Shown here one piece after another: positions 1-52,906 of a DNA stretch of 52,906 nt. Both the position numbers and the translations under genes were made by a program. The notes beneath the pieces were generated by a model. It ran no database searches, was not told the DNA's origin, and was given only the letters and a program-made list of their open reading frames with translations. How positions within the stretch are numbered: the first letter of the stretch is position 1; every line of letters begins with the position of its first letter. This stretch comes from a bacterium (GTDB taxonomy: Bacteria; Patescibacteriota; Minisyncoccia; CAIUEV01), in assembly GCA_021779915.1 (NCBI GenBank), contig JAJXZR010000044.1, positions 1-52,906 on the forward strand, in the 5' to 3' direction.

Positions 1-1977
1 GCTCGGCTTAGTTCTAGTTACAGTACAATTTCCAGTTGATAACACGCATTTATCGGAATGGTTCTTGGCATATTCCGCATCGCCACAACAATCAGGATCA
101 TAAGGACAGTTGAGGTTACAAATTCCGTCTTGACTGCAGGTATCAAGACATTTTGAATGACTATCGAAATATGTTTTGTCCTGGCAACAATCCGGATCGT
201 AAGGACAGTTGGGATTGCAGATTCCGTCGGCTTTGCAAGTTTCGTTGCATTGCGGATGGCTGTCGGAGTAAGTTTTGTCGCTACAACAATCCGGATCGTA
301 AGGACAATCTTTATTGCACATTCCATCGGCATCGCAAGTGGCTGGGCCAACAGTTATTCCAATAACTGTCTTTCCGGTAGAGGAGGCAGTTTCATCGTTG
401 TCTGCTCCTTCGCAAGCAATAGCATAAGCTCCTTGTTTTCCAGCTTTCCATTTTACGATTGAGCGGTATTGGTAGCTTTGTTCACTGTCGGGAACGTCCT
501 TGCTGAGTTTTCCTTCTTTCCAAGTACCGTTGTCGCTGAAGTAGCAGTTTGTTTGTTCTTTCTTGTCATTGTAGCAAGTCCATTTCACTTTAATTATCTT
601 GTCGGAACAAGTGTCGAGATCTTGGATGTCACAGGTAGCGGTTACTTCATCTCCAACATTGACTTTAGTTTTATCGAGGGAAAGATAGGCCAGGGGGGCG
701 CGGTTTAGGACGTTGAAATTAAGAGTACTGGTTCCTCCGGGAATTTTAGCTTCAGCGGTATTGATGTTAACTTCCGGAGTGGTGATGGTGTTTCCTTCCA
801 CTGTTTCACTCTGAACCGTTCCCCGGCACGAACCAAAATATGAGGTTTCAGGGATATTCAGGGAAACAGCGTGGGCTCCGCTGGCATAGGGTGTACAGAT
901 GCCTCCCGAACAATGGACGCTTGAATCGGTTCCCGCATTCAAAGAATTCTGAGCCGAAGAAACAAAATCAGCCGAAACTTTCTGAACTCCTTTGCCGAAA
1001 GTGGTGGGGGTCAAGGAATATTCCGTACCAGTGGAAAGACAGGAGGCTTGATCAGAGCAAGAGGAGAAATTGGTAGGAGGAGAAATGGTGTCGATAGTGT
1101 AAAGAAGGTTCCGACCACTGCCTCGAGAAGCACAAGTGTGAGTTAAAGATCCAAACCATTCGGATCGAAGAGCGACACTTCCTTTAATTTCCTCGCATTT
1201 GTAAACATTCTGAGTGTTAATGGTTGAATACTGATTATCTTTTTTGACTTGATAATTGATACTGTAATTATAATTGTTTTTTTGATCGCAATTAAATGAG
1301 CATGAAAGAACTTTAGGATCTTGTATGTTTAGAGTTGCGTAACTAGCTTTTTTACAATTAAGATCATCTCCTGCACAGATATTTCCATTACCCCCCCAAT
1401 TTTGATTTGTTACAAAATTATTATAAAGAACACTTCCGCCGTATCTTTGATTTATAACATCCCATTGATCATTGAAAGTAAAAGCCATGTAAGCATGTTT
1501 ATTGTCGATATCTGATAATAATGGGCCATATTCATATGGATCAAAACTACCCGCCATTAAAATATTTACTTCACTCCACTTCTCACTGCAATCATTTGGG
1601 TATGGATGATCTGTATTATTAAAATCACCGCCATTTACTCCATATAGAAAATAATTATCGCAATTATCAAGTAAATAATAAAATTTTGAGAGTGTTTCTG
1701 AAGGAAGACAATCTGTCCATCTTACATAAAGTGTATTATTCTCGAGTAAAAAATCATTACAAGATTTCCATGGCCCATTGGTATTCACCGACCATGCTTT
1801 ATTGGAGTCGACGTTGACATTAGAATTTCCCAAATCAACGCTGTAGTTTCCACTTGCACTCACACTTCCTGAAATAGTCTGGTTGGGGTTTGTATCTGCT
1901 TTTGCAACAAAAAAGAACAGAAAAATAGTGCTTAAAGATACAAAAGCAGAGAGAAAACTTTTTTTAATCTTGCTCAT
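1..1977 (-). CDS. Secreted Cys-rich protein, C-terminus cut by window edge
   Basis: An open frame runs from an ATG at 1977 to the first base of the window without a stop, so at least 659 residues are present and the C-terminus is missing. It starts with a clear signal peptide (MSKIKKS, then a hydrophobic run ending VAKA before DTNPN). It is a paralog of the complete protein downstream at 2060-4273: both share the middle region with SxRSIVKWKAG-type and SLDKT-type segments and the Cys-rich CPYDPDCC motif. Here that motif occurs three times in tandem, against once in the neighbour. Calcium- or disulfide-stabilised extracellular repeats are plausible because of the D-x-D-G-x-C pattern, but no known family is assigned. 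Its function is unknown; an envelope or surface role is inferred from the signal peptide and Cys content. Confidence 0.85.
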   Translation of the reverse strand, partial: MSKIKKSFLSAFVSLSTIFLFFFVAKADTNPNQTISGSVSASGNYSVDLGNSNVNVDSNKAWSVNTNGPWKSCNDFLLENNTLYVRWTDCLPSETLSKFYYLLDNCDNYFLYGVNGGDFNNTDHPYPNDCSEKWSEVNILMAGSFDPYEYGPLLSDIDNKHAYMAFTFNDQWDVINQRYGGSVLYNNFVTNQNWGGNGNICAGDDLNCKKASYATLNIQDPKVLSCSFNCDQKNNYNYSINYQVKKDNQYSTINTQNVYKCEEIKGSVALRSEWFGSLTHTCASRGSGRNLLYTIDTISPPTNFSSCSDQASCLSTGTEYSLTPTTFGKGVQKVSADFVSSAQNSLNAGTDSSVHCSGGICTPYASGAHAVSLNIPETSYFGSCRGTVQSETVEGNTITTPEVNINTAEAKIPGGTSTLNFNVLNRAPLAYLSLDKTKVNVGDEVTATCDIQDLDTCSDKIIKVKWTCYNDKKEQTNCYFSDNGTWKEGKLSKDVPDSEQSYQYRSIVKWKAGKQGAYAIACEGADNDETASSTGKTVIGITVGPATCDADGMCNKDCPYDPDCCSDKTYSDSHPQCNETCKADGICNPNCPYDPDCCQDKTYFDSHSKCLDTCSQDGICNLNCPYDPDCCGDAEYAKNHSDKCVLSTGNCTVTRTKPS
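43..339 (-). repeat. Three tandem 99-bp coding repeats
   Basis: Three in-frame 33-codon units lie end to end at 339-241, 240-142 and 141-43. Each encodes T-C-x-x-D-G-x-C-N-x-x-CPYDPDCC followed by a spacer ending in a further Cys. The TCCGGATC-type core recurs at exactly 99-bp spacing. The paralog at 2060-4273 has one unit, so this is a domain expansion specific to the first gene. Confidence 0.9.
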
Positions 1978-2059
1978 TTCTTGTTTTTAAAATAAAAAAC
2001 CAACAAATTAACTCGTCCTTTTTATTTTCTGAACTTTCCAAACTTTCTAACATTCCAAA

Positions 2060-4273
2060 CTAATTGTTCCCCATCTTCACCTTATCCTTGATATCCACAC
2101 TGGCCCCGGTACAGACGGTTGATCCGATATTGGCTTTGATGTAGCCGATTCCGGCTTGGTCGTACTGGATAAGATTCTTAGTATTGGTCTTGGTTCCGAC
2201 TTCCTTTCCATCAGTCGTCCAGACAGTAGCGTCCTTTTTAGTACAGTTTTTGGTAATCTTGACATCCACTTTGTCTCCGGCACTGATTTTAACATTGGAA
2301 ACATAATCGTCAGGATCGGTGGAATCATAGGGTCTGGCTAGAACGTTGCAGGTACAGGAGTCCGCTCCCAGTTCTCCATTAACTTTGACTCCCACTCCTT
2401 GGGAATTGGTACATTCCTGGCTTTGGGTGTTGCCCTTCTCGTCTTTATAACTGTAGACTGCCTTAGGTTCATAAGTTTTACCTGGAACAGAATATTTGCA
2501 TATATGGCTGTCGGTACGCAAAGAGGAATTTGTCGAAGAAAGATTATTGTCGTTTTTGTCGCAGTACCAGGTGTAGCCTGTTGGTTTGGAACCTCCAAAG
2601 ACATTGGCCTGGAATTCCACTTTGTCAAGAGGCTGTACAAGCGTTATGTCTATCCCTGGTTTAGTCCTGGTTACGATACAACTGCCTGCCGATACTACGC
2701 ATTGACTGGAATGAGAAATATTATAGCTCGGATCCCCGCAACAATCCGGATCATAAGGACAGTTTAGGTTACAGTATCCATCGGCATCACAGGTTGGCGG
2801 ACCAACAACTATTGGAACAACAGTCTTACCGGTAGCGGAAGCAGTTTCATCATTGTCCGTTCCTTCGCAGGCAATGGCATATACTCCCTGCGTTCCAGCT
2901 TTCCATTTAACAATGGATCGGTACTGGTAATTCTGTTCGCTGTCCGGAACATCTTTGCTGAGCTCTCCTTCCTTCCAGATGCCGTCCTTATTGAAATAGC
3001 AATTCGTCTGTTCGTTTTTGGAGTTATAGCAAGTCCATTTTACATTGACAATCTTGTCGGAACAGGTATCGGGATCAGAAATGTCGCAGGTAGCAGTTAT
3101 TTCACCTCCTACTTCAATGTTGGTTTTGTCGAGAGAAAGGGAGGCGAGGGGAGCGCGATTAATAACATTTAAATCAACGCTACTGGTGGTTGCGGGAATC
3201 GAAACGGCAGGGGGGGAAATTTTCACCAGAGGAGTTGCAACCGTATCTCCTGAAACATTTTCCGAATTTACATCCGCCCTGCACTGACCATAATATTGGC
3301 TCTCTGGAGCCGTCACGCTTAAGGTGCGTTTTCCGCTTGAGTAAGCGACGCAATCACCGGATGTACACTTCAAAGTAGCGTCATCTCCTCCATTCAGTGA
3401 GTTTTGGGTGTTGGCAACAAAATTTGCGGGAACTTTTTGAATTCCTCTAGCATAAGTACCCGTTGTCAAATTGGACTCTTGGGCTTGATTTAGGCATGAA
3501 TCTTGATCTGAACAACTGGCGAAAACCGTTGCAGGACTCAATAGGTCAATTCTTCTTTCTAGTCTAACATTTTTGCCACTTGTTTCGGTACAACTATGAG
3601 TAAGATTAGCAAACCACTCCGCCTTAGGAGTGAAAATGACTTTCATATCTTCACATTTATTGACATTTGCATCGTCAATAGACGCCCAAGTATCCGATTT
3701 TTTTATTTGGTAATCAAAAGAATATTCGTAATTATTTTTGTGTGAGCAATCAAAACCACAACCAACCGTTTTAAATTTGTCATATACCGTGCACACCATA
3801 ACGTGGGCTCCTTCATCCGGCCAATTCTTGTGGTCGCTGACACTGTTGAAATCTTTACCGCTTTGACAAATATTATTTAACTCGCTATAGGAAAGAATAT
3901 GACCGAAATCTCCCGTTCCTCCCACCGCCCAAGACCCTTCCAAACCCTTAGAAGTTAAGTAATATTTTTCGTTACTGGTATCACTATTAAGTGAAACCAC
4001 ATTACCGTTTCCGTCAACCGTAACTGAACCCCCAACATTCGCCGGCGTCCAACCATAAAATTTGCTGGTTCTTTCAATACTCCAATCGATCAAAGTCTCC
4101 CCTCCTTTTTTAAAAAGATCAGGAATTTGAAAGCTCTCTTTGGCTTCCACTGAGCCAGTTTTGGTGTCAGTATAGGCTTTAGCGCTCTCTGCCCCAACAT
4201 TTAGAACCACGCCGAGAAAAACGCACGTTAACAAATATTTTGTGAAATATTTTGGCTTGATTTTATTTATCAT
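2060..4273 (-). CDS. Secreted Cys-rich protein, paralog of the gene at 1-1977
   Basis: 737 residues with an N-terminal signal peptide (hydrophobic TCVFLGVVLNVGAESAKA, then YTD). It has many cysteines, a middle region that looks like extracellular Ig/PKD-type beta domains (LDKTNIEVGGEITATCDI), and one CDADGYCNLNCPYDPDCC motif near residue 500. There is no membrane anchor or sorting signal at the C-terminus, which ends KDKVKMGNN. The start overlaps the end of the upstream gene (4263-5813) by 11 nt, so the two are probably translationally coupled and the three genes likely form one minus-strand operon. No enzyme motif is visible. A role in the cell surface or in adhesion is inference only. Confidence 0.85.
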   Translation of the reverse strand: MINKIKPKYFTKYLLTCVFLGVVLNVGAESAKAYTDTKTGSVEAKESFQIPDLFKKGGETLIDWSIERTSKFYGWTPANVGGSVTVDGNGNVVSLNSDTSNEKYYLTSKGLEGSWAVGGTGDFGHILSYSELNNICQSGKDFNSVSDHKNWPDEGAHVMVCTVYDKFKTVGCGFDCSHKNNYEYSFDYQIKKSDTWASIDDANVNKCEDMKVIFTPKAEWFANLTHSCTETSGKNVRLERRIDLLSPATVFASCSDQDSCLNQAQESNLTTGTYARGIQKVPANFVANTQNSLNGGDDATLKCTSGDCVAYSSGKRTLSVTAPESQYYGQCRADVNSENVSGDTVATPLVKISPPAVSIPATTSSVDLNVINRAPLASLSLDKTNIEVGGEITATCDISDPDTCSDKIVNVKWTCYNSKNEQTNCYFNKDGIWKEGELSKDVPDSEQNYQYRSIVKWKAGTQGVYAIACEGTDNDETASATGKTVVPIVVGPPTCDADGYCNLNCPYDPDCCGDPSYNISHSSQCVVSAGSCIVTRTKPGIDITLVQPLDKVEFQANVFGGSKPTGYTWYCDKNDNNLSSTNSSLRTDSHICKYSVPGKTYEPKAVYSYKDEKGNTQSQECTNSQGVGVKVNGELGADSCTCNVLARPYDSTDPDDYVSNVKISAGDKVDVKITKNCTKKDATVWTTDGKEVGTKTNTKNLIQYDQAGIGYIKANIGSTVCTGASVDIKDKVKMGNN

Positions 4274-5813
4274 TTTTTTGCTTATTCTTCTTATTGTTAA
4301 TTATAAAAAGTACTAAGACCAACAAAGAAAATATTAAAATCAAAAGAACAGCAACTCCCAAATTATTCCCTGCCCTCCCCATAACTTTAGAAACAGTGCC
4401 AGGTTTTGAATCCGCGTTTTTATATTCGAAGTTGCTGACACTGTCCACCGCACACCCGAAAGTGGCTTCTTTGATGTCAGTAGGGACGTCTTTATCGTTT
4501 AGAATTTCTCCTTTTACCGTTATACAACCTTTCCCTCCTGAAATTTCCTGCCCCTTGGGAATAAAGCATCTGTCGTTTCCTGAGTTGATCACTCCCTGTC
4601 CGCTCCACGCCAACAAATTTACCCCTCTTCCATCCGAAACGGAAAGATTCACCCTTCCATTCAAACCACCTTCCCACTGGGCATCTCGAATACAAAAATA
4701 GGGAACCACATCTCCATTGTCTTTATTGAGGAAGCCTAGAAATCGAAATATTCCTCTGTGATTGTTTTTTATCACAACCCTGATGTCGCTACTAGAAGAA
4801 CTGCTGGGTGATACTAAAGAAATATTTAAATTATAAAGACTATTTGAATCGCCAGGATTAAAAGAAAATTTAATCGGAGTATCGGAGTTCCCTGGAAGCG
4901 ACAAGTCATCCTCTTTTTGAGAGATAACATCACCTGGATCCTCTTGACCCCATTTCGAGAGTGTATACTTGATTTTAGTTTGTTTCGTGTTTGAGTCATA
5001 ATTGGTGACTTTGCCTTCCACCGAGATGTCCTGACCTCCCTCAACCACCGGAGCCAGATTTCTATACGAGTACTCTTTTCCATTGACGGTAAGACTATTC
5101 TTGTCAATTTCGACACCCCTCTGATTCTGATTGTCTTTTTCTATGCTGAAATCTTGAGTTTTTGCAGCATTGAAAGTTGTAAGGGGAGTACCACTTAAAT
5201 CAAAACTTTGATCGGAATTCACATAGTAGGAAAAATAGTACTGTCCATCATTAATTTCTTCCGGTATTTTCCATTTGTAATTGAAATTACCTTCCTGTCC
5301 GTCTTTTAGTGTTATATTTTTTGCCAAATAAAATTCATCTATTAAGTAGTCTCCTTTGGCAGATTTTTCCGAATCAAGATCTTTTCGCCAAATTTGAACA
5401 AAGACTCCTAACTTGCTCGCTTCCGAAACTGAATAGTTCGAGTCAACTCTACAAACATTAGGGTTATTGATTTTCATCAGGCAGTCTTTTTGCAGTTTGG
5501 AAAGGATGTTTTTCCCTTGGAAAGAAAATTTCAATGTACCCGAAATGTTGATTGAATCCCCCTTCTTGAAGTTTTGTTTCGCCAGTTTCGCAAGGGATAA
5601 ATCAAAACTGGATATAGGATTCAAATAATAAGGATATACTTCCTCGGCAAGATTGGAAAAAGATGTGTCGTTCGGCAAGCTCTTGACATAAGAAGTGTAG
5701 GCGTTACTAAAATCATTTCCAATTTCAACTTTAGCGCTTGCAATCCCGAAATACAAAAAGACCGCGAACGCAAAGCACCCTCCTAACAGGATAAAAATTT
5801 TCTTATTTTGCAT
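4263..5813 (-). CDS. Type I membrane protein with large extracellular region
   Basis: 516 residues: an N-terminal signal or anchor (KIFILLGGCFAFAVFLYFG), about 440 extracytoplasmic residues with beta-rich stretches (SINISGTLKFSF, LTVNGKEYSYRN), then one C-terminal transmembrane helix (VAVLLILIFSLLVLVLFII) and a Lys-rich cytoplasmic tail. This is the topology of a membrane-anchored surface protein. It is the first gene of the likely operon with the two Cys-rich secreted proteins and could be their membrane partner, though nothing in the sequence proves that. I recognise no named family. Confidence 0.8.
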   Translation of the reverse strand: MQNKKIFILLGGCFAFAVFLYFGIASAKVEIGNDFSNAYTSYVKSLPNDTSFSNLAEEVYPYYLNPISSFDLSLAKLAKQNFKKGDSINISGTLKFSFQGKNILSKLQKDCLMKINNPNVCRVDSNYSVSEASKLGVFVQIWRKDLDSEKSAKGDYLIDEFYLAKNITLKDGQEGNFNYKWKIPEEINDGQYYFSYYVNSDQSFDLSGTPLTTFNAAKTQDFSIEKDNQNQRGVEIDKNSLTVNGKEYSYRNLAPVVEGGQDISVEGKVTNYDSNTKQTKIKYTLSKWGQEDPGDVISQKEDDLSLPGNSDTPIKFSFNPGDSNSLYNLNISLVSPSSSSSSDIRVVIKNNHRGIFRFLGFLNKDNGDVVPYFCIRDAQWEGGLNGRVNLSVSDGRGVNLLAWSGQGVINSGNDRCFIPKGQEISGGKGCITVKGEILNDKDVPTDIKEATFGCAVDSVSNFEYKNADSKPGTVSKVMGRAGNNLGVAVLLILIFSLLVLVLFIINNKKNKQKNDK

Positions 5814-5846
5814 TTTATTTTTTTACAAAGAATTTTATATTATTCT

Positions 5847-5876
5847 ATTCTAGCACAAAATAAAATTTGTTGTCTA
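5847..5876 (-). promoter_or_regulatory. Candidate sigma-70 promoter for the 5813-1 operon
   Basis: On the minus strand a TAGACA box (5871-5876) and a TAGAAT box (5847-5852) are 18 nt apart, about 34 nt upstream of the ATG at 5813. Position and spacing fit; no Shine-Dalgarno sequence follows. Confidence 0.45.
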
Positions 5877-5894
5877 ATTCGATTCGATCTATTC

Positions 5895-6014
5895 ATAAAT
5901 ATTTAGTCTGCTGAGTTTGTTTTTGATTCTTCTTACTGTGAGGACTATTCGAGCGAAGCGAGTTCCGCAACAGGAAGAAGAATAAAAAACAAACTCAGCA
6001 GACTAAATATTTAT
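5895..6014. repeat. Long intergenic inverted repeat (about 40-nt arms)
   Basis: The arms at 5895-5934 and 5975-6014 are almost fully complementary, with a 40-nt loop that contains a GAGCGAAGCGAG core. It lies between the ftsA-like gene and the gene starting at 5813, both on the minus strand, so it could terminate or process the transcript. It may also be a small non-autonomous element; similar hairpins occur in other gaps of this window. Confidence 0.8.
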
Positions 6015-6031
6015 ATTCCCGCTCAAAAATT

Positions 6032-7297
6032 TTAATTTTGCATCATTCTAACCACTTTGCGCATTATACTGCCAAGAACCCTTTCTTCTCCGACAAGATC
6101 CAGCGCGAGGTTGGCTAATCCCATAGGAGTGATATCTTGAAAGTCATTGAGTTTTCCGGTCTTGTCAATGATATTGATTACGTCTCTTGGGTCAATGAAA
6201 TCAACTTTAATGTTATTTCCGAAAGGTAAGTCTTCCGGCCATTTATTTTTCTCGAGTGTTCTTTTTATTTCCGGCAGGTGGGCACCGCCACCGCACAAGA
6301 GAAAGCGATTGGGAAGCAGGTCATCTCCCACAAATTCTCCCAGAGCCAGTTCTACTCCAGAAAGCCAAACCTTGGAGTCTTCTTCCATAATAAGGCGCAG
6401 TTTTTGCGTCAGATGCGGTCCCAATTCACCGCTTGAATACTTGATTTTTAGCTGTTCCGCTTCTTCAAAACTGATTCCCAGTTCCGTTGCAAGTCTTTTG
6501 GTAAAAGCTCTTCCACCGAGAGCGAACATTTTTGTTCCTTCAATTCCACCGTTCCTTACCACGGCGATATCCGTAGTTCCACCTCCAATGTCAAGAAATA
6601 TCGCAGAAAATTCCACGGCCGAGTCTGTTCCAAGGGCTCGAGCCACTGCATAAGGTTCGGCTGCAATGGAAAGAAGATCAAGATTAAGTTCATTGGTAAT
6701 ACTTTGGAGAGCCCCCAAATGCATCATAGGAGCATAAGAATTAAAAACCGACACTGACACTTCTTTCCCTTGGAATCCTAGGGGATTTGTTACTCTGTAA
6801 CCGTCAATTCGAACATCCACAATGGCCGCATTAATTAATTTTATATCAATCTCAGAGTGCCCGGTTTCCCAAGCCAATTGTTGTCTTACTCTATCAAAAG
6901 CTTTCCACTGAACTTTTTGCACGATATTTTTGAGCTCCGGCATATCGATTTTCAGCTGTGGCCGGGTTCTCTCATAATGCACCGTGACTGTTGTTCCTTT
7001 GACTAATTCTCCCGCAATTCCAACGATACACTGTTCAGGAACAAAATTCAAACCCTCAGAAGCTTTTTCGATAGCTTTTTGACAGGTCAATACCACTCCA
7101 GCAATATCTGCCACCGCCCCCGAAGTCATATGGCCGGATTTTTGCCTCTCTTTTCCCACCCCCACTACAATTCCTTTGCCGTCTTCACTGTCAATTTGAA
7201 AAATCAAAGCCTTAACAACTTCCGTCCCAATATCAAGAGAAAGCGCATAGTTGGATTTTTGTTTTTTTTGTCCGAAAAAAGATTGAAATATCCCCAT
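6032..7297 (-). CDS. Actin-like ATPase, FtsA/PilM family
   Basis: 421 residues with the actin-fold ATPase signatures: phosphate-1 motif LSLDIGTEVVKA near residue 20, phosphate-2 motif FLDIGGGTTDIAVVR near 235, and the adenosine motif LLCGGGAHLPEI near 335. An SHS2-like stretch (NPLGFQGKEVSVSVFNSY) sits between, as in FtsA and PilM. The C-terminus (SIMRKVVRMMQN) is a short amphipathic segment that could bind membrane, as in FtsA, which anchors FtsZ. PilM instead acts as the cytoplasmic platform of type IV pili. No pilN/pilO or ftsZ is adjacent, so the choice between the two stays open; the amphipathic tail slightly favours FtsA. It lies downstream of dnaN on the same strand, across a long hairpin. 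Confidence 0.85.
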   Translation of the reverse strand: MGIFQSFFGQKKQKSNYALSLDIGTEVVKALIFQIDSEDGKGIVVGVGKERQKSGHMTSGAVADIAGVVLTCQKAIEKASEGLNFVPEQCIVGIAGELVKGTTVTVHYERTRPQLKIDMPELKNIVQKVQWKAFDRVRQQLAWETGHSEIDIKLINAAIVDVRIDGYRVTNPLGFQGKEVSVSVFNSYAPMMHLGALQSITNELNLDLLSIAAEPYAVARALGTDSAVEFSAIFLDIGGGTTDIAVVRNGGIEGTKMFALGGRAFTKRLATELGISFEEAEQLKIKYSSGELGPHLTQKLRLIMEEDSKVWLSGVELALGEFVGDDLLPNRFLLCGGGAHLPEIKRTLEKNKWPEDLPFGNNIKVDFIDPRDVINIIDKTGKLNDFQDITPMGLANLALDLVGEERVLGSIMRKVVRMMQN

Positions 7298-7328
7298 TTT
7301 TTTATTTTGTCTCCAGAAATTAGTTCGT

Positions 7329-7436
7329 AATATTGTAGCTTTAAACTTGGAAGACTCCCTTTTTAAACGTGAAGGATTTTCTACCAGAAAATCACAGTTT
7401 AAAAAAGGAGTCTTCCAAGTTTAAAGCTACAATATT
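7329..7436. repeat. Long intergenic inverted repeat between dnaN and ftsA-like gene
   Basis: Arms 7329-7368 and 7397-7436 match at 39 of 40 positions. The 28-nt loop holds a second small hairpin (GATTTTCT/AGAAAATC). As RNA this would be a very stable stem downstream of dnaN, so it may end or attenuate transcription into the ftsA-like gene. No poly-U tract follows, so a classical terminator is not clear. Confidence 0.85.
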
Positions 7437-7494
7437 GCTTATTAGAAATCTAACTTGACAAACTTTATTAACTTTATGCACTTGATAAACTATT

Positions 7495-8610
7495 TTACTG
7501 CCTTATCGGCATCACTATATACAAAAAGTCTTCCACTTCTTTTTTGGTTTTTTCGTCAATTCCTCGAATCATTGAGGGTCCTTCACTTCCATTCAGAAAG
7601 AAAATAACTTCTTCTTGAGGCAGGCTTTGAAGACCATCCTGAAGAAATTGATAGTTAAAAACTACCTCTAATTTTCCTCCCTCCGTTTCGGCCTTGAGCA
7701 TAGAACTCTGCTCCCCCAATTCTCCGGAAACCGTGTGGAGAGTTATTTTATCATTTTCCAGTTTTATCTTGACATCTCTTGTCTGATGGGAAGAAAAAAT
7801 TCCTGCAAGTCTTAGGGCATTGACGAGCTCATCTTTTCCTATTCTCATTTTAGCCTTAAAATCCGAGGGAATAATCTGCCGGTATTCGGGGTATTGTCCC
7901 TCAATCAAGCGACTGACAAAATATACGTCTTCACCCTGAAAAGCAATTTGATTCTCTGAAGTAGTGACAGATATTTCTCTTTCATCTTCATAAAATATCC
8001 TTTCAATCTCTTGCATACTACGTCCCGGAATAATCAAAGTAATATCGTTCTCCGGTTTCTTGGAAATCTTTATTTTTCTTTCAGCCAACCTGTAACCGTC
8101 AGTTGCCGCCACAGCCAAACCGTCTTTGTTCAAAGTCAGGCAAATTCCCGTTAATTCCAATTTTGTTTCAAGGCTGGCTAGAGAAGGAATGACTCTTTTT
8201 AAAGTTTCGGCAAATATTTTTCCCTGTATTTTCCAAGTCAATCCTTCTTCCACCCTCGGAATAAGGGGAAAATCTTCAGCTGGAATAGTGCGGATTTTTG
8301 ATTCAAAATTATCGCTCCAAATCTTGAGGTTCTGACCTTCCATCTCTAAATTAATTTGTTCGTCTTTCAAGTTTTGAATTATGCCGGAAAGCAATTGGGC
8401 GGGAACAGTAATTTTTCCCTCTTTTTCGATTTTCGCCCGGACAGTACTGATAACCCCAATTTCCAAATTAGTAGCAACCAATTTCAAAATTCCCTTTTCC
8501 GCTTCAATAAGGATATTCCCTAAAATAGGAAGGGTAGGATTTTTGCCAATCGATCTTTCACAATGGGCAATTCCCCTTCGAAGATTATCACGAGTACATA
8601 AAACTTTCAT
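7495..8610 (-). CDS. dnaN: DNA polymerase III beta subunit (sliding clamp)
   Basis: 371 residues, the normal length for the bacterial beta clamp. The N-terminal KVLCTRDNLRRGIAHCERSIGKNPTLPIL segment, the central LAAxDGYRLAERK-type motif (VAATDGYRLAERKI, near residue 175) and the C-terminal VMPIRQ (family norm MPMR/L) are diagnostic of three clamp domains. The homodimeric ring tethers the replicative polymerase and other clamp-binding proteins to DNA. It is not next to dnaA or recF here, which fits the scattered gene order of CPR genomes. A good promoter candidate lies about 40 nt upstream of the ATG. Confidence 0.97.
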   Translation of the reverse strand: MKVLCTRDNLRRGIAHCERSIGKNPTLPILGNILIEAEKGILKLVATNLEIGVISTVRAKIEKEGKITVPAQLLSGIIQNLKDEQINLEMEGQNLKIWSDNFESKIRTIPAEDFPLIPRVEEGLTWKIQGKIFAETLKRVIPSLASLETKLELTGICLTLNKDGLAVAATDGYRLAERKIKISKKPENDITLIIPGRSMQEIERIFYEDEREISVTTSENQIAFQGEDVYFVSRLIEGQYPEYRQIIPSDFKAKMRIGKDELVNALRLAGIFSSHQTRDVKIKLENDKITLHTVSGELGEQSSMLKAETEGGKLEVVFNYQFLQDGLQSLPQEEVIFFLNGSEGPSMIRGIDEKTKKEVEDFLYIVMPIRQ

Positions 8611-8647
8611 ATTTTGTAGTTAAAACTTTTTATTTAGGGGATTTAGA

Positions 8648-8676
8648 AGGATAATTGTTTGAAACAGGGAAGTCAA
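8648..8676 (-). promoter_or_regulatory. Candidate sigma-70 promoter of dnaN
   Basis: TTGACT (8671-8676) and TATCCT (8648-8653) on the minus strand are separated by 17 nt, with the dnaN ATG at 8610. Both boxes are close to consensus. Confidence 0.6.
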
Positions 8677-8716
8677 GTTAGATGATTGGAATATTTCTAT
8701 ATTCTCTTGTTCTTCC

Positions 8717-8747
8717 GTGTCATCCCGGGCTTGACCCGGGATGACAC
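8717..8747. repeat. Solo GTGTCATCCCGGG palindrome (REP-like)
   Basis: A 31-nt near-perfect palindrome, GTGTCATCCCGGG-CTTGA-CCCGGGATGACAC, matches the termini of the two-ended elements at 11356, 14605, 24516, 31637, 37068 and 40695. Here the two ends are fused with no interior. It lies in the gap between dnaN and the DUF3048 gene and could also act as a transcript-end hairpin. Confidence 0.85.
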
Positions 8748-8781
8748 AAAGTATGGAAGAATAACCCCAGTTAAGCAACTA

Positions 8782-9969
8782 TTATGCTGCCGGCGTCCAT
8801 TTTAGTCTTTGACCGGGTTCGAGAACTTCCAACCAAATTTGTCCAGGTACAAATTTAACTTCTTGTCCATCTTCTTTGTAAAAGAAAAGCTTGCTATCAA
8901 CTTTGGATTTGTCCTTTTTCCAAGTCCCTTTGATTTCTTGTCCGTCCATATAGTAATAGGCATCTCCTGAATCAGAGGAATCAAACCAAGGATCTCCCAA
9001 TTGAACATTGTTGTATTGCCCTTCTATTTGAGCAGAGGAAGCAAAGATAACTGCTACGTTCTTAGGTGCAATCCTCTTCCCATTGTTTCTGTCAGTATCG
9101 GCTGTTCCACCCCAAGTTCGAAGGTAGGTGTTAGTTGCCTTGTCATAATCATAATCGACAGCATAAGGACCGGCAAAAGCCACTCGAAGGTGCCCTCCGT
9201 TTGGACGGGAATCAAGAGGAGTTTCCTCTTGATGCGGGTATCCTACAAAGTTGTCTTGCATATTATAACCAAAAGCCTTAGCTCCTTCCAATAGTTTAGC
9301 GAACTTGGCGTACCCTGTATCGACACCTCTATTCATCCCTTCTTTTCTGTAGCAATATTGACCAGCCGATTTCCCGGCATCATTATTACAATTCATATCG
9401 TCAATTACTCCGCTATTTAGCAACTCCTTAAATTTGTCTATATCTGATCTCCCCCAATGGACGAAGATAGCATCCAAACTCTTGGCAATAGGCACAAAAT
9501 CGTGTCTGGCACTTCTCATTGATCCAACGTCATCCGGATTTCCGCAAACATACACTCCCATAAGACGAGTAATGGAAGCTGTGATAACGGGCATTTCTAC
9601 GACCATATCCGCATCGGAAAAGCCGGAGGCTGGCCTTGCAGTTACGTCGGAAGGTTGCATTACGGCAATCGGCCTTCTGTTCCAGTCAGCGCAAGGAAGT
9701 CCGCTGATAGGGCTAACATTTCCAGTATTTTGAGGCCCTTGTTGCGCTTGTCCGCTTCCCTGAGCCACTGCATTTTGATTGGATTGAACTGCTCCTTTTT
9801 TCTTGGCGGTTATTTTTCCAATAACAAATCCCACTATAATAACGGCTAAAACAACTCCAATAATCGTGACTTTTTTTCTGTCCAATTTTATTCCCAAAAC
9901 CTTTTTTTTACTCGAACCACCCATTATTTTCTCGTTTAGCTCCTCTTTGTGTTTGGATTCTTTAGTCAT
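8782..9969 (-). CDS. DUF3048 (YerB-like) domain membrane-anchored protein
   Basis: 395 residues. A charged cytoplasmic N-terminus precedes one transmembrane helix (VTIIGVVLAVIIVGFVIGKI, about residues 34-53). A Gln/Asn-rich linker then leads to an extracytoplasmic domain with DUF3048/YerB features: NRRPIAVMQPSDVTARPASG, ADMVVEMPVITASITRLMGVY, VGSMRSARHDFVPIAK and HWGRSD. The molecular function of this family is not established. Members are usually lipoproteins or membrane-anchored and found in Gram-positive-type envelopes. The C-terminal GQIWLEVLEPG segment is also typical. Confidence 0.85.
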   Translation of the reverse strand: MTKESKHKEELNEKIMGGSSKKKVLGIKLDRKKVTIIGVVLAVIIVGFVIGKITAKKKGAVQSNQNAVAQGSGQAQQGPQNTGNVSPISGLPCADWNRRPIAVMQPSDVTARPASGFSDADMVVEMPVITASITRLMGVYVCGNPDDVGSMRSARHDFVPIAKSLDAIFVHWGRSDIDKFKELLNSGVIDDMNCNNDAGKSAGQYCYRKEGMNRGVDTGYAKFAKLLEGAKAFGYNMQDNFVGYPHQEETPLDSRPNGGHLRVAFAGPYAVDYDYDKATNTYLRTWGGTADTDRNNGKRIAPKNVAVIFASSAQIEGQYNNVQLGDPWFDSSDSGDAYYYMDGQEIKGTWKKDKSKVDSKLFFYKEDGQEVKFVPGQIWLEVLEPGQRLKWTPAA

Positions 9970-10054
9970 CTTAGATGAAGTTAAATTTAATGAATTTATT
10001 ACTTTTTATTCTAGAACAGAAAAATAAAATATGGAACAATAACAATGCAAAGTC

Positions 10055-10152
10055 AAAAATGAAAAATGCAAAATTAAGGCGTGGGCTTTTCCCACAATTT
10101 CAATTGATTGTCGCGAAGCGACGCCTTAACTTTTAATTTTGCATTTTTAATT
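10055..10152. repeat. Intergenic inverted repeat with GTCGCGAAGCGAC core
   Basis: Left arm AATGCAAAATTAAGGCG (near 10065-10081) pairs with CGCCTTAAC...ATTTTGCATT (10132-10152). The loop contains smaller hairpins (GTGGG/CCCAC and GTCGCGAAGCGAC). It abuts the alr stop codon and lies between two same-strand genes. It is the same general design as the repeats at 20724 and 45798. Confidence 0.7.
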
Positions 10153-11295
10153 TTAAATTATTTCCCGTCGTAGGTGCCAAGGCAAATGTACTAGCAGTTC
10201 ATATGGGATTGTTTGGCATAGTTTTGCAAAGTTTGAAACAGAATTCAAATCGTCAATTTTATCACTAATCAAAACGATAGGATCTTCTATCTGAAGTTTC
10301 TTTATTCTAGTTACGTCAATTATTGTCATGTTCATACTAACCCTCCCCACGATTGGGCAAAATATTCTCCCAAGTTTAAAATGGCCGATATTACTTAATC
10401 TTCTGTCTATTCCTTCAAAATATCCGGCGGGAACAATCGCAATTTGCATCTCTTTTTTTGCCTCAAAAGTCAATCCATATCCGACCAAATCCCCTTTTTG
10501 GATTTTTTTGATTCCGCTTATTATTGAACGGACTTCCAGAGCCGGTTTCAAATCCAATTTTCGAAGTTTCGAAGGATCCATTCCATAAAGTCCGAGCCCG
10601 AGCCTCGCAACGTTGGCTTTTGCTTTTGGAAGATAAAATGTTCCTCCAGTAGCCGTTAGGTGAAAATACACAGTTTGAGGAAGATTTTTTTTAATCAGAC
10701 GGACTAATTTGTTCCAGATTTGTACCTGTTTTGAACAAAAATCTTTACAAAGATTGTCAGCATCGGCAAAATGAGAGTAAACTCCTTCAAGTATGATTAA
10801 AGAATTATTTTTTAATATTTCGATAGCTTCGGGCAACTCCTCTGAAAGAACGCCTTGTCGATGCATGCCTGTATCTATTTTCAGATGAAAAGATTGTTTT
10901 TTTCTTAACGATTCGTTGATCAGTTTTAGTTCTTCAAAGCTGGTTATCGCGAAAGATATGCTTTTTAGACGATTTTTTACAATGTCTTCGGTTCGAGTGT
11001 ATCCAATGATTAATATTTTGGATTTAATTCCCTCATTCCTAAGAGTTCGGGCTTCATAAAGAGAGTCTACTACCAAAAAAGCAATGTCTTCCTTGTCTAA
11101 AATTCTAGCAATTGACAAAAGACCATGTCCATAAGCGTTACTTTTAAGCACAGGTGCGAACTTAACTTTCGGATATTCTTTCTGAAAAGTATTCAGGTTA
11201 GAAAGAATATTTTTCTTTTTGATATAAATTTTTATCAAAGGGTCGTAACTTGAAAAAATTTGTCTTATGGAGCGAAGAGAGGATAATAAGCGCAT
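10153..11295 (-). CDS. alr: Alanine racemase
   Basis: 380 residues, standard size for Alr. It makes D-alanine from L-alanine with PLP, feeding peptidoglycan precursor synthesis in the cytosol. Visible signatures: PLP lysine K51 in PVLKSNAYGHG, R146 in DTGMHRQG, R231 in ANVARLGLGLYG, the catalytic Tyr Y273 in GDLVGYGLTF, and the substrate-loop motif VGRVSMNM. The family normally has Met-Asp in that last motif; here it is Met-Asn. The C-terminus PYELLVHLPWHLRR is typical. With mraY and the LCP protein in the same window this supports an endogenous cell wall. Confidence 0.95.
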   Translation of the reverse strand: MRLLSSLRSIRQIFSSYDPLIKIYIKKKNILSNLNTFQKEYPKVKFAPVLKSNAYGHGLLSIARILDKEDIAFLVVDSLYEARTLRNEGIKSKILIIGYTRTEDIVKNRLKSISFAITSFEELKLINESLRKKQSFHLKIDTGMHRQGVLSEELPEAIEILKNNSLIILEGVYSHFADADNLCKDFCSKQVQIWNKLVRLIKKNLPQTVYFHLTATGGTFYLPKAKANVARLGLGLYGMDPSKLRKLDLKPALEVRSIISGIKKIQKGDLVGYGLTFEAKKEMQIAIVPAGYFEGIDRRLSNIGHFKLGRIFCPIVGRVSMNMTIIDVTRIKKLQIEDPIVLISDKIDDLNSVSNFAKLCQTIPYELLVHLPWHLRREII

Positions 11296-11355
11296 GGTTT
11301 ATAGAATTTTTAAATTTTTGTAATTTTTAAACTAGAAAAATTATAGACTCTCACC

Positions 11356-11599
11356 GTGTCATCCCGGGCTTGATCCGGGATCCAGTTAGTCTCATAGGAT
11401 TATTCTAATTGTTCTAATTAGTCTAATTATTCTAAACAAAATCCTAAGAAACAATTTCTAAAGATTTGTTTTTTATTGTTTGGTATTTGGTGCTTTTTTA
11501 GGTTAATTATCACCGCGAAGCGGGACTCCGCCTTAGGAATTAGGTTAATTTGAGTAATTTTCTATTCTCCTGGATCCCGGGTCAAGCCCGGGATGACAC
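11356..11599. mobile_element. REPIN/MITE-like element, copy A (244 bp)
   Basis: Starts GTGTCATCCCGGGCTTGATCC and ends in the inverted form (GGGTCAAGCCCGGGATGACAC). Inside are four 9-bp tandem units of the ATTNNTCTA type, then a core with AACAAAATCCTAAG and TATTTGGTGCTTTTTTAGG, then inverted 9-bp units and CTATTCTCCTGG. There is no coding capacity. An extra GCGAAGCGG hairpin sits in its right half. The rest of the gap to tRNA-Val holds the double hairpin listed next; I see no gene. Confidence 0.85.
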
Positions 11600-11647
11600 G
11601 CGGTTGTTTTAAAAATTTAAAAATTCTATCCGTGTACGATACTGGAG

Positions 11648-11691
11648 TCGCCAGGTCATCCGACCTGGCGCCCAGTCGCATGACTGGGCGA
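11648..11691. repeat. Double-hairpin repeat, copy 1
   Basis: Two adjacent perfect hairpins: GCCAGGTC-ATCC-GACCTGGC, then GCCCAGTC-GCAT-GACTGGGC, bounded by TCG and CGA. A second copy at 17796-17840 adjoins a truncated tRNA-Gly. REP-like in design. Confidence 0.85.
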
Positions 11692-11725
11692 ACCACCATT
11701 TGTAATAATTACTCTAGTTTACCCG

Positions 11726-11799
11726 TGGACTTGAGAGGAATCGAACCTCTGACCTCGGCGATGTGAACGCCGCGCTCTAACCAACTGAGCTACAAGTCC
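11726..11799 (-). tRNA. tRNA-Val (anticodon CAC)
   Basis: The minus strand folds as a full cloverleaf: acceptor GGACTTG/CAAGTCC, D-stem GCTC/GAGC, anticodon stem CGGCG/CGCCG with loop TTCACAT (anticodon CAC), T-arm AGAGG-TTCGATT-CCTCT, and discriminator A. The CCA is not encoded. Its 5' end overlaps the last 10 nt of polA, whose TAG stop (11792-11790) is formed by bases next to the D-stem. Confidence 0.95.
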
Positions 11800-14567
11800 C
11801 CCCAATTCTTCCCTATACCCACATTCACTTTAAGTGGTAAAATTTCTTTCGCTACATTTTCCATAATCTCCTGGATCTTTTCCACAACCCCTTCTACCAG
11901 ATTATTTCGAACTTCCAAAATTATTTCGTCGTGAATGCTAAGAAGAAGCCGGACGTCTCTTTCTAGGAGTGGAATTTTGGAATATTCATACTTTTCTTCA
12001 AGATATTCTCCCACTCTAACCAACGCCAACTTCATAATATCCGCCGCAGTCCCCTGAAGAGGCATATTAATCGCCATCCGTTCTCCAGCTTGACGCAAGA
12101 TTCGATTTTCGAGGCTGGCTTCCGGCACATACCGTCTTCTGCCAAAAATAGTTTCGACATAACCGTTAATTCTTGCAAATTTTTTCGTCTCTTCCATATA
12201 TTTTGCTATCAGGGGAAATTCTTCCAAATAGTTATCGATAAATATTTTCGCTTCTCTTTCACCCATTTTGGTCGACTTGGCGAAACCAAAAGAACTGATC
12301 CCATAAATTATCCCGAAATTCAGAGCTTTAGCGGAATTCCGAAGCTCATCCGTTACTTCCTTCGGAGGAAGGTTATTAACCAGTGCCGCCGTTTTTCTGT
12401 GAATGTCTTCTCCTCTTTCAAATGATTCGATTAGTTTTTTTTCTCCAGTTAAATAGGCGGCAATTCGTACTTCTATCTGGGAATAGTCTAAAGAGACCAG
12501 TTGAAATCCCTCTTCGGCAACAAAAATATGTCTTAGCCCCAAATTATTCTCTTTATCAATAGGCTCTTTCGGTATATTTTGCAGATTAGGATTGTTGGAA
12601 GAAAGCCGGCCAGTCGTGGTTCCGGTTTGTTCGAAAGAGGTGTAAAGCCTTTTTGTTTCTTGATTTACAAGTTTGGGAATCACATCCAAATAAGTTGTTT
12701 GAAATTTTCTTCTTTCCCGGAATTCCAAAAGAAAAGGAATAATCGGATGAGTTCCTGCCAACTTTTCTAGTACATCAGCTTTTGTAGAGAAATGACCAGA
12801 TTTTCCCTTCTTGCTTACAAAAGACGAGATTCCAAGATCTTCAAATAAAACATCTGCCAATTGAGACGGGGAATCCAGATTAAATTCTTTCCCTGAGAGT
12901 GCAAAAATTTCTTCTTTGAGTTTTGTAAGAAAAACTTGATTTTTTTGGCGTAGAATTTCCAGGAGTTCGAGATCAATCTTTATTCCGCTCATTTCCATCA
13001 TCCCGAGGACTTTCGCTAGAGGGGACTCAATTTCTTTGTAAATAAAATCCAAATCTTTTTCCTTAATTTTATCTTTTATTACTGGAAATATTTCTTTGAG
13101 GAAATTACTTTCTTTTTGAAATTGAACTTGCTCTACAAACGCTCCCGAAATTTCTTTTTGCAAGGTGGCTAAAATTGCCAATATTTCATTAACTTTGGAG
13201 AGATTCAAAGAATTATCCTCAGGAAGAAGCAGAGAAAGCTGTTGTTTAGGCTCTTCCCACCTGGTTTTTGCAAAAAACCAAGCCACCTCTTTAAAGGAAA
13301 ACTTTCGCATGTTGATTGGCTGGATGAGATAAGCTTCCAATTTTAGATCTTGACTTTTTTCGAGAATATCACGGTGAGGAAACAGCCCTTTATAAATTTC
13401 TTTGGAATCAAAAACCCAAACCATAATTTCTTTCCAAAGAAGAGCGCTAAATTTTTCAATCAAATTTTTCTTAATAAAAAAAGACTCTTTAAGACTTCCC
13501 TTATCAACAATTCCCAATCCCAACCCTTCCCCAAAAGAACTTTTTCCAAACCAAGCAACAACATCTGAAGTAGTATTTAAGGCATTCTTAACTCTATTTT
13601 CCAACTCCTCCAAACTGTTTATTACCGAAATATCATTTTTTAAAGCTATCTTCTCTTCGATACTTTCGACCTTTAACTTTTGACTAGGTACTTTCAATTC
13701 TTGTTGCCACTTTTCTATCCGATTGATTAAAGAAGTAAAAGAATAATCTTCCAAATGTTTTTTGCCTGCTTCCAATTGATCGGTTTCAAAAATCCCGTCT
13801 TGCCAATTTATTTCGATTGGAACGTCACAATCCAAAGTTACTAGTTCCTTGCTAAGAAGCGCTTGGTCTTTATTTTCTTCCAAAATTTCCTTAATACGCG
13901 GTTTCAATTTGTCTAAATTAGCATAAATCCCTTCCAATGTGTGATAAGTTTGAAGCAATTCGGAAGCGGTTTTAGGTCCAATTCCTTTTACTCCTTTGAC
14001 ATTATCAGAAGCATCTCCCCGCAGTCCCTTGAAATCATTCATTTGATGAGGCTCAAGACCAAAACGCATTTTCACTTCTTTCTCATTGTACATTTTCGCC
14101 TCGCTGATTCCTCGAGAAAGGGCATAGACTTTCACTTTTGGGCTAATCAGTTGAAGAGTATCAAGATCTCCAGTAGCAATCACAACTTCTCCTTCAGGAT
14201 AGTCTTTTATAAATTGGCGGGTAGAAGTACCAATAATATCATCCGCTTCAAAGCCTGCTTTCTCAAAACTTAAAAATCCAAATTGCTCTACCAGTTCTTT
14301 TGTAAGAGGAATCTGAGCATAAAGTTCGTCCGGTGCTTTTGTACGGGTCGCTTTGTATTCTTTGTATTTCTCGGCTCGAAAAGTCGGCTTGGGAGAGTCA
14401 AAAGCAAAAATAATATGGGTCGGATTTATATTTTTGGTTATATTTATCACAGCCGAAGTAAAACCATAGACTGCATTAACAACCCTCCCACTCGGATCAG
14501 TAAGTGGTGGAAGAGCGTAAAAAGCCCGGTAAATCAGAGCGCTAGAATCAAAAATGAGAAGCTTCAT
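11790..14567 (-). CDS. polA: DNA polymerase I
   Basis: 925 residues from the ATG at 14567 (MKLLIFDSSALIYRAFYALPP), the conserved N-terminus of the family. A longer in-frame start at 14642 would only add 25 residues encoded by the adjacent repeat element. Domains in order: 5'-nuclease (1 to about 290, with EADDIIGT, ATGDLDTLQL and GVKGIGPKTA); a degenerate 3'-5' exonuclease fold (about 310-510) without the DxE metal motif (DVVAWFGKSS in its place); the polymerase domain with motif A SLDYSQIEVR, O-helix RNSAKALNFGIIYG and motif C SIHDEI. It acts in gap filling, primer removal and repair. The C-terminus overlaps tRNA-Val by 10 nt. Confidence 0.96.
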   Translation of the reverse strand: MKLLIFDSSALIYRAFYALPPLTDPSGRVVNAVYGFTSAVINITKNINPTHIIFAFDSPKPTFRAEKYKEYKATRTKAPDELYAQIPLTKELVEQFGFLSFEKAGFEADDIIGTSTRQFIKDYPEGEVVIATGDLDTLQLISPKVKVYALSRGISEAKMYNEKEVKMRFGLEPHQMNDFKGLRGDASDNVKGVKGIGPKTASELLQTYHTLEGIYANLDKLKPRIKEILEENKDQALLSKELVTLDCDVPIEINWQDGIFETDQLEAGKKHLEDYSFTSLINRIEKWQQELKVPSQKLKVESIEEKIALKNDISVINSLEELENRVKNALNTTSDVVAWFGKSSFGEGLGLGIVDKGSLKESFFIKKNLIEKFSALLWKEIMVWVFDSKEIYKGLFPHRDILEKSQDLKLEAYLIQPINMRKFSFKEVAWFFAKTRWEEPKQQLSLLLPEDNSLNLSKVNEILAILATLQKEISGAFVEQVQFQKESNFLKEIFPVIKDKIKEKDLDFIYKEIESPLAKVLGMMEMSGIKIDLELLEILRQKNQVFLTKLKEEIFALSGKEFNLDSPSQLADVLFEDLGISSFVSKKGKSGHFSTKADVLEKLAGTHPIIPFLLEFRERRKFQTTYLDVIPKLVNQETKRLYTSFEQTGTTTGRLSSNNPNLQNIPKEPIDKENNLGLRHIFVAEEGFQLVSLDYSQIEVRIAAYLTGEKKLIESFERGEDIHRKTAALVNNLPPKEVTDELRNSAKALNFGIIYGISSFGFAKSTKMGEREAKIFIDNYLEEFPLIAKYMEETKKFARINGYVETIFGRRRYVPEASLENRILRQAGERMAINMPLQGTAADIMKLALVRVGEYLEEKYEYSKIPLLERDVRLLLSIHDEIILEVRNNLVEGVVEKIQEIMENVAKEILPLKVNVGIGKNWGDL

Positions 14568-14604
14568 AATTAGTTTATCAAGTTCATAAAGTTTATCAAG
14601 AAAC

Positions 14605-14758
14605 GTGTCATCCCGGCCCCCGAGCCGGGATCCAGGAAACAAAATTAGACTGATTGAATGTTAGTTCTATGTGTATCATTAAAAAACTAAACAGAAAAAC
14701 GTTTTAATAGGCTAATACTATCCTCCTGAATCCCCGGTCGACACGCCGGGGATGACAC
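14605..14758. mobile_element. REPIN/MITE-like element, copy E (154 bp, short type)
   Basis: Left end GTGTCATCCCGGCCCCCGAG, right end CCCCGGTCGACACGCCGGGG then ATGACAC. The interior (TTAGACTGATTGAATGTTAG through AAAAAACTAAACAG to CTATCCTCC) matches copy F at 24516 in reverse orientation but not the longer copies A-D. It lies directly upstream of polA. From here to 14909 there are only AT-rich AACTTTATAAACTT-type short repeats. Confidence 0.85.
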
Positions 14759-14909
14759 ACGAGAAGATCATTTCAGACTTGTTTAAAACCTAATCCTTGT
14801 CTCTTGGAGTTTGTAAATTTTACCAGCTTTATAAACTTTGAGAAAATTCTTACCTTTTTTACTTTACAAACTTTAAAAACTTTATAAACTTGATAAACTA
14901 ATTTACCTC

Positions 14910-14937
14910 TTGACAAAACCGTTCTAGTCCATAAAAT
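14910..14937 (+). promoter_or_regulatory. Strong sigma-70 promoter candidate
   Basis: A perfect TTGACA (14910-14915) and TAAAAT (14932-14937) with a 16-nt spacer lie about 45 nt upstream of the small ORF at 14983. This is among the best promoters readable in the window. Confidence 0.7.
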
Positions 14938-14982
14938 AAGGGGTTAAGTTGATTTATTAAAAGCTTTAGGGAGGAGCGTTTA

Positions 14983-15150
14983 ATGGGGAAGCTAGAAACA
15001 ATGGGGATACTTGTTGGCAATCCGCTGATAATGTTCGTTATTGTGGTTTGTTTTTTAGCCATAACTTTAGCAGCTTTGTTATCAGCATTATCCAGTACTT
15101 TTTCTTCTCTTCGTTATCTCAATAGAAGAAAAACAAGGCTAAAATCTTGA
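14983..15150 (+). CDS. Small single-span membrane protein, 55 aa
   Basis: ATG at 14983, TGA at 15148-15150. The product MGKLETMGILVGNPL continues into one hydrophobic helix (about residues 16-40, MFVIVVCFLAITLAALLSAL) and a basic tail (RYLNRRKTRLKS), so it is probably a one-pass membrane peptide with a cytoplasmic positive C-terminus. It has a strong Shine-Dalgarno (AGGGAGGAG, 14968-14976), unlike almost every other gene here. A strong promoter lies upstream and an intrinsic terminator just downstream, so it looks like a complete monocistronic unit. I do not recognise the family; a regulatory or toxin-like small protein are both possible. Confidence 0.65.
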   Translation: MGKLETMGILVGNPLIMFVIVVCFLAITLAALLSALSSTFSSLRYLNRRKTRLKS

Positions 15151-15161
15151 CGAAAACAACC

Positions 15162-15193
15162 AAAAAACCCGTTCAGAAAGAACGGGTTTTTTA
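15162..15193. terminator. Intrinsic terminator, bidirectional
   Basis: AAAAAACCCGTTC-AGAAA-GAACGGGTTTTTT: a 7-bp GC-containing stem flanked by A and T runs. It sits between the convergent small ORF (+) and the LCP gene (-) and can serve both. Confidence 0.9.
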
Positions 15194-15215
15194 GTTCCGA
15201 CCCAATCAAATAATT

Positions 15216-16565
15216 TTAATTCTTTTTCTTTGAATTGGTGTTGGTATTCTTATTGTTGCTATTCGTGTTGCTGTTTTTAGAACTGGACGAGTTCGTATTG
15301 CTATTCTTGTTAACAGTACTCGCGTTCGTATTTTTGTTACTAGAACTGGAATTGGCATTTGCGTTAGCGTTCAAATTTGCATCATTGGCTTTCTTGGCTT
15401 TCTTTAAATCAGCTGATGTTTTTGGTTCTTCTATCGGCTGGTAAGGTGTTTGGGGCGGTATTATATTGTTGACCGCATTTTCGTCAAAAATATTAGCGCA
15501 AAGCTCTTTAATTTTGTCATAATTGTCACCTTTTGGTCGAAGAATATAAGCCGGTCCGTCGCTAGTGTCAATCATGCTGGAATACAAGAGACCATTAGTA
15601 CCGTTGTCTATTACTTTGTGAATTATGCCTGGATTGTCCATTTTCTGAGCTATTCCAAAAAGTTTTTGCATTTCCCAAGGAGCCATAGTAGTTCTAATAT
15701 TGTCCCCCAAAATATTCAGCATGTCGTTGAGTTTGTTAAAATCGGTCAGAACTCCGAGAGAAAGAGCTTTCGCTTTTATCGCCATAATAACATCCTGCTG
15801 TCTTCGAGCTCGATCAAAGTCGCTGGTATTGTATCTGGCACGGGAATAGCACAGAGCCTTGTCTCCGTTTAAAGTCAAATCTCCCGCCGGTAAAGAAAAG
15901 ATTCCTCCGCACTCGTTTCCTTCAACAAACTGGGATGTTTCAGAGAATGGTTTGTCTAGGTGCACATTGATGCCTCCAAGAGTGTCAACGATTTCTCTTA
16001 ATGCCTGAAAATTAGCCGTGACAACATAATGAATCTGTAGCCCCGTCACATTTTGAATAACTTGTTGCATCAATTCCATCCCCTTGTCTTTTCCAGCTTC
16101 TTCGCCAAACACCGTAGCTCCATTAATCTTTCTGGTTCCATGTCCGGGAATGTCAACATAAAGATCTCTAGGAATTGAGATCAAGGCAACTTTGTTGTCG
16201 CTTGGTTTGATGCTGGCGATCATAATCGTATCAGCTAGTAGACTTCCTCCGGGCATATTCGATCCTCTTTCCCCCAGTAGCAAAATATTAATCCTTCCCT
16301 CCTTGACTCCCGCTACATCATTCTCGCTTTTCGTCAAAGAATCAAAAAGACCACCTCCCTTTGAAGATATCTTGCTAAAAAAGCTTGAGGCTCTATAGAA
16401 AAGAAACCCGCCGAGAAGAATCAACACCATCCCTACGACCAAAATAATTTTCTTAAGTTTTTTTCTTTTAGCTTTTTTCTTAGGATCCAACTCGCCAATG
16501 TCACTTTTTTCGTCAATTTCATCCAAATCCTTACTTTTATCGCCATTTAGTGGGTAATAAGCCAT
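15216..16565 (-). CDS. LytR-CpsA-Psr (LCP) family cell-envelope protein
   Basis: 449 residues: a charged cytoplasmic N-terminus, one transmembrane helix (ILVVGMVLILLGGFLFY, about 40-57), then the LCP domain with INILLLGERG, LLADTIMIASI, ALISIPRDLYVDIPG, GTRKINGA, VDTLGGINVHLDKPF and YSRARYNTSDFDRARRQQDVI. The conserved Asp and Arg residues that bind the pyrophosphate of polyprenyl-linked substrates are present. LCP enzymes ligate anionic glycopolymers to peptidoglycan outside the membrane. The last ~75 residues are a low-complexity Asn/Ser/Lys tail, possibly a wall-spanning spacer. It is convergent with the small 55-aa gene. Confidence 0.93.
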   Translation of the reverse strand: MAYYPLNGDKSKDLDEIDEKSDIGELDPKKKAKRKKLKKIILVVGMVLILLGGFLFYRASSFFSKISSKGGGLFDSLTKSENDVAGVKEGRINILLLGERGSNMPGGSLLADTIMIASIKPSDNKVALISIPRDLYVDIPGHGTRKINGATVFGEEAGKDKGMELMQQVIQNVTGLQIHYVVTANFQALREIVDTLGGINVHLDKPFSETSQFVEGNECGGIFSLPAGDLTLNGDKALCYSRARYNTSDFDRARRQQDVIMAIKAKALSLGVLTDFNKLNDMLNILGDNIRTTMAPWEMQKLFGIAQKMDNPGIIHKVIDNGTNGLLYSSMIDTSDGPAYILRPKGDNYDKIKELCANIFDENAVNNIIPPQTPYQPIEEPKTSADLKKAKKANDANLNANANANSSSSNKNTNASTVNKNSNTNSSSSKNSNTNSNNKNTNTNSKKKN

Positions 16566-16646
16566 TTCAATTGTTTAGGGGTTTAATTAACTTACTCAAT
16601 ATATTAAAAGCGAACCAGAGAATGTTAGTACGTTTAAAAATAAATT

Positions 16647-17618
16647 TCAATTTAAACCAACAACCGAAGATTCCTCTTTGGTATCTTCTTTTAGGTTCTT
16701 ACGGTGGAATTGTTTATGTATATTACGCAGTTGCTTATCTGTTATATGCGTATAAATCTGAGTGGTACTGATGGAAGAATGACCGAGGAGCATTTGAACC
16801 GACCTGATATCTGCACCATTTTGAAGAAGATCCGTAGCAAATGAGTGGCGCAAAGTGTGCGGATGAATATTCTTAGAAATACCCGCTCGAAGGGCATGCT
16901 TTTTAACAATTCTTTGAATGGTTCTGACACTGAGACGTAAATTGTTCTGATCTTTTGTCTTGTGATGCCGAATGAAAAGAGCCGGATCCACATCCCTTCT
17001 CTTTTGGATATAGGCGTAAATTGCTTTCTGGGTTTCCGGAGAAATAAAAACCACTCTCCTTTTTCCTCCCTTGCCTTCCACTGTAAATTCATTTTTTTCC
17101 AAACGAAAATTCTCCCGATCTAAACTGGCTAATTCTGAAACCCGAAGACCAGAAGAAAAAAGCATTTCAAGAATTGCCTTGTCCCTAAGCTGTTCTAGAC
17201 CGTTCCCCCGGGGTGCATTAAGAAGCCTTTCAATCTCGTCTTTTTCTAAAAATTCAATTTCTTTTCTTTCCGTTTTTCCCAATTCAATTTGCGATGGTGC
17301 GGGCACTTCAATATTTTGCTTTCCTAAAAACTTTAAAAATCCCCTAAGAGCAATAATGTGATAGTCCTGGGTAATTTTTTTAAGAGGCAAATCTCCATTT
17401 TTAGCAGTTCTGTTAAGAAAAATACGATATTTTCTGATACTCTCTTCTGTAACATCTTTACTGGTAACTTCCCCTTTATTCAAATATTTTTCCAACCATT
17501 TAATAAAACGATCCAAATAACGATTATAATTATTCAAAGTCTTTGAGGCACGGTTCCTCTCAATTTCAAGGTATTCCAAAAAATCATTTTTAAGATGAGA
17601 AAGAGAGCTTTCTAACAT
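16647..17618 (-). CDS. Xer-family tyrosine recombinase
   Basis: 323 residues from the ATG at 17618 (MLESSLSHLKNDF). A longer frame would begin inside tRNA-Gly and is rejected. A core-binding SAM-like domain spans about 10-105 and the catalytic domain 120-300. Catalytic residues visible: R159 (SSGLRVSELA), a Lys in EGKGGKRR (K183 or K186), H254 and R257 (HPHTLRHSFATDL), H280 (LLGHSSI), and nucleophile Y289 (TTQIYTH). The length and motifs fit a single housekeeping XerC/D that resolves chromosome dimers. An integrase role is also possible because the gene abuts tRNA-Gly, but no element is bounded by att-like repeats in the expected order. Confidence 0.93.
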   Translation of the reverse strand: MLESSLSHLKNDFLEYLEIERNRASKTLNNYNRYLDRFIKWLEKYLNKGEVTSKDVTEESIRKYRIFLNRTAKNGDLPLKKITQDYHIIALRGFLKFLGKQNIEVPAPSQIELGKTERKEIEFLEKDEIERLLNAPRGNGLEQLRDKAILEMLFSSGLRVSELASLDRENFRLEKNEFTVEGKGGKRRVVFISPETQKAIYAYIQKRRDVDPALFIRHHKTKDQNNLRLSVRTIQRIVKKHALRAGISKNIHPHTLRHSFATDLLQNGADIRSVQMLLGHSSISTTQIYTHITDKQLRNIHKQFHRKNLKEDTKEESSVVGLN

Positions 17619-17645
17619 TTGTTTTTGTATACTGATGAAACATTT

Positions 17646-17720
17646 TGGAGCGGGTAACGGGATTCGAACCCGTCTCACCAGCTTGGAAGGCTAGGATAAT
17701 AGCCACTATACGATACCCGC
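17646..17720 (-). tRNA. tRNA-Gly (anticodon TCC), CCA encoded
   Basis: Acceptor GCGGGTA/TACCCGC, anticodon stem CTAGC/GCTGG with loop CTTCCAA (anticodon TCC), T-arm ACGGG-TTCGAAT-CCCGT, discriminator T, and CCA encoded at 17648-17646. It lies directly upstream of the recombinase gene on the same strand. Confidence 0.95.
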
Positions 17721-17795
17721 AAAAAATTTTTAACTGATATTTAGAATTATATTTGCAAATTACGATTTATATAACTTGTTTCACAAGTTAGGGAT

Positions 17796-17840
17796 TCGCC
17801 AGGTCATCCGACCTGGCGCCCCGTCGGATGACTGGGGCGA
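17796..17840. repeat. Double-hairpin repeat, copy 2
   Basis: Same layout as 11648-11691: GCCAGGTC-ATCC-GACCTGGC followed by a second hairpin (GCCCCGTC/GACTGGGGC, imperfect). Its right border coincides with the break point of the truncated tRNA-Gly. Confidence 0.8.
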
Positions 17841-17893
17841 ACCCGTCTCACCAGCTTGGAAGGCTAGGATAATAGCCACTATACGATACCCGC
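17838..17893 (-). pseudogene. Truncated tRNA-Gly copy (5' 56 nt)
   Basis: These 56 bases are identical to 17665-17720, the 5' part of tRNA-Gly from the acceptor through the anticodon and variable region into the T-arm. The rest of the T-arm and the 3' acceptor strand are replaced by the double-hairpin repeat, so no functional tRNA can form. 17721-17795 between the copies is AT-rich and has no gene. Confidence 0.9.
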
Positions 17894-17951
17894 GACTACA
17901 AATAACTTGTAACTTGGAATTTTTAATTTGTAAATGGTAGAAGCAATTTTT

Positions 17952-18009
17952 TCTCCCCTCGCGTTCAAACCCTCCGCCCTATGGGCACCTCCCTTCATCT
18001 GAAGGGAGG
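17952..18009. repeat. CCTCCGCCCTA-type repeat, copy 1
   Basis: AAACCCTCCGCCCTATGGGCACCTCCC followed by the hairpin CTCCCTTCATCTGAAGGGAG (written here in parts). It shares its core with the larger element at 43243-43346. It lies in the leader of the VirB6-like gene; the remaining bases to 18110 show no gene. Confidence 0.7.
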
Positions 18010-18110
18010 AAAAAGTAACAAGTCTTATTTTTAATTTAAAATGTTAAATTCTTTTTGTCGCTTTCTTTATAAAACTGTTTTAAAATCAAAATGTGAATTA
18101 ACCGCTTAGC

Positions 18111-20723
18111 GTGGACATGGACAAAAAAAGAAAAACAAACTTTGGGCGCTTTTTAAGTTGGCAGAAGGCTTTGGTCTTTTTGTTGTTTTTTCTTTTTATC
18201 GTCCCGACCGCTTCTGCCGATTCAATTACTCCCAACACTTCAAGCGGGGGGTGGACTCGCACCCTTCAAACCCCTGGCAATGACCAATTGATCGGTCTAA
18301 ATTACAGTCTTAGAACTCTTTTGTGGACTTCCGGAGTTGTTTTGGAATCGGCTCAAAGCATTTTAACTCGTGTTTCGGATATTAGTTTTTATCAACAGCA
18401 ATTAGGTGGTTTCTATACTAAAAAAGAAACAGGGGCAAGTTCAAGTAGCAGTGCCCAAGGAGGGTGGAATGTGGTAAAAACCATTTGTAACATATCGGTG
18501 ATAATTTTGTTGTTGTTTATTGCTTTTGGAACTATTTTGAGAGTGGAAAGTTACAACTATAAATATTTATTAGTTAAATTGATTGTTGTCGCTCTTCTAA
18601 TTAATTTTAGTGGTGTTATTGCGGGGATAGTCCTGGATTTCAGCCATATTATTATGGGGATATTCTCAGATAAAATAACTAATATCGGACTAATTATTCA
18701 GAAAAATTCTAAGATTTTAGATGAATACGTTGCCAATACCGATTTAAGCGACATTGGACAAGTAACCAACAACTTGAGCGACAACATTACAAGAACCATT
18801 TCCAGAGTTAACGTCAATATGATTTTAGCATCCGTTTTAATGTTTATTTTGGGCATAACCGTTCTTGCGGTTGCTGTTTTTCTAATCGTGAGGACAGTCA
18901 GTCTTTGGCTTCTTTTCACCCTTTCTCCAGTGGCGCTGGCACTGGCGGTTCTTCCTCACACCAGGGTAACCAGTTTGAAATGGTGGGATGCCTTTCTTAA
19001 AAACGCTTTTGCCGGACCCTTGCTGTTTTTCTTCCTTTATTTGACTCTTTTTATTACAAACAATCTTAATATTCCTTCTGAAACCGCTGTCGCCGGAAAC
19101 GATAAATTTATTCTTTTTTCCAATTCAGGAACTTTTCTCCAATATATCTTTCTGGTTGTTCTTCTTTGGGCTAGCATTTTTCTCTCCCGATCTCTCTCGG
19201 TTGCCGGATCAGTCCAAGTAGTTGGTTATTTTAGAGATTTGGGCAGAGGAGAAAGAGGGATGCAAATTGTCAACAAGATTGTTGATTCTGGAGGGACGGC
19301 TCTTGGTAAAACTGGAGCAGGCAAAATACTTCATGAATGGACGGGAGCCCCCTTGCAAATCAAAGAAGGAGCTAATGCCCCCTTCGCGCCAACCGAAGCA
19401 GAGAAAGGGAAAAGAGGTTTTCAACCTGTGCTTAAAACCCAGAGTGACGCGACTCAAAAAGCTCTCAAAACCCTACTTAACCCCTCCGCCATTGGGAGGG
19501 TCCTTTCTATTGTTGATTCCAAAAGAAAAGGAGAAAACCTTTCAAAAATCGGAGGGAATCTTACTGATGCTGCCAAACTTGCCGCCATGAGTACAAAAGA
19601 TCCGGGAGAATTTCTGCGAACCCTATGGAAAAGATTTGAACCAAAATCAAAACCCACCGGTAGTTTTTGGAAAGACGCCAAGACTCTCAATGAAACAATT
19701 AATAAGGAAGTTGAAGGCCAAATGACGGTTAGGAGAGTATTTAATGAGATAGGTGTTCACAATCAAAAACTGGTAGACTTTCAAGCCAAGGACAGTAGCG
19801 AAAAAGAGGCTCAGATCTACAAGCTCGCTTGGACGGGCGGTCTTCCGGAGTATTTTAACAAACAGTTGAAAAAGCCCTATAACCCCCAAGAATTAGGAGA
19901 GCATATCAAAACCACCTTTGGAGAAGCAAAAGGAGGACAAGTGGCCGAAAAGCTTCAATCCATTGGGGAAATGAAAAAAGATCCAAGTCTTGCCGTAGCA
20001 GCATGGAACGGCAAAAAAGAAAAATTTGAAGTCGACGCAAAGGCTCTTGGGCAAAAACCGGCTACTGCCGTTGTGAAACCGGAAGATTTGAAAAAACTGG
20101 CTCCTCAAAGTATTCTCAATAAAAATGAACAGGGTTCTTATGTGGGATTCAATGATTTTGGCAAGCAGTTGCTTAAGGAAATGTCAGGAGAATATCTGAA
20201 AGAAATCGGCAATATGCGAGAAGATACAGTTAAGGCTATGGCCCAGGCATACGGAGCTTCCCAAAAGGATCTAGTCAAGGAACTTTCCAAGGGCATAAAA
20301 GGTGGTGGGACTGTTCAAGCTGATACAATCAAAGCTATCGGCAAGGCTCAGATGAGAGGAGCTTTTCACGTTGAAGAAGTACAGGCTCCCCACGCACAGA
20401 TTAGTTTGGGGCAAGAATTCTTGAACAAGGTTGCCAGCCGTGCTTTTGCCGGAAAAAGAGTTTCTACGGGCAAATTAAAAGTAGCTGATGCCAGTGAAAA
20501 ACCCAAGGCTTCTTCTTCGGATACTGGAATGATTCAAACTCCTGAACAAAGAAGGGTTCAGGAAGAATACGAGACCAGAGCCTTTGCTTCAAAACGTGTC
20601 AAAACTGGAAATGTCGAAGTGGCCTCAATAGAAGATGAAACCGGAGAAGATACCAGCCTTAAAGATAAGCAGAAATTCTTGATGATGGGTGGGAAGAATA
20701 TGACAGTGGAAGAAGGAGCGTAG
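18111..20723 (+). CDS. Polytopic membrane protein, VirB6/TrbL-like, with long soluble tail
   Basis: 870 residues. Residues 1-37 are a signal or first membrane helix (KALVFLLFFLFIVPTASA). Further helices lie at about 122-142, 150-180, 233-262, 264-282, 297-316 and 343-360. The conserved-looking WLLFTLSPVALALAVLP and KWWDAFLKNAF segments resemble TrbL/VirB6 channel proteins of type IV secretion systems. Residues ~375-870 are hydrophilic and probably cytoplasmic or periplasmic, with a repeated RAFAGKRV/RAFASKRV motif near the end. It heads the plus-strand locus containing three VirB2-like pilin fusions, which supports a secretion- or pilus-related role. The VirB6 assignment rests on topology and context only. 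The start could also be the ATG at 18117. Confidence 0.7.
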   Translation: MDMDKKRKTNFGRFLSWQKALVFLLFFLFIVPTASADSITPNTSSGGWTRTLQTPGNDQLIGLNYSLRTLLWTSGVVLESAQSILTRVSDISFYQQQLGGFYTKKETGASSSSSAQGGWNVVKTICNISVIILLLFIAFGTILRVESYNYKYLLVKLIVVALLINFSGVIAGIVLDFSHIIMGIFSDKITNIGLIIQKNSKILDEYVANTDLSDIGQVTNNLSDNITRTISRVNVNMILASVLMFILGITVLAVAVFLIVRTVSLWLLFTLSPVALALAVLPHTRVTSLKWWDAFLKNAFAGPLLFFFLYLTLFITNNLNIPSETAVAGNDKFILFSNSGTFLQYIFLVVLLWASIFLSRSLSVAGSVQVVGYFRDLGRGERGMQIVNKIVDSGGTALGKTGAGKILHEWTGAPLQIKEGANAPFAPTEAEKGKRGFQPVLKTQSDATQKALKTLLNPSAIGRVLSIVDSKRKGENLSKIGGNLTDAAKLAAMSTKDPGEFLRTLWKRFEPKSKPTGSFWKDAKTLNETINKEVEGQMTVRRVFNEIGVHNQKLVDFQAKDSSEKEAQIYKLAWTGGLPEYFNKQLKKPYNPQELGEHIKTTFGEAKGGQVAEKLQSIGEMKKDPSLAVAAWNGKKEKFEVDAKALGQKPATAVVKPEDLKKLAPQSILNKNEQGSYVGFNDFGKQLLKEMSGEYLKEIGNMREDTVKAMAQAYGASQKDLVKELSKGIKGGGTVQADTIKAIGKAQMRGAFHVEEVQAPHAQISLGQEFLNKVASRAFAGKRVSTGKLKVADASEKPKASSSDTGMIQTPEQRRVQEEYETRAFASKRVKTGNVEVASIEDETGEDTSLKDKQKFLMMGGKNMTVEEGA

Positions 20724-20841
20724 AAAATTAAAAATGTAAAAATCAAAATGAAAAATTTTTGTGTCGCCGAAGGCGACGTTTAATTGATTGTCGCCTTCGG
20801 CGACTCCACAATTTTTCATTTTGATTTTTTAATTTTTCATT
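20724..20841. repeat. Intergenic inverted repeat with GTCGCC cores
   Basis: AT-rich arms (20724-20763 and 20806-20841, AAAATCAAAATGAAAAAT and its complement) enclose two hairpins GTCGCCGAAGGCGAC and TCGCCTTCGGCGA. It lies between two same-strand genes. Confidence 0.8.
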
Positions 20842-20855
20842 ATTAAATCCTTTCT

Positions 20856-21818
20856 ATGTTAATTATCGTAAACATCCCCGCCTACAATGAAGCTAAAAAA
20901 ATTGGTACTGTCATTCGCTCTATTCCTCGAGAATTACCGGGGGGTATTAAAGTGAAAGTTCAAGTTTCTGACGATGGATCAGACGATAATACTTACGAGG
21001 TCGCAAAAGAAGCTAGTGCCGAATATGTATATAAATTTCCGCATAGAGGACTTGGGCTAACTTTTCGTTCAGGAGTAGAAAAGGCATTAGAAAGCGGAGC
21101 AGATATTATGGTTAATATCGACGCCGACGGTCAATTTTCCAAAGAGGATATTCCTAAACTAGTGGTTCCGGTAATTTCTGGCAAAGCGGACATGGTTGTT
21201 GGATCTAGGTTCTCCAAGGACAAAGAATTTAATCCGGAAGGAATACCTTTTATAAAAAGTTTTCTCAATCAGTTTGCCGCAAAAATGGTCGGCTTATTTT
21301 GGGGACAAAAGATCGATGATTTGACTTGTGGATTCAGGGCTTATAGCCGGGAGGTTTTAATGCGCCTCAATTTGAACCATCCTTTTACGTACACCCAGGA
21401 AACAATTCTGGACGCCCTTTCAAAAAACTTTCGAATCATCTGGATACCGGTAAGAGTCACCTATTTTGCCAAGAGAAAGTCGAGAATGGCTGGGAATGTT
21501 TGGCAGTTTGTTTTTAAGTCAACCAGAATAATCGTCAAAGTTCTGCGTGACACCAAACCATTAAAATTCTTTGGGATACCCGCACTTTTTTTGATTTTTA
21601 TTTCATTTTTGATTTATGGCATTTTTCTAATTGATTATATCCAAACATTAAAAGTAACTCCTTACCGCACCTGGTTGATTTTTGCAAGCGTTCTTCTGAT
21701 TCTGGGCATTCAACTTCTCATTTTTGCCTTGATTGCTGATATGATAAGAAGTCAAAGACAAGTGAGTGAGGAAAACTTGTATCTGATTAGGAAGGAGAAG
21801 TATGATGGAAAGAAATAA
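20856..21818 (+). CDS. Family 2 glycosyltransferase, polyprenyl-phosphate type
   Basis: 320 residues. The GT-A domain (1-230) shows IPAYNEAKKIG, VSDDGSDDNT, HRGLGLTFRSGVEKAL and the DxD-type metal motif NIDADGQF near residue 90, followed by MVVGSRF, as in DPM1-like enzymes that load a sugar onto polyprenyl phosphate. Two C-terminal transmembrane helices (about 243-263 and 275-298) anchor it to the membrane. Likely role: supply of lipid-linked sugar for envelope glycans or surface-protein glycosylation. Its place next to the pilin-fusion genes makes glycosylation of those proteins an attractive but unproven idea. Confidence 0.9.
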   Translation: MLIIVNIPAYNEAKKIGTVIRSIPRELPGGIKVKVQVSDDGSDDNTYEVAKEASAEYVYKFPHRGLGLTFRSGVEKALESGADIMVNIDADGQFSKEDIPKLVVPVISGKADMVVGSRFSKDKEFNPEGIPFIKSFLNQFAAKMVGLFWGQKIDDLTCGFRAYSREVLMRLNLNHPFTYTQETILDALSKNFRIIWIPVRVTYFAKRKSRMAGNVWQFVFKSTRIIVKVLRDTKPLKFFGIPALFLIFISFLIYGIFLIDYIQTLKVTPYRTWLIFASVLLILGIQLLIFALIADMIRSQRQVSEENLYLIRKEKYDGKK

Positions 21819-21834
21819 AGTTTTATAAAAAATC

Positions 21835-22026
21835 ATGAATAACCTCGCCTTTGGTTTCCAAATTGCGATTTTGTTTTCCGGATGTATAATAGGTGGAATA
21901 TGGTTAGGGCGCTACGTGGATAGTGTTTTTTACCTTACGCCCCTGGGAATTATCTCGGGTATGTTGCTAGGAACGGGGCTAGCTTTTGTTGCCATTTTAA
22001 AAATACTGAAAAAAAAGATAAAATAA
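21835..22026 (+). CDS. AtpZ/AtpI-like small membrane protein
   Basis: 63 residues with two membrane helices (FQIAILFSGCIIGGIWLG and LGIISGMLLGTGLAFVAIL) joined by GRYVDSVFYLTP, the pattern of AtpZ/AtpI proteins that sit at the head of ATP synthase operons and may help c-ring assembly or Mg2+ uptake. No atp genes are visible nearby, so the context is unusual. It starts 16 nt after the glycosyltransferase and ends 15 nt before the first pilin fusion, so the genes are probably co-transcribed. Confidence 0.65.
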   Translation: MNNLAFGFQIAILFSGCIIGGIWLGRYVDSVFYLTPLGIISGMLLGTGLAFVAILKILKKKIK

Positions 22027-22041
22027 ATAAATTTTTAAAAA

Positions 22042-24483
22042 ATGGAAACGATAAATACAAATTTGATAACAAATTCCGATGCCGTCGTCAGTTGTTCCGG
22101 AAGCTCTTGCAATTTCTGTTCTTTTTTAGAAACTTTGAGCGGCATCTACAATTTTTTTCTCTTGACGATTTTTGTAGTTGCGATTCTTATTTTGATTCTT
22201 TCTGGAATAAATTATATTTTGAATAAAGGGGTAACGGAAAGTCAGAAAAAAAATCAGCAACGGATTAAATCCACGTTATTGGGATTTGTTTTAGTTCTTC
22301 TTGGCTGGCTTATTATCAACACCACTTATCGGGTTTTAGGATATCAGAACGCGGGAAATTGGTACCAATTTAAATGCAATCTTGAAGCTCCTCAAGTTCC
22401 AAAAATCGAGACTAATTTTAGTGCTTACTATCAAAACTTAAAAGTTTACAAAGAACTTGCCGATTTTCTAACCTCCGGAGACCAAAAAGCTACAATTAAA
22501 GGTCCAACCCTCTCTCCGGTTCTTCAAAAACAACTTCAAGATTTGACCGAAGGAGAAATTCTTCACATTCTTGCTCCTGCTCGCGTTTCCTCTTCCACAA
22601 CGCCCGGAGAATATACAGATCTTTTTCTGCCCCTTTTAACGGTTTCAAAGGACGGGAATCAAGTCAAACTAGATAGCTTGGGAGACTATACTAACCTTAT
22701 TCAAAATGAATATTCTCAGTCGGACAAAACCAACACTACCCTCAATACTCTTCTGGAAACCACTTCTGGAAACAAAGATACAATTCCTATTACCGCAAGC
22801 GGAAACCAGCTTCAATCCAGTGATTTTAACAACATTTACGGTCAAATTGCAGAAATCATAAAGAATCAACAGCCCGGTACCGATAAAAGTCTTAGCGGTC
22901 AACTGGCCGTCACTGCAAATAATAAGTCTAATGAGGATGTACAGAGGATAATCGCCATATTAGTGAGCGAGACTATGAAAACAACTGATCTTTTGATGCT
23001 GGAAAAAGAAGATTCCGTGAACGTTCTTAGTGATTCACAGGTCAGATGCCAGCTTTCAGGAGGGCAGTGGATTGATAATAATTGCAAATGTCCAAACGAC
23101 ACTACTCTTGTAAAAGATGTTTGCAAAAAGAAAAATGATTTGAAGGCTAAATGCGAACGAAGCCAAGGGGTTTGGACTTTAATAAAAAACGGTTATTCAC
23201 CGACTATTTCCTGTGGATACATTGAAAATCAATTAGGTACAAACCCTAATATTGGAGATTCTTATCAAAGAGCCAATATTTCAGATGTAAACACCGACGA
23301 AAGTTATTGCAAATGCCCCACTGGCACCTGTATTGACAGTGACGGAACCTGTCAGAAGCAAGAAGAAGATTCGGACAACGATAAGATTCCTAACGCTAAA
23401 GATAAATGTCCAAACACTTCCAAAGAAGATATTTCTCAAATAAATACCACGGAGGGAAGCCAATATTATGGTTGCTCTTGCAATGATATAGGCGTCCAGA
23501 CCAAAGTCTGCCCGCCCGATCAATGTTTAGGAGATTATAAAGTGACTTACCCAAAAGGATTAAAAACTTGCAACAAGGGAATTACTGAAACTTACTCCTG
23601 TAGCCCTTCCGGTCAAACTTACGATCCACTTTGTGCTAATCAGAATATGTTGGCAAACAGCAATAACAACCAAAACAAAAAAGCTAACTCAAATGGAAAA
23701 GGATCGGATAATAAAAATATCAATGATGATTTTTTTGGCAAAAATAGCAAGGGGAAAGATATTGGGGAAAACAAGCTAGGTCCTCCGGGAGGAAACGCCA
23801 TGTACAGCAAGCCAGAGGGAGTAAAAGCGGCTCTAAAGAGAATCCACGACACCGATCCGCTTCGCTATGAAATGATTTTCCGCTATGTTTCAACTATCGC
23901 ACCAACCAGCTTTTCTGGGGGACTTTGTTACGGTTGCGGATATGAAGAAGTAAACTACGGGTTGCCGGTGAAAATGTTAGATCAAGTGATCGTCCATGAA
24001 TCTACCCATTCAGGCCATTTCTGCTGGGGTATGAGTGAAACAACCGCTGAAGTTGAAAGGATCGCGGTTGGTAATGAAATAGGAAGTCTCGAGAGATCCA
24101 AAAAAGACGATAAAGGAAGAAACGTCAACGACATGCAAGAGTTTACTCGGCAATCAAAAGAAATTACCTATGAAAGTTCGCCTGCTAGGGGCTATCTCAG
24201 CCGTTTTATGCCTGAAGATAATCCCAAAGGAGATTTAATCGCAGAAGATTATCATTGGGCGATTTCCTATGCATTAAGCTATGGAGACAATACCAAAGGA
24301 CCGAATCATCACGGCTGGCCTCAAAAAGGATACCTTCTTGGTCTCAAAGACAGCGAACAACAGATTGTAGATAAGATAATTAAGAATATGGAAAGTTTCC
24401 CCTGCAGGTCCAAACCACCAAGCGACCTCCCCGAAATACCCGCCTGTAAAGACGCCCCGGAAATTAAGTTGGGAGGAAAATAG
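22042..24483 (+). CDS. VirB2-like pilin domain fused to Cys-rich region and HExxH peptidase-like domain
   Basis: 813 residues. Residues ~20-110 match the T4SS_pilin pattern: CNFCSFLETLSGIYNFF, two membrane helices, and a basic cytoplasmic loop (ESQKKNQQRIKSTLLG). Then comes a region shared with the two paralogs downstream (about 155-325), two CxxSxGxW-type Cys modules (about 335-450), a thrombospondin-3-like acidic repeat (DSDNDKIPNAKDKCPN, near 443) and an Asn-rich linker (535-565). The C-terminal domain carries H652-E653-S-T-H656, with Glu candidates for a third zinc ligand at 666, 670 and 672. It is probably a membrane-anchored extracellular metallopeptidase; activity is inferred from the motif only. 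Confidence 0.8.
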   Translation: METINTNLITNSDAVVSCSGSSCNFCSFLETLSGIYNFFLLTIFVVAILILILSGINYILNKGVTESQKKNQQRIKSTLLGFVLVLLGWLIINTTYRVLGYQNAGNWYQFKCNLEAPQVPKIETNFSAYYQNLKVYKELADFLTSGDQKATIKGPTLSPVLQKQLQDLTEGEILHILAPARVSSSTTPGEYTDLFLPLLTVSKDGNQVKLDSLGDYTNLIQNEYSQSDKTNTTLNTLLETTSGNKDTIPITASGNQLQSSDFNNIYGQIAEIIKNQQPGTDKSLSGQLAVTANNKSNEDVQRIIAILVSETMKTTDLLMLEKEDSVNVLSDSQVRCQLSGGQWIDNNCKCPNDTTLVKDVCKKKNDLKAKCERSQGVWTLIKNGYSPTISCGYIENQLGTNPNIGDSYQRANISDVNTDESYCKCPTGTCIDSDGTCQKQEEDSDNDKIPNAKDKCPNTSKEDISQINTTEGSQYYGCSCNDIGVQTKVCPPDQCLGDYKVTYPKGLKTCNKGITETYSCSPSGQTYDPLCANQNMLANSNNNQNKKANSNGKGSDNKNINDDFFGKNSKGKDIGENKLGPPGGNAMYSKPEGVKAALKRIHDTDPLRYEMIFRYVSTIAPTSFSGGLCYGCGYEEVNYGLPVKMLDQVIVHESTHSGHFCWGMSETTAEVERIAVGNEIGSLERSKKDDKGRNVNDMQEFTRQSKEITYESSPARGYLSRFMPEDNPKGDLIAEDYHWAISYALSYGDNTKGPNHHGWPQKGYLLGLKDSEQQIVDKIIKNMESFPCRSKPPSDLPEIPACKDAPEIKLGGK

Positions 24484-24515
24484 GTTCGTTAAGAGCTTGC
24501 CATCCCATGTTTAGT

Positions 24516-24676
24516 GTGTCATCCCGGGCTTGACCCGGGATCCAGGAGGATAGTGTTAGTCTAATAAAATGTTCTTTTGTTTAGTTTTTTACAAATACAC
24601 ACCAAAATAACATTCTGTTAGTCTAACTGGATCCCTGGTCCCTGCCTGCCGGTAGGCAAGAAGCCCGGGATGACAC
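24516..24676. mobile_element. REPIN/MITE-like element, copy F (161 bp, short type)
   Basis: Ends GTGTCATCCCGGGCTTGACC and its inverted form. The interior read on the minus strand matches copy E at 14605 (TTAGACTAAC..., AAAAAACTAAAC..., CTATCCTCC). The right hairpin is enlarged by a small CCTGCCTGCCGGTAGGCA insertion. It separates the first and second pilin-fusion genes. Confidence 0.85.
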
Positions 24677-24737
24677 GAGAAAAAATAATTTTATCCAAAA
24701 AACATAAATAATATTCTAAATTCTTAAAAACTTAACA

Positions 24738-27700
24738 ATGAAAAAAAACTACCTATCCCTCCTCCCCATCTCTATCGCCCATGCTGCCACTTCAGGTGGA
24801 ATATGGGACTTGCGGGCTTTTGATTTTGCGGGTCTTTCTGTAAAATCTCCAGGGGGAATACTTCTGTTTTTTGTCAGTTGGTCAATTTCTATAATAGGCC
24901 TTTTGGGGATTATTGCCTTCATTTATGCCGGGTACACATATCTTGTTGCCGGCAATGATGCTGATAAAGCAGAGCAAACAAAGAAAATTATTCTTTACTC
25001 GGTTATCGGAATTATTGTTTCCATTTTAGGTCTAGCAACCATAAAAACCGTCAGCGATCTTATGGATAGTCACAAAAATACCAATGAGAATATAGCGGGT
25101 CGAATTTCTCCTTCCACCCAATCTATTTCGGAGCTAGTATCAAATTCTCAAAACACTGGGCAAGTTAGCGCCGTTATCCCAAAAAATACTTCTCTGGAAG
25201 AAATCCAAAAAGCTCTTCAGGATTTACCGGAAGGAAAAACTATCTCTTTTACTGCATCCTCATCTGAAGGAGCCTTTACAGTTCTCACTTTTAAGAAAGA
25301 AAACGGTCAAGTTAACCTTGTTTATATTGACAATGACAGATTGAAAGGTTTGTCTAAAAGTACCAATGACAACCAATCATCCTATTTTGACTCTTTGATT
25401 AAAACTGCGAAAGCAGATGATTTACTCACTTCCGGAACTCTCAGCAAAGATCAGCTTGTATCGGTTTTAACCTCTCTTTTAAATCTTCTACAGTCCAATG
25501 ATAACAATGTTATCACAATGATCACCGACCCTTACGTCAATGATTTTTCAAGCCCTTTTAGCTTTTCTGAGACTGTCTCCAGATGTATCTCTACCGGAGG
25601 AATTTGGTATAGGTTCACCAATTCCTGCACCGCGCAAAACAGCCGATGCAACAGTACTACAAACAGCAATTGTTCTACATTAGGAATTAATCCGGTTGAA
25701 AGTTGTCAATGCGCCGATGGAGAATGCACTGACAGAACAGGAAATTGCGTTGCTATTTCTAATACCAACTCAAATACTAACACCAATACAAATACCAATA
25801 CTAACTCATCTTATTCAGATTCGAGCTCGGATAATCCCTGCTTTAATGCCACTTTATGTACTAATTATGGAGGATATTGGAACGGCTCTAATCAAAGCAA
25901 TATTGAATGTCGTTGTCTTTCACTTCCTTTGTCTAACGTAAATACTAACACAAACTCATGGTCAGGCTCTAGAGAAAATTATTACAAGGGTTTGTGTGAA
26001 AATTCCGGAGGAACATGGGATAATTCTTGGTTCAATAATGGCCCTAGATTATTCTCTGACGGAACCAACCAATGTTCCTGCAGTTGTAATGGATGTTCCT
26101 GCTGGGGGACAGATCAAGCTCAAATTTCCGATTCAAGTGCATTGCAAACCGTAGTCAACAGCACTGGCGCAGCTGATTACCTTTCCCAATGCAGCACAAA
26201 CTTCTACTTCAATCCAAATATAAGCCGTAATTTTTTTGGTGGATTTCATTTTCCAGGTAAAAAACATGGCACATGCACCTGCTCCACAGGAAAAGTGCTT
26301 GATGGTTATGGAAAATGCGTTGACACAAGTAATAATACCGAGGTAAGCGCCTGTACCAACTCAGGTGGGGCTTGGACTTTGCTTTCCGGATGCTGTGGAA
26401 GAGAAAAACAAAAATGCGGATCGGATAATTTAATCTGTTCCTGCTTGTTTGATTCTCCTCAAGTTTTGGGATGTGCGTGTCCGGATGGACAATGTGTTGA
26501 CGGAAATGGGCAGTGTAAATCGAAGGATTCCACTTCCGAGAAAATAACTTGTGAGAATTCCGGAGGAACTTGGATAGCACAAGGTGGTAATGGTTGGGTA
26601 AGACATATATGCCATTGTCCAGATGGAAAATATTTGGATTCGAGTTCAAACGGGAAATGCACTGACACAACCTTTCCAACATCTTCTTGCCATGGAAAAG
26701 TCGACATTGGAAAGATGCTTGGACAAGCTAGTTGGGCTTCTTGTATTGACATAGACACATTAAAGTCCAATTGTACTTCAAGCAACGGACAATGGATGAA
26801 TTATGGGCAAGGTTATCATGCAATGTACAATTATTCCCATGATTATCCAAGTAATTTTTGCGGAAAATCTACCTCGGCATTTTATAAACAAGAAAATTGT
26901 GACGGACCAGATGGTCCCTGCTCCTCACAAACTTATCCTTGGTTAGGATGCAGGTGTCCCGGGAGCCAATGTCTTGACAGCCAGGGAAAATGCACAGGAA
27001 ACATTGGAGATGATACCACTTTCACCGACTGTAAATCGGATTATCAATGTTTTTACAAAATACTCTCAGGAGGTGGACAAGCAAAACTAACTATTTCCGA
27101 AATGAATTATTTCCGTGGCTCTCGAATCAAAGAAACCAGCGAAATAAGGGGGATTCCCAACGGAAGCGGTTTTGATGTGACTATGACAGTTCTAAATTTG
27201 GAAAGAATGGATCAAAATAAAAGTCTTGCAAGTGGAGTTATCTCTGATGACACGCTAAATCAGTGTCCGAACTTATTAAATAATCTGTACCAAATCGAAG
27301 GTAAAAGTACAACTTGCAAAACTGGCGGAACCACGACGGACTGTGGCGCAAGCGCAATAGCCGTCTGCACACCTAGTATATCCACCGCCATGACGGGAGT
27401 TCGTTATTTAGTTCAAAATGGACTAACTAATTCAAATATTACGAACTATTCTTGTCAAGGAAATCTTATTACCAAAATGAAAGAGATTTGTGGAACACCT
27501 AACTTTCCAGAAGGACCAGTCGCTTTTAAACCGGCTATCTATCTTTACCCTCAAAGAAATATAGAGGTAGGTGTTACTCTTGGTATTAACGGAGAAATAA
27601 TAAAAAGCGATCCTGAATACCCTCAAAACGGTTGGAAAGTGAAGGCAACACCCAGTAGTTTAATAGACGGCAAATATGATTATTTGTTCTATGAGAATAC

Positions 27701-28055
27701 CTTGAATAAATTAGATCTTCCTAAAGAGGGTTGGGTTGTTAAAAAAGAAGATCTAAATCAATGGTTTAATGATAATTTGCAAAAATTAGGATTGAACGAG
27801 AAGGAAAGTGCACAATTCAAGGAATATTGGTTGGGAGTTCTAAACAAGGCTAATTATTATGAAATAAAGCTTCTGAGTGATCAATATTTGAAAGAAAATA
27901 TGAATCTAAAAATTAGTCCTCAGCCAGACACAGTTATCCGTCGAAATTTCTATTTCAAACCACTGCAAGAAAAAACAGACCTAAAAGAACCGATTATTAT
28001 TACCCCGGAAAGAAAAGGATTCACAGTAGTAGAATGGGGAGGAATAATGGATTAA
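24738..28055 (+). CDS. Giant VirB2-like pilin fusion with Cys-rich modular ectodomain
   Basis: 1105 residues. The N-terminal segment (to about 112) has two membrane helices around YLVAGNDADKAEQTKKIILYSVIG, a VirB2/TrbC-like pilin pattern. Residues 145-275 form a domain shared with the gene at 28094. An Asn/Thr linker (about 340-358) is followed by repeated Cys modules of the form C-x2-SGG-x-W ... C-x-C-P-x-G-x-C-x-D-x2-G-x-C through about 750. The last ~175 residues start KPAIYLYPQRNIEVGVTL and are Cys-free; they are absent from both paralogs and look like a separate beta-rich domain. Predicted: membrane-anchored, mostly extracellular, possibly an adhesin. No catalytic motif seen. There is no Shine-Dalgarno. 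Confidence 0.8.
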   Translation: MKKNYLSLLPISIAHAATSGGIWDLRAFDFAGLSVKSPGGILLFFVSWSISIIGLLGIIAFIYAGYTYLVAGNDADKAEQTKKIILYSVIGIIVSILGLATIKTVSDLMDSHKNTNENIAGRISPSTQSISELVSNSQNTGQVSAVIPKNTSLEEIQKALQDLPEGKTISFTASSSEGAFTVLTFKKENGQVNLVYIDNDRLKGLSKSTNDNQSSYFDSLIKTAKADDLLTSGTLSKDQLVSVLTSLLNLLQSNDNNVITMITDPYVNDFSSPFSFSETVSRCISTGGIWYRFTNSCTAQNSRCNSTTNSNCSTLGINPVESCQCADGECTDRTGNCVAISNTNSNTNTNTNTNTNSSYSDSSSDNPCFNATLCTNYGGYWNGSNQSNIECRCLSLPLSNVNTNTNSWSGSRENYYKGLCENSGGTWDNSWFNNGPRLFSDGTNQCSCSCNGCSCWGTDQAQISDSSALQTVVNSTGAADYLSQCSTNFYFNPNISRNFFGGFHFPGKKHGTCTCSTGKVLDGYGKCVDTSNNTEVSACTNSGGAWTLLSGCCGREKQKCGSDNLICSCLFDSPQVLGCACPDGQCVDGNGQCKSKDSTSEKITCENSGGTWIAQGGNGWVRHICHCPDGKYLDSSSNGKCTDTTFPTSSCHGKVDIGKMLGQASWASCIDIDTLKSNCTSSNGQWMNYGQGYHAMYNYSHDYPSNFCGKSTSAFYKQENCDGPDGPCSSQTYPWLGCRCPGSQCLDSQGKCTGNIGDDTTFTDCKSDYQCFYKILSGGGQAKLTISEMNYFRGSRIKETSEIRGIPNGSGFDVTMTVLNLERMDQNKSLASGVISDDTLNQCPNLLNNLYQIEGKSTTCKTGGTTTDCGASAIAVCTPSISTAMTGVRYLVQNGLTNSNITNYSCQGNLITKMKEICGTPNFPEGPVAFKPAIYLYPQRNIEVGVTLGINGEIIKSDPEYPQNGWKVKATPSSLIDGKYDYLFYENTLNKLDLPKEGWVVKKEDLNQWFNDNLQKLGLNEKESAQFKEYWLGVLNKANYYEIKLLSDQYLKENMNLKISPQPDTVIRRNFYFKPLQEKTDLKEPIIITPERKGFTVVEWGGIMD

Positions 28056-28093
28056 AAAAATAATTTAATATTTTAAAAATTAAAAAACAAAAA

Positions 28094-29914
28094 ATGAAAA
28101 AGAGCAAAAATATCGATTCCCCCATTATGCCTGTTTACGCCACTGTTTCAGGAGGGGGTTGGAATTCGGATTCATTAGGTGGATTCGGGCTTTCGGGAAG
28201 ATCTGTGTCAGAAATACTTCTTTCCTTTATTGATTGGTCAATAATAATGATTGGTTTAATTGGGATAATTGCTTTCATTTACGCAGGATATACTTATCTA
28301 ACTGCTGGGGGAGAGAAAGATAAAATAGAACAAGCTAAGAAAATAGTGGTTTATGGAATTGTAGGTGTTGTCGTTTCGGTCTTGGGATTAGTAGCAGTCA
28401 CAACCGTTAACAATATTATGGGGGGAGGAAAAAATCAAACTGCCAGTATTCCCGTACAATCAATCAGTGTTTTGGTAGAAAATTCAAAACAGAAAAAGAC
28501 ATCGCAGGCAATCTTGCCACAAAGCACTTCTGCAAAAGAGCTAGAAACCGCTCTCAATAACTTGTCTGAAGGAGAAATAATCTCTTTCTCTTCCTCTGAT
28601 CGTTCAGGAAAGGATGCAGGAGAAATAGTGACTTTTAAAAAGGAACAAGGAAAAATTAAATTAATCAAAATTGATCAAAAAAAGATTCAGGATTTAATAG
28701 GAAGAAAAGCTTCTTTCAATTTAATTCCAAGTGTTTTTGCCTCGATTTCAGCCCCTCCAGGAGATAATTGTGTTATTAACTCAAGTGGCGATGGATGGGA
28801 TTGTCCCGATTCTCCGATTGTTGATGCTACAACAATAAACAGTCTTTCAATTGAAGAATTAAGACAAATATTGTCCTTTATCATAGCAATAATTCAAACC
28901 AGACAACCCGTGATTTCAATAATAGATAATCCTTTAGGTACTGGAAACGGAGATCCAATCCAAGATCCTTGTCAAAGTCAAAGTACTTGTGAAGAAATGG
29001 GTGGCGTTTGGGGAGCAAATAATAATTTCCAGACTGTTAAAGTGGATACTGGGAATGGCACTGCAGCCACTAGCGGTAATTGTCAATGTACTTTTCCTGA
29101 TTCGTCTCCGACGACAATAAATGGCTCGGAACAACAAAATTGCGAAAATTCCGGTGGGAGATGGATGGATGCTATTGATGCACCTATGTATTCCTATTGT
29201 GCTTGTCCAGGCGATTCGGAAGCAAGTAAGGCTCCACATGAAAGAAAAACTTATCCAAAGAGTTGTAATCCTGAGCCTACCGGTAATAGTGGCACACCAA
29301 CGACAGCGAATAGCAAAAAATGTTTGGCTTCTGGGGGAGACTGGATTCAATTTGCAAATTATACCGTAGCTAATCAAGCAAAATGCGACAATCCTTCTGC
29401 CGGGGTAATCAAACTATGGGATCCTGTTTATGATTGTCAATGCCCAACTGGTCAGTGTGTAGATAAAGACGGAGGATGTACGAGTGAAGGAGCTACTGAT
29501 ATACCAAAAGATGAAAAACTTGCCTGCACGAGTACTGGTGGAACGTGGGATGACAGAACAGATGTTCACATTTGTCTTTGTCCAACAGGTACTTTTATGA
29601 GCAATGGTTATTGCATTTCAGGAGAAGTTCCTGGGACTATTAACAAAAAACCTGGTATGGACAAGCCAAAAACTGATACAGGGGATGTAAATTCAACCAA
29701 TTCTTGTAAAAATCAAACCGTGTGCGAATCGGAGGGAGGATATTGGATAAATAATAATATGCCTCATTATAATGATGGCAATTGCCGTTGTTTGTTTCCT
29801 GGCGATGATTGTTTAAGTAAAAGAAATTGTGAAGCTGCAGGCAAACTCTGGAGAGAGAATTCAGCTACTGCAACTACAACAGACCCATGCTCGTGTGTTT
29901 TTGGAATGGAGTAA
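28094..29914 (+). CDS. VirB2-like pilin fusion with Cys-rich ectodomain, shorter paralog
   Basis: 606 residues starting 38 nt after the previous gene. It keeps the same order: SGGGWNSDSLGGFGLSGRSV, two helices around YLTAGGEKDKIEQAKKIVVYGIVG (about 38-108), the shared domain (ILPQSTSAKELETALNNL to about 215), an IxDNP segment, then at least five C...GGxW Cys modules to the C-terminus (CSCVFGME). It lacks the C-terminal domains of its two paralogs, so these genes look like one anchored scaffold with different tips. Tandem duplication is the simplest origin. Confidence 0.8.
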   Translation: MKKSKNIDSPIMPVYATVSGGGWNSDSLGGFGLSGRSVSEILLSFIDWSIIMIGLIGIIAFIYAGYTYLTAGGEKDKIEQAKKIVVYGIVGVVVSVLGLVAVTTVNNIMGGGKNQTASIPVQSISVLVENSKQKKTSQAILPQSTSAKELETALNNLSEGEIISFSSSDRSGKDAGEIVTFKKEQGKIKLIKIDQKKIQDLIGRKASFNLIPSVFASISAPPGDNCVINSSGDGWDCPDSPIVDATTINSLSIEELRQILSFIIAIIQTRQPVISIIDNPLGTGNGDPIQDPCQSQSTCEEMGGVWGANNNFQTVKVDTGNGTAATSGNCQCTFPDSSPTTINGSEQQNCENSGGRWMDAIDAPMYSYCACPGDSEASKAPHERKTYPKSCNPEPTGNSGTPTTANSKKCLASGGDWIQFANYTVANQAKCDNPSAGVIKLWDPVYDCQCPTGQCVDKDGGCTSEGATDIPKDEKLACTSTGGTWDDRTDVHICLCPTGTFMSNGYCISGEVPGTINKKPGMDKPKTDTGDVNSTNSCKNQTVCESEGGYWINNNMPHYNDGNCRCLFPGDDCLSKRNCEAAGKLWRENSATATTTDPCSCVFGME

Positions 29915-30002
29915 AGAAAAGATTTCCATTGAGGACGGATTTTTTGGTGAGGCGCAACATAATGCAAAGCACTGGCTTGTCTTAGTAAATCTTGATAAAT
30001 CC

Positions 30003-31541
30003 TTATTTCTTCACCGTCTTCTTCTCACTAACCCAAAAGCTCCCGAAGTATTTCCCCAGCATCAGTCGGGTCATAGCGTCCATAGCAGGAGTGGCGGTCA
30101 TTACGATGGAAACAAGTGGAACCAACAGGGACTGGAGTCCGAAAGCGATATTTTTAAACCAGCTGTAGTGTTTGGGACGGCGAGGGATGATGAAGAAGGA
30201 TAAAATGGCGGAGGAAATGATTCCGGTCATGGCTAGCCTCATCAAAAACTGAGTAATGAGAGGTAAATTATGAGCTAATACCATTTCATTAAAATTGGCT
30301 CCTCCAACCATAAGAGGCAACCATCCCATAAAAAGGAGCATAAAAGAAGTTGTTCCCCACGAAACTCTTCCTTCTAGCATAGTAAAAATGATGCTGAATC
30401 TTGATGACAAAGGAATTTTACAATCTTTATTTAAGAATACTCGCAGAAGCCTTGGGAAACTCTCTACTCCATAAGCCCAGCGACGAAGCTGTTTGTATTG
30501 GTTAATCAGAGTTTTTTTAAGATTATCCGTCAAAGTGGCATCCATCGAAACTGGTAAGAAGAGAGGTACAGTGCGGTAATCCCCATCATATTTGGAATAG
30601 CACTGCCAAAAAATAGCTGAGTCCTCTGAAATAATATCGTTCTGCCACATTCCAACGTCCAGAAGGGCAACTAAGCTCATTGAGTGGGAAGAAAAAGTGA
30701 CCAGCCGCTCGTGGCGAACGCTTTCAATCATATGCCAAAAAGACGTTCCGAGAGAAATAATCCGGACAACCGCATTAGTGTCCCAAATATTATTGTTAAA
30801 CATCGGAAGGGGTTGATAGCTAGATCTGTAGCGGTTCTCATTTGTAATATAGTTATAAGTTACCGCACCAAAATATTCTTTGTGCACTCTTGTATCGCAA
30901 TCAAAATTAGAGACTACCACTTGCTCGTGTTTGATATTTTTTTGTTTTAGAAAATCTAATGCATTTCGAAGTGCCCAATTGGCGTTTCCACTTTTTGCCT
31001 TCATTTCTCCCGGAAGATTATCTGGATGAACAGCTGTAAGGAATCCGGCAAATTGTTTGCCGTATTTTTCTTTTAAAGAATATTGATTTTGATTAGCTTC
31101 TTCCCCTGCCCTTTTTTCACAAGACATAGAAACAATTATTCGATCTTTGGGATAATTTGATTCAATAAAACTCAAGATAGTCGGTTCCAGAATTTCTAGT
31201 CCTTCGCTGACGTAGGGAAGAATAATCAAATGATAGACCGAACCCAGGTTTAGATCATATTTGCCACTAATTTTTTTACACTTTCGGAGCCAATTGATTT
31301 TCTGATTTTTTTTCAGTTTTCGATAAGCAATTATTGTTAGAAAACTTAGAACAATCACCCGAGTCAACCAAAAAAGATCGTAAAAAATAATAAATACGGC
31401 CGCCCAGATCGGTTCAAAAAAAGAAAGAGCTATTCCAAGGACTAAAACCCCCCAACAAAGAGCCCCCGGGATAATTTCTCCAATACGTTGAATTTTCCTT
31501 TGTCTTGAATCGTCGGTTTTTTGACGGGGAAAAATAACCAT
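30003..31541 (-). CDS. Processive-type membrane glycosyltransferase, GT2
   Basis: 512 residues from the ATG at 31541; a TTG at 31580 would add 13 hydrophobic residues. Two N-terminal helices (about 25-70) precede a GT-A domain with SNFDCDTRV (DxD), the ISEDSAIFW acidic motif and QLRRWAYG, the Q-x-x-R-W signature of cellulose/hyaluronan-synthase-like processive GT2 enzymes. Four or five C-terminal helices follow. It probably polymerises or exports a surface polysaccharide at the membrane. It is convergent with the last pilin-fusion gene. No partner biosynthesis genes are adjacent, so the product cannot be named. Confidence 0.85.
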   Translation of the reverse strand: MVIFPRQKTDDSRQRKIQRIGEIIPGALCWGVLVLGIALSFFEPIWAAVFIIFYDLFWLTRVIVLSFLTIIAYRKLKKNQKINWLRKCKKISGKYDLNLGSVYHLIILPYVSEGLEILEPTILSFIESNYPKDRIIVSMSCEKRAGEEANQNQYSLKEKYGKQFAGFLTAVHPDNLPGEMKAKSGNANWALRNALDFLKQKNIKHEQVVVSNFDCDTRVHKEYFGAVTYNYITNENRYRSSYQPLPMFNNNIWDTNAVVRIISLGTSFWHMIESVRHERLVTFSSHSMSLVALLDVGMWQNDIISEDSAIFWQCYSKYDGDYRTVPLFLPVSMDATLTDNLKKTLINQYKQLRRWAYGVESFPRLLRVFLNKDCKIPLSSRFSIIFTMLEGRVSWGTTSFMLLFMGWLPLMVGGANFNEMVLAHNLPLITQFLMRLAMTGIISSAILSFFIIPRRPKHYSWFKNIAFGLQSLLVPLVSIVMTATPAMDAMTRLMLGKYFGSFWVSEKKTVKK

Positions 31542-31636
31542 AATGGTCTTTATGAGAAAGAAAAAAATAAAAAAACACAACTGAGCTTGTATTACTTGGA
31601 TTTATAGCACTGAAAAAAGAGAAAGTACAGAAAGGT

Positions 31637-31879
31637 TGTATCATTCCTGCGACCGCGTGTCGCCTTAGCTTTAGCGGTGGCACAAGGCAGGAATCCAGAC
31701 TAGTCTCACTAATTATTCTAATTGTTCTAATTAACCTAATTGTTCTAAACAAAATACCAAGAATCAATTTCTAAAATTTATTTTATTGTTTGGTACTTGG
31801 TGCTTTTTTAGGTCAATTAGAACAATTAGAGTAATTTTCCATCCTCCTGGATTCCCGGTCGACACGCCGGGAATGACAC
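31637..31879. mobile_element. REPIN/MITE-like element, copy B (243 bp)
   Basis: Right end CCCGGTCGACACGCCGGGAATGACAC. The left terminal hairpin is diverged (ATTCCTGC ... GCAGGAAT with an enlarged loop). The interior has four 9-bp ATTNNTCTA-type units, AACAAAATACC, TATTGTTTGGTACTTGGTGC and inverted 9-bp units, as in copies A, C and D. It lies upstream of the GT2 gene and downstream of the 23S terminator. Confidence 0.8.
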
Positions 31880-31888
31880 TGATAATAT

Positions 31889-31919
31889 AAAAAACGCCCG
31901 CCTAAGGCGGACGTTTTTA
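31889..31919 (-). terminator. Intrinsic terminator of the 23S transcript
   Basis: On the minus strand AAAAACGTCCGCC-TTA-GGCGGGCGTTTTTT: a strong GC stem followed by a U run, about 100 nt past the 23S 3' end. A second hairpin at 31982-32013 (CTTTGGAAACGC/GCGCTTCCAAAG) lies closer to the rRNA end. No 5S rRNA is recognisable in between. Confidence 0.9.
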
Positions 31920-32224
31920 AAAATTTTGTATGAACTTGTGATTACGGAAGAATAAAACTCCCTAAAAACTGCTAGTCGGCCCTTTGGAAACGCAAAAAAT
32001 TGCGCTTCCAAAGAATAAAACTGAAGTAGTTAACGATCATTAGTACTGCTCGGCTCAATCCGTTGCCGAACTTACACCTGCAGCCTATCAACCTGGTAGT
32101 CTTCCAGGAGATCTAGATCTAATCTTGAGGTGGGCTTCACACTTAGATGCTTTCAGCGTTTATCCCTTCCCGACTTAGCTACCCAGCGGTGCCACTGGCG
32201 TGACAGCTGGTAGACCAGAGGTCA

Positions 32225-32257
<33 letters not shown>

Positions 32258-32308
32258 CCTCTCAAATCTTTGTACGCCCACGGTAGATAGGGACCAACCT
32301 GTCTCACG

Positions 32309-33059
32309 CATTTTCCCTTACATTGCTGTAGGATTGGACTATACCATCACCCTGAACCATACTAGGTTTAGGGGGCCGACGTGTTATCCTGATTTTAAAA
32401 ATCAGAATCTGTTACTAGATTTTAATCTAGTAACAAGTCTCTACGGGGTTATTAAGCCTTCTTTTCTAAGAGTTTTTTTGACTTCTTTAGTCAAAATTTT
32501 TCTCTTTTTTGAATAGTTCAACAATCGATACTCGTCTACTAAAGCGCATATTTTTAGAAAATCATCGGCGTTTTTTACTTCTTTTTTATATTTTAAGATT
32601 TTTCCCATCAGCTTTAACTGTTTTTTCTTCAGTTTACTGTAGGGCAACACCATTTCAATGAATTCTATTTGAGATTTTTCGTCTCCCAAAATAAATTCAG
32701 AAATGCCGTCTTTTCTTTTTCTTAAATAGCCACAACCAAATTTTTTTTGAATTTCTTCTAAAAATTGATTCTTAATTTGGCTTTGATAAAAAGAAATATA
32801 AGCACTTACTTGATATCTAAATTTATAACTTTTATTCTTAGTGAGTTTGACATAAACACTGCCATCTCCATCAAGAAATCCAGCTATATAGGCTTTTTCG
32901 ACTTCGGAAAAACTATTCATTTTAAAAAGGCTTAAAACTTCCCTCGGGATTATCCTAACATACGACAGTTTAACTGTCCAATTGGTCCGATATTGTTAGG
33001 ACTTCCCCGATATGAGTCAGCTTTTCATTAGAAATTACTTTCTAATGCCGCCGTATTTG
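32309..33059 (-). other. Group I intron in 23S rRNA (site ~L2593)
   Basis: The rRNA reads GTTCAAACCGT | intron | CGTGAGACAGG, matching the E. coli segment after about U2593 when joined. The 5' exon CCGU can pair with ACGG just inside the intron (P1 with a U-G pair at the splice site), and the last intron base is G. Core-like segments GTAGAGACT, CACGTCGGC and TATAGTCC (R/S-type elements) lie in the 3' part. The length is 751 nt with a LAGLIDADG gene inside. The site is in the peptidyl-transferase region, so splicing should be needed for ribosome function. Confidence 0.85.
32441..32920 (-). CDS. LAGLIDADG homing endonuclease (intron-encoded)
   Basis: 159 residues with one LAGLIDADG motif, YIAGFLDGDGSV (residues 11-22), so it should act as a homodimer. 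The length and the Lys-rich body fit the single-motif family. It lies wholly inside the group I intron on the same strand as the rRNA and would cut intron-less 23S alleles to spread the intron; a maturase role is also possible. The ORF is intact and the catalytic Asp (D19) is present, so the element may be active. Confidence 0.93.
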   Translation of the reverse strand: MNSFSEVEKAYIAGFLDGDGSVYVKLTKNKSYKFRYQVSAYISFYQSQIKNQFLEEIQKKFGCGYLRKRKDGISEFILGDEKSQIEFIEMVLPYSKLKKKQLKLMGKILKYKKEVKNADDFLKICALVDEYRLLNYSKKRKILTKEVKKTLRKEGLITP

Positions 33060-33105
33060 ACGGTTTGAACCCAGCTCGCGTACCACTTTAATTGGCGAAC
33101 AGCCA

Positions 33106-33156
<51 letters not shown>

Positions 33157-33707
33157 AGCGAACACCCCCGTCTATTTGGGCTATTGGGGGGTACCACTCT
33201 GTTATCCCCGGAGTAACTTTTATCTGCTGAGCTTTGGCGCGTCTACACGCAACCATCGGATCACTAAATCCCGCTTTCGCGACTGCGCGACGTATAGGTC
33301 TTGCAGTAAAGCTGGCTTATGCTTTTGCACTATCTCCCGGATTTCCATCCCGGGATAGCCAACCTTTGAACACCTCCGTTACATTTTAGGAGGTGAGCGC
33401 CCCACTCAAACTACCCACCAGACACTGTCCTCGAACCAGTACTTTTGGTCCGAAGTTAGAAACGTATACGATAAAGGGTGGTATTTCACTTTTGACTCCA
33501 TCCCAACCAAAATCGGGACTTCAAAGTCTCCCACCTATTCTAAGCATCAAAGCACACGCTTCAATGTCAAGCTGTAGTAAAGCTTCACGGGGTCTTTCCG
33601 TCTAGCCGTGGGTAAGCAGCATCTTCACTGCTAATGCAATTTCGCCGGGTCCCTCCTTGAGACAGTCTCCAAATCGTTACCCCATTCGTGCAGGTCTGAA
33701 TTTACCA

Positions 33708-33752
<45 letters not shown>

Positions 33753-33923
33753 GTCCACTGGCGCTTCGGGGATTGGCTTGCACCTTTCCCGTTAACGTTC
33801 CAGCACTGGTCAGGGGTCAGCTCCTATACATCCCCTTGCGGGTTAGCAGGAAACTGTGTTTTTGTTAAACAGTCGCTTGGAGTCTTTAGCTGCGGCCGAC
33901 GCCTAAAGAGACTGGGAAATAGG

Positions 33924-34353
33924 GGGAAGAATCATTTCTTCCCGAAGTTTTGATGGTCTATAATTCTTTTTTGGGTACAAAGGCTGTTGCCCTTGTTTTT
34001 TTGCCATTTTTAATTATTACAATGGCATCTAAGGGATATTTTTCAGAATTTTCTTCTGAATGATTATTGGCTATGCAATTTGTGCAACTCCAAGGAATCT
34101 CATTAATCATGTGCTTTCGAGCGCAAGCCCTACAAAGAGTAACTTTGAAATTTGCGTTGTTAATTGCACTCTTAAAAAGATTCAGGAAGTTTTCCTCGGA
34201 CATTGGACATAATATTTTGTCCATATCCGGCTGAACTTCTCCTAGAATTGCGACAGTCCTTCTTGAACCATCGTTTTCATCTACATAGCTCTCAATCCTT
34301 ACCTTGTTGACAACCAAAATATAACCTCCAAAATTATAAGAATTTCACTTTGT
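33924..34353 (-). other. Helix-63-region insertion in 23S (IVS-like, 430 nt)
   Basis: The insert is framed by complementary rRNA arms GAGACTGGGAAATAGG (33908-33923) and CCTATTTCCCAGCTCTC (34354-34370), so it sits at the tip of a stem in the E. coli ~1700-1750 region. Inside are a second pairing (CTTATAATT/AATTATAG), a hairpin GGGAAGAA/TTCTTCCC and a 119-aa ORF. I find no group I core, so an intervening sequence cut out without ligation, or a retained expansion, is more likely than an intron. Confidence 0.7.
33958..34317 (-). CDS. Unknown 119-aa protein inside 23S insertion, zinc-ribbon-like Cys pairs
   Basis: TTG start at 34317 with a strong Shine-Dalgarno (GGAGG, 34325-34329, 7-nt spacing), stop at 33958, in the rRNA sense orientation. 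The product has two CxxC knuckles (CRAC and CTNC, about 15 residues apart), a lone Cys earlier (ILCPMS) and a basic C-terminus (KNGKKTRATAFVPKK), consistent with a small zinc-binding nucleic-acid protein. It has no LAGLIDADG, HNH or GIY-YIG motif and does not look like the S23/IVP four-helix proteins known from other rRNA intervening sequences. Function unknown. Confidence 0.65.
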   Translation of the reverse strand: MVVNKVRIESYVDENDGSRRTVAILGEVQPDMDKILCPMSEENFLNLFKSAINNANFKVTLCRACARKHMINEIPWSCTNCIANNHSEENSEKYPLDAIVIIKNGKKTRATAFVPKKEL

Positions 34354-34930
34354 CCTATTTCCCAGCTCTCTAGGGTCGGCAGGCCTTATCCCGAAGTTAC
34401 GACCGCTGTCTTGCCGAGTTCCTTAAGGAGGGTTCTCCCGTTCACCTGAGGCTACTCGCCTCGCCCACCTGTGTCGGTTTTAAGTACGGATGCCCATTAC
34501 CATCATAGAAGCTTTTCCTGGAAGCTTGCTCATTTTCGTTCGGTCGGCTTGCGCCTTCCTTCCCTTCCTACCTCGGAATTGTGCTCTTGGGATTTGCCTC
34601 AAGAACTTCCTCGATAGAAAGACACTAATCCAATAAAGCGCGAAAACTACAAAACTCCGTCACTCCTTAGCAAAGTAATAGGCAGGGCAGGAATATTAAC
34701 CTGCTGTCCATCGACTACGCCTTTCGGCCTCGCCTTAGGGCCGCCTAAACCTGAGCTGATTGACATCGCTCAGGAAACCTTGGGCTTACGGTGTACCGGG
34801 ATTTAACCGGTATTGCGGCTACTCATGCCTACATTCTCTCTTCTTTACACTCCACTGGACCTCACGATCCAGCTTCAACGCATAAAGAATGCTCTCCTAC
34901 CACCCCGTGTTTCGCTACCGCTCACCACGG

Positions 34931-35100
34931 GAATTTCCAATTTCCAATTTCCAATTTCCAATCAATTTCACAATTTACAATGATTTAATTTTCAAAAAAA
35001 ATATAGTTTGAAATTATTTCATTGAGTCATTGTCGCCATAGGCGACCCGCCTAAGGCGGGAAAATTCATTGAAAACTGAAAATTGAAAATTGAAAATTCC
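34931..35100 (-). other. Repeat-rich insertion near helix 45 of 23S
   Basis: About 170 nt inserted between CACCACGGG and CCGTGTTG, close to the helix 45 region, a known site of rRNA intervening sequences in other bacteria. The left side has four 7-bp AATTTCC units and the right side matching GAAAATT units, so the ends can pair over a long AT-rich stem. The middle holds GTCGCC/GGCGAC and CCCGCC/GGCGGG hairpins like those of the intergenic repeats in this window. No ORF. Confidence 0.7.
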
Positions 35101-35726
35101 GTGTTGAACATTAGTGAAACACGGGATCCACGGATTCGGTATTACGCTTAGCCCCGTTATATTTTAGGCGCAAAACTCCTTAGGCTAGTGAGCTATTACG
35201 CACTCTTTAAATGAATGGCTGCTTCTAAGCCAACATCCTAGCTGTTTTCGGAATTTCACATCCTTTACCACTAAGCGTTCCTCTTGCGCCACAAGGACAC
35301 AAGAAGATCTCTGTTTCTAAAGAAACAAAGAAAATTTAGGGACCTTAACCGGTGGTCTGGGTTGTTCCCCTTTTGTCTATGAAGCTTAGCCCTCACAGAC
35401 TGACTCGTTAGCCTAGATTTTAAGAATTCGGAGTTTGGTTGAATAGACTAGGCCGAAGCCACGCCTACTCATTCAGTAGCTCTACCTCTTAAAAGAAATA
35501 ACTAACGGCTATCCCAAGAGATATTTCGGAGAGAACCAGCTATTACCGAGCTCGATTGGAATTTCTCCTCTAACCACAAATCATCCCGGAGTTTTGCACA
35601 GCTCGTGGGTTCGGGCCTCCGCATGGTGTTACCCATACTTCACCCTGTTCATGGTTAGCTCGCCCGGTTTCGGGTTTATTTCGTACGACTAATTTCGCCG
35701 GTTAAGACTCGCTTTCGCTACGGCTC

Positions 35727-35837
35727 CCCCCGCTCCACTTTCAAGTAAAATCTTACTTTATAGAATATACGTGAGCGAAGCGACTTCGTCTCGATATGTT
35801 CTAATTTTTCGGATTATACCCAAAAGTAGGGCGGGGT
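35727..35837 (-). other. 23S expansion segment 1, helix 25 region
   Basis: Arms CCCCGCTCCACTTT (left) and AAAAGTAGGGCGGGG (right) enclose ~80 nt, where the E. coli rRNA is much shorter. Positions 35771-35791 are the exact reverse complement of 35939-35959 in the next expansion. Confidence 0.65.
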
Positions 35838-35891
35838 TAGCCTTGCCATACAAAATAACTCGTAGGCTCGTTCTGCAAAAAGCACGCAGTC

Positions 35892-36002
35892 ACCCCGCTC
35901 CATTTTTAATTGCAACCTGATGGACTAAGATAAAACGAAGACGAAGTCGCTTCGCTCACTTATATTTTCCAAAGTAAGACTGCAATCGAAAATGGGGCGG
36001 GG
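35892..36002 (-). other. 23S expansion segment 2 at helix 25 (IVS site)
   Basis: Arms CCCCGCTCCATTTTT and AAAATGGGGCGGGG enclose ~85 nt at the helix 25 position, the other classic site of 23S intervening sequences. It contains AGACGAAGTCGCTTCGCTCA (35939 on), complementary to expansion 1. No ORF. Confidence 0.65.
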
Positions 36003-36056
36003 CTCCTACTCATTGTAAGCATACAGTTTCAGGATCTATTTCACTCCCCTTACAGG

Positions 36057-36099
<43 letters not shown>

Positions 36100-36806
36100 T
36101 GCAAAGAGTATTTAGCCTTGCCGGAGTAGTACCGGCGGATTCACGCGAAGTTCCACTGGCATCGCGCTACTTAAGAACAATTAACTCAGACTTTTTAAAG
36201 GCTTTTGCCTACGGGACTATTACCCTCTTTGGTCACTCTTTCCAGAGTGTTTGACTAGCCAATAAACGAATCTGTCTCTGTGTGAAAATGCAGTTGCCTG
36301 CATCTTCACAAGAAAACTTAACCGTCTTGCAACCCTCAAAATTTATAAATTGTAATCCTTGATCGAAGCAGAATAAATTCTGCCTCTAACAAGGAAAACA
36401 AAAAAACTCTGAGTTTAGGCTTCTCCCCGTTCGCTCGCCACTACTTGGGGAATGCTTATTAGTTTCTTTTCCTCCAGCTACTGAGATGTTTCACTTCGCT
36501 GGGTCTGCTTTATTACCCTATGAATTCAGATAATAATATCCTGACATTACTCAGGATGGGTTGCCCCATTCGGAAATCTCCGGATTAACGCCTGCTAGCG
36601 GCTCCCCGAAGCTTATCGCAGCTAACCACGTCCTTCTTCGCCTCTTTGCACCAAGGCATCCACTGTATGCTCTTAAACACTACCGCAGTTTATATATGCC
36701 AACTAGCAATTTTCAGCTAGTTTTATTTGCTTACCGTAAACACAATAAATGTGTTCATACTTTCACAAATTGTTAATGTTCTAATCCATAAACCTCGTAG
36801 AACAAG

Positions 36807-36861
36807 AAAAAACCTCGCGACAAAAACAAAGAATCCTTGCTTTTCGCGCCAGGTTTTTTAA
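36807..36861 (-). promoter_or_regulatory. Hairpin in 23S leader (terminator- or processing-like)
   Basis: On the minus strand AAAAAACCTGGCGCG ... CGCGAGGTTTTTT forms a stem with a ~28-nt loop, between the promoter candidate and the mature 23S 5' end. It could be an RNase III site or an attenuator that requires antitermination. Confidence 0.5.
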
Positions 36862-36983
36862 TTTTTTTAAGAAGATTTTTCGAGTTATTTTATGAAATCT
36901 TCTTAGGGTTAAGAATGCTCATATGGAGAAGATTACTATTTACCTAAAAATCAAACTTTCTTAACTCATTTCACGTACTTCCT

Positions 36984-37011
36984 AAGATATAATGATTTTA
37001 GAAATTGTCAA
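36984..37011 (-). promoter_or_regulatory. Candidate promoter of the 23S gene
   Basis: Minus strand TTGACA (37006-37011) and TATCTT (36984-36989) with a 16-nt spacer, about 300 nt upstream of the mature 5' end and just inside MITE copy C. No 16S lies upstream, so an own promoter is expected. Confidence 0.5.
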
Positions 37012-37067
37012 ATTTTAAGATTTATAGGACAACTTTTTAAACAGAGAATAATTGCAATTACTCTCTT

Positions 37068-37285
37068 GTGCCATCCCGGGCTTGACCCGGGATCCAGGAG
37101 GATAGTAAATTGCACTAATTAACCTAATTATACTAATTGACCTAAAAAAGCACCAAGTACCAAATAATAAAAAATAAATCTTAGAAATTAGTTTTTGGGA
37201 TTTTGTTTAGAATAATTAGGTTAATTAGAACAATTAGACTAATTAGTGAGACTAACCTGGGTCCCGGGTCAAGCCCGGGATGACA
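37068..37285. mobile_element. REPIN/MITE-like element, copy C (218 bp)
   Basis: Lies in the opposite orientation to A, B and D. Ends GTGCCATCCCGGGCTTGACC and GGTCAAGCCCGGGATGACA. Read on the minus strand it has four ATTNNTCTA units, AACAAAATCCCAAAAAC and TATTTGGTACTTGGTGC. It separates yidC from the 23S promoter; the rest of the gap has no gene. Confidence 0.85.
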
Positions 37286-37338
37286 TTTTGTATTGAACGA
37301 TTTTCTTGTTTGGAAATTGAAAATTAGAAATTGAAAAT

Positions 37339-38163
37339 TTATTTCCCCTCTTTATTCAATATATACTGCTGTAGCACCAAAAGGAGTGTGGAAACTGTCC
37401 AATAAAGAGAAAGTCCTGATTGAAAATTAACTCCTATATAGAAAGTGAGTAGTGGGAAGAAATACAACATTTGAGTATTCATCGCCTCAGTCATATCAAA
37501 TGGACTATCCTCTTTTTTCTTCTCATTTTTCTTTTCGACAGCTTCCTTAGCTTTTTCCTCGGCTTTTTGCTCGATAGTCTTTCTAATCGTCATTCTTGTT
37601 TGAATAAATTGCAACACCGAAGCCATCAAGGCGAGAAAAACTCCGTAATAACTGATCACATGTAGAGTTTCTTTGTTTATTCCTTGCTTAAACATTTCGG
37701 CAAAATGAATTTCCATGCTTTTTTGACTCAAATCCAATATTCCCAAAAAACTGGTGTCGAGGTGGGCAGGATGAGCAACAAAAGAATAAAGCTGGTTAGA
37801 ATCAAGATGCAGTCCTCCCATAAAAACTCGGTAAAGAGTTAGGAGAATAACCAACTGGACAATCATCGGCAGACACCCTGAAGCCGGATTAAAATTATGC
37901 TCCTTATAAAGTTCCATCATTTCGGCGGTAAGTTTTTCCTTATCCCCCCCCTTGTGTTTTTCTTGCAAAGCCTTGATTTTGGGCTGGATTTTCTTAAGGG
38001 ATTGCTGGTGCTCGAGAGATTTTTTGGCAATCGGATAAAGAATTAATCGAATCAGAATAGTGAGAGCAATAATGGCAAACCCCAGATCACCAAAAATGTC
38101 GTAGAAGAAAACTAGAAGATTGAGAAGCGGTCGAAAAAGAACTTCGTGATAAAAACTAAGCAT
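37339..38163 (-). CDS. yidC: YidC/Oxa1 membrane protein insertase
   Basis: 274 residues with the YidC core: FGDLGFAIIALTILIRLILYPIAKKSLEHQQSL-type first helix containing the conserved hydrophilic-groove Arg (ILIRLILYP, written in part), a cytoplasmic coiled hairpin (about 60-95), NPASGCLPMIVQLVILLTLYRVF, and the last helices (FFPLLTFYIGVNFQSGLSLYW). It inserts and folds membrane proteins alone or with SecYEG. It is the short Gram-positive type without a periplasmic P1 domain, which fits a single-membrane cell. An acidic/basic Lys-Glu stretch (QKAEEKAKEAVEKKNEKKKE) is a charged insertion before the final helices. Confidence 0.94.
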   Translation of the reverse strand: MLSFYHEVLFRPLLNLLVFFYDIFGDLGFAIIALTILIRLILYPIAKKSLEHQQSLKKIQPKIKALQEKHKGGDKEKLTAEMMELYKEHNFNPASGCLPMIVQLVILLTLYRVFMGGLHLDSNQLYSFVAHPAHLDTSFLGILDLSQKSMEIHFAEMFKQGINKETLHVISYYGVFLALMASVLQFIQTRMTIRKTIEQKAEEKAKEAVEKKNEKKKEDSPFDMTEAMNTQMLYFFPLLTFYIGVNFQSGLSLYWTVSTLLLVLQQYILNKEGK

Positions 38164-38338
38164 ACTAGGAGTAAAAGGTTAAAAACTATTTTGTTCCCAA
38201 ATTTACTTACACAAGTTACAACAGAAATAATTAAACCACAAAAAACTAATTATTGGTATTTTTACTCTCTCATAAATATTTCGGGTTTTTTATTTTTCTG
38301 CTACTCTGAAAAAGCATTTCCAAAAACAACTCAATAAG

Positions 38339-38367
38339 TTGATTGTTTAGAATAAATCTAGGATAAT
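38339..38367 (+). promoter_or_regulatory. Candidate sigma-70 promoter of gyrB
   Basis: TTGATT (38339-38344) and GATAAT (38362-38367) with a 17-nt spacer, about 180 nt upstream of the ATG at 38546. The yidC-gyrB divergent gap (38164-38545) has no gene. Just before the start codon are two 14-bp tandem units of CACTTTTAACTTTT (38507-38534). Confidence 0.5.
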
Positions 38368-38515
38368 AGAATCGTAGAAAAGTAAAAGTCCAAAGAAATA
38401 ATAAGGGTTAAGGTGAGCCTGTTTTTTCTGTTACTTTCAAATTCGAAATATTATTTCAAAAACCACTAAATAATGCAAAAAACGCTGTGTTTTTTATTTT
38501 GGAATTCACTTTTAA

Positions 38516-40591
<2,076 letters not shown>

Positions 40592-40694
40592 TAGAATTTT
40601 CAATTTTCAGTTCACAATTTTCCCGTCTAAGGAGACAATCAATTTTCAAGGCTAGAATTTCTCAATTTTTCAAACAAAGTAAGATTTAATTGGT

Positions 40695-40936
40695 GTGTCA
40701 TCCCGGCCTCCGAGCCGGGATCCAGTTAGACTCACTAATTATTCTAACTATTCTAACTACTCTAATTACTCTAATTAACCTAATTATTCTAAACAAAATC
40801 CCAAAAAACCAATTCCTTAATATTTTATTTTTATTATTTGATATTTGGTGCTTTTTTAGGTCAATTAATATAATTAGGTTAATTAGAGTAATTTTCTATC
40901 CTCCTGGATCCCCGGTCGACACGCCGGGGATGACAC
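40695..40936. mobile_element. REPIN/MITE-like element, copy D (242 bp)
   Basis: Left end GTGTCATCCCGGCCTCCGAG, right end CCCCGGTCGACACGCCGGGG then ATGACAC. It has six 9-bp ATTNNTCTA-type units, against four in A-C, then AACAAAATCCC, TATTTGGTGCTTTTTTAGG and inverted units. It fills the gyrB-uvrD gap, which has no gene. Confidence 0.85.
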
Positions 40937-40987
40937 GTTACACTGGTAAATGACCAAGACATTCTATACCCTAAACGACATTTAATC

Positions 40988-43216
40988 ATGCAAAATAAAA
41001 TATTCGATAACCTAAACGACCCTCAGCAAAAGGCGGTTCTTCACAAGGATGGACCGATGCTGGTTATTGCAGGAGCAGGATCGGGAAAAACACGAGTTCT
41101 TACACACCGGATCGCTTATCTTATCAGCGAAAAAATCGATCCCTCCAATATTTTAGCCATTACTTTCACCAACAAAGCAGCTAGGGAAATGATGCGAAGA
41201 GTGGAAGAATTGCTTGGAATGAAAATTACCAACCGGCCTTGGGTTCGTGGCTTCTCCGAAAGTATGGTTCCGACCATTGGCACTTTTCACTCGATTGGTG
41301 CAAGAATTCTTCGAGAAGAAGCAGAAAAAATCGGATATGAACGGAATTTTGCAATTTATGACGAGGAGGAACAGAAAAAACTGATTAAGACAATTATGCA
41401 AGAGCAAGGCGTCAACGATGAACAATTCCCTATTTTTCAAGTACAAAATTTCATTGGAAATGCGAAAAACGAACTCCTTCGGCCAGATCATTTCCTTGAA
41501 AATCCCGTAAACTATTTTGAGGAAAGAATGGGCAAAGTCTATGAATCTTACCAAAAAAATCTCAAAAACTTAAATGCTTTTGACTTTGACGACTTAATTA
41601 TGGTTCCAGTTATGATTTTTCGAGAAAAAGAAAAAATCAAAGAACGTTATCAAAATCAATTTCAAAAGATTTTAGTAGACGAATATCAAGACACCAACAA
41701 GGGCCAATATCAACTGGTCAAAATGCTAGGGGAAAACCATCGCAATATTTTCGTGGTAGGAGACGATTTCCAAGGTATTTATGGATGGCGAGGAGCGGAC
41801 ATTCAAAACATTTTAAGTTTTGAAAAGGACTATCCAGAGGCGAAAATCGTTCTACTGGAACAAAACTACAGGAGTACTCAAAACATTCTTGACGCTGCCC
41901 ATGAAATCATCAAAAAGAACGCCAGCCAGAAAGAGAAGAAAATGTGGACCAAAAATCAGGCAGGAGAAAAATTAACCATTTATTCTGCTTCCGATCAAGA
42001 AGATGAAGCTCTTTTTGTTACTGAAAGAATTGAGGAACAGCAAAAAACGATTCACCTAGGAGAAACAGCTGTTCTTTACAGAATAAACGCCCAGTCAAGA
42101 TCTATCGAGGAAGCCTTTCTCCAAGCTGGAATTCCTTACCACATTGTCGGGGCTCTGCGTTTTTATTCTCGCAAAGAAATTAAAGATGTTTTGGCATACC
42201 TGCGAATATTAGTCAATTATCGAGACGAGATGAGCCTTAAGAGGGTCTTTAACGTTCCCAAAAGAAATCTAGGTAAAATTTCCTATAAAAACATGAAGAA
42301 GATGGCGGAAAGAGAAGAAAAAAATATTACCGAATTTCTCCTAAATGAAAATTTATTCAATAAAATCCTAGATACTGATCCAAGTCTTCAGAAATGGGAG
42401 GGATTTGCCAAAGCCCTGCGTGAAATTAAACTTTCTCTGCCGGAAAAAAGTCTGAAGGAAACTATCAGTTTATTACTTAAAGTTACGGGATACGAAGAAT
42501 ATTTACTTTCGAAGGAGGAAGAAGGCGAAGAAAGGTTGGAAAACATCAAAGAACTGCTAACGGTCACAGAAAAATATGGTTCCCAGAAAGCTTCTGAAGT
42601 GCTTGAAACCTTTTTGGAAGAAATTAGCCTCCTTTCTGCTGAAGAAAAGAATCCGGAGGATCGGGGGAGCAAAGTCCAATTAATGAGCATCCATTCTTCC
42701 AAAGGATTGGAGTTTGACACAGTTTTCCTTACAGGTATGGAAGAAGGCATTTTCCCACACAGTCGCTCTTTCGGCAACAATCTGGAAATGGAAGAAGAAA
42801 GAAGACTTTTCTACGTTGCCATTACCCGCGCAAAAAGAAAGGTTTTTCTCACGAGAGCCCTCAGAAGGCATCTTTTTGGAAGCGTTCAAGCTAATCCTCC
42901 TTCAAGGTTCCTACGAGAGCTACCTCGGGAGCTAGTTGATGAATATGAAAAAGAAGGCAAAGTTTCGGAATACCGTCTTAATATTCGAGTTCAAGAAAAA
43001 GAACGAGAACAAATTAATAGAAAAATGGTAACATGTAACGAGACTCTAGTGGAAGGTGACAAAATTTTTCATCCTATTTTTGGGAAGGGTGTAATTATAA
43101 CGTTAGAAGGAAATATTGTAACAACCGCTTTTGCAGGACTAGGAATTAAAAAATTAGACAAAACAGTCGCGCCAATTAAAAAGCTAGATGAAAAAAGGAA
43201 AAAAATGATTGTATAA
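40988..43216 (+). CDS. Superfamily 1A DNA helicase, UvrD/PcrA/Rep type
   Basis: 742 residues with all SF1A motifs: the Q-motif region LNDPQQKAVLH, Walker A AGAGSGKTRVL (about 30-40), Ia TFTNKAAREM, II VDEYQDTN, III VVGDDFQGIYGWRGA, IV LEQNYRSTQNIL, V LMSIHSSKGLEFDTVFLTGMEEG (in parts), and VI YVAITRAKRKVFLT. It is a 3'-5' helicase for nucleotide-excision and mismatch repair and for clearing proteins from DNA. The C-terminal ~40 residues (DKIFHPIFGKGVIITLEGN) form the Tudor-like domain known from PcrA/UvrD to bind RNA polymerase, which supports that subfamily over Rep. Confidence 0.95.
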   Translation: MQNKIFDNLNDPQQKAVLHKDGPMLVIAGAGSGKTRVLTHRIAYLISEKIDPSNILAITFTNKAAREMMRRVEELLGMKITNRPWVRGFSESMVPTIGTFHSIGARILREEAEKIGYERNFAIYDEEEQKKLIKTIMQEQGVNDEQFPIFQVQNFIGNAKNELLRPDHFLENPVNYFEERMGKVYESYQKNLKNLNAFDFDDLIMVPVMIFREKEKIKERYQNQFQKILVDEYQDTNKGQYQLVKMLGENHRNIFVVGDDFQGIYGWRGADIQNILSFEKDYPEAKIVLLEQNYRSTQNILDAAHEIIKKNASQKEKKMWTKNQAGEKLTIYSASDQEDEALFVTERIEEQQKTIHLGETAVLYRINAQSRSIEEAFLQAGIPYHIVGALRFYSRKEIKDVLAYLRILVNYRDEMSLKRVFNVPKRNLGKISYKNMKKMAEREEKNITEFLLNENLFNKILDTDPSLQKWEGFAKALREIKLSLPEKSLKETISLLLKVTGYEEYLLSKEEEGEERLENIKELLTVTEKYGSQKASEVLETFLEEISLLSAEEKNPEDRGSKVQLMSIHSSKGLEFDTVFLTGMEEGIFPHSRSFGNNLEMEEERRLFYVAITRAKRKVFLTRALRRHLFGSVQANPPSRFLRELPRELVDEYEKEGKVSEYRLNIRVQEKEREQINRKMVTCNETLVEGDKIFHPIFGKGVIITLEGNIVTTAFAGLGIKKLDKTVAPIKKLDEKRKKMIV

Positions 43217-43242
43217 ATTTTGAAAGGTTAAAAGAAACTTTT

Positions 43243-43346
43243 CCTCTCCTTTTCAAGGAGAGGTGGCCGAAGGCCGGAGAGGTTTTAGAAAGTTGAATAA
43301 AACAAACCCCTCCGCCCTACGGGCACCTCCCCTTCGAAAGGGGAGG
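43243..43346. repeat. CCTCCGCCCTA-type repeat, full copy
   Basis: A two-ended element: CCTCTCCTTTTCAAGGAGAGG and GGCCGAAGGCC hairpins on the left, then CCCCTCCGCCCTACGGGC and CCTCCCCTTCGAAAGGGGAG on the right, in inverted arrangement. Its right half matches 17952-18009. No coding capacity. Confidence 0.8.
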
Positions 43347-43377
43347 AAGAATTAGCTTTAAATTTTAAATTATTCTT

Positions 43378-43806
43378 GTGGAAGTAACAATTCACACCGA
43401 CGGCGGTTCTCTTGGTAATCCTGGGCCTTCTGCTATTGGAGCTACGATTGAATATGATGGAGAAAAAAAGAAATATGCTAAAGATATCGGAATTGGAACG
43501 AATAACGAGGCGGAATACAAAGCACTTGCTTTTGCCCTAAAAAAAACAAAGGCGTTGATTGGAGGAAAAGAGGCGAAAAACGCTCATCTCAACTGCTATA
43601 TGGACAGCCAACTGGTTGCCAACCAACTAAACCACAAATACCAACTGAAAAATGAGAGGACAATAAAACTGTTTGTAGAAGTTTGGAATTTAATGATGGA
43701 ATTTCAAAAAGTAGAATTTCATTACATCCCAAGAGAAGAAAACAAAGAAGCGGATAGCCTAGTAAGAAGCATTTATCAAGAGTTTGATCAGAAGACACTG
43801 TTTTAA
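43378..43806 (+). CDS. rnhA: Ribonuclease HI
   Basis: 142 residues with a GTG start. The RNase H fold has its catalytic carboxylates D8 (HTDGGSLGNPG), E46 (TNNEAEY), D76 (YMDSQLV) and D126 (NKEADSLV). It cleaves the RNA strand of RNA-DNA hybrids, clearing R-loops and primers. Near the active site it resembles the RnhA branch with a short basic handle (NHKYQLKNERTIKLF). It lies between the helicase and the double pilin gene, on the same strand, 160 nt after the helicase with a repeat element between. Confidence 0.95.
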   Translation: MEVTIHTDGGSLGNPGPSAIGATIEYDGEKKKYAKDIGIGTNNEAEYKALAFALKKTKALIGGKEAKNAHLNCYMDSQLVANQLNHKYQLKNERTIKLFVEVWNLMMEFQKVEFHYIPREENKEADSLVRSIYQEFDQKTLF

Positions 43807-43892
43807 TAAAAATTTTAAATTGAGCGCATTATTTTTCAATCTAAATTTATCAATATATAATAAGTGACTAGAATAAAAACTAAAAAACCAAA

Positions 43893-44486
43893 ATGTTAGA
43901 CAAAATTCAAAGAAACCTGCACTTGCTTATCTTTCCGGCCATTTTAGGACTTTCAGTTTTGACCTATAATTTTGCAGGAGCACAAGAATTGCCTTCTTTA
44001 ATCAGTTGTACGACTGTCCGAGAATGTATTCTGCAGGCTGTAGGAAATTTGCGGGGAATTGTGGTGGGAATTACAGTAGTTGTTATTATTATTGCCGGAG
44101 TGATTTATCTTTTTTCCGGAGCTAATGTGAGTATTGCAGAAAAAGCGAAAAAAACTCTTATTGGTGCAGTTGTTGGATTTGCTATTGTTCTTGGTGCCGA
44201 TATTCTGATTAATGAAATCGGTAGGGCTTTAGGCTGGAAAGGTACGACTAATACTACTGGGGCGAAAGATATTGTGACTCGTATGATCAACTTTTTGTTT
44301 GCCCTGCTCGGGCTAATTGGAATGGCGGGGATTTTAATGGGCGCTATTATGTATTTTGCCTCCGGAGGGGATGAAGGCAGAGCAAAATCCGGAAAAACAA
44401 TGGTAATTTATTCCATCATCGGAGTGGTTATTGCCCTGAGCGCCGTCATTATTGTCAGGCAAGTGGAAACGATTTTTGGGCAATAA
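43893..44486 (+). CDS. Double VirB2/TrbC-like pilin-domain protein
   Basis: 197 residues: a signal peptide (LLIFPAILGLSVLTYNFAGA, about 8-30) followed by two consecutive two-helix units. The first, VVGITVVVIIIAGVIYLFSG ... AEKAKKTLIGAVVGFAIVLG, is at about 52-105. The second, LLGLIGMAGILMGAIMYFASGG ... AKSGKTMVIYSIIGVVIALSA, is at about 130-190. Each has the Gly-rich helix, a G/S-G turn, a short basic cytoplasmic loop and a second helix, as in T4SS_pilin proteins of CPR genomes. VirB2 itself has one such unit. It probably assembles in or spans the membrane as a pilin-like subunit; it has no ectodomain, unlike the fusions at 22042-29914. Confidence 0.8.
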   Translation: MLDKIQRNLHLLIFPAILGLSVLTYNFAGAQELPSLISCTTVRECILQAVGNLRGIVVGITVVVIIIAGVIYLFSGANVSIAEKAKKTLIGAVVGFAIVLGADILINEIGRALGWKGTTNTTGAKDIVTRMINFLFALLGLIGMAGILMGAIMYFASGGDEGRAKSGKTMVIYSIIGVVIALSAVIIVRQVETIFGQ

Positions 44487-44594
44487 TGTTGGTTTATGAG
44501 ATTACTTTTACAACATTCTTCTGTTATTTGTCATTCTGAACTTGTTTCGGGATGGCAGTAAAACGGTAAACTTTTTAACTTTCGAACTTATTTC

Positions 44595-45797
44595 ATGCTT
44601 CACCTTCTATCAATCCTTTTGATTTTCCTAGCGTTGCTAGCCGTTCTTATTCTGACTCATGAGCTGGGTCATTTTTTGGTAGCGCGTTTTTTGGGGGTTA
44701 GAGTAGAAGAATTTGGTTTTGGTTTTCCTCCCAGGGCTCTGGGTATTGTTAAAGTTAGAAGAAAAGATAAAAAACCTCGCTGGATGTTTCTGCGAAAAGA
44801 AAAAGTGGTCGATAAAATTAGGGATCGAATGATTCTGCCACTATATTCGATCAATATGATTCCATTAGGCGGATTTGTGAAGATCATGGGAGAAGATGGT
44901 GAATCGAAAAATGAACCAGATTCTTTCGCAGCCCAGCCCGTTTGGAAAAGGTTTTCTATTTTGATTGCGGGAATTGTGATGAATTTTATTTTAGGTTCAC
45001 TGCTTTTTTCTTTGGTATTTTGGATTGGAGTACCGGAAATAGTCGGCGATGGGGATACTGTGAAAGATGCTAAAATTCAGGTGACAGATGTCGTGGCAGG
45101 CTCCCCCGCAGAAACCGCCGGTATAAAAACTGGGGATTCGATTCGATCATTTGTTGTTCCCGACAAAGGAAGGATTAATGTGGACAAAGTGAGTGAAATT
45201 CAAAATCTGACCAAAGAGAAGGCGGGGCAAAAAATTATTGTAGAGGTCCTCCGAGGTAACGATGTTTATCGATTAGATCTGGAACCAAGGACTAACCCCC
45301 CCGAAGGTCAGGGGGCACTTGGAATTGAACTTGCCAGAACCGGAATTGTCAAATATCCCTTGTTAGACTCGATAAAAATGGGACCAGTGCGTTCAGTCGA
45401 ATTGCTTGGCCTAATGTATGATTATCTTAAAAATATTATTGAAAAATTAATACATGCTCAAAAAGTCAATGTCGATCTTTCGGGTCCGGTAGGCATAGTG
45501 GTGATGACGAACCAAATGAAAGAAATGGGGCTTCCTTATTTTCTTCAATTTGCTGCCATAATCTCAATTAATTTGGCTTTTATGAACTTTCTTCCCTTCC
45601 CGGCTCTGGACGGAGGGAGAATCCTCTTTTTAATTTTAGAAAAAATAAAAGGAAAACCGGTTAGCCCTAAAATAGAAGGAACTATACATGCTATTGGGCT
45701 CTACATTCTCCTTCTTCTTATGGTACTCATAACTTTCAAAGATTTTTCCAGATTCCATGATAAATTTGCCATGGTTTGGGAGAGGATCTTTAAATAA
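44595..45797 (+). CDS. rseP: RseP-type site-2 membrane metalloprotease (M50)
   Basis: 400 residues. HELGH (22-26) in the first membrane helix and LPFPALDGGR near residue 340 are the two halves of the zinc site (HExxH and xDG). A PDZ domain (about 150-235, VVAGSPAETAGIKTGDSI) lies between, and further helices include NFILGSLLFSLVFWIGV. The family cuts transmembrane segments of regulatory or signal-peptide remnant proteins in the membrane. A positively charged insert at 52-75 (RRKDKKPRWMFLRKEKVVDK) lengthens the first loop. Substrates are not shown by the context. Confidence 0.93.
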   Translation: MLHLLSILLIFLALLAVLILTHELGHFLVARFLGVRVEEFGFGFPPRALGIVKVRRKDKKPRWMFLRKEKVVDKIRDRMILPLYSINMIPLGGFVKIMGEDGESKNEPDSFAAQPVWKRFSILIAGIVMNFILGSLLFSLVFWIGVPEIVGDGDTVKDAKIQVTDVVAGSPAETAGIKTGDSIRSFVVPDKGRINVDKVSEIQNLTKEKAGQKIIVEVLRGNDVYRLDLEPRTNPPEGQGALGIELARTGIVKYPLLDSIKMGPVRSVELLGLMYDYLKNIIEKLIHAQKVNVDLSGPVGIVVMTNQMKEMGLPYFLQFAAIISINLAFMNFLPFPALDGGRILFLILEKIKGKPVSPKIEGTIHAIGLYILLLLMVLITFKDFSRFHDKFAMVWERIFK

Positions 45798-45910
45798 ATG
45801 GAAAATTAAAAGTGCAAAGTGCAAAATTATGGAGTCGCCGAAGGCGACAACTAAATTGGATGTGAGCGATAGCTCAAACCAAAATTTTGAACTTATAACT
45901 TTTAATTTTG
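45798..45910. repeat. Intergenic imperfect inverted repeat
   Basis: AAAATTAAAAGTGCAAAGT on the left and ATAACTTTTAATTTTGAATT on the right pair imperfectly around a GTCGCCGAAGGCGAC hairpin and GAGCGATAGCTC. It lies in the gap between the convergent rseP and PilX-like genes and is the same type as 20724-20841. Confidence 0.6.
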
Positions 45911-45919
45911 AATTGTTTG

Positions 45920-47356
45920 CTATTTTTCTTCCCACAAATCCAGCGAATAATGGTCTCCTGTTGGGAAAAAGGGGGGAGGATAGTAAAGAAGGTTATTGTC
46001 GTAAATTATATTTCTAATATTGTATCCAGAACAATACGTTCCTGCGCCACAAGTCCAAGCAAACCCATAACGTCTATTGGTAGCGAGGGCTCCTGTGACA
46101 TTGATGGTATTCCTTTTATAATAAGTCGAGGAGTCCGAACTGGTGTAATAATCCCTTCCGATTCTTCCCGATTGGGCGATAAGAGCGGCATGGATGTTTA
46201 ACACGTTGTTACTGTTTAATGTAACGGTAATATTATTCTGAGCTACCAATCCCAGCACGTCACGTCCATCGTCATATGTATAGTTGATGTCTTTAAAAAG
46301 ATAAATATTTGCCGGATCAGCTCCGCTCGTGTCTGCTGCGACAACCGTTAGATGTTTATTACTAATAGCTCCTTCAATCCAAAGATGATCTTCAATAAAA
46401 ATCAGACCGTTTGAAGGCATTGTATACTCATTAACATAAGTTTCTTTATTGATATTAAAATAAACAGAATTACAAGAAGTTACTTTATAAACTTTGAATT
46501 TATTAGTAGTTTCTAAGATTATATGATAGCCACAATCAGAAGATTTTGATAGCTTTGCTAAATAAAAACCTCCTTGACTGGGATTTGAGGAAAGCTTGGT
46601 AGTTCCAAAGTCTACTGCAATTTTATTAAAATCTTTTAGGGGAGTAGGAAACAATTTACCAGCAAGAAAAACTTGTGATTCGTCCGGCTTAGATGTCCAA
46701 ACTCCCGGTTTGTAAGCGCTATAGTCGGGATCATAATAAGTTGTCGGGATATTACTGGAAACCAGATTATGGGCAACGCCATCAAAGTGTACTCCGTTGT
46801 TGGAAAAAATCGGACCCCAAATTTCAGTTCCCTCTCCAAAGCGCATTATGTCGTTGGCAATCACTGTATACTCGCTCCAGGAAGGTTTTCTGAGTCTTGC
46901 ATCAATTTCTCTCCTCAGGTCAGGAAAATTCGCATCCCAACCAGTAATTTTGACTAGAATGACAGTTGAGCCTCTAGCAGGAGGGGTAACTTCTATTTTG
47001 TAATAGGCAATTACCGTTCCTGATTGATTTTTGAGCGAGCCTTGATAAGAAGGAATTCCCAAAGGGGTATTTGCCCAGTAAGCATCAGTTTGAGCAGAGG
47101 TTTTTCCTTCCAAAGTGTGCAGAACATACCAATAATAATAATTAAGTCCAGCTTCAGCGGCTTGAAGAGAATTGCTTTTCGCTATCTGTCTGACTGACTG
47201 GTCATAACGATAAGCCACGTAGCCCATAAGACTGGTAAGTATCATGGCCAAAATTGCTCCAAATACGAGAACAAAAGGGATTGCAAGACCCCGTGAAAAC
47301 TCCTTATTGCTTTTTCTTAATTTTCTCTTTGTTTTTTTAGGAAACACCGTTAGCAA
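45920..47356 (-). CDS. PilX-like pilus assembly/minor pilin protein
   Basis: 478 residues; the start is TTG at 47356 or GTG at 47347. A basic N-terminus (KKTKRKLRKSNKEFSRG) leads into a hydrophobic helix (LAIPFVLVFGAILAMILTSLMGYVA, written in part) followed by RQIAKSNSLQAAEAGLNYYYWYV, the QAxxxAEAGxxxA/Y pattern of PilX-type minor pilins. The remaining ~400 residues are beta-rich and extracellular (GPIFSNNGVHFDG, SNKHLTVVAADTSG, INVTGALATNRRYG). It probably sits at a type IV pilus tip or in surface adhesion. It has no canonical G|FxxxE prepilin site. It is convergent with rseP. Confidence 0.7.
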   Translation of the reverse strand: MLTVFPKKTKRKLRKSNKEFSRGLAIPFVLVFGAILAMILTSLMGYVAYRYDQSVRQIAKSNSLQAAEAGLNYYYWYVLHTLEGKTSAQTDAYWANTPLGIPSYQGSLKNQSGTVIAYYKIEVTPPARGSTVILVKITGWDANFPDLRREIDARLRKPSWSEYTVIANDIMRFGEGTEIWGPIFSNNGVHFDGVAHNLVSSNIPTTYYDPDYSAYKPGVWTSKPDESQVFLAGKLFPTPLKDFNKIAVDFGTTKLSSNPSQGGFYLAKLSKSSDCGYHIILETTNKFKVYKVTSCNSVYFNINKETYVNEYTMPSNGLIFIEDHLWIEGAISNKHLTVVAADTSGADPANIYLFKDINYTYDDGRDVLGLVAQNNITVTLNSNNVLNIHAALIAQSGRIGRDYYTSSDSSTYYKRNTINVTGALATNRRYGFAWTCGAGTYCSGYNIRNIIYDNNLLYYPPPFFPTGDHYSLDLWEEK

Positions 47357-47454
47357 TTTGAAATTAGAAATTTGAAATTAGAAATGAAATACTACTCTTA
47401 ATTTTAATAATTTCTTGATAACTGCATTCAAATTTCTAATTTTAAATTCTTTCT

Positions 47455-48540
47455 TTATTTTCCCATTCCAAAAATTCCAACAATTAACCCAACAACACCG
47501 AATACCCCGGAAAGAATCCAAAACCTCATTGTAACCTTTGTTTCCGGCCAGCCGAGGGCTTGCAAATGGTGATGAAAAGGGGCGGAAAGAAAAACTTTTT
47601 TTCCGCGAAGCTTTTTTGAGGTTAGTTGAATCACCACAGAAGAAGATTCAAGCACGTAAATGAAACAAACAATAGGAAGAATGAGCGCAGAATTGGTTAA
47701 TAAAGCTACTACTCCAAGAGATGTTCCTAACGAAATCGCTCCGGTGTCACCCATAAAAAAACGAGCCGGATGAACATTGAACCAGAGAAAAGCCAAAAGT
47801 CCGCCGGAGATAACGGCGCAAAAAGCTGCTAAATCAACTTTACCTTCCACAAAAGCGATGACTGCATAAGCAGAAAAAGCAGGAAGCAAAACCCCTCCAT
47901 TCAGACCGTCAAGACCGTCAGTTTCATTTGATGAAACGGCAGTGGCTAAAATAGTGATTACAAAAAATAAAATGTACCAAACTCCAATTTTAAAATCTCC
48001 CAAACCCGGGATGTGGATGCTCTCGAAACCTAATTTATAATAAAACCAAAGTCCGCCGGCAAAAGCAATAACAGCAAGCCACCAAAAGCGATAAATAAAT
48101 CGTATACCCCCTCCTTTATTTGTTCCAAGCCCTCTGGTTGTTTTGTAATCATCTACAACTCCTAAAATACCAGTTGCGACCAAAGCAAAGATTGGAAGCC
48201 AAGTCTGGGATCGTCTTAAGAAATCAAGGACTTCAAAAAATCCTCCAAAGAGAGTATGGAGGAGTTTAAATAACAAAGCTAAAAACAAAGCCGTGACCCA
48301 AACAAGCAACCCACCCATAAGAGGAGTCCCCGACTTATCTTTGTGCAGGTTGTAAAAAATGGGGGCATCTTTTCCGTCTACGGATTTTTGTTTTATTTTG
48401 GCTTTAACTCCGTGTCTATAGAGAAAGTTAGTAAGAAGAGGAGTCCAAGCCATAGCCAAAACAAAAGCAATTAAAGCCAGCAGGAAGACCTTTAAAACGC
48501 TAATATAAAGAGGGACTGTGAGAATTTCGGCGAATCGCAT
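47455..48540 (-). CDS. mraY: Phospho-N-acetylmuramoyl-pentapeptide transferase
   Basis: 361 residues and about ten membrane helices. The MraY motifs are all present: DGKDAPIFYNLHKDKSGTPLMGG near 50-72 (in parts), DDYKTT, the catalytic NETDGLDGLNGG, FNVHPARFFMGDTGAISLG, and the loop-E His motif SAPFHHHLQALGWPETKV. It joins UDP-MurNAc-pentapeptide to undecaprenyl phosphate to make lipid I, the first membrane step of peptidoglycan synthesis. It starts directly after the gatC stop codon, so the two are co-transcribed; it is not in an mra/mur cluster. A long loop between helices 2 and 3 (about 85-115) is slightly extended. Confidence 0.96.
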   Translation of the reverse strand: MRFAEILTVPLYISVLKVFLLALIAFVLAMAWTPLLTNFLYRHGVKAKIKQKSVDGKDAPIFYNLHKDKSGTPLMGGLLVWVTALFLALLFKLLHTLFGGFFEVLDFLRRSQTWLPIFALVATGILGVVDDYKTTRGLGTNKGGGIRFIYRFWWLAVIAFAGGLWFYYKLGFESIHIPGLGDFKIGVWYILFFVITILATAVSSNETDGLDGLNGGVLLPAFSAYAVIAFVEGKVDLAAFCAVISGGLLAFLWFNVHPARFFMGDTGAISLGTSLGVVALLTNSALILPIVCFIYVLESSSVVIQLTSKKLRGKKVFLSAPFHHHLQALGWPETKVTMRFWILSGVFGVVGLIVGIFGMGK

Positions 48541-48861
48541 TTATATTTTTTTTACTCTTATTAGACTCTCTTTTTTAGAGGGTATTTCTTTTTGAAGACC
48601 AACTTTATTATCAAACTCTATTGATTTATCAGCTCTCATTGTGCCAGTTTTTTTCATTTGAGGGAACTCTTGCTCAAGCTCTGAGAGTTTCCCCTTAAAT
48701 TTCTCATCTCCTTCTTCCCCCGCTTTTTCAATAATTCCCACAAAATGTAAAATCTTCTCAAGTTCCACAAGCAAAGCATCTTTCTCTTTGGCAGGGATTT
48801 CAAGATGGGAAAGCCCAATAGATTTTTCCAATCGGCTCTTTAGACTGTTATTTTTTTCCAT
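48541..48861 (-). CDS. gatC: Asp/Glu-tRNA amidotransferase subunit C-like
   Basis: 106 residues. The pattern LSHLEIPAKEKDALLVELEKILHFVGIIEKA, then TMRADK (family: LREDx) and a C-terminal strand segment, fits GatC, the small belt subunit that stabilises GatA-GatB in the enzyme making Gln-tRNA and Asn-tRNA by transamidation. Similarity is moderate and gatA/gatB are not nearby. It abuts mraY with no gap. It could be another small helical protein, but the N-terminal two-helix pattern is convincing. Confidence 0.7.
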   Translation of the reverse strand: MEKNNSLKSRLEKSIGLSHLEIPAKEKDALLVELEKILHFVGIIEKAGEEGDEKFKGKLSELEQEFPQMKKTGTMRADKSIEFDNKVGLQKEIPSKKESLIRVKKI

Positions 48862-48955
48862 ACGAACAACATTAATAGAAGTGAATACAAAGTATACTAG
48901 CTATATTATACTTAAAACTTTGAAAAAGCAACTTGATAAATCCAATTTTCCAGAT

Positions 48956-48984
48956 TTTACCTCCATTAAAATCTTGGTTATAAT
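48956..48984 (+). promoter_or_regulatory. Candidate sigma-70 promoter of the YfhO-like gene
   Basis: TTTACC (48956-48961) and a perfect TATAAT (48979-48984) with a 17-nt spacer, about 75 nt upstream of the ATG at 49059. Confidence 0.5.
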
Positions 48985-49058
48985 ATCTAAAATGTTTTTT
49001 AATAGAATATTGAATTGGATTATTCACTTGTTTTTGATTGTATTTTAATTAAAATTAA

Positions 49059-51371
49059 ATGGAGCAAAACAAATTTTTTACGGCAGTTAAAAAATTGCTA
49101 AAAATACAAAATTTTCAAGCTGCGATTATATTGTTTTTCTCTCTTATTATTTTTTTCTCCTCAACTATTTTTTCCTCTAAGATAAATTCGGCCTCTGATA
49201 TTCTTCAGAACTGGCCGATTTTTTCTTTTGAGAAAAACTATACACCTCAGAATAATCTTTTTTCCGATCCCGTGGTTCAATCAGAACCATGGTTTAAATT
49301 TGCAAAAGACAGCTTGAAATCCGGACAAATTCCCTTATGGAATCCCTATCAAGGTAATGGAACTCCCCATATTGCAAATATGCAATCGGCATTTTTTTAC
49401 CCTTTGAATTGGTTGGTTTTTTTGTTTAATTTTAAAATCGGGCTTCTTCTTCTTTATTTTTTCAAATTTTATCTTGTTGGCATTTTTACTTATTTCTATC
49501 TTCGACAGATAAAAATAAATCATTACGCGTCAATCATTGGTGCTGTGGCTTTTATGTTTTGCCAATATAATGTGGATTGGTTGTATTGGCCAATTGTGAA
49601 CGTTGTATTTTTTCTCCCCCTTTCTTTTTTTCTAATTGAAAAAATTCTTGTTTCCAGAAAAAATCTTTTTGTTTGGCTTTATGCGATTTCTATTGCGATT
49701 GCTTTATTTGGCGGACATCCGGAAACTTTTATTCATATTTCTCTTGCTTCCTTCTTGTATTTTTTCTTCCGCTTACAAGTATTGGATAATCTGGCAAAAT
49801 CAAAAATAAAACTTGTTTTCGATTTTGTGAAAGCCCATTTGTTTGGAGTCCTTCTTGCTGGCGTGCAAGTAATTCCGTTTTATGAATATATGGTGAATAG
49901 TTCGTCTTTCTATGGAAGGACGTTCACGGAAAATCCATTTAATCTCCCATTTCCCCTTGCTTCGCTAAATTTTATTCCTGATCTATTTGGTAATCCAGCC
50001 TTTCATGAATATTTTTTGAAAATTTCAAACTATAACGAAAGTAATGGCGGTTATGTCGGTTTAACAATGTTGTTTCTTTCAGTGCTTTCATTGGTTTGGT
50101 TCTATAAACAGAGACTCGTTCAGTTTTTTACATTTCTTGCGATTTTTTCTTTCGCCATCGTGTACAAGATGCCCTTTATATACCAAGCATTCACATCCCT
50201 GCCTATATTTAACAAGTTGGCAAATCACAGAATGCTTTTTTTGTTTGCTTTCAGTATGGTTGTTATGGGAACATATTTTCTTTCAGAACTATTTGAGGGA
50301 AAGATAAGTTTTTCCAAAAAGAAACTTATTCTGAATTGGGTTATATTTGCTTTTTTGACAATATTTTTGAGTTCACTTTCTTTTAAAGTACTCTATTCTT
50401 CGTTTAGAAATATTGACAACCACATGGATTTCGTAAGAAACGTTGCAATATTTTTCGGAGTTGATCTGTTGATTCTGCTTTGCGTTTTTTTGTTGCTTAA
50501 AAATTCAAAACACCTATTTTGGGGAGTTCTCGTTCTCGTTTTTTTGGAAACCGGATTTCATGGACTTTTCTATCAGCCGGTAATTAAACCTAATTATTTT
50601 TTCCCCAACAACTCAGCTTTATATTTTTTGAAGTTGAATTCGAATTTGCAAAGAGTCACTTCAGTTTCCGGATCGGCTCATATTCCTCCTAATGTTGCAA
50701 CTTATTATGAATTAAGCGATATAAAAAACTATGATGCGATGCTTTTAAGAAATTATAAAAAAGAATTGGACGCCCATTCAACCAACATAGAGAATTTCCA
50801 GAGTTTTGATAACGTCGACAGAGGCTATCTCGATTTGACTGGAGTTAAATATATTGTTTCCAAGAGTCAAAAAGAGCTTACAAAAAAACTTTCTTTAAAG
50901 GAAGCGGATTTAAATTTATATCCTTCGGTTTTTTCAGGAAATGATTTTGAGATTTTTGAAAATAAAAATGTTTTTCCTCGAGCTTTTCTCGTTGAACCAT
51001 CAAAATTGCAAGCGGATCTTCTTTTAAAACAAGATATTATTTCTGATAAAAAAAACTATGCAGAGATAAAAGAATATAAACCAAACAAAATTACCATAGA
51101 AACATCAAATTCGAATCAATCATCACTTATTCTAACAGACTCTTATTATCCCGGTTGGAAAGCCTATGTGGATGGAGTCGAGAAAAACATCATAGAAACT
51201 GCATCATCTTTCAGAGCAGTAGAACTTGAAAGTGGTAGGCATGAAGTGGTCTTCGAGTATCAGCCATTATCCTTTAAAATAGGTTCTCTCATAAGTCTTG
51301 TTACTTTGATTTTGATTAGTTTTTGTTTATTCAAGCAAATTCCAAAAAAAACCAAAAAAATCGAAGGCTGA
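49059..51371 (+). CDS. YfhO-family polytopic membrane protein
   Basis: 770 residues with an N-terminal helix, a conserved extracytoplasmic loop with DPVVQSEPWFKFAKDSLKSG and PLWNPYQGNGTPHIANMQS, about eleven further helices to residue ~500 (including FGGHPETFIHISLAS), an extracytoplasmic C-terminal domain with DSYYPGWKAYVDG and GRHEVVFEYQP, and a last helix (about 740-760). These are the hallmarks of the YfhO family, GT-C-like proteins linked to glycosylation of teichoic acids or other wall polymers in Gram-positive bacteria. It probably transfers a sugar from a polyprenyl donor outside the membrane. It fits with the LCP enzyme and the glycosyltransferases elsewhere in the window. Confidence 0.85.
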   Translation: MEQNKFFTAVKKLLKIQNFQAAIILFFSLIIFFSSTIFSSKINSASDILQNWPIFSFEKNYTPQNNLFSDPVVQSEPWFKFAKDSLKSGQIPLWNPYQGNGTPHIANMQSAFFYPLNWLVFLFNFKIGLLLLYFFKFYLVGIFTYFYLRQIKINHYASIIGAVAFMFCQYNVDWLYWPIVNVVFFLPLSFFLIEKILVSRKNLFVWLYAISIAIALFGGHPETFIHISLASFLYFFFRLQVLDNLAKSKIKLVFDFVKAHLFGVLLAGVQVIPFYEYMVNSSSFYGRTFTENPFNLPFPLASLNFIPDLFGNPAFHEYFLKISNYNESNGGYVGLTMLFLSVLSLVWFYKQRLVQFFTFLAIFSFAIVYKMPFIYQAFTSLPIFNKLANHRMLFLFAFSMVVMGTYFLSELFEGKISFSKKKLILNWVIFAFLTIFLSSLSFKVLYSSFRNIDNHMDFVRNVAIFFGVDLLILLCVFLLLKNSKHLFWGVLVLVFLETGFHGLFYQPVIKPNYFFPNNSALYFLKLNSNLQRVTSVSGSAHIPPNVATYYELSDIKNYDAMLLRNYKKELDAHSTNIENFQSFDNVDRGYLDLTGVKYIVSKSQKELTKKLSLKEADLNLYPSVFSGNDFEIFENKNVFPRAFLVEPSKLQADLLLKQDIISDKKNYAEIKEYKPNKITIETSNSNQSSLILTDSYYPGWKAYVDGVEKNIIETASSFRAVELESGRHEVVFEYQPLSFKIGSLISLVTLILISFCLFKQIPKKTKKIEG

Positions 51372-51409
51372 GTTGGTTCGGTCGGAATTATTTAATAAGT
51401 TGCAAAAGA

Positions 51410-51431
51410 GGCAGTGTAGCTCAGGAGAGCG
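51410..51431 (+). pseudogene. Possible tRNA 5' remnant
   Basis: GGCAGTGTAGCTCAGGAGAGCG resembles the acceptor/D-arm start of a bacterial tRNA (GCTC/GAGC stem), but no anticodon or T-arm follows. It lies in the leader of the gene at 51471 and may be chance. Confidence 0.3.
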
Positions 51432-51470
51432 TTTTATTTATCAATAAATACTTAATTTTAAAAAAACAAA

Positions 51471-52706
51471 ATGCCTACGAAAAGAACCTTTAGAGAAGAA
51501 AAAAATTTTAAGTTTAAGCTTGCATTTTTTATTTTTACAGGAATTATTTTATTTTTGCCTTTTTTAAAAACACAAGCCAGTACTCTTTGGCAAACTGCCG
51601 GATTAAAAAACAAAGGTTTTGCTAGCGCTGGGGCGGGAAATGAAACGGATATCACAACTTCAAATTTGGGAACAGTTTATATTGCTTTTCAAGATAAAAA
51701 ATCAGGAAGCAAAGTGAGAGTTAGAAAACTAAATGGAGATGAGTGGGTTGACTTGGCAGACAGCAACAGCCCTGGAGGAATTGTTAGCAGTCAAGAGGGA
51801 TATAAACCAAGTGTTGTGGCAAAAGAAGATGAGGTCTATGTAACTTTTTCTGATCAATCGGAAAATAATCGTATCAGAGTAAAAAAATGGAATGGTTCAA
51901 CCTGGAATGATTTGTCTGATTCGTTGCATCCTTTAGGACTTATAAGTTCACAAAAGGGAGAGGAACCGGAAATTATGTTTAATAAATCCGGTAACTTTCT
52001 TTATGTGGCTTTCCGAGATGAAGCCAGTGGCAATCGAATTAAATTTTTGAAGTGGAATAAAAGCCAATGGGAGGAAGTTTCTGATGAAAATAATCCAGGC
52101 GGTTTTGCGAGTCCCGGAGCAGGAACAGAAGTGGCCATTGCAGCTTCAAAAATTGATGACAGTATGTATTTAACTTATGAAGACGTTTCAAATAATCTTC
52201 GCCTTAAGGTCAGAAAATTTGATGGAAGCCATTGGACTGATATAACTGACTCGGCTCATCCTGATGGGCTTATAACAAAAATGCCTGCCTATAGTCCTTC
52301 TCTTGATGTCGATTCGCAGGATCGTCTTTATATCGTCTATACTTACAAGCGAGAGGGCAATACCTATGTTTTATACTGGAATGGTTCGAATTGGGGCTCG
52401 CTGGGAAATGGCATTGCCGCAAGAGGCAAAACAATTGAAAGTACCATTGGAGTTGATGGAAATAACAATGTCTTAGTGGCAATGTCTCAGTATAAAAAAG
52501 TGGGCAAAAGAAAAATTTCTTGGGGAATAAGAGTTAAAAAATGGAGTGATAATTCATGGAAAGATGTTTCGGATAGCAAACATAAACAAGGCTTTCTTTC
52601 AAAGAAGGGGAAAGGGGATCCTGCCTTTGCTTTTTTTAGTGGCAAAACTTATATTTCTTTCACCGATTGTGGTTTTTCTAAAAAAGCTCGCGTTATGTTT
52701 TATTAA
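51471..52706 (+). CDS. Secreted seven-repeat beta-propeller-like protein
   Basis: 411 residues: a signal peptide (KLAFFIFTGIILFLPFLKTQAS, about 15-36, in part), then seven repeats of roughly 45-60 residues. Each repeat pairs a W-x-D/x-L/V-S/T-D box with a G-x-x-S...P motif: KGFASAGAG, GGIVSSQEG, LGLISSQKG, GGFASPGAG, DGLITKMPA, a degenerate RGKTIES and QGFLSKKGK. The strand pattern (VYVTFSDQ, LYVAFRDE, MYLTYEDV, LYIVYTYK) fits a seven-bladed propeller resembling sialidase- or Kelch-like folds, without a catalytic Asp-box set. It is likely secreted or surface-associated and may bind a ligand. No family name is assigned. Confidence 0.75.
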   Translation: MPTKRTFREEKNFKFKLAFFIFTGIILFLPFLKTQASTLWQTAGLKNKGFASAGAGNETDITTSNLGTVYIAFQDKKSGSKVRVRKLNGDEWVDLADSNSPGGIVSSQEGYKPSVVAKEDEVYVTFSDQSENNRIRVKKWNGSTWNDLSDSLHPLGLISSQKGEEPEIMFNKSGNFLYVAFRDEASGNRIKFLKWNKSQWEEVSDENNPGGFASPGAGTEVAIAASKIDDSMYLTYEDVSNNLRLKVRKFDGSHWTDITDSAHPDGLITKMPAYSPSLDVDSQDRLYIVYTYKREGNTYVLYWNGSNWGSLGNGIAARGKTIESTIGVDGNNNVLVAMSQYKKVGKRKISWGIRVKKWSDNSWKDVSDSKHKQGFLSKKGKGDPAFAFFSGKTYISFTDCGFSKKARVMFY

Positions 52707-52906
52707 CTAAATTGTGAGAGTTCGGAGTGTTGTTTATACCTTTTTTTGTTAAAAATTTTGTTTTTAAAAAATAATTAAAAAATTTGGTGAATAATTTAAA
52801 AAACGGTACTGGTGTAGAAATCTTGACTTGTAACCAGCAGTTTGATTAGTGTTTTAGATATAATTCAGGTATATTGTTTTTTAGAAAAAAAAGGTAACCC
52901 TTTTAA
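52707..52906. other. AT-rich end region without a gene
   Basis: I see no ORF here. A TATAAT (around 52856-52865) follows TTGACT too far upstream (about 30 nt) to make a convincing promoter; it may serve a gene beyond the window. Confidence 0.5.

Follow-up and report, generated by a model that had tools for sequence, protein, structure and literature searches.

T4SS pilin-like units joined to large ectodomains, including predicted wall hydrolases, in Patescibacteria

Three tandem proteins encoded in a 52,906-nt stretch of DNA from an ultrasmall, parasitic-type Patescibacterium (the window) begin with what their sequences identify as genuine T4SS/VirB2-like pilin units and continue into ectodomains of about 480-980 residues. 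We put at slightly better than even the chance that the two-helix T4SS pilin has been reused here to anchor large surface proteins in the membrane and, probably, to dock them, with their ectodomains held at the T4SS and replacing a free VirB1. This reading draws on pilin homology, predicted outside termini, the ectodomains themselves, linkage with virB4 and virB6 in operons, and related proteins that bear wall-lytic domains. The genome of this bacterium is 1.12 Mb in 48 contigs and 96% complete; the window is its contig C42. It was compared with three genomes of its family, G001, G002 and G003. Five ORFs lie where an earlier note on this DNA had put them, all on the plus strand, and are listed here with their domains.

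18111-20723 (+): VirB6/TrbL-like polytopic membrane protein, 870 aa (PF04610 below cut-off, orthologues, virB4 neighbourhoods)
20856-21818 (+): GT2 glycosyltransferase, polyprenyl/dolichyl-phosphate type, with C-terminal TM helices (PF00535, TIGR04182, gene order)
22042-24483 (+): 813-aa protein with a 4-Cys pilin anchor and an HExxH tip (Pfam, pilin HMM, anchor tree)
22084-22383 (+): 4-Cys anchor of 22042, in the order CxGxxCxxC, TM1, positively charged loop, TM2, WxxFxC (alignments A2, A3 and A8; positive-inside rule)
22474-22854 (+): neck domain of 22042 (weakly similar to the 24738 neck by BLAST and hhalign)
23797-24480 (+): HExxH tip domain of 22042, predicted minigluzincin-like topology (alignment of eight, AF2 model)
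24738-28055 (+): array-pilin-derived anchor, neck, Cys modules and KPAIYLYP tip, 1105 aa (Pfam, pilin HMM, neck comparison, tree)
24825-25091 (+): pilin-like unit of 24738, without the 4-Cys motif (short-pilin HMM E 8.9e-18; tree)
25119-25607 (+): neck domain of 24738 (matches 28094 at E 1e-18 and its G003 orthologue at E 9e-17)
27522-28052 (+): KPAIYLYP tip domain of 24738, matching no known family (6-row alignment)
28094-29914 (+): array-pilin-derived anchor, neck and Cys modules, no tip domain, 606 aa (Pfam, pilin HMM, neck comparison, tree)
28178-28447 (+): pilin-like unit of 28094 (short-pilin HMM E 1.9e-22; G002 array pilin)
28457-29011 (+): neck domain of 28094 (neck comparison)

The Pfam model PF18895 (T4SS_pilin) matched the whole proteins 22042, 24738 and 28094 at E values of 7e-5, 1e-5 and 2e-5, just below the gathering score. 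When the genome was searched frame by frame with the same model, the trio scored 28-31 bits, above the gathering score. As hydrophobic hairpins are able to mimic this family, we trained a separate HMM on 45 short pilins from the loci examined, chosen in part with the anchor models. It matched the three proteins at E values of 1.4e-16, 8.9e-18 and 1.9e-22. Across the ORFs of the scanned loci it recovered every one of the 62 large anchors (E<1e-3); beyond these it hit two obvious short pilins only. Each window N-terminus was also block-shuffled 300 times with its hydrophobicity profile preserved (900 shuffles in total); the native N-termini scored 62-80 bits with the short-pilin HMM versus a maximum of 26 bits for the shuffles. 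Because the short pilins were partly picked with the anchor models, we place the evidential weight on the shuffle control and on the Pfam model, which is independent of that choice. Were PF18895 detecting mere hydrophobic hairpins, the large proteins would be unrelated membrane proteins, and the Pfam scores slightly under the cut-off are in keeping with that, as are the PF18895 hits that 11 of the 14 control genomes, all unrelated, gave when E values up to 1 were admitted. The recovery of every large anchor and the distance from the shuffles argue strongly against it, as does the pilin unit of 28094, which shares 55% identity with a short G002 array pilin across 106 aa; we judge such a coincidence very improbable. 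The pilin-like unit that the earlier note had read in all three N-termini is borne out by the Pfam model and by the separate HMM with its shuffle control. With lengths of 606-1105 aa the trio falls outside the size of small pilins (mature about 70-100 residues), and we therefore do not class its members as ordinary pilins. Over the 62 anchors the loop between the helices has a mean net charge of +2.2 and its flanks -0.7, the loop exceeding both flanks in 52. This positive-inside pattern predicts that both termini of the anchor lie outside, with the signal being an average that is flat for 24738 and 28094 taken alone.

To judge from the anchor tree, built from 34 anchors, the trio mixes two lineages. 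There, 22042 lies inside an HExxH-only clade (support 100/95) that belongs to the 4-Cys anchors, and 24738 and 28094 are sisters (99/89) nested in short array pilins (100/98), indicating ordinary array-pilin descent. The frame search with PF18895 found 19 T4SS_pilin stretches in the window's own genome, of which nine or more lie in ORFs some 690-1110 aa long. The 4-Cys clade comprises 28 large proteins in the four genomes. A CxxxxCxxC motif (mostly CxGxxCxxC) precedes TM1 in 26 of the 28, and a Cys follows TM2 in all of them. Two of the four Cys are invariant and the remaining two are present in at least 90% of the 28 rows of alignment A3, which is less selected than alignment A8, where Cys conservation is partly built in as the rows were chosen by Cys pattern. 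Conservation of the four Cys flanking the hairpin suggests that the structure is a specific one. The 28 proteins end in SLT (seven, six by Pfam, best E 1e-11), VanY/M15 (three, all by Pfam, best E 7.5e-9), HExxH (eight) or SxGC (seven) tips, or in Cys modules only (three). The SxGC tip was considered as an L,D-transpeptidase and set aside: the resemblance is motif-like only, searches gave no YkuD-like profile, Pfam or PDB match, and its low-confidence model was unmatched. Two genes from one pilin-anchored VanY protein, a single 1127-aa membrane protein combines GH18, polysaccharide deacetylase and GT2 domains (L028:2755-6138, minus strand).

The earlier note had correctly described three different C-terminal ends, and proposed that such tips are swappable on a common anchor. 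As a general rule we reject this, since the tip labels require only six changes on the anchor tree and the trio comes from two anchor lineages. With a minimum of four changes and a shuffled mean of 16.5, anchors and tips appear to be mostly co-inherited, so that the tips would for the most part be old modules passed on with their anchor without free exchange. A possible exception is found at L081, with an SxGC-like tip within the SLT clade. The proposed common neck is clear for 24738 and 28094 (30% identity, E 1e-18) and weak for 22042 (E 8e-4, hhalign 91%). The neck also occurs in short Cys-only proteins (E 4e-13) and in the M15/SxGC group (hhalign 97%), and in the neck comparison it was absent from the SLT group of anchored proteins.

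Of the two window tips, one keeps to the pilin anchor and one does not. The earlier note had held that C-termini occurring mostly without the anchor would tell against its model; this is what we find for the KPAIYLYP domain, with no pilin in five of five other genomes, and not for the HExxH tip, which has a pilin anchor in eight of eight proteins. The HExxH tip is known only from the protein family of 22042 itself. It contains HESTH followed by a Glu about 20 residues downstream, with H67, E68, H71 and E87 invariant in all eight aligned sequences. Its AF2 model (pLDDT 84.5, pTM 0.88) places backing helices, three strands, the active-site helix and the Glu helix in that order. The tip resembles the minigluzincins (selecase) in its predicted order of elements and in the invariant Glu carried by the helix after the HExxH helix, but differs from these in having no significant sequence or fold match, the top PDB matches being selecase at E 0.9. 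Assignment to a known peptidase family was accordingly rejected, and from the alignment and the model we consider the tip a probable, still putative, zinc peptidase. The KPAIYLYP tip was found in six of 55 genomes of relatives, the window copy being the one with a pilin, and its six-row alignment has 33 invariant columns. It matched no known families; PDB matches suggesting a lipocalin-like fold (E 0.01-0.03) were judged to be chance. The orthologue of 24738 in G003, a member of the same family, has a single TM in place of the pilin while keeping the neck, Cys modules and tip. Both this pilin-less orthologue and 28094 have as neighbour a conserved glycosyltransferase-like membrane protein, encoded at L037:10275-11810 (minus strand) in G003 and at 30003-31580 (minus strand) in the window.

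The protein at 18111-20723 had been called VirB6/TrbL-like. The PF04610 profile matches it at E 0.001-0.002, beneath the Pfam cut-off, and the identity gains support from homologues in 30 of 40 virB4 neighbourhoods across the class (up to 19 kb). Its orthologues in G001-G003 are 54-60% identical. The adjacent GT2 matches PF00535 at E 3e-19 and the AglJ-like TIGR04182 at E 3e-34, under the equivalog cut-off. The earlier note had suggested looking for virB4/virD4 ATPases elsewhere in the genome, and T4SS genes do exist there: VirB4 is encoded on contig C29 and a second VirB6 paralogue on C41. That 998-aa paralogue (L185:7463-10459, minus strand) is 28% identical to the window protein, lies near dnaE and is present in G001 too (L187). 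All four genomes have a virB4 operon, outside the window, that ends with one or two anchor-SLT fusions (L029, L072, L078, L082). Two genes of L029, 7468-8121 ('PrgI') and 10169-10870 ('TrsD'), gave no Pfam match and carry labels from position and resemblance only. Gene order is kept in relatives, with virB6-GT2-HExxH in three of the four genomes (window, L080, L084); in G001, virB6-GT2 sits at a contig end and the HExxH pair is separated by 3-5 genes from two ATPases that resemble T4SS coupling proteins. Ten of the 28 anchored proteins are encoded no more than about 6 kb from virB4 or virB6, versus about 0.7 expected (binomial 1e-9), these being orthologues that amount to about two independent events.

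Elsewhere in the window, a 197-aa protein (43893-44486, plus strand) consists of two tandem T4SS_pilin units and lies beside an M50 site-2-protease-like gene (44595-45797), and L035:7789-8403 encodes a double pilin much of this kind. The 23S rRNA gene (32960-36686, minus strand) spans 3727 bases versus a 2925-position model, and an insertion of about 0.8 kb is therefore likely. No group I intron family scored above the Rfam gathering score. Just beyond its 3' end is a LAGLIDADG-like ORF with the motif IAGFLDGDG (32441-32920, minus strand).

We also surveyed the class and phylum. Anchor matches, mostly to short pilins, were found in every one of 142 genomes from the class and in 144 of the 153 from the phylum, and VirB4 in 49 of 55 class genomes. 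A pilin gene, with a product of 121-872 aa, lies one to four genes downstream of virB4 in 30 of 40 neighbourhoods. This pilin is sometimes extended by SLT-like, M15-like, GH5-like or endolysin-like domains, which are probably wall-active. The assignments are SLT_2-like in L184 (E 0.009); in L164, GH5-like at E 0.005 and, by PHROG, endolysin-like at E 9e-5; and M15-like by motif only in L154 and L172; the M15-like readings of L154, L172, L108 and L103 found no confirmation in Pfam, PHROGs or PDB. Other anchors, distant from virB4, carry PKD and PA14 domains. In one protein (L106:6286-7563, plus strand) a 4-Cys pilin anchor is combined with a glutaredoxin-like and an NlpC/P60-type domain, and the gene after it joins an anchor to a glucosaminidase. 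The layout is reversed in other families (L089, L091, L093, L095, L096, L097, L101), where a C-terminal pilin stands behind large Cys-rich, beta-helix or LVIVD ectodomains.

If the pilin unit keeps the ectodomains in place at the T4SS, or at the base of its pilus, hydrolytic tips (SLT, VanY/M15 and probably HExxH) would open peptidoglycan or cut wall-linked protein locally, and this local opening by fused hydrolases would stand in for a free VirB1. Surface ligands may be bound by the ectodomain of 28094, which we take to be non-enzymatic, and by the KPAIYLYP tip of 24738, which probably is so too. The wall so opened could be the cell's own, the host's, or both. The recognized tips elsewhere are mostly wall-lytic enzymes, evidence that favours wall opening no less than attachment. 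Going further, the fused hydrolases and binding domains might be minor or tip subunits of a pilus, the machine delivering enzymes onto the host envelope during epibiosis, to which we give a rather small chance. Counted against the main reading are the non-significant fold match of the HExxH tip to a peptidase, the SxGC tip left without an assignment and the several class-wide fusion tips assigned by motif or by weak Pfam matches (E 0.005-0.009). The same holds for the scatter of most anchored proteins of the window's own genome away from T4SS genes, for the G003 orthologue of 24738 with one TM helix replacing the pilin and its neck and tip retained, and for the beta-helix, PKD or LVIVD domains, not enzymes, borne by anchors in other families.

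The latter observations would suit a two-helix pilin co-opted as a convenient membrane anchor for surface or wall-maintenance proteins, its link to the T4SS being historical. The adhesin-like character of domains on C-terminal pilin anchors and the usual carriage of KPAIYLYP domains by single-TM anchors fit this main alternative as well. However, it does not sit easily with the conserved place of anchor-SLT in the virB4 operon and of HExxH behind virB6, with a pilin gene, at times fused, beside virB4 in most class loci, or with the four Cys flanking the hairpin, and we regard it as possible but on the unlikely side. In the model of the earlier note, the proteins would build a pilus-like filament, and its polymorphic tips, open to exchange, would serve to attach to a host or to attack it. 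Pilin homology and the short array pilins of the same genome are compatible with this. So are published results: T4SS pilins are among the highly expressed extracellular genes of archaea-parasitising Paceibacteria (PMC10936435), and epibiotic growth of Southlakia requires both its T4SS and the T4SS pilins (PMC10633639). Essentiality was found in the one Patescibacterium tested, the role of the T4SS not being established (PMC10633639, PMC11665869). We nonetheless find the filament unlikely, as tip classes track the anchor tree, the trio is of mixed descent, and ectodomains of this size would hardly pack as major subunits.

Our preferred reading, a pilin unit that anchors and probably docks ectodomains at the T4SS, extends systems that are partly known. 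Patescibacterial T4SSs with VirB2-like pilins and pilin arrays are already published, and a 2025 survey reports that VirB2 pilins are widespread and VirB1 enzymes few (PMC12102498). Like the VirB2/TrbC-type pilins of Patescibacteria (PF18895, PF04956) and their arrays, the anchors have a two-helix unit, a K/R-rich inside loop and a virB4 vicinity, and 24738 and 28094 group with the array pilins on the anchor tree. Unlike them, the 28-member clade bears four conserved Cys, and the large ectodomains contrast with the about 100-200 aa of those proposed pilus builders; the parts of the survey consulted make no mention of pilin-ectodomain fusions. We found no description of pilin-hydrolase fusions in the open-licence PMC papers searched. 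As the search covered such papers only, we provisionally regard the fusions as new, T4SS pilins and arrays being known.

The locus also resembles monoderm (MPF-FATA) T4SSs with VirB4, VirB6 and TrsD-like components in having VirB4 and VirB6 homologues, syntenic across the class, but in the family of the window's genome virB6 and virB4 lie in separate contigs or loci, each beside pilin-anchored ectodomain genes. As a countable gene family, pilin-hydrolase fusions offer a way to ask whether the T4SS acts on its own or the host wall. Like the VirB1/TrsG/CD419 lytic transglycosylases, with their presumed local wall opening, an SLT domain is encoded in the virB4 operon here, but it is joined to the pilin unit within one protein. 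The survey argues that VirB2 pilus biogenesis is independent of VirB1, since most VirB2 genomes are without VirB1 (PMC12102498). For Paceibacteria, the fusions provide an alternative reading of such genomes: wall-lytic domains on pilin units beside virB4 could explain wall opening without the usual separate enzyme.

Follow-up and report, generated by a model that had tools for sequence, protein, structure and literature searches.

A conserved HExxH domain of predicted zincin-like fold on a VirB2-like pilin anchor in one family of Patescibacteria: a candidate surface hydrolase with a possible role at the cell wall

An 813-residue patescibacterial protein that begins with a segment resembling VirB2-type pilins and ends in a domain with an HExxH motif raises the question of what such a domain might do on the outside of the cell. 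The stretch of DNA analysed here (the window; 52,906 nucleotides) is the whole of contig C42 of a genome of 1.12 Mb in 48 contigs. An earlier note on it had proposed a metallopeptidase-like domain held outside the membrane by a pilin-type anchor, which might process neighbouring Cys-rich proteins or act on a partner cell. The protein consists of a Cys-containing N-terminal stretch with two transmembrane (TM) segments, a long middle region with Cys-rich stretches and the C-terminal HExxH domain (Table 1). The HESTH sequence at 652-656 and the three acidic residues proposed as a third zinc ligand, E666 (+14), E670 (+18) and E672 (+20), lie where that note placed them; the interval that it gave for the domain, 23760-24480, does span residues 573-813, although it starts at a base that is not in frame with the gene.

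Table 1. Features of the HExxH locus (window positions) and copies of the H...SxGC domain (positions within the named loci).
Feature	Position	Strand	Basis or remark
VirB6/TrbL-like membrane protein, upstream of the HExxH gene	18111..20723	+	homologue also upstream in G002 and G003
Family 2 glycosyltransferase	20856..21818	+	same position in G002 and G003
813-aa pilin-anchored HExxH protein	22042..24483	+	open frame read
VirB2/T4SS_pilin-like two-TM anchor, residues 30-93	22129..22320	+	PF18895 match and TM scan
Thrombospondin type 3-like stretch, residues 437-463, in the Cys-rich middle region	23350..23430	+	below Pfam cut-off
HExxH domain, residues 577-813, no named family	23770..24480	+	homologues; zincin-like predicted fold
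HESTH, residues 652-656 (H652, E653, H656)	23995..24009	+	invariant 8/8
E672, candidate third ligand at +20, following helix	24055..24057	+	invariant 8/8; model
1105-aa pilin-anchored Cys-rich protein, no enzyme recognised	24738..28055	+	
606-aa pilin-anchored Cys-rich protein, no enzyme recognised	28094..29914	+	
H...SxGC domain copies	L039:5179-5895; L043:1675-2421; L048:4654-5313; L050:2537-3262		
H...SxGC domain copies, rest	L051:4731-5414; L053:1736-2455; L054:1753-2496		

Eight homologues of the HExxH domain were recovered, two in each of four genomes (the window's own, G001, G002 and G003) of a single family of Patescibacteria near Ca. Moraniibacteriota, and the statements on conservation made below rest on these eight sequences. 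A class-wide search found homologues in 4 of 383 genomes, which are all the genomes of this family in the set and have two copies each, while a phylum sample of 379 genomes, which overlaps the class sample, gave a strong match only in the window's own genome. Public genome contigs yielded three homologous loci, in three of these same genomes, and no homologues were found in viral contigs or phages. Matches in G019 (E 6e-4, with two in-frame stops) and in G336 and G146 (E 3.8e-4 and 9.3e-4, 18-19 bits) were dropped; the G146 frame encodes a short protein whose HExxH lies in another sequence context, which we take to be YgjP-like. Pairwise identity across the domain ranges from 28 to 63%, and H652, E653, T655, H656 and E672 are invariant throughout. 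The motif singled out in the earlier note is thus kept in all eight homologues, and of its three candidate ligands only E672 holds, the position of E666 being Glu in 2/8 and that of E670 in 3/8. Cys 629, 632 and 661 are present in seven homologues and are all Ser in the eighth, a joint loss that would fit partners in disulphides or in a shared site. The catalytic domain of one second copy (G003b) falls apart from the other second copies, with mixed support, and no claim of domain swapping between scaffolds is made on this account.

No sequence library recognised the domain: there was no match over the cut-off to any peptidase family, PDB sequences searched by profile yielded nothing beyond chance level (best E 0.29), and the best PHROGs match (E 0.018) occurred in one of the eight members. 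The HExxH oxygenase model TIGR04267 likewise stayed below its cut-off, with a best E of 0.26 in a single member. AlphaFold2 models of two members, built from 8-row alignments, reached pLDDT values of 81.9 and 78.5 and pTM values of 0.85 and 0.81, and share the same order of main elements, namely strands, the HExxH helix and then a helix bearing the invariant Glu (67-85 and 92-104 for the two helices in the first model). An HExxH helix followed by a helix that carries an invariant Glu is a class feature of the gluzincins. Foldseek searches against solved structures gave no match at E <0.001 for either model, the best for the second being M32-type carboxypeptidases (E 0.058), and BFVD gave no match at E <0.001. 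In a second look with VIA, the ChlB HExxH oxygenase domain ranked first for both models (Z 8.8, rmsd 4.2, 139 aligned; Z 8.3, rmsd 3.5, 136 aligned), at a Z near 8 that in VIA can reflect a common arrangement. For the second model it was followed by SjiH-Ni (Z 7.1), and then came zincin-like or gluzincin peptidases, i.e. 3e11 (Z 5.1), lethal factor of M34 (5.5), M32 (about 4) and M1 (about 3.3), with M3 peptidases also among the matches.

The comparison with gluzincin folds that the earlier note had suggested therefore returns zincin-like matches, with HExxH and E672 on successive predicted helices. This arrangement is what the domain shares with the gluzincin peptidases (M32, M34, selecase, M1), from which it differs in having no detected sequence similarity to them and modest Z scores (about 3-5.5). 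The ChlB/TIGR04267 oxygenases offer the closest predicted fold together with an HExxH motif, but the domain misses their sequence model and is predicted to lie at the cell surface. According to the available text of PMC12636437, the alpha-ketoglutarate-dependent HExxH oxygenases fold in a manner that recalls the zincins and one of them also hydrolyses peptides; because of this we take the prediction to be a zincin-like fold that holds a gluzincin-type site and leave the chemistry undecided by fold.

The anchor matches PF18895 (T4SS_pilin) with E 6.8e-5 and 23.3 bits in hmmscan, where the cut-off is 26.6, and the same stretch scores 28.2 bits, above that cut-off, in the genome search; the NCBIfam Mbov_0395 pilin-like model matches with E 1e-4, below its own cut-off. 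In all eight HExxH proteins a Kyte-Doolittle scan finds two TM segments with a short, positively charged loop between them, K/R outnumbering D/E in each loop. The orientation of TM segments can be judged by the positive-inside rule, and since the loop is positive in every case, this implies that both ends of the protein, and with the C-terminus the HExxH domain, sit outside the membrane, in agreement with the placement in the earlier note. The N-terminal two-TM segment is like that of the VirB2-like pilins of Patescibacteria, but whereas most pilin-type frames measure about 100-250 aa, the window protein continues for a further 700 residues and ends in an enzyme-like domain.

Proteins built on the same kind of anchor provide further clues. 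Across the four genomes of the family, the listed open frames of more than 600 aa include 26 large pilin-anchored proteins, 24 with an anchor match at E up to 0.01 and, in addition, the two HExxH proteins of G002, whose anchors were not among the matches listed at that threshold. They comprise eight HExxH proteins, seven with an SLT transglycosylase match (L040 and L049 below the Pfam cut-off, the other five above it), two with a VanY/M15 domain (L037 and L055, both over the VanY cut-off), seven with a domain that we label H...SxGC and two with no recognised enzyme, both in the window. Known cell-wall enzymes were hence matched in 9 of the 18 that lack HExxH. The VanY/M15 D,D-carboxypeptidases share with the window protein the type of anchor, a Cys-rich arm and a C-terminal putative zinc peptidase, but their catalytic domain is unrelated to the HExxH domain. 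The H...SxGC domain has an invariant His and Gly-Cys in its seven copies (H...SxGC in most), none of which matched a known family in Pfam or profile searches; by eye it resembles an L,D-transpeptidase motif, a relationship for which the profile searches gave no support. Two further large Cys-rich proteins of the window's genome (L041:2235-4865 and 5249-7987), the first of which matched the middle region of the window protein, had no Pfam match, pilin anchor included.

In other Patescibacteria all five large pilin-anchored proteins scanned (ten stretches among the matches listed, in a 39-genome phylum sample) have modules of the PKD, CARDB or Ig-like kind rather than an enzyme. Such modules occur on T4SS_pilin anchors in L062, L065, L066 and L068, in proteins of up to 1643 aa. 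As other Patescibacteria anchor these modules while the four genomes anchor wall enzymes, the pilin-type anchor serves generally to display proteins, and here wall enzymes on it are known only from the four-genome family.

The gene neighbourhood links the protein to type IV secretion. A VirB6/TrbL-like gene stands two genes upstream of the HExxH gene, or three if a 63-aa frame is counted, so that the latter is encoded with a T4SS gene. The order VirB6/TrbL-like gene, glycosyltransferase, HExxH gene recurs in three of the four genomes (the window's, G002 and G003); the window's TrbL-like protein is 55% identical to that of G003 and its glycosyltransferase 71% identical to that of G002. The two HExxH genes lie together in G001, G002 and G003, with a 153-aa frame splitting the pair in G002, while the second copy of the window's genome is on contig C27, directly preceded by a trypsin-like protease gene (L029:4586-6043). 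In G001 the neighbours of the pair include two TrwB-like ATPase genes; VirB4 is not adjacent to the window copy, and the gene of one SLT protein, L038, is two genes from that of a VirB4-type ATPase. In three genomes a tyrosine recombinase gene diverges from the VirB6-like gene (window 16647-17678, L026:1282-2220 and L027:14089-14925), recognised by a Pfam match in the window and by eye in the other two. The two Cys-rich genes downstream of the window's HExxH gene are not beside HExxH genes in G001 and G002, and in G003 the contig stops shortly beyond the HExxH genes; the 1105-aa product ends in an unmatched domain starting KPAIYLYPQ.

We propose, with a probability of roughly 0.5, that the protein is a gluzincin-type surface metallohydrolase with a VirB1-like, wall-cutting role near the T4SS or at contacts with a partner. 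This reading builds on the observed architecture, conservation, paralogue set and VirB6-like linkage and on the predicted fold, and from these we infer metal, catalysis, substrate and place of action. The two-TM segment would anchor the protein with both ends outside, and a flexible Cys-rich arm would reach across the wall, carrying the HExxH domain; H652, H656 and E672 might bind zinc, with E653 activating water. The domain could then cleave a peptide bond of the peptidoglycan or of a protein bound to the wall, at the point where the secretion machine or a partner-cell contact must pass the wall, be it the cell's own or the partner's. The protein belongs to a lineage-specific set whose members bear different cell-wall enzymes on one type of anchor, and this company points to the cell wall rather than to the neighbouring Cys-rich proteins, since the recognised enzymes on the anchor in these genomes are cell-wall enzymes. 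Against this, a shared anchor is weak evidence for substrate and speaks more to location; the nearest structures by Z are oxygenases rather than peptidases, no family model recognises the domain or the seven H...SxGC domains, Foldseek found no solved structure at E <0.001, the window copy has no VirB4 gene next to it, the sample of eight sequences in four genomes is small, and the anchored proteins scanned in other Patescibacteria have no enzyme.

Several other readings have to be weighed against a wall-cutting role. The HExxH motif arises in 310 of 20,000 shuffles of residues 576-813 and by itself is only mildly unusual; it is taken as real because it is conserved across the homologues, and this conservation together with the zincin-like models largely refutes a chance motif in an unrelated fold, to which we assign a minimal probability. 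A surface-exposed HExxH oxygenase dependent on alpha-ketoglutarate would agree with ChlB and SjiH-Ni as the closest structures and with the sub-threshold TIGR04267 match. That match is weak and confined to one member, however, alpha-ketoglutarate would probably not be supplied at the predicted extracellular site, and the zincin core is common to both fold classes, and a related enzyme also hydrolyses peptides (available text of PMC12636437), making an oxygenase very unlikely.

A catalytically dead module, with the zincin fold used for adhesion, would have parallels in the non-enzymatic modules that other Patescibacteria place on the anchor and in the inactive VirB1 homologues proposed as adhesins (available text of PMC12857230), but it appears improbable given that the four metal-site residues are kept in all eight members though identity drops to 28%. 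Possible, if doubtful, is a surface protease that cuts proteins rather than peptidoglycan, either the neighbouring Cys-rich anchored proteins or surface proteins of a partner cell. Gluzincin protein peptidases (M32, M34 lethal factor, M1, M3) are indeed among the structural matches, two Cys-rich pilin-anchored proteins are encoded directly downstream and the paralogue in the same genome adjoins the trypsin-like protease gene; yet the recognised enzymes on the anchor in these genomes are of cell-wall families, and the Cys-rich genes are absent from beside the HExxH genes of G001 and G002.

The wall-cutting reading has precedents in known secretion systems. In Gram-positive T4SSs, membrane-anchored wall hydrolases let the secretion machine pass the wall (as described in the available text of PMC12857230). 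TraG of pIP501 and PrgK of pCF10, VirB1-type hydrolases of this kind, resemble the window protein as membrane-anchored extracellular T4SS wall enzymes, and its anchor-kin have SLT domains, one of them encoded close to VirB4. It differs from them in its VirB2-like, two-TM anchor and in having an HExxH domain in place of the CHAP, SLT, MUR or LytM domains named in that text; Pfam and profile scans found no SLT-, CHAP- or LytM-type wall hydrolase domain in it. The view that an anchored protease has no described counterpart thus gives way to these hydrolases and to the VanY/M15 zinc peptidase that the window's own genome places on a pilin-type anchor, while the titles and abstract openings surveyed hold no description of a pilin anchor combined with HExxH. 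A survey of Patescibacteria found VirB2 arrays present and VirB1 missing in most genomes with VirB2, and its authors concluded from this that VirB1 is apparently dispensable for the biogenesis of VirB2 pili (available text of PMC12102498).

As a more tentative and rather unlikely extension, one family of Patescibacteria might have come to use VirB2-like anchors for displaying a set of wall-cutting tools, namely a glycan cutter, a D,D-carboxypeptidase, an H...SxGC enzyme and hydrolases of a new HExxH family, possibly borne on a T4SS pilus and directed at a partner's wall. The HExxH domain would represent a family of enzymes not yet described, and wall enzymes fused to VirB2-like anchors in these four genomes offer concrete, expressible candidates that bear on how Patescibacteria cross their own and their hosts' walls and on what a relaxase-poor T4SS does.
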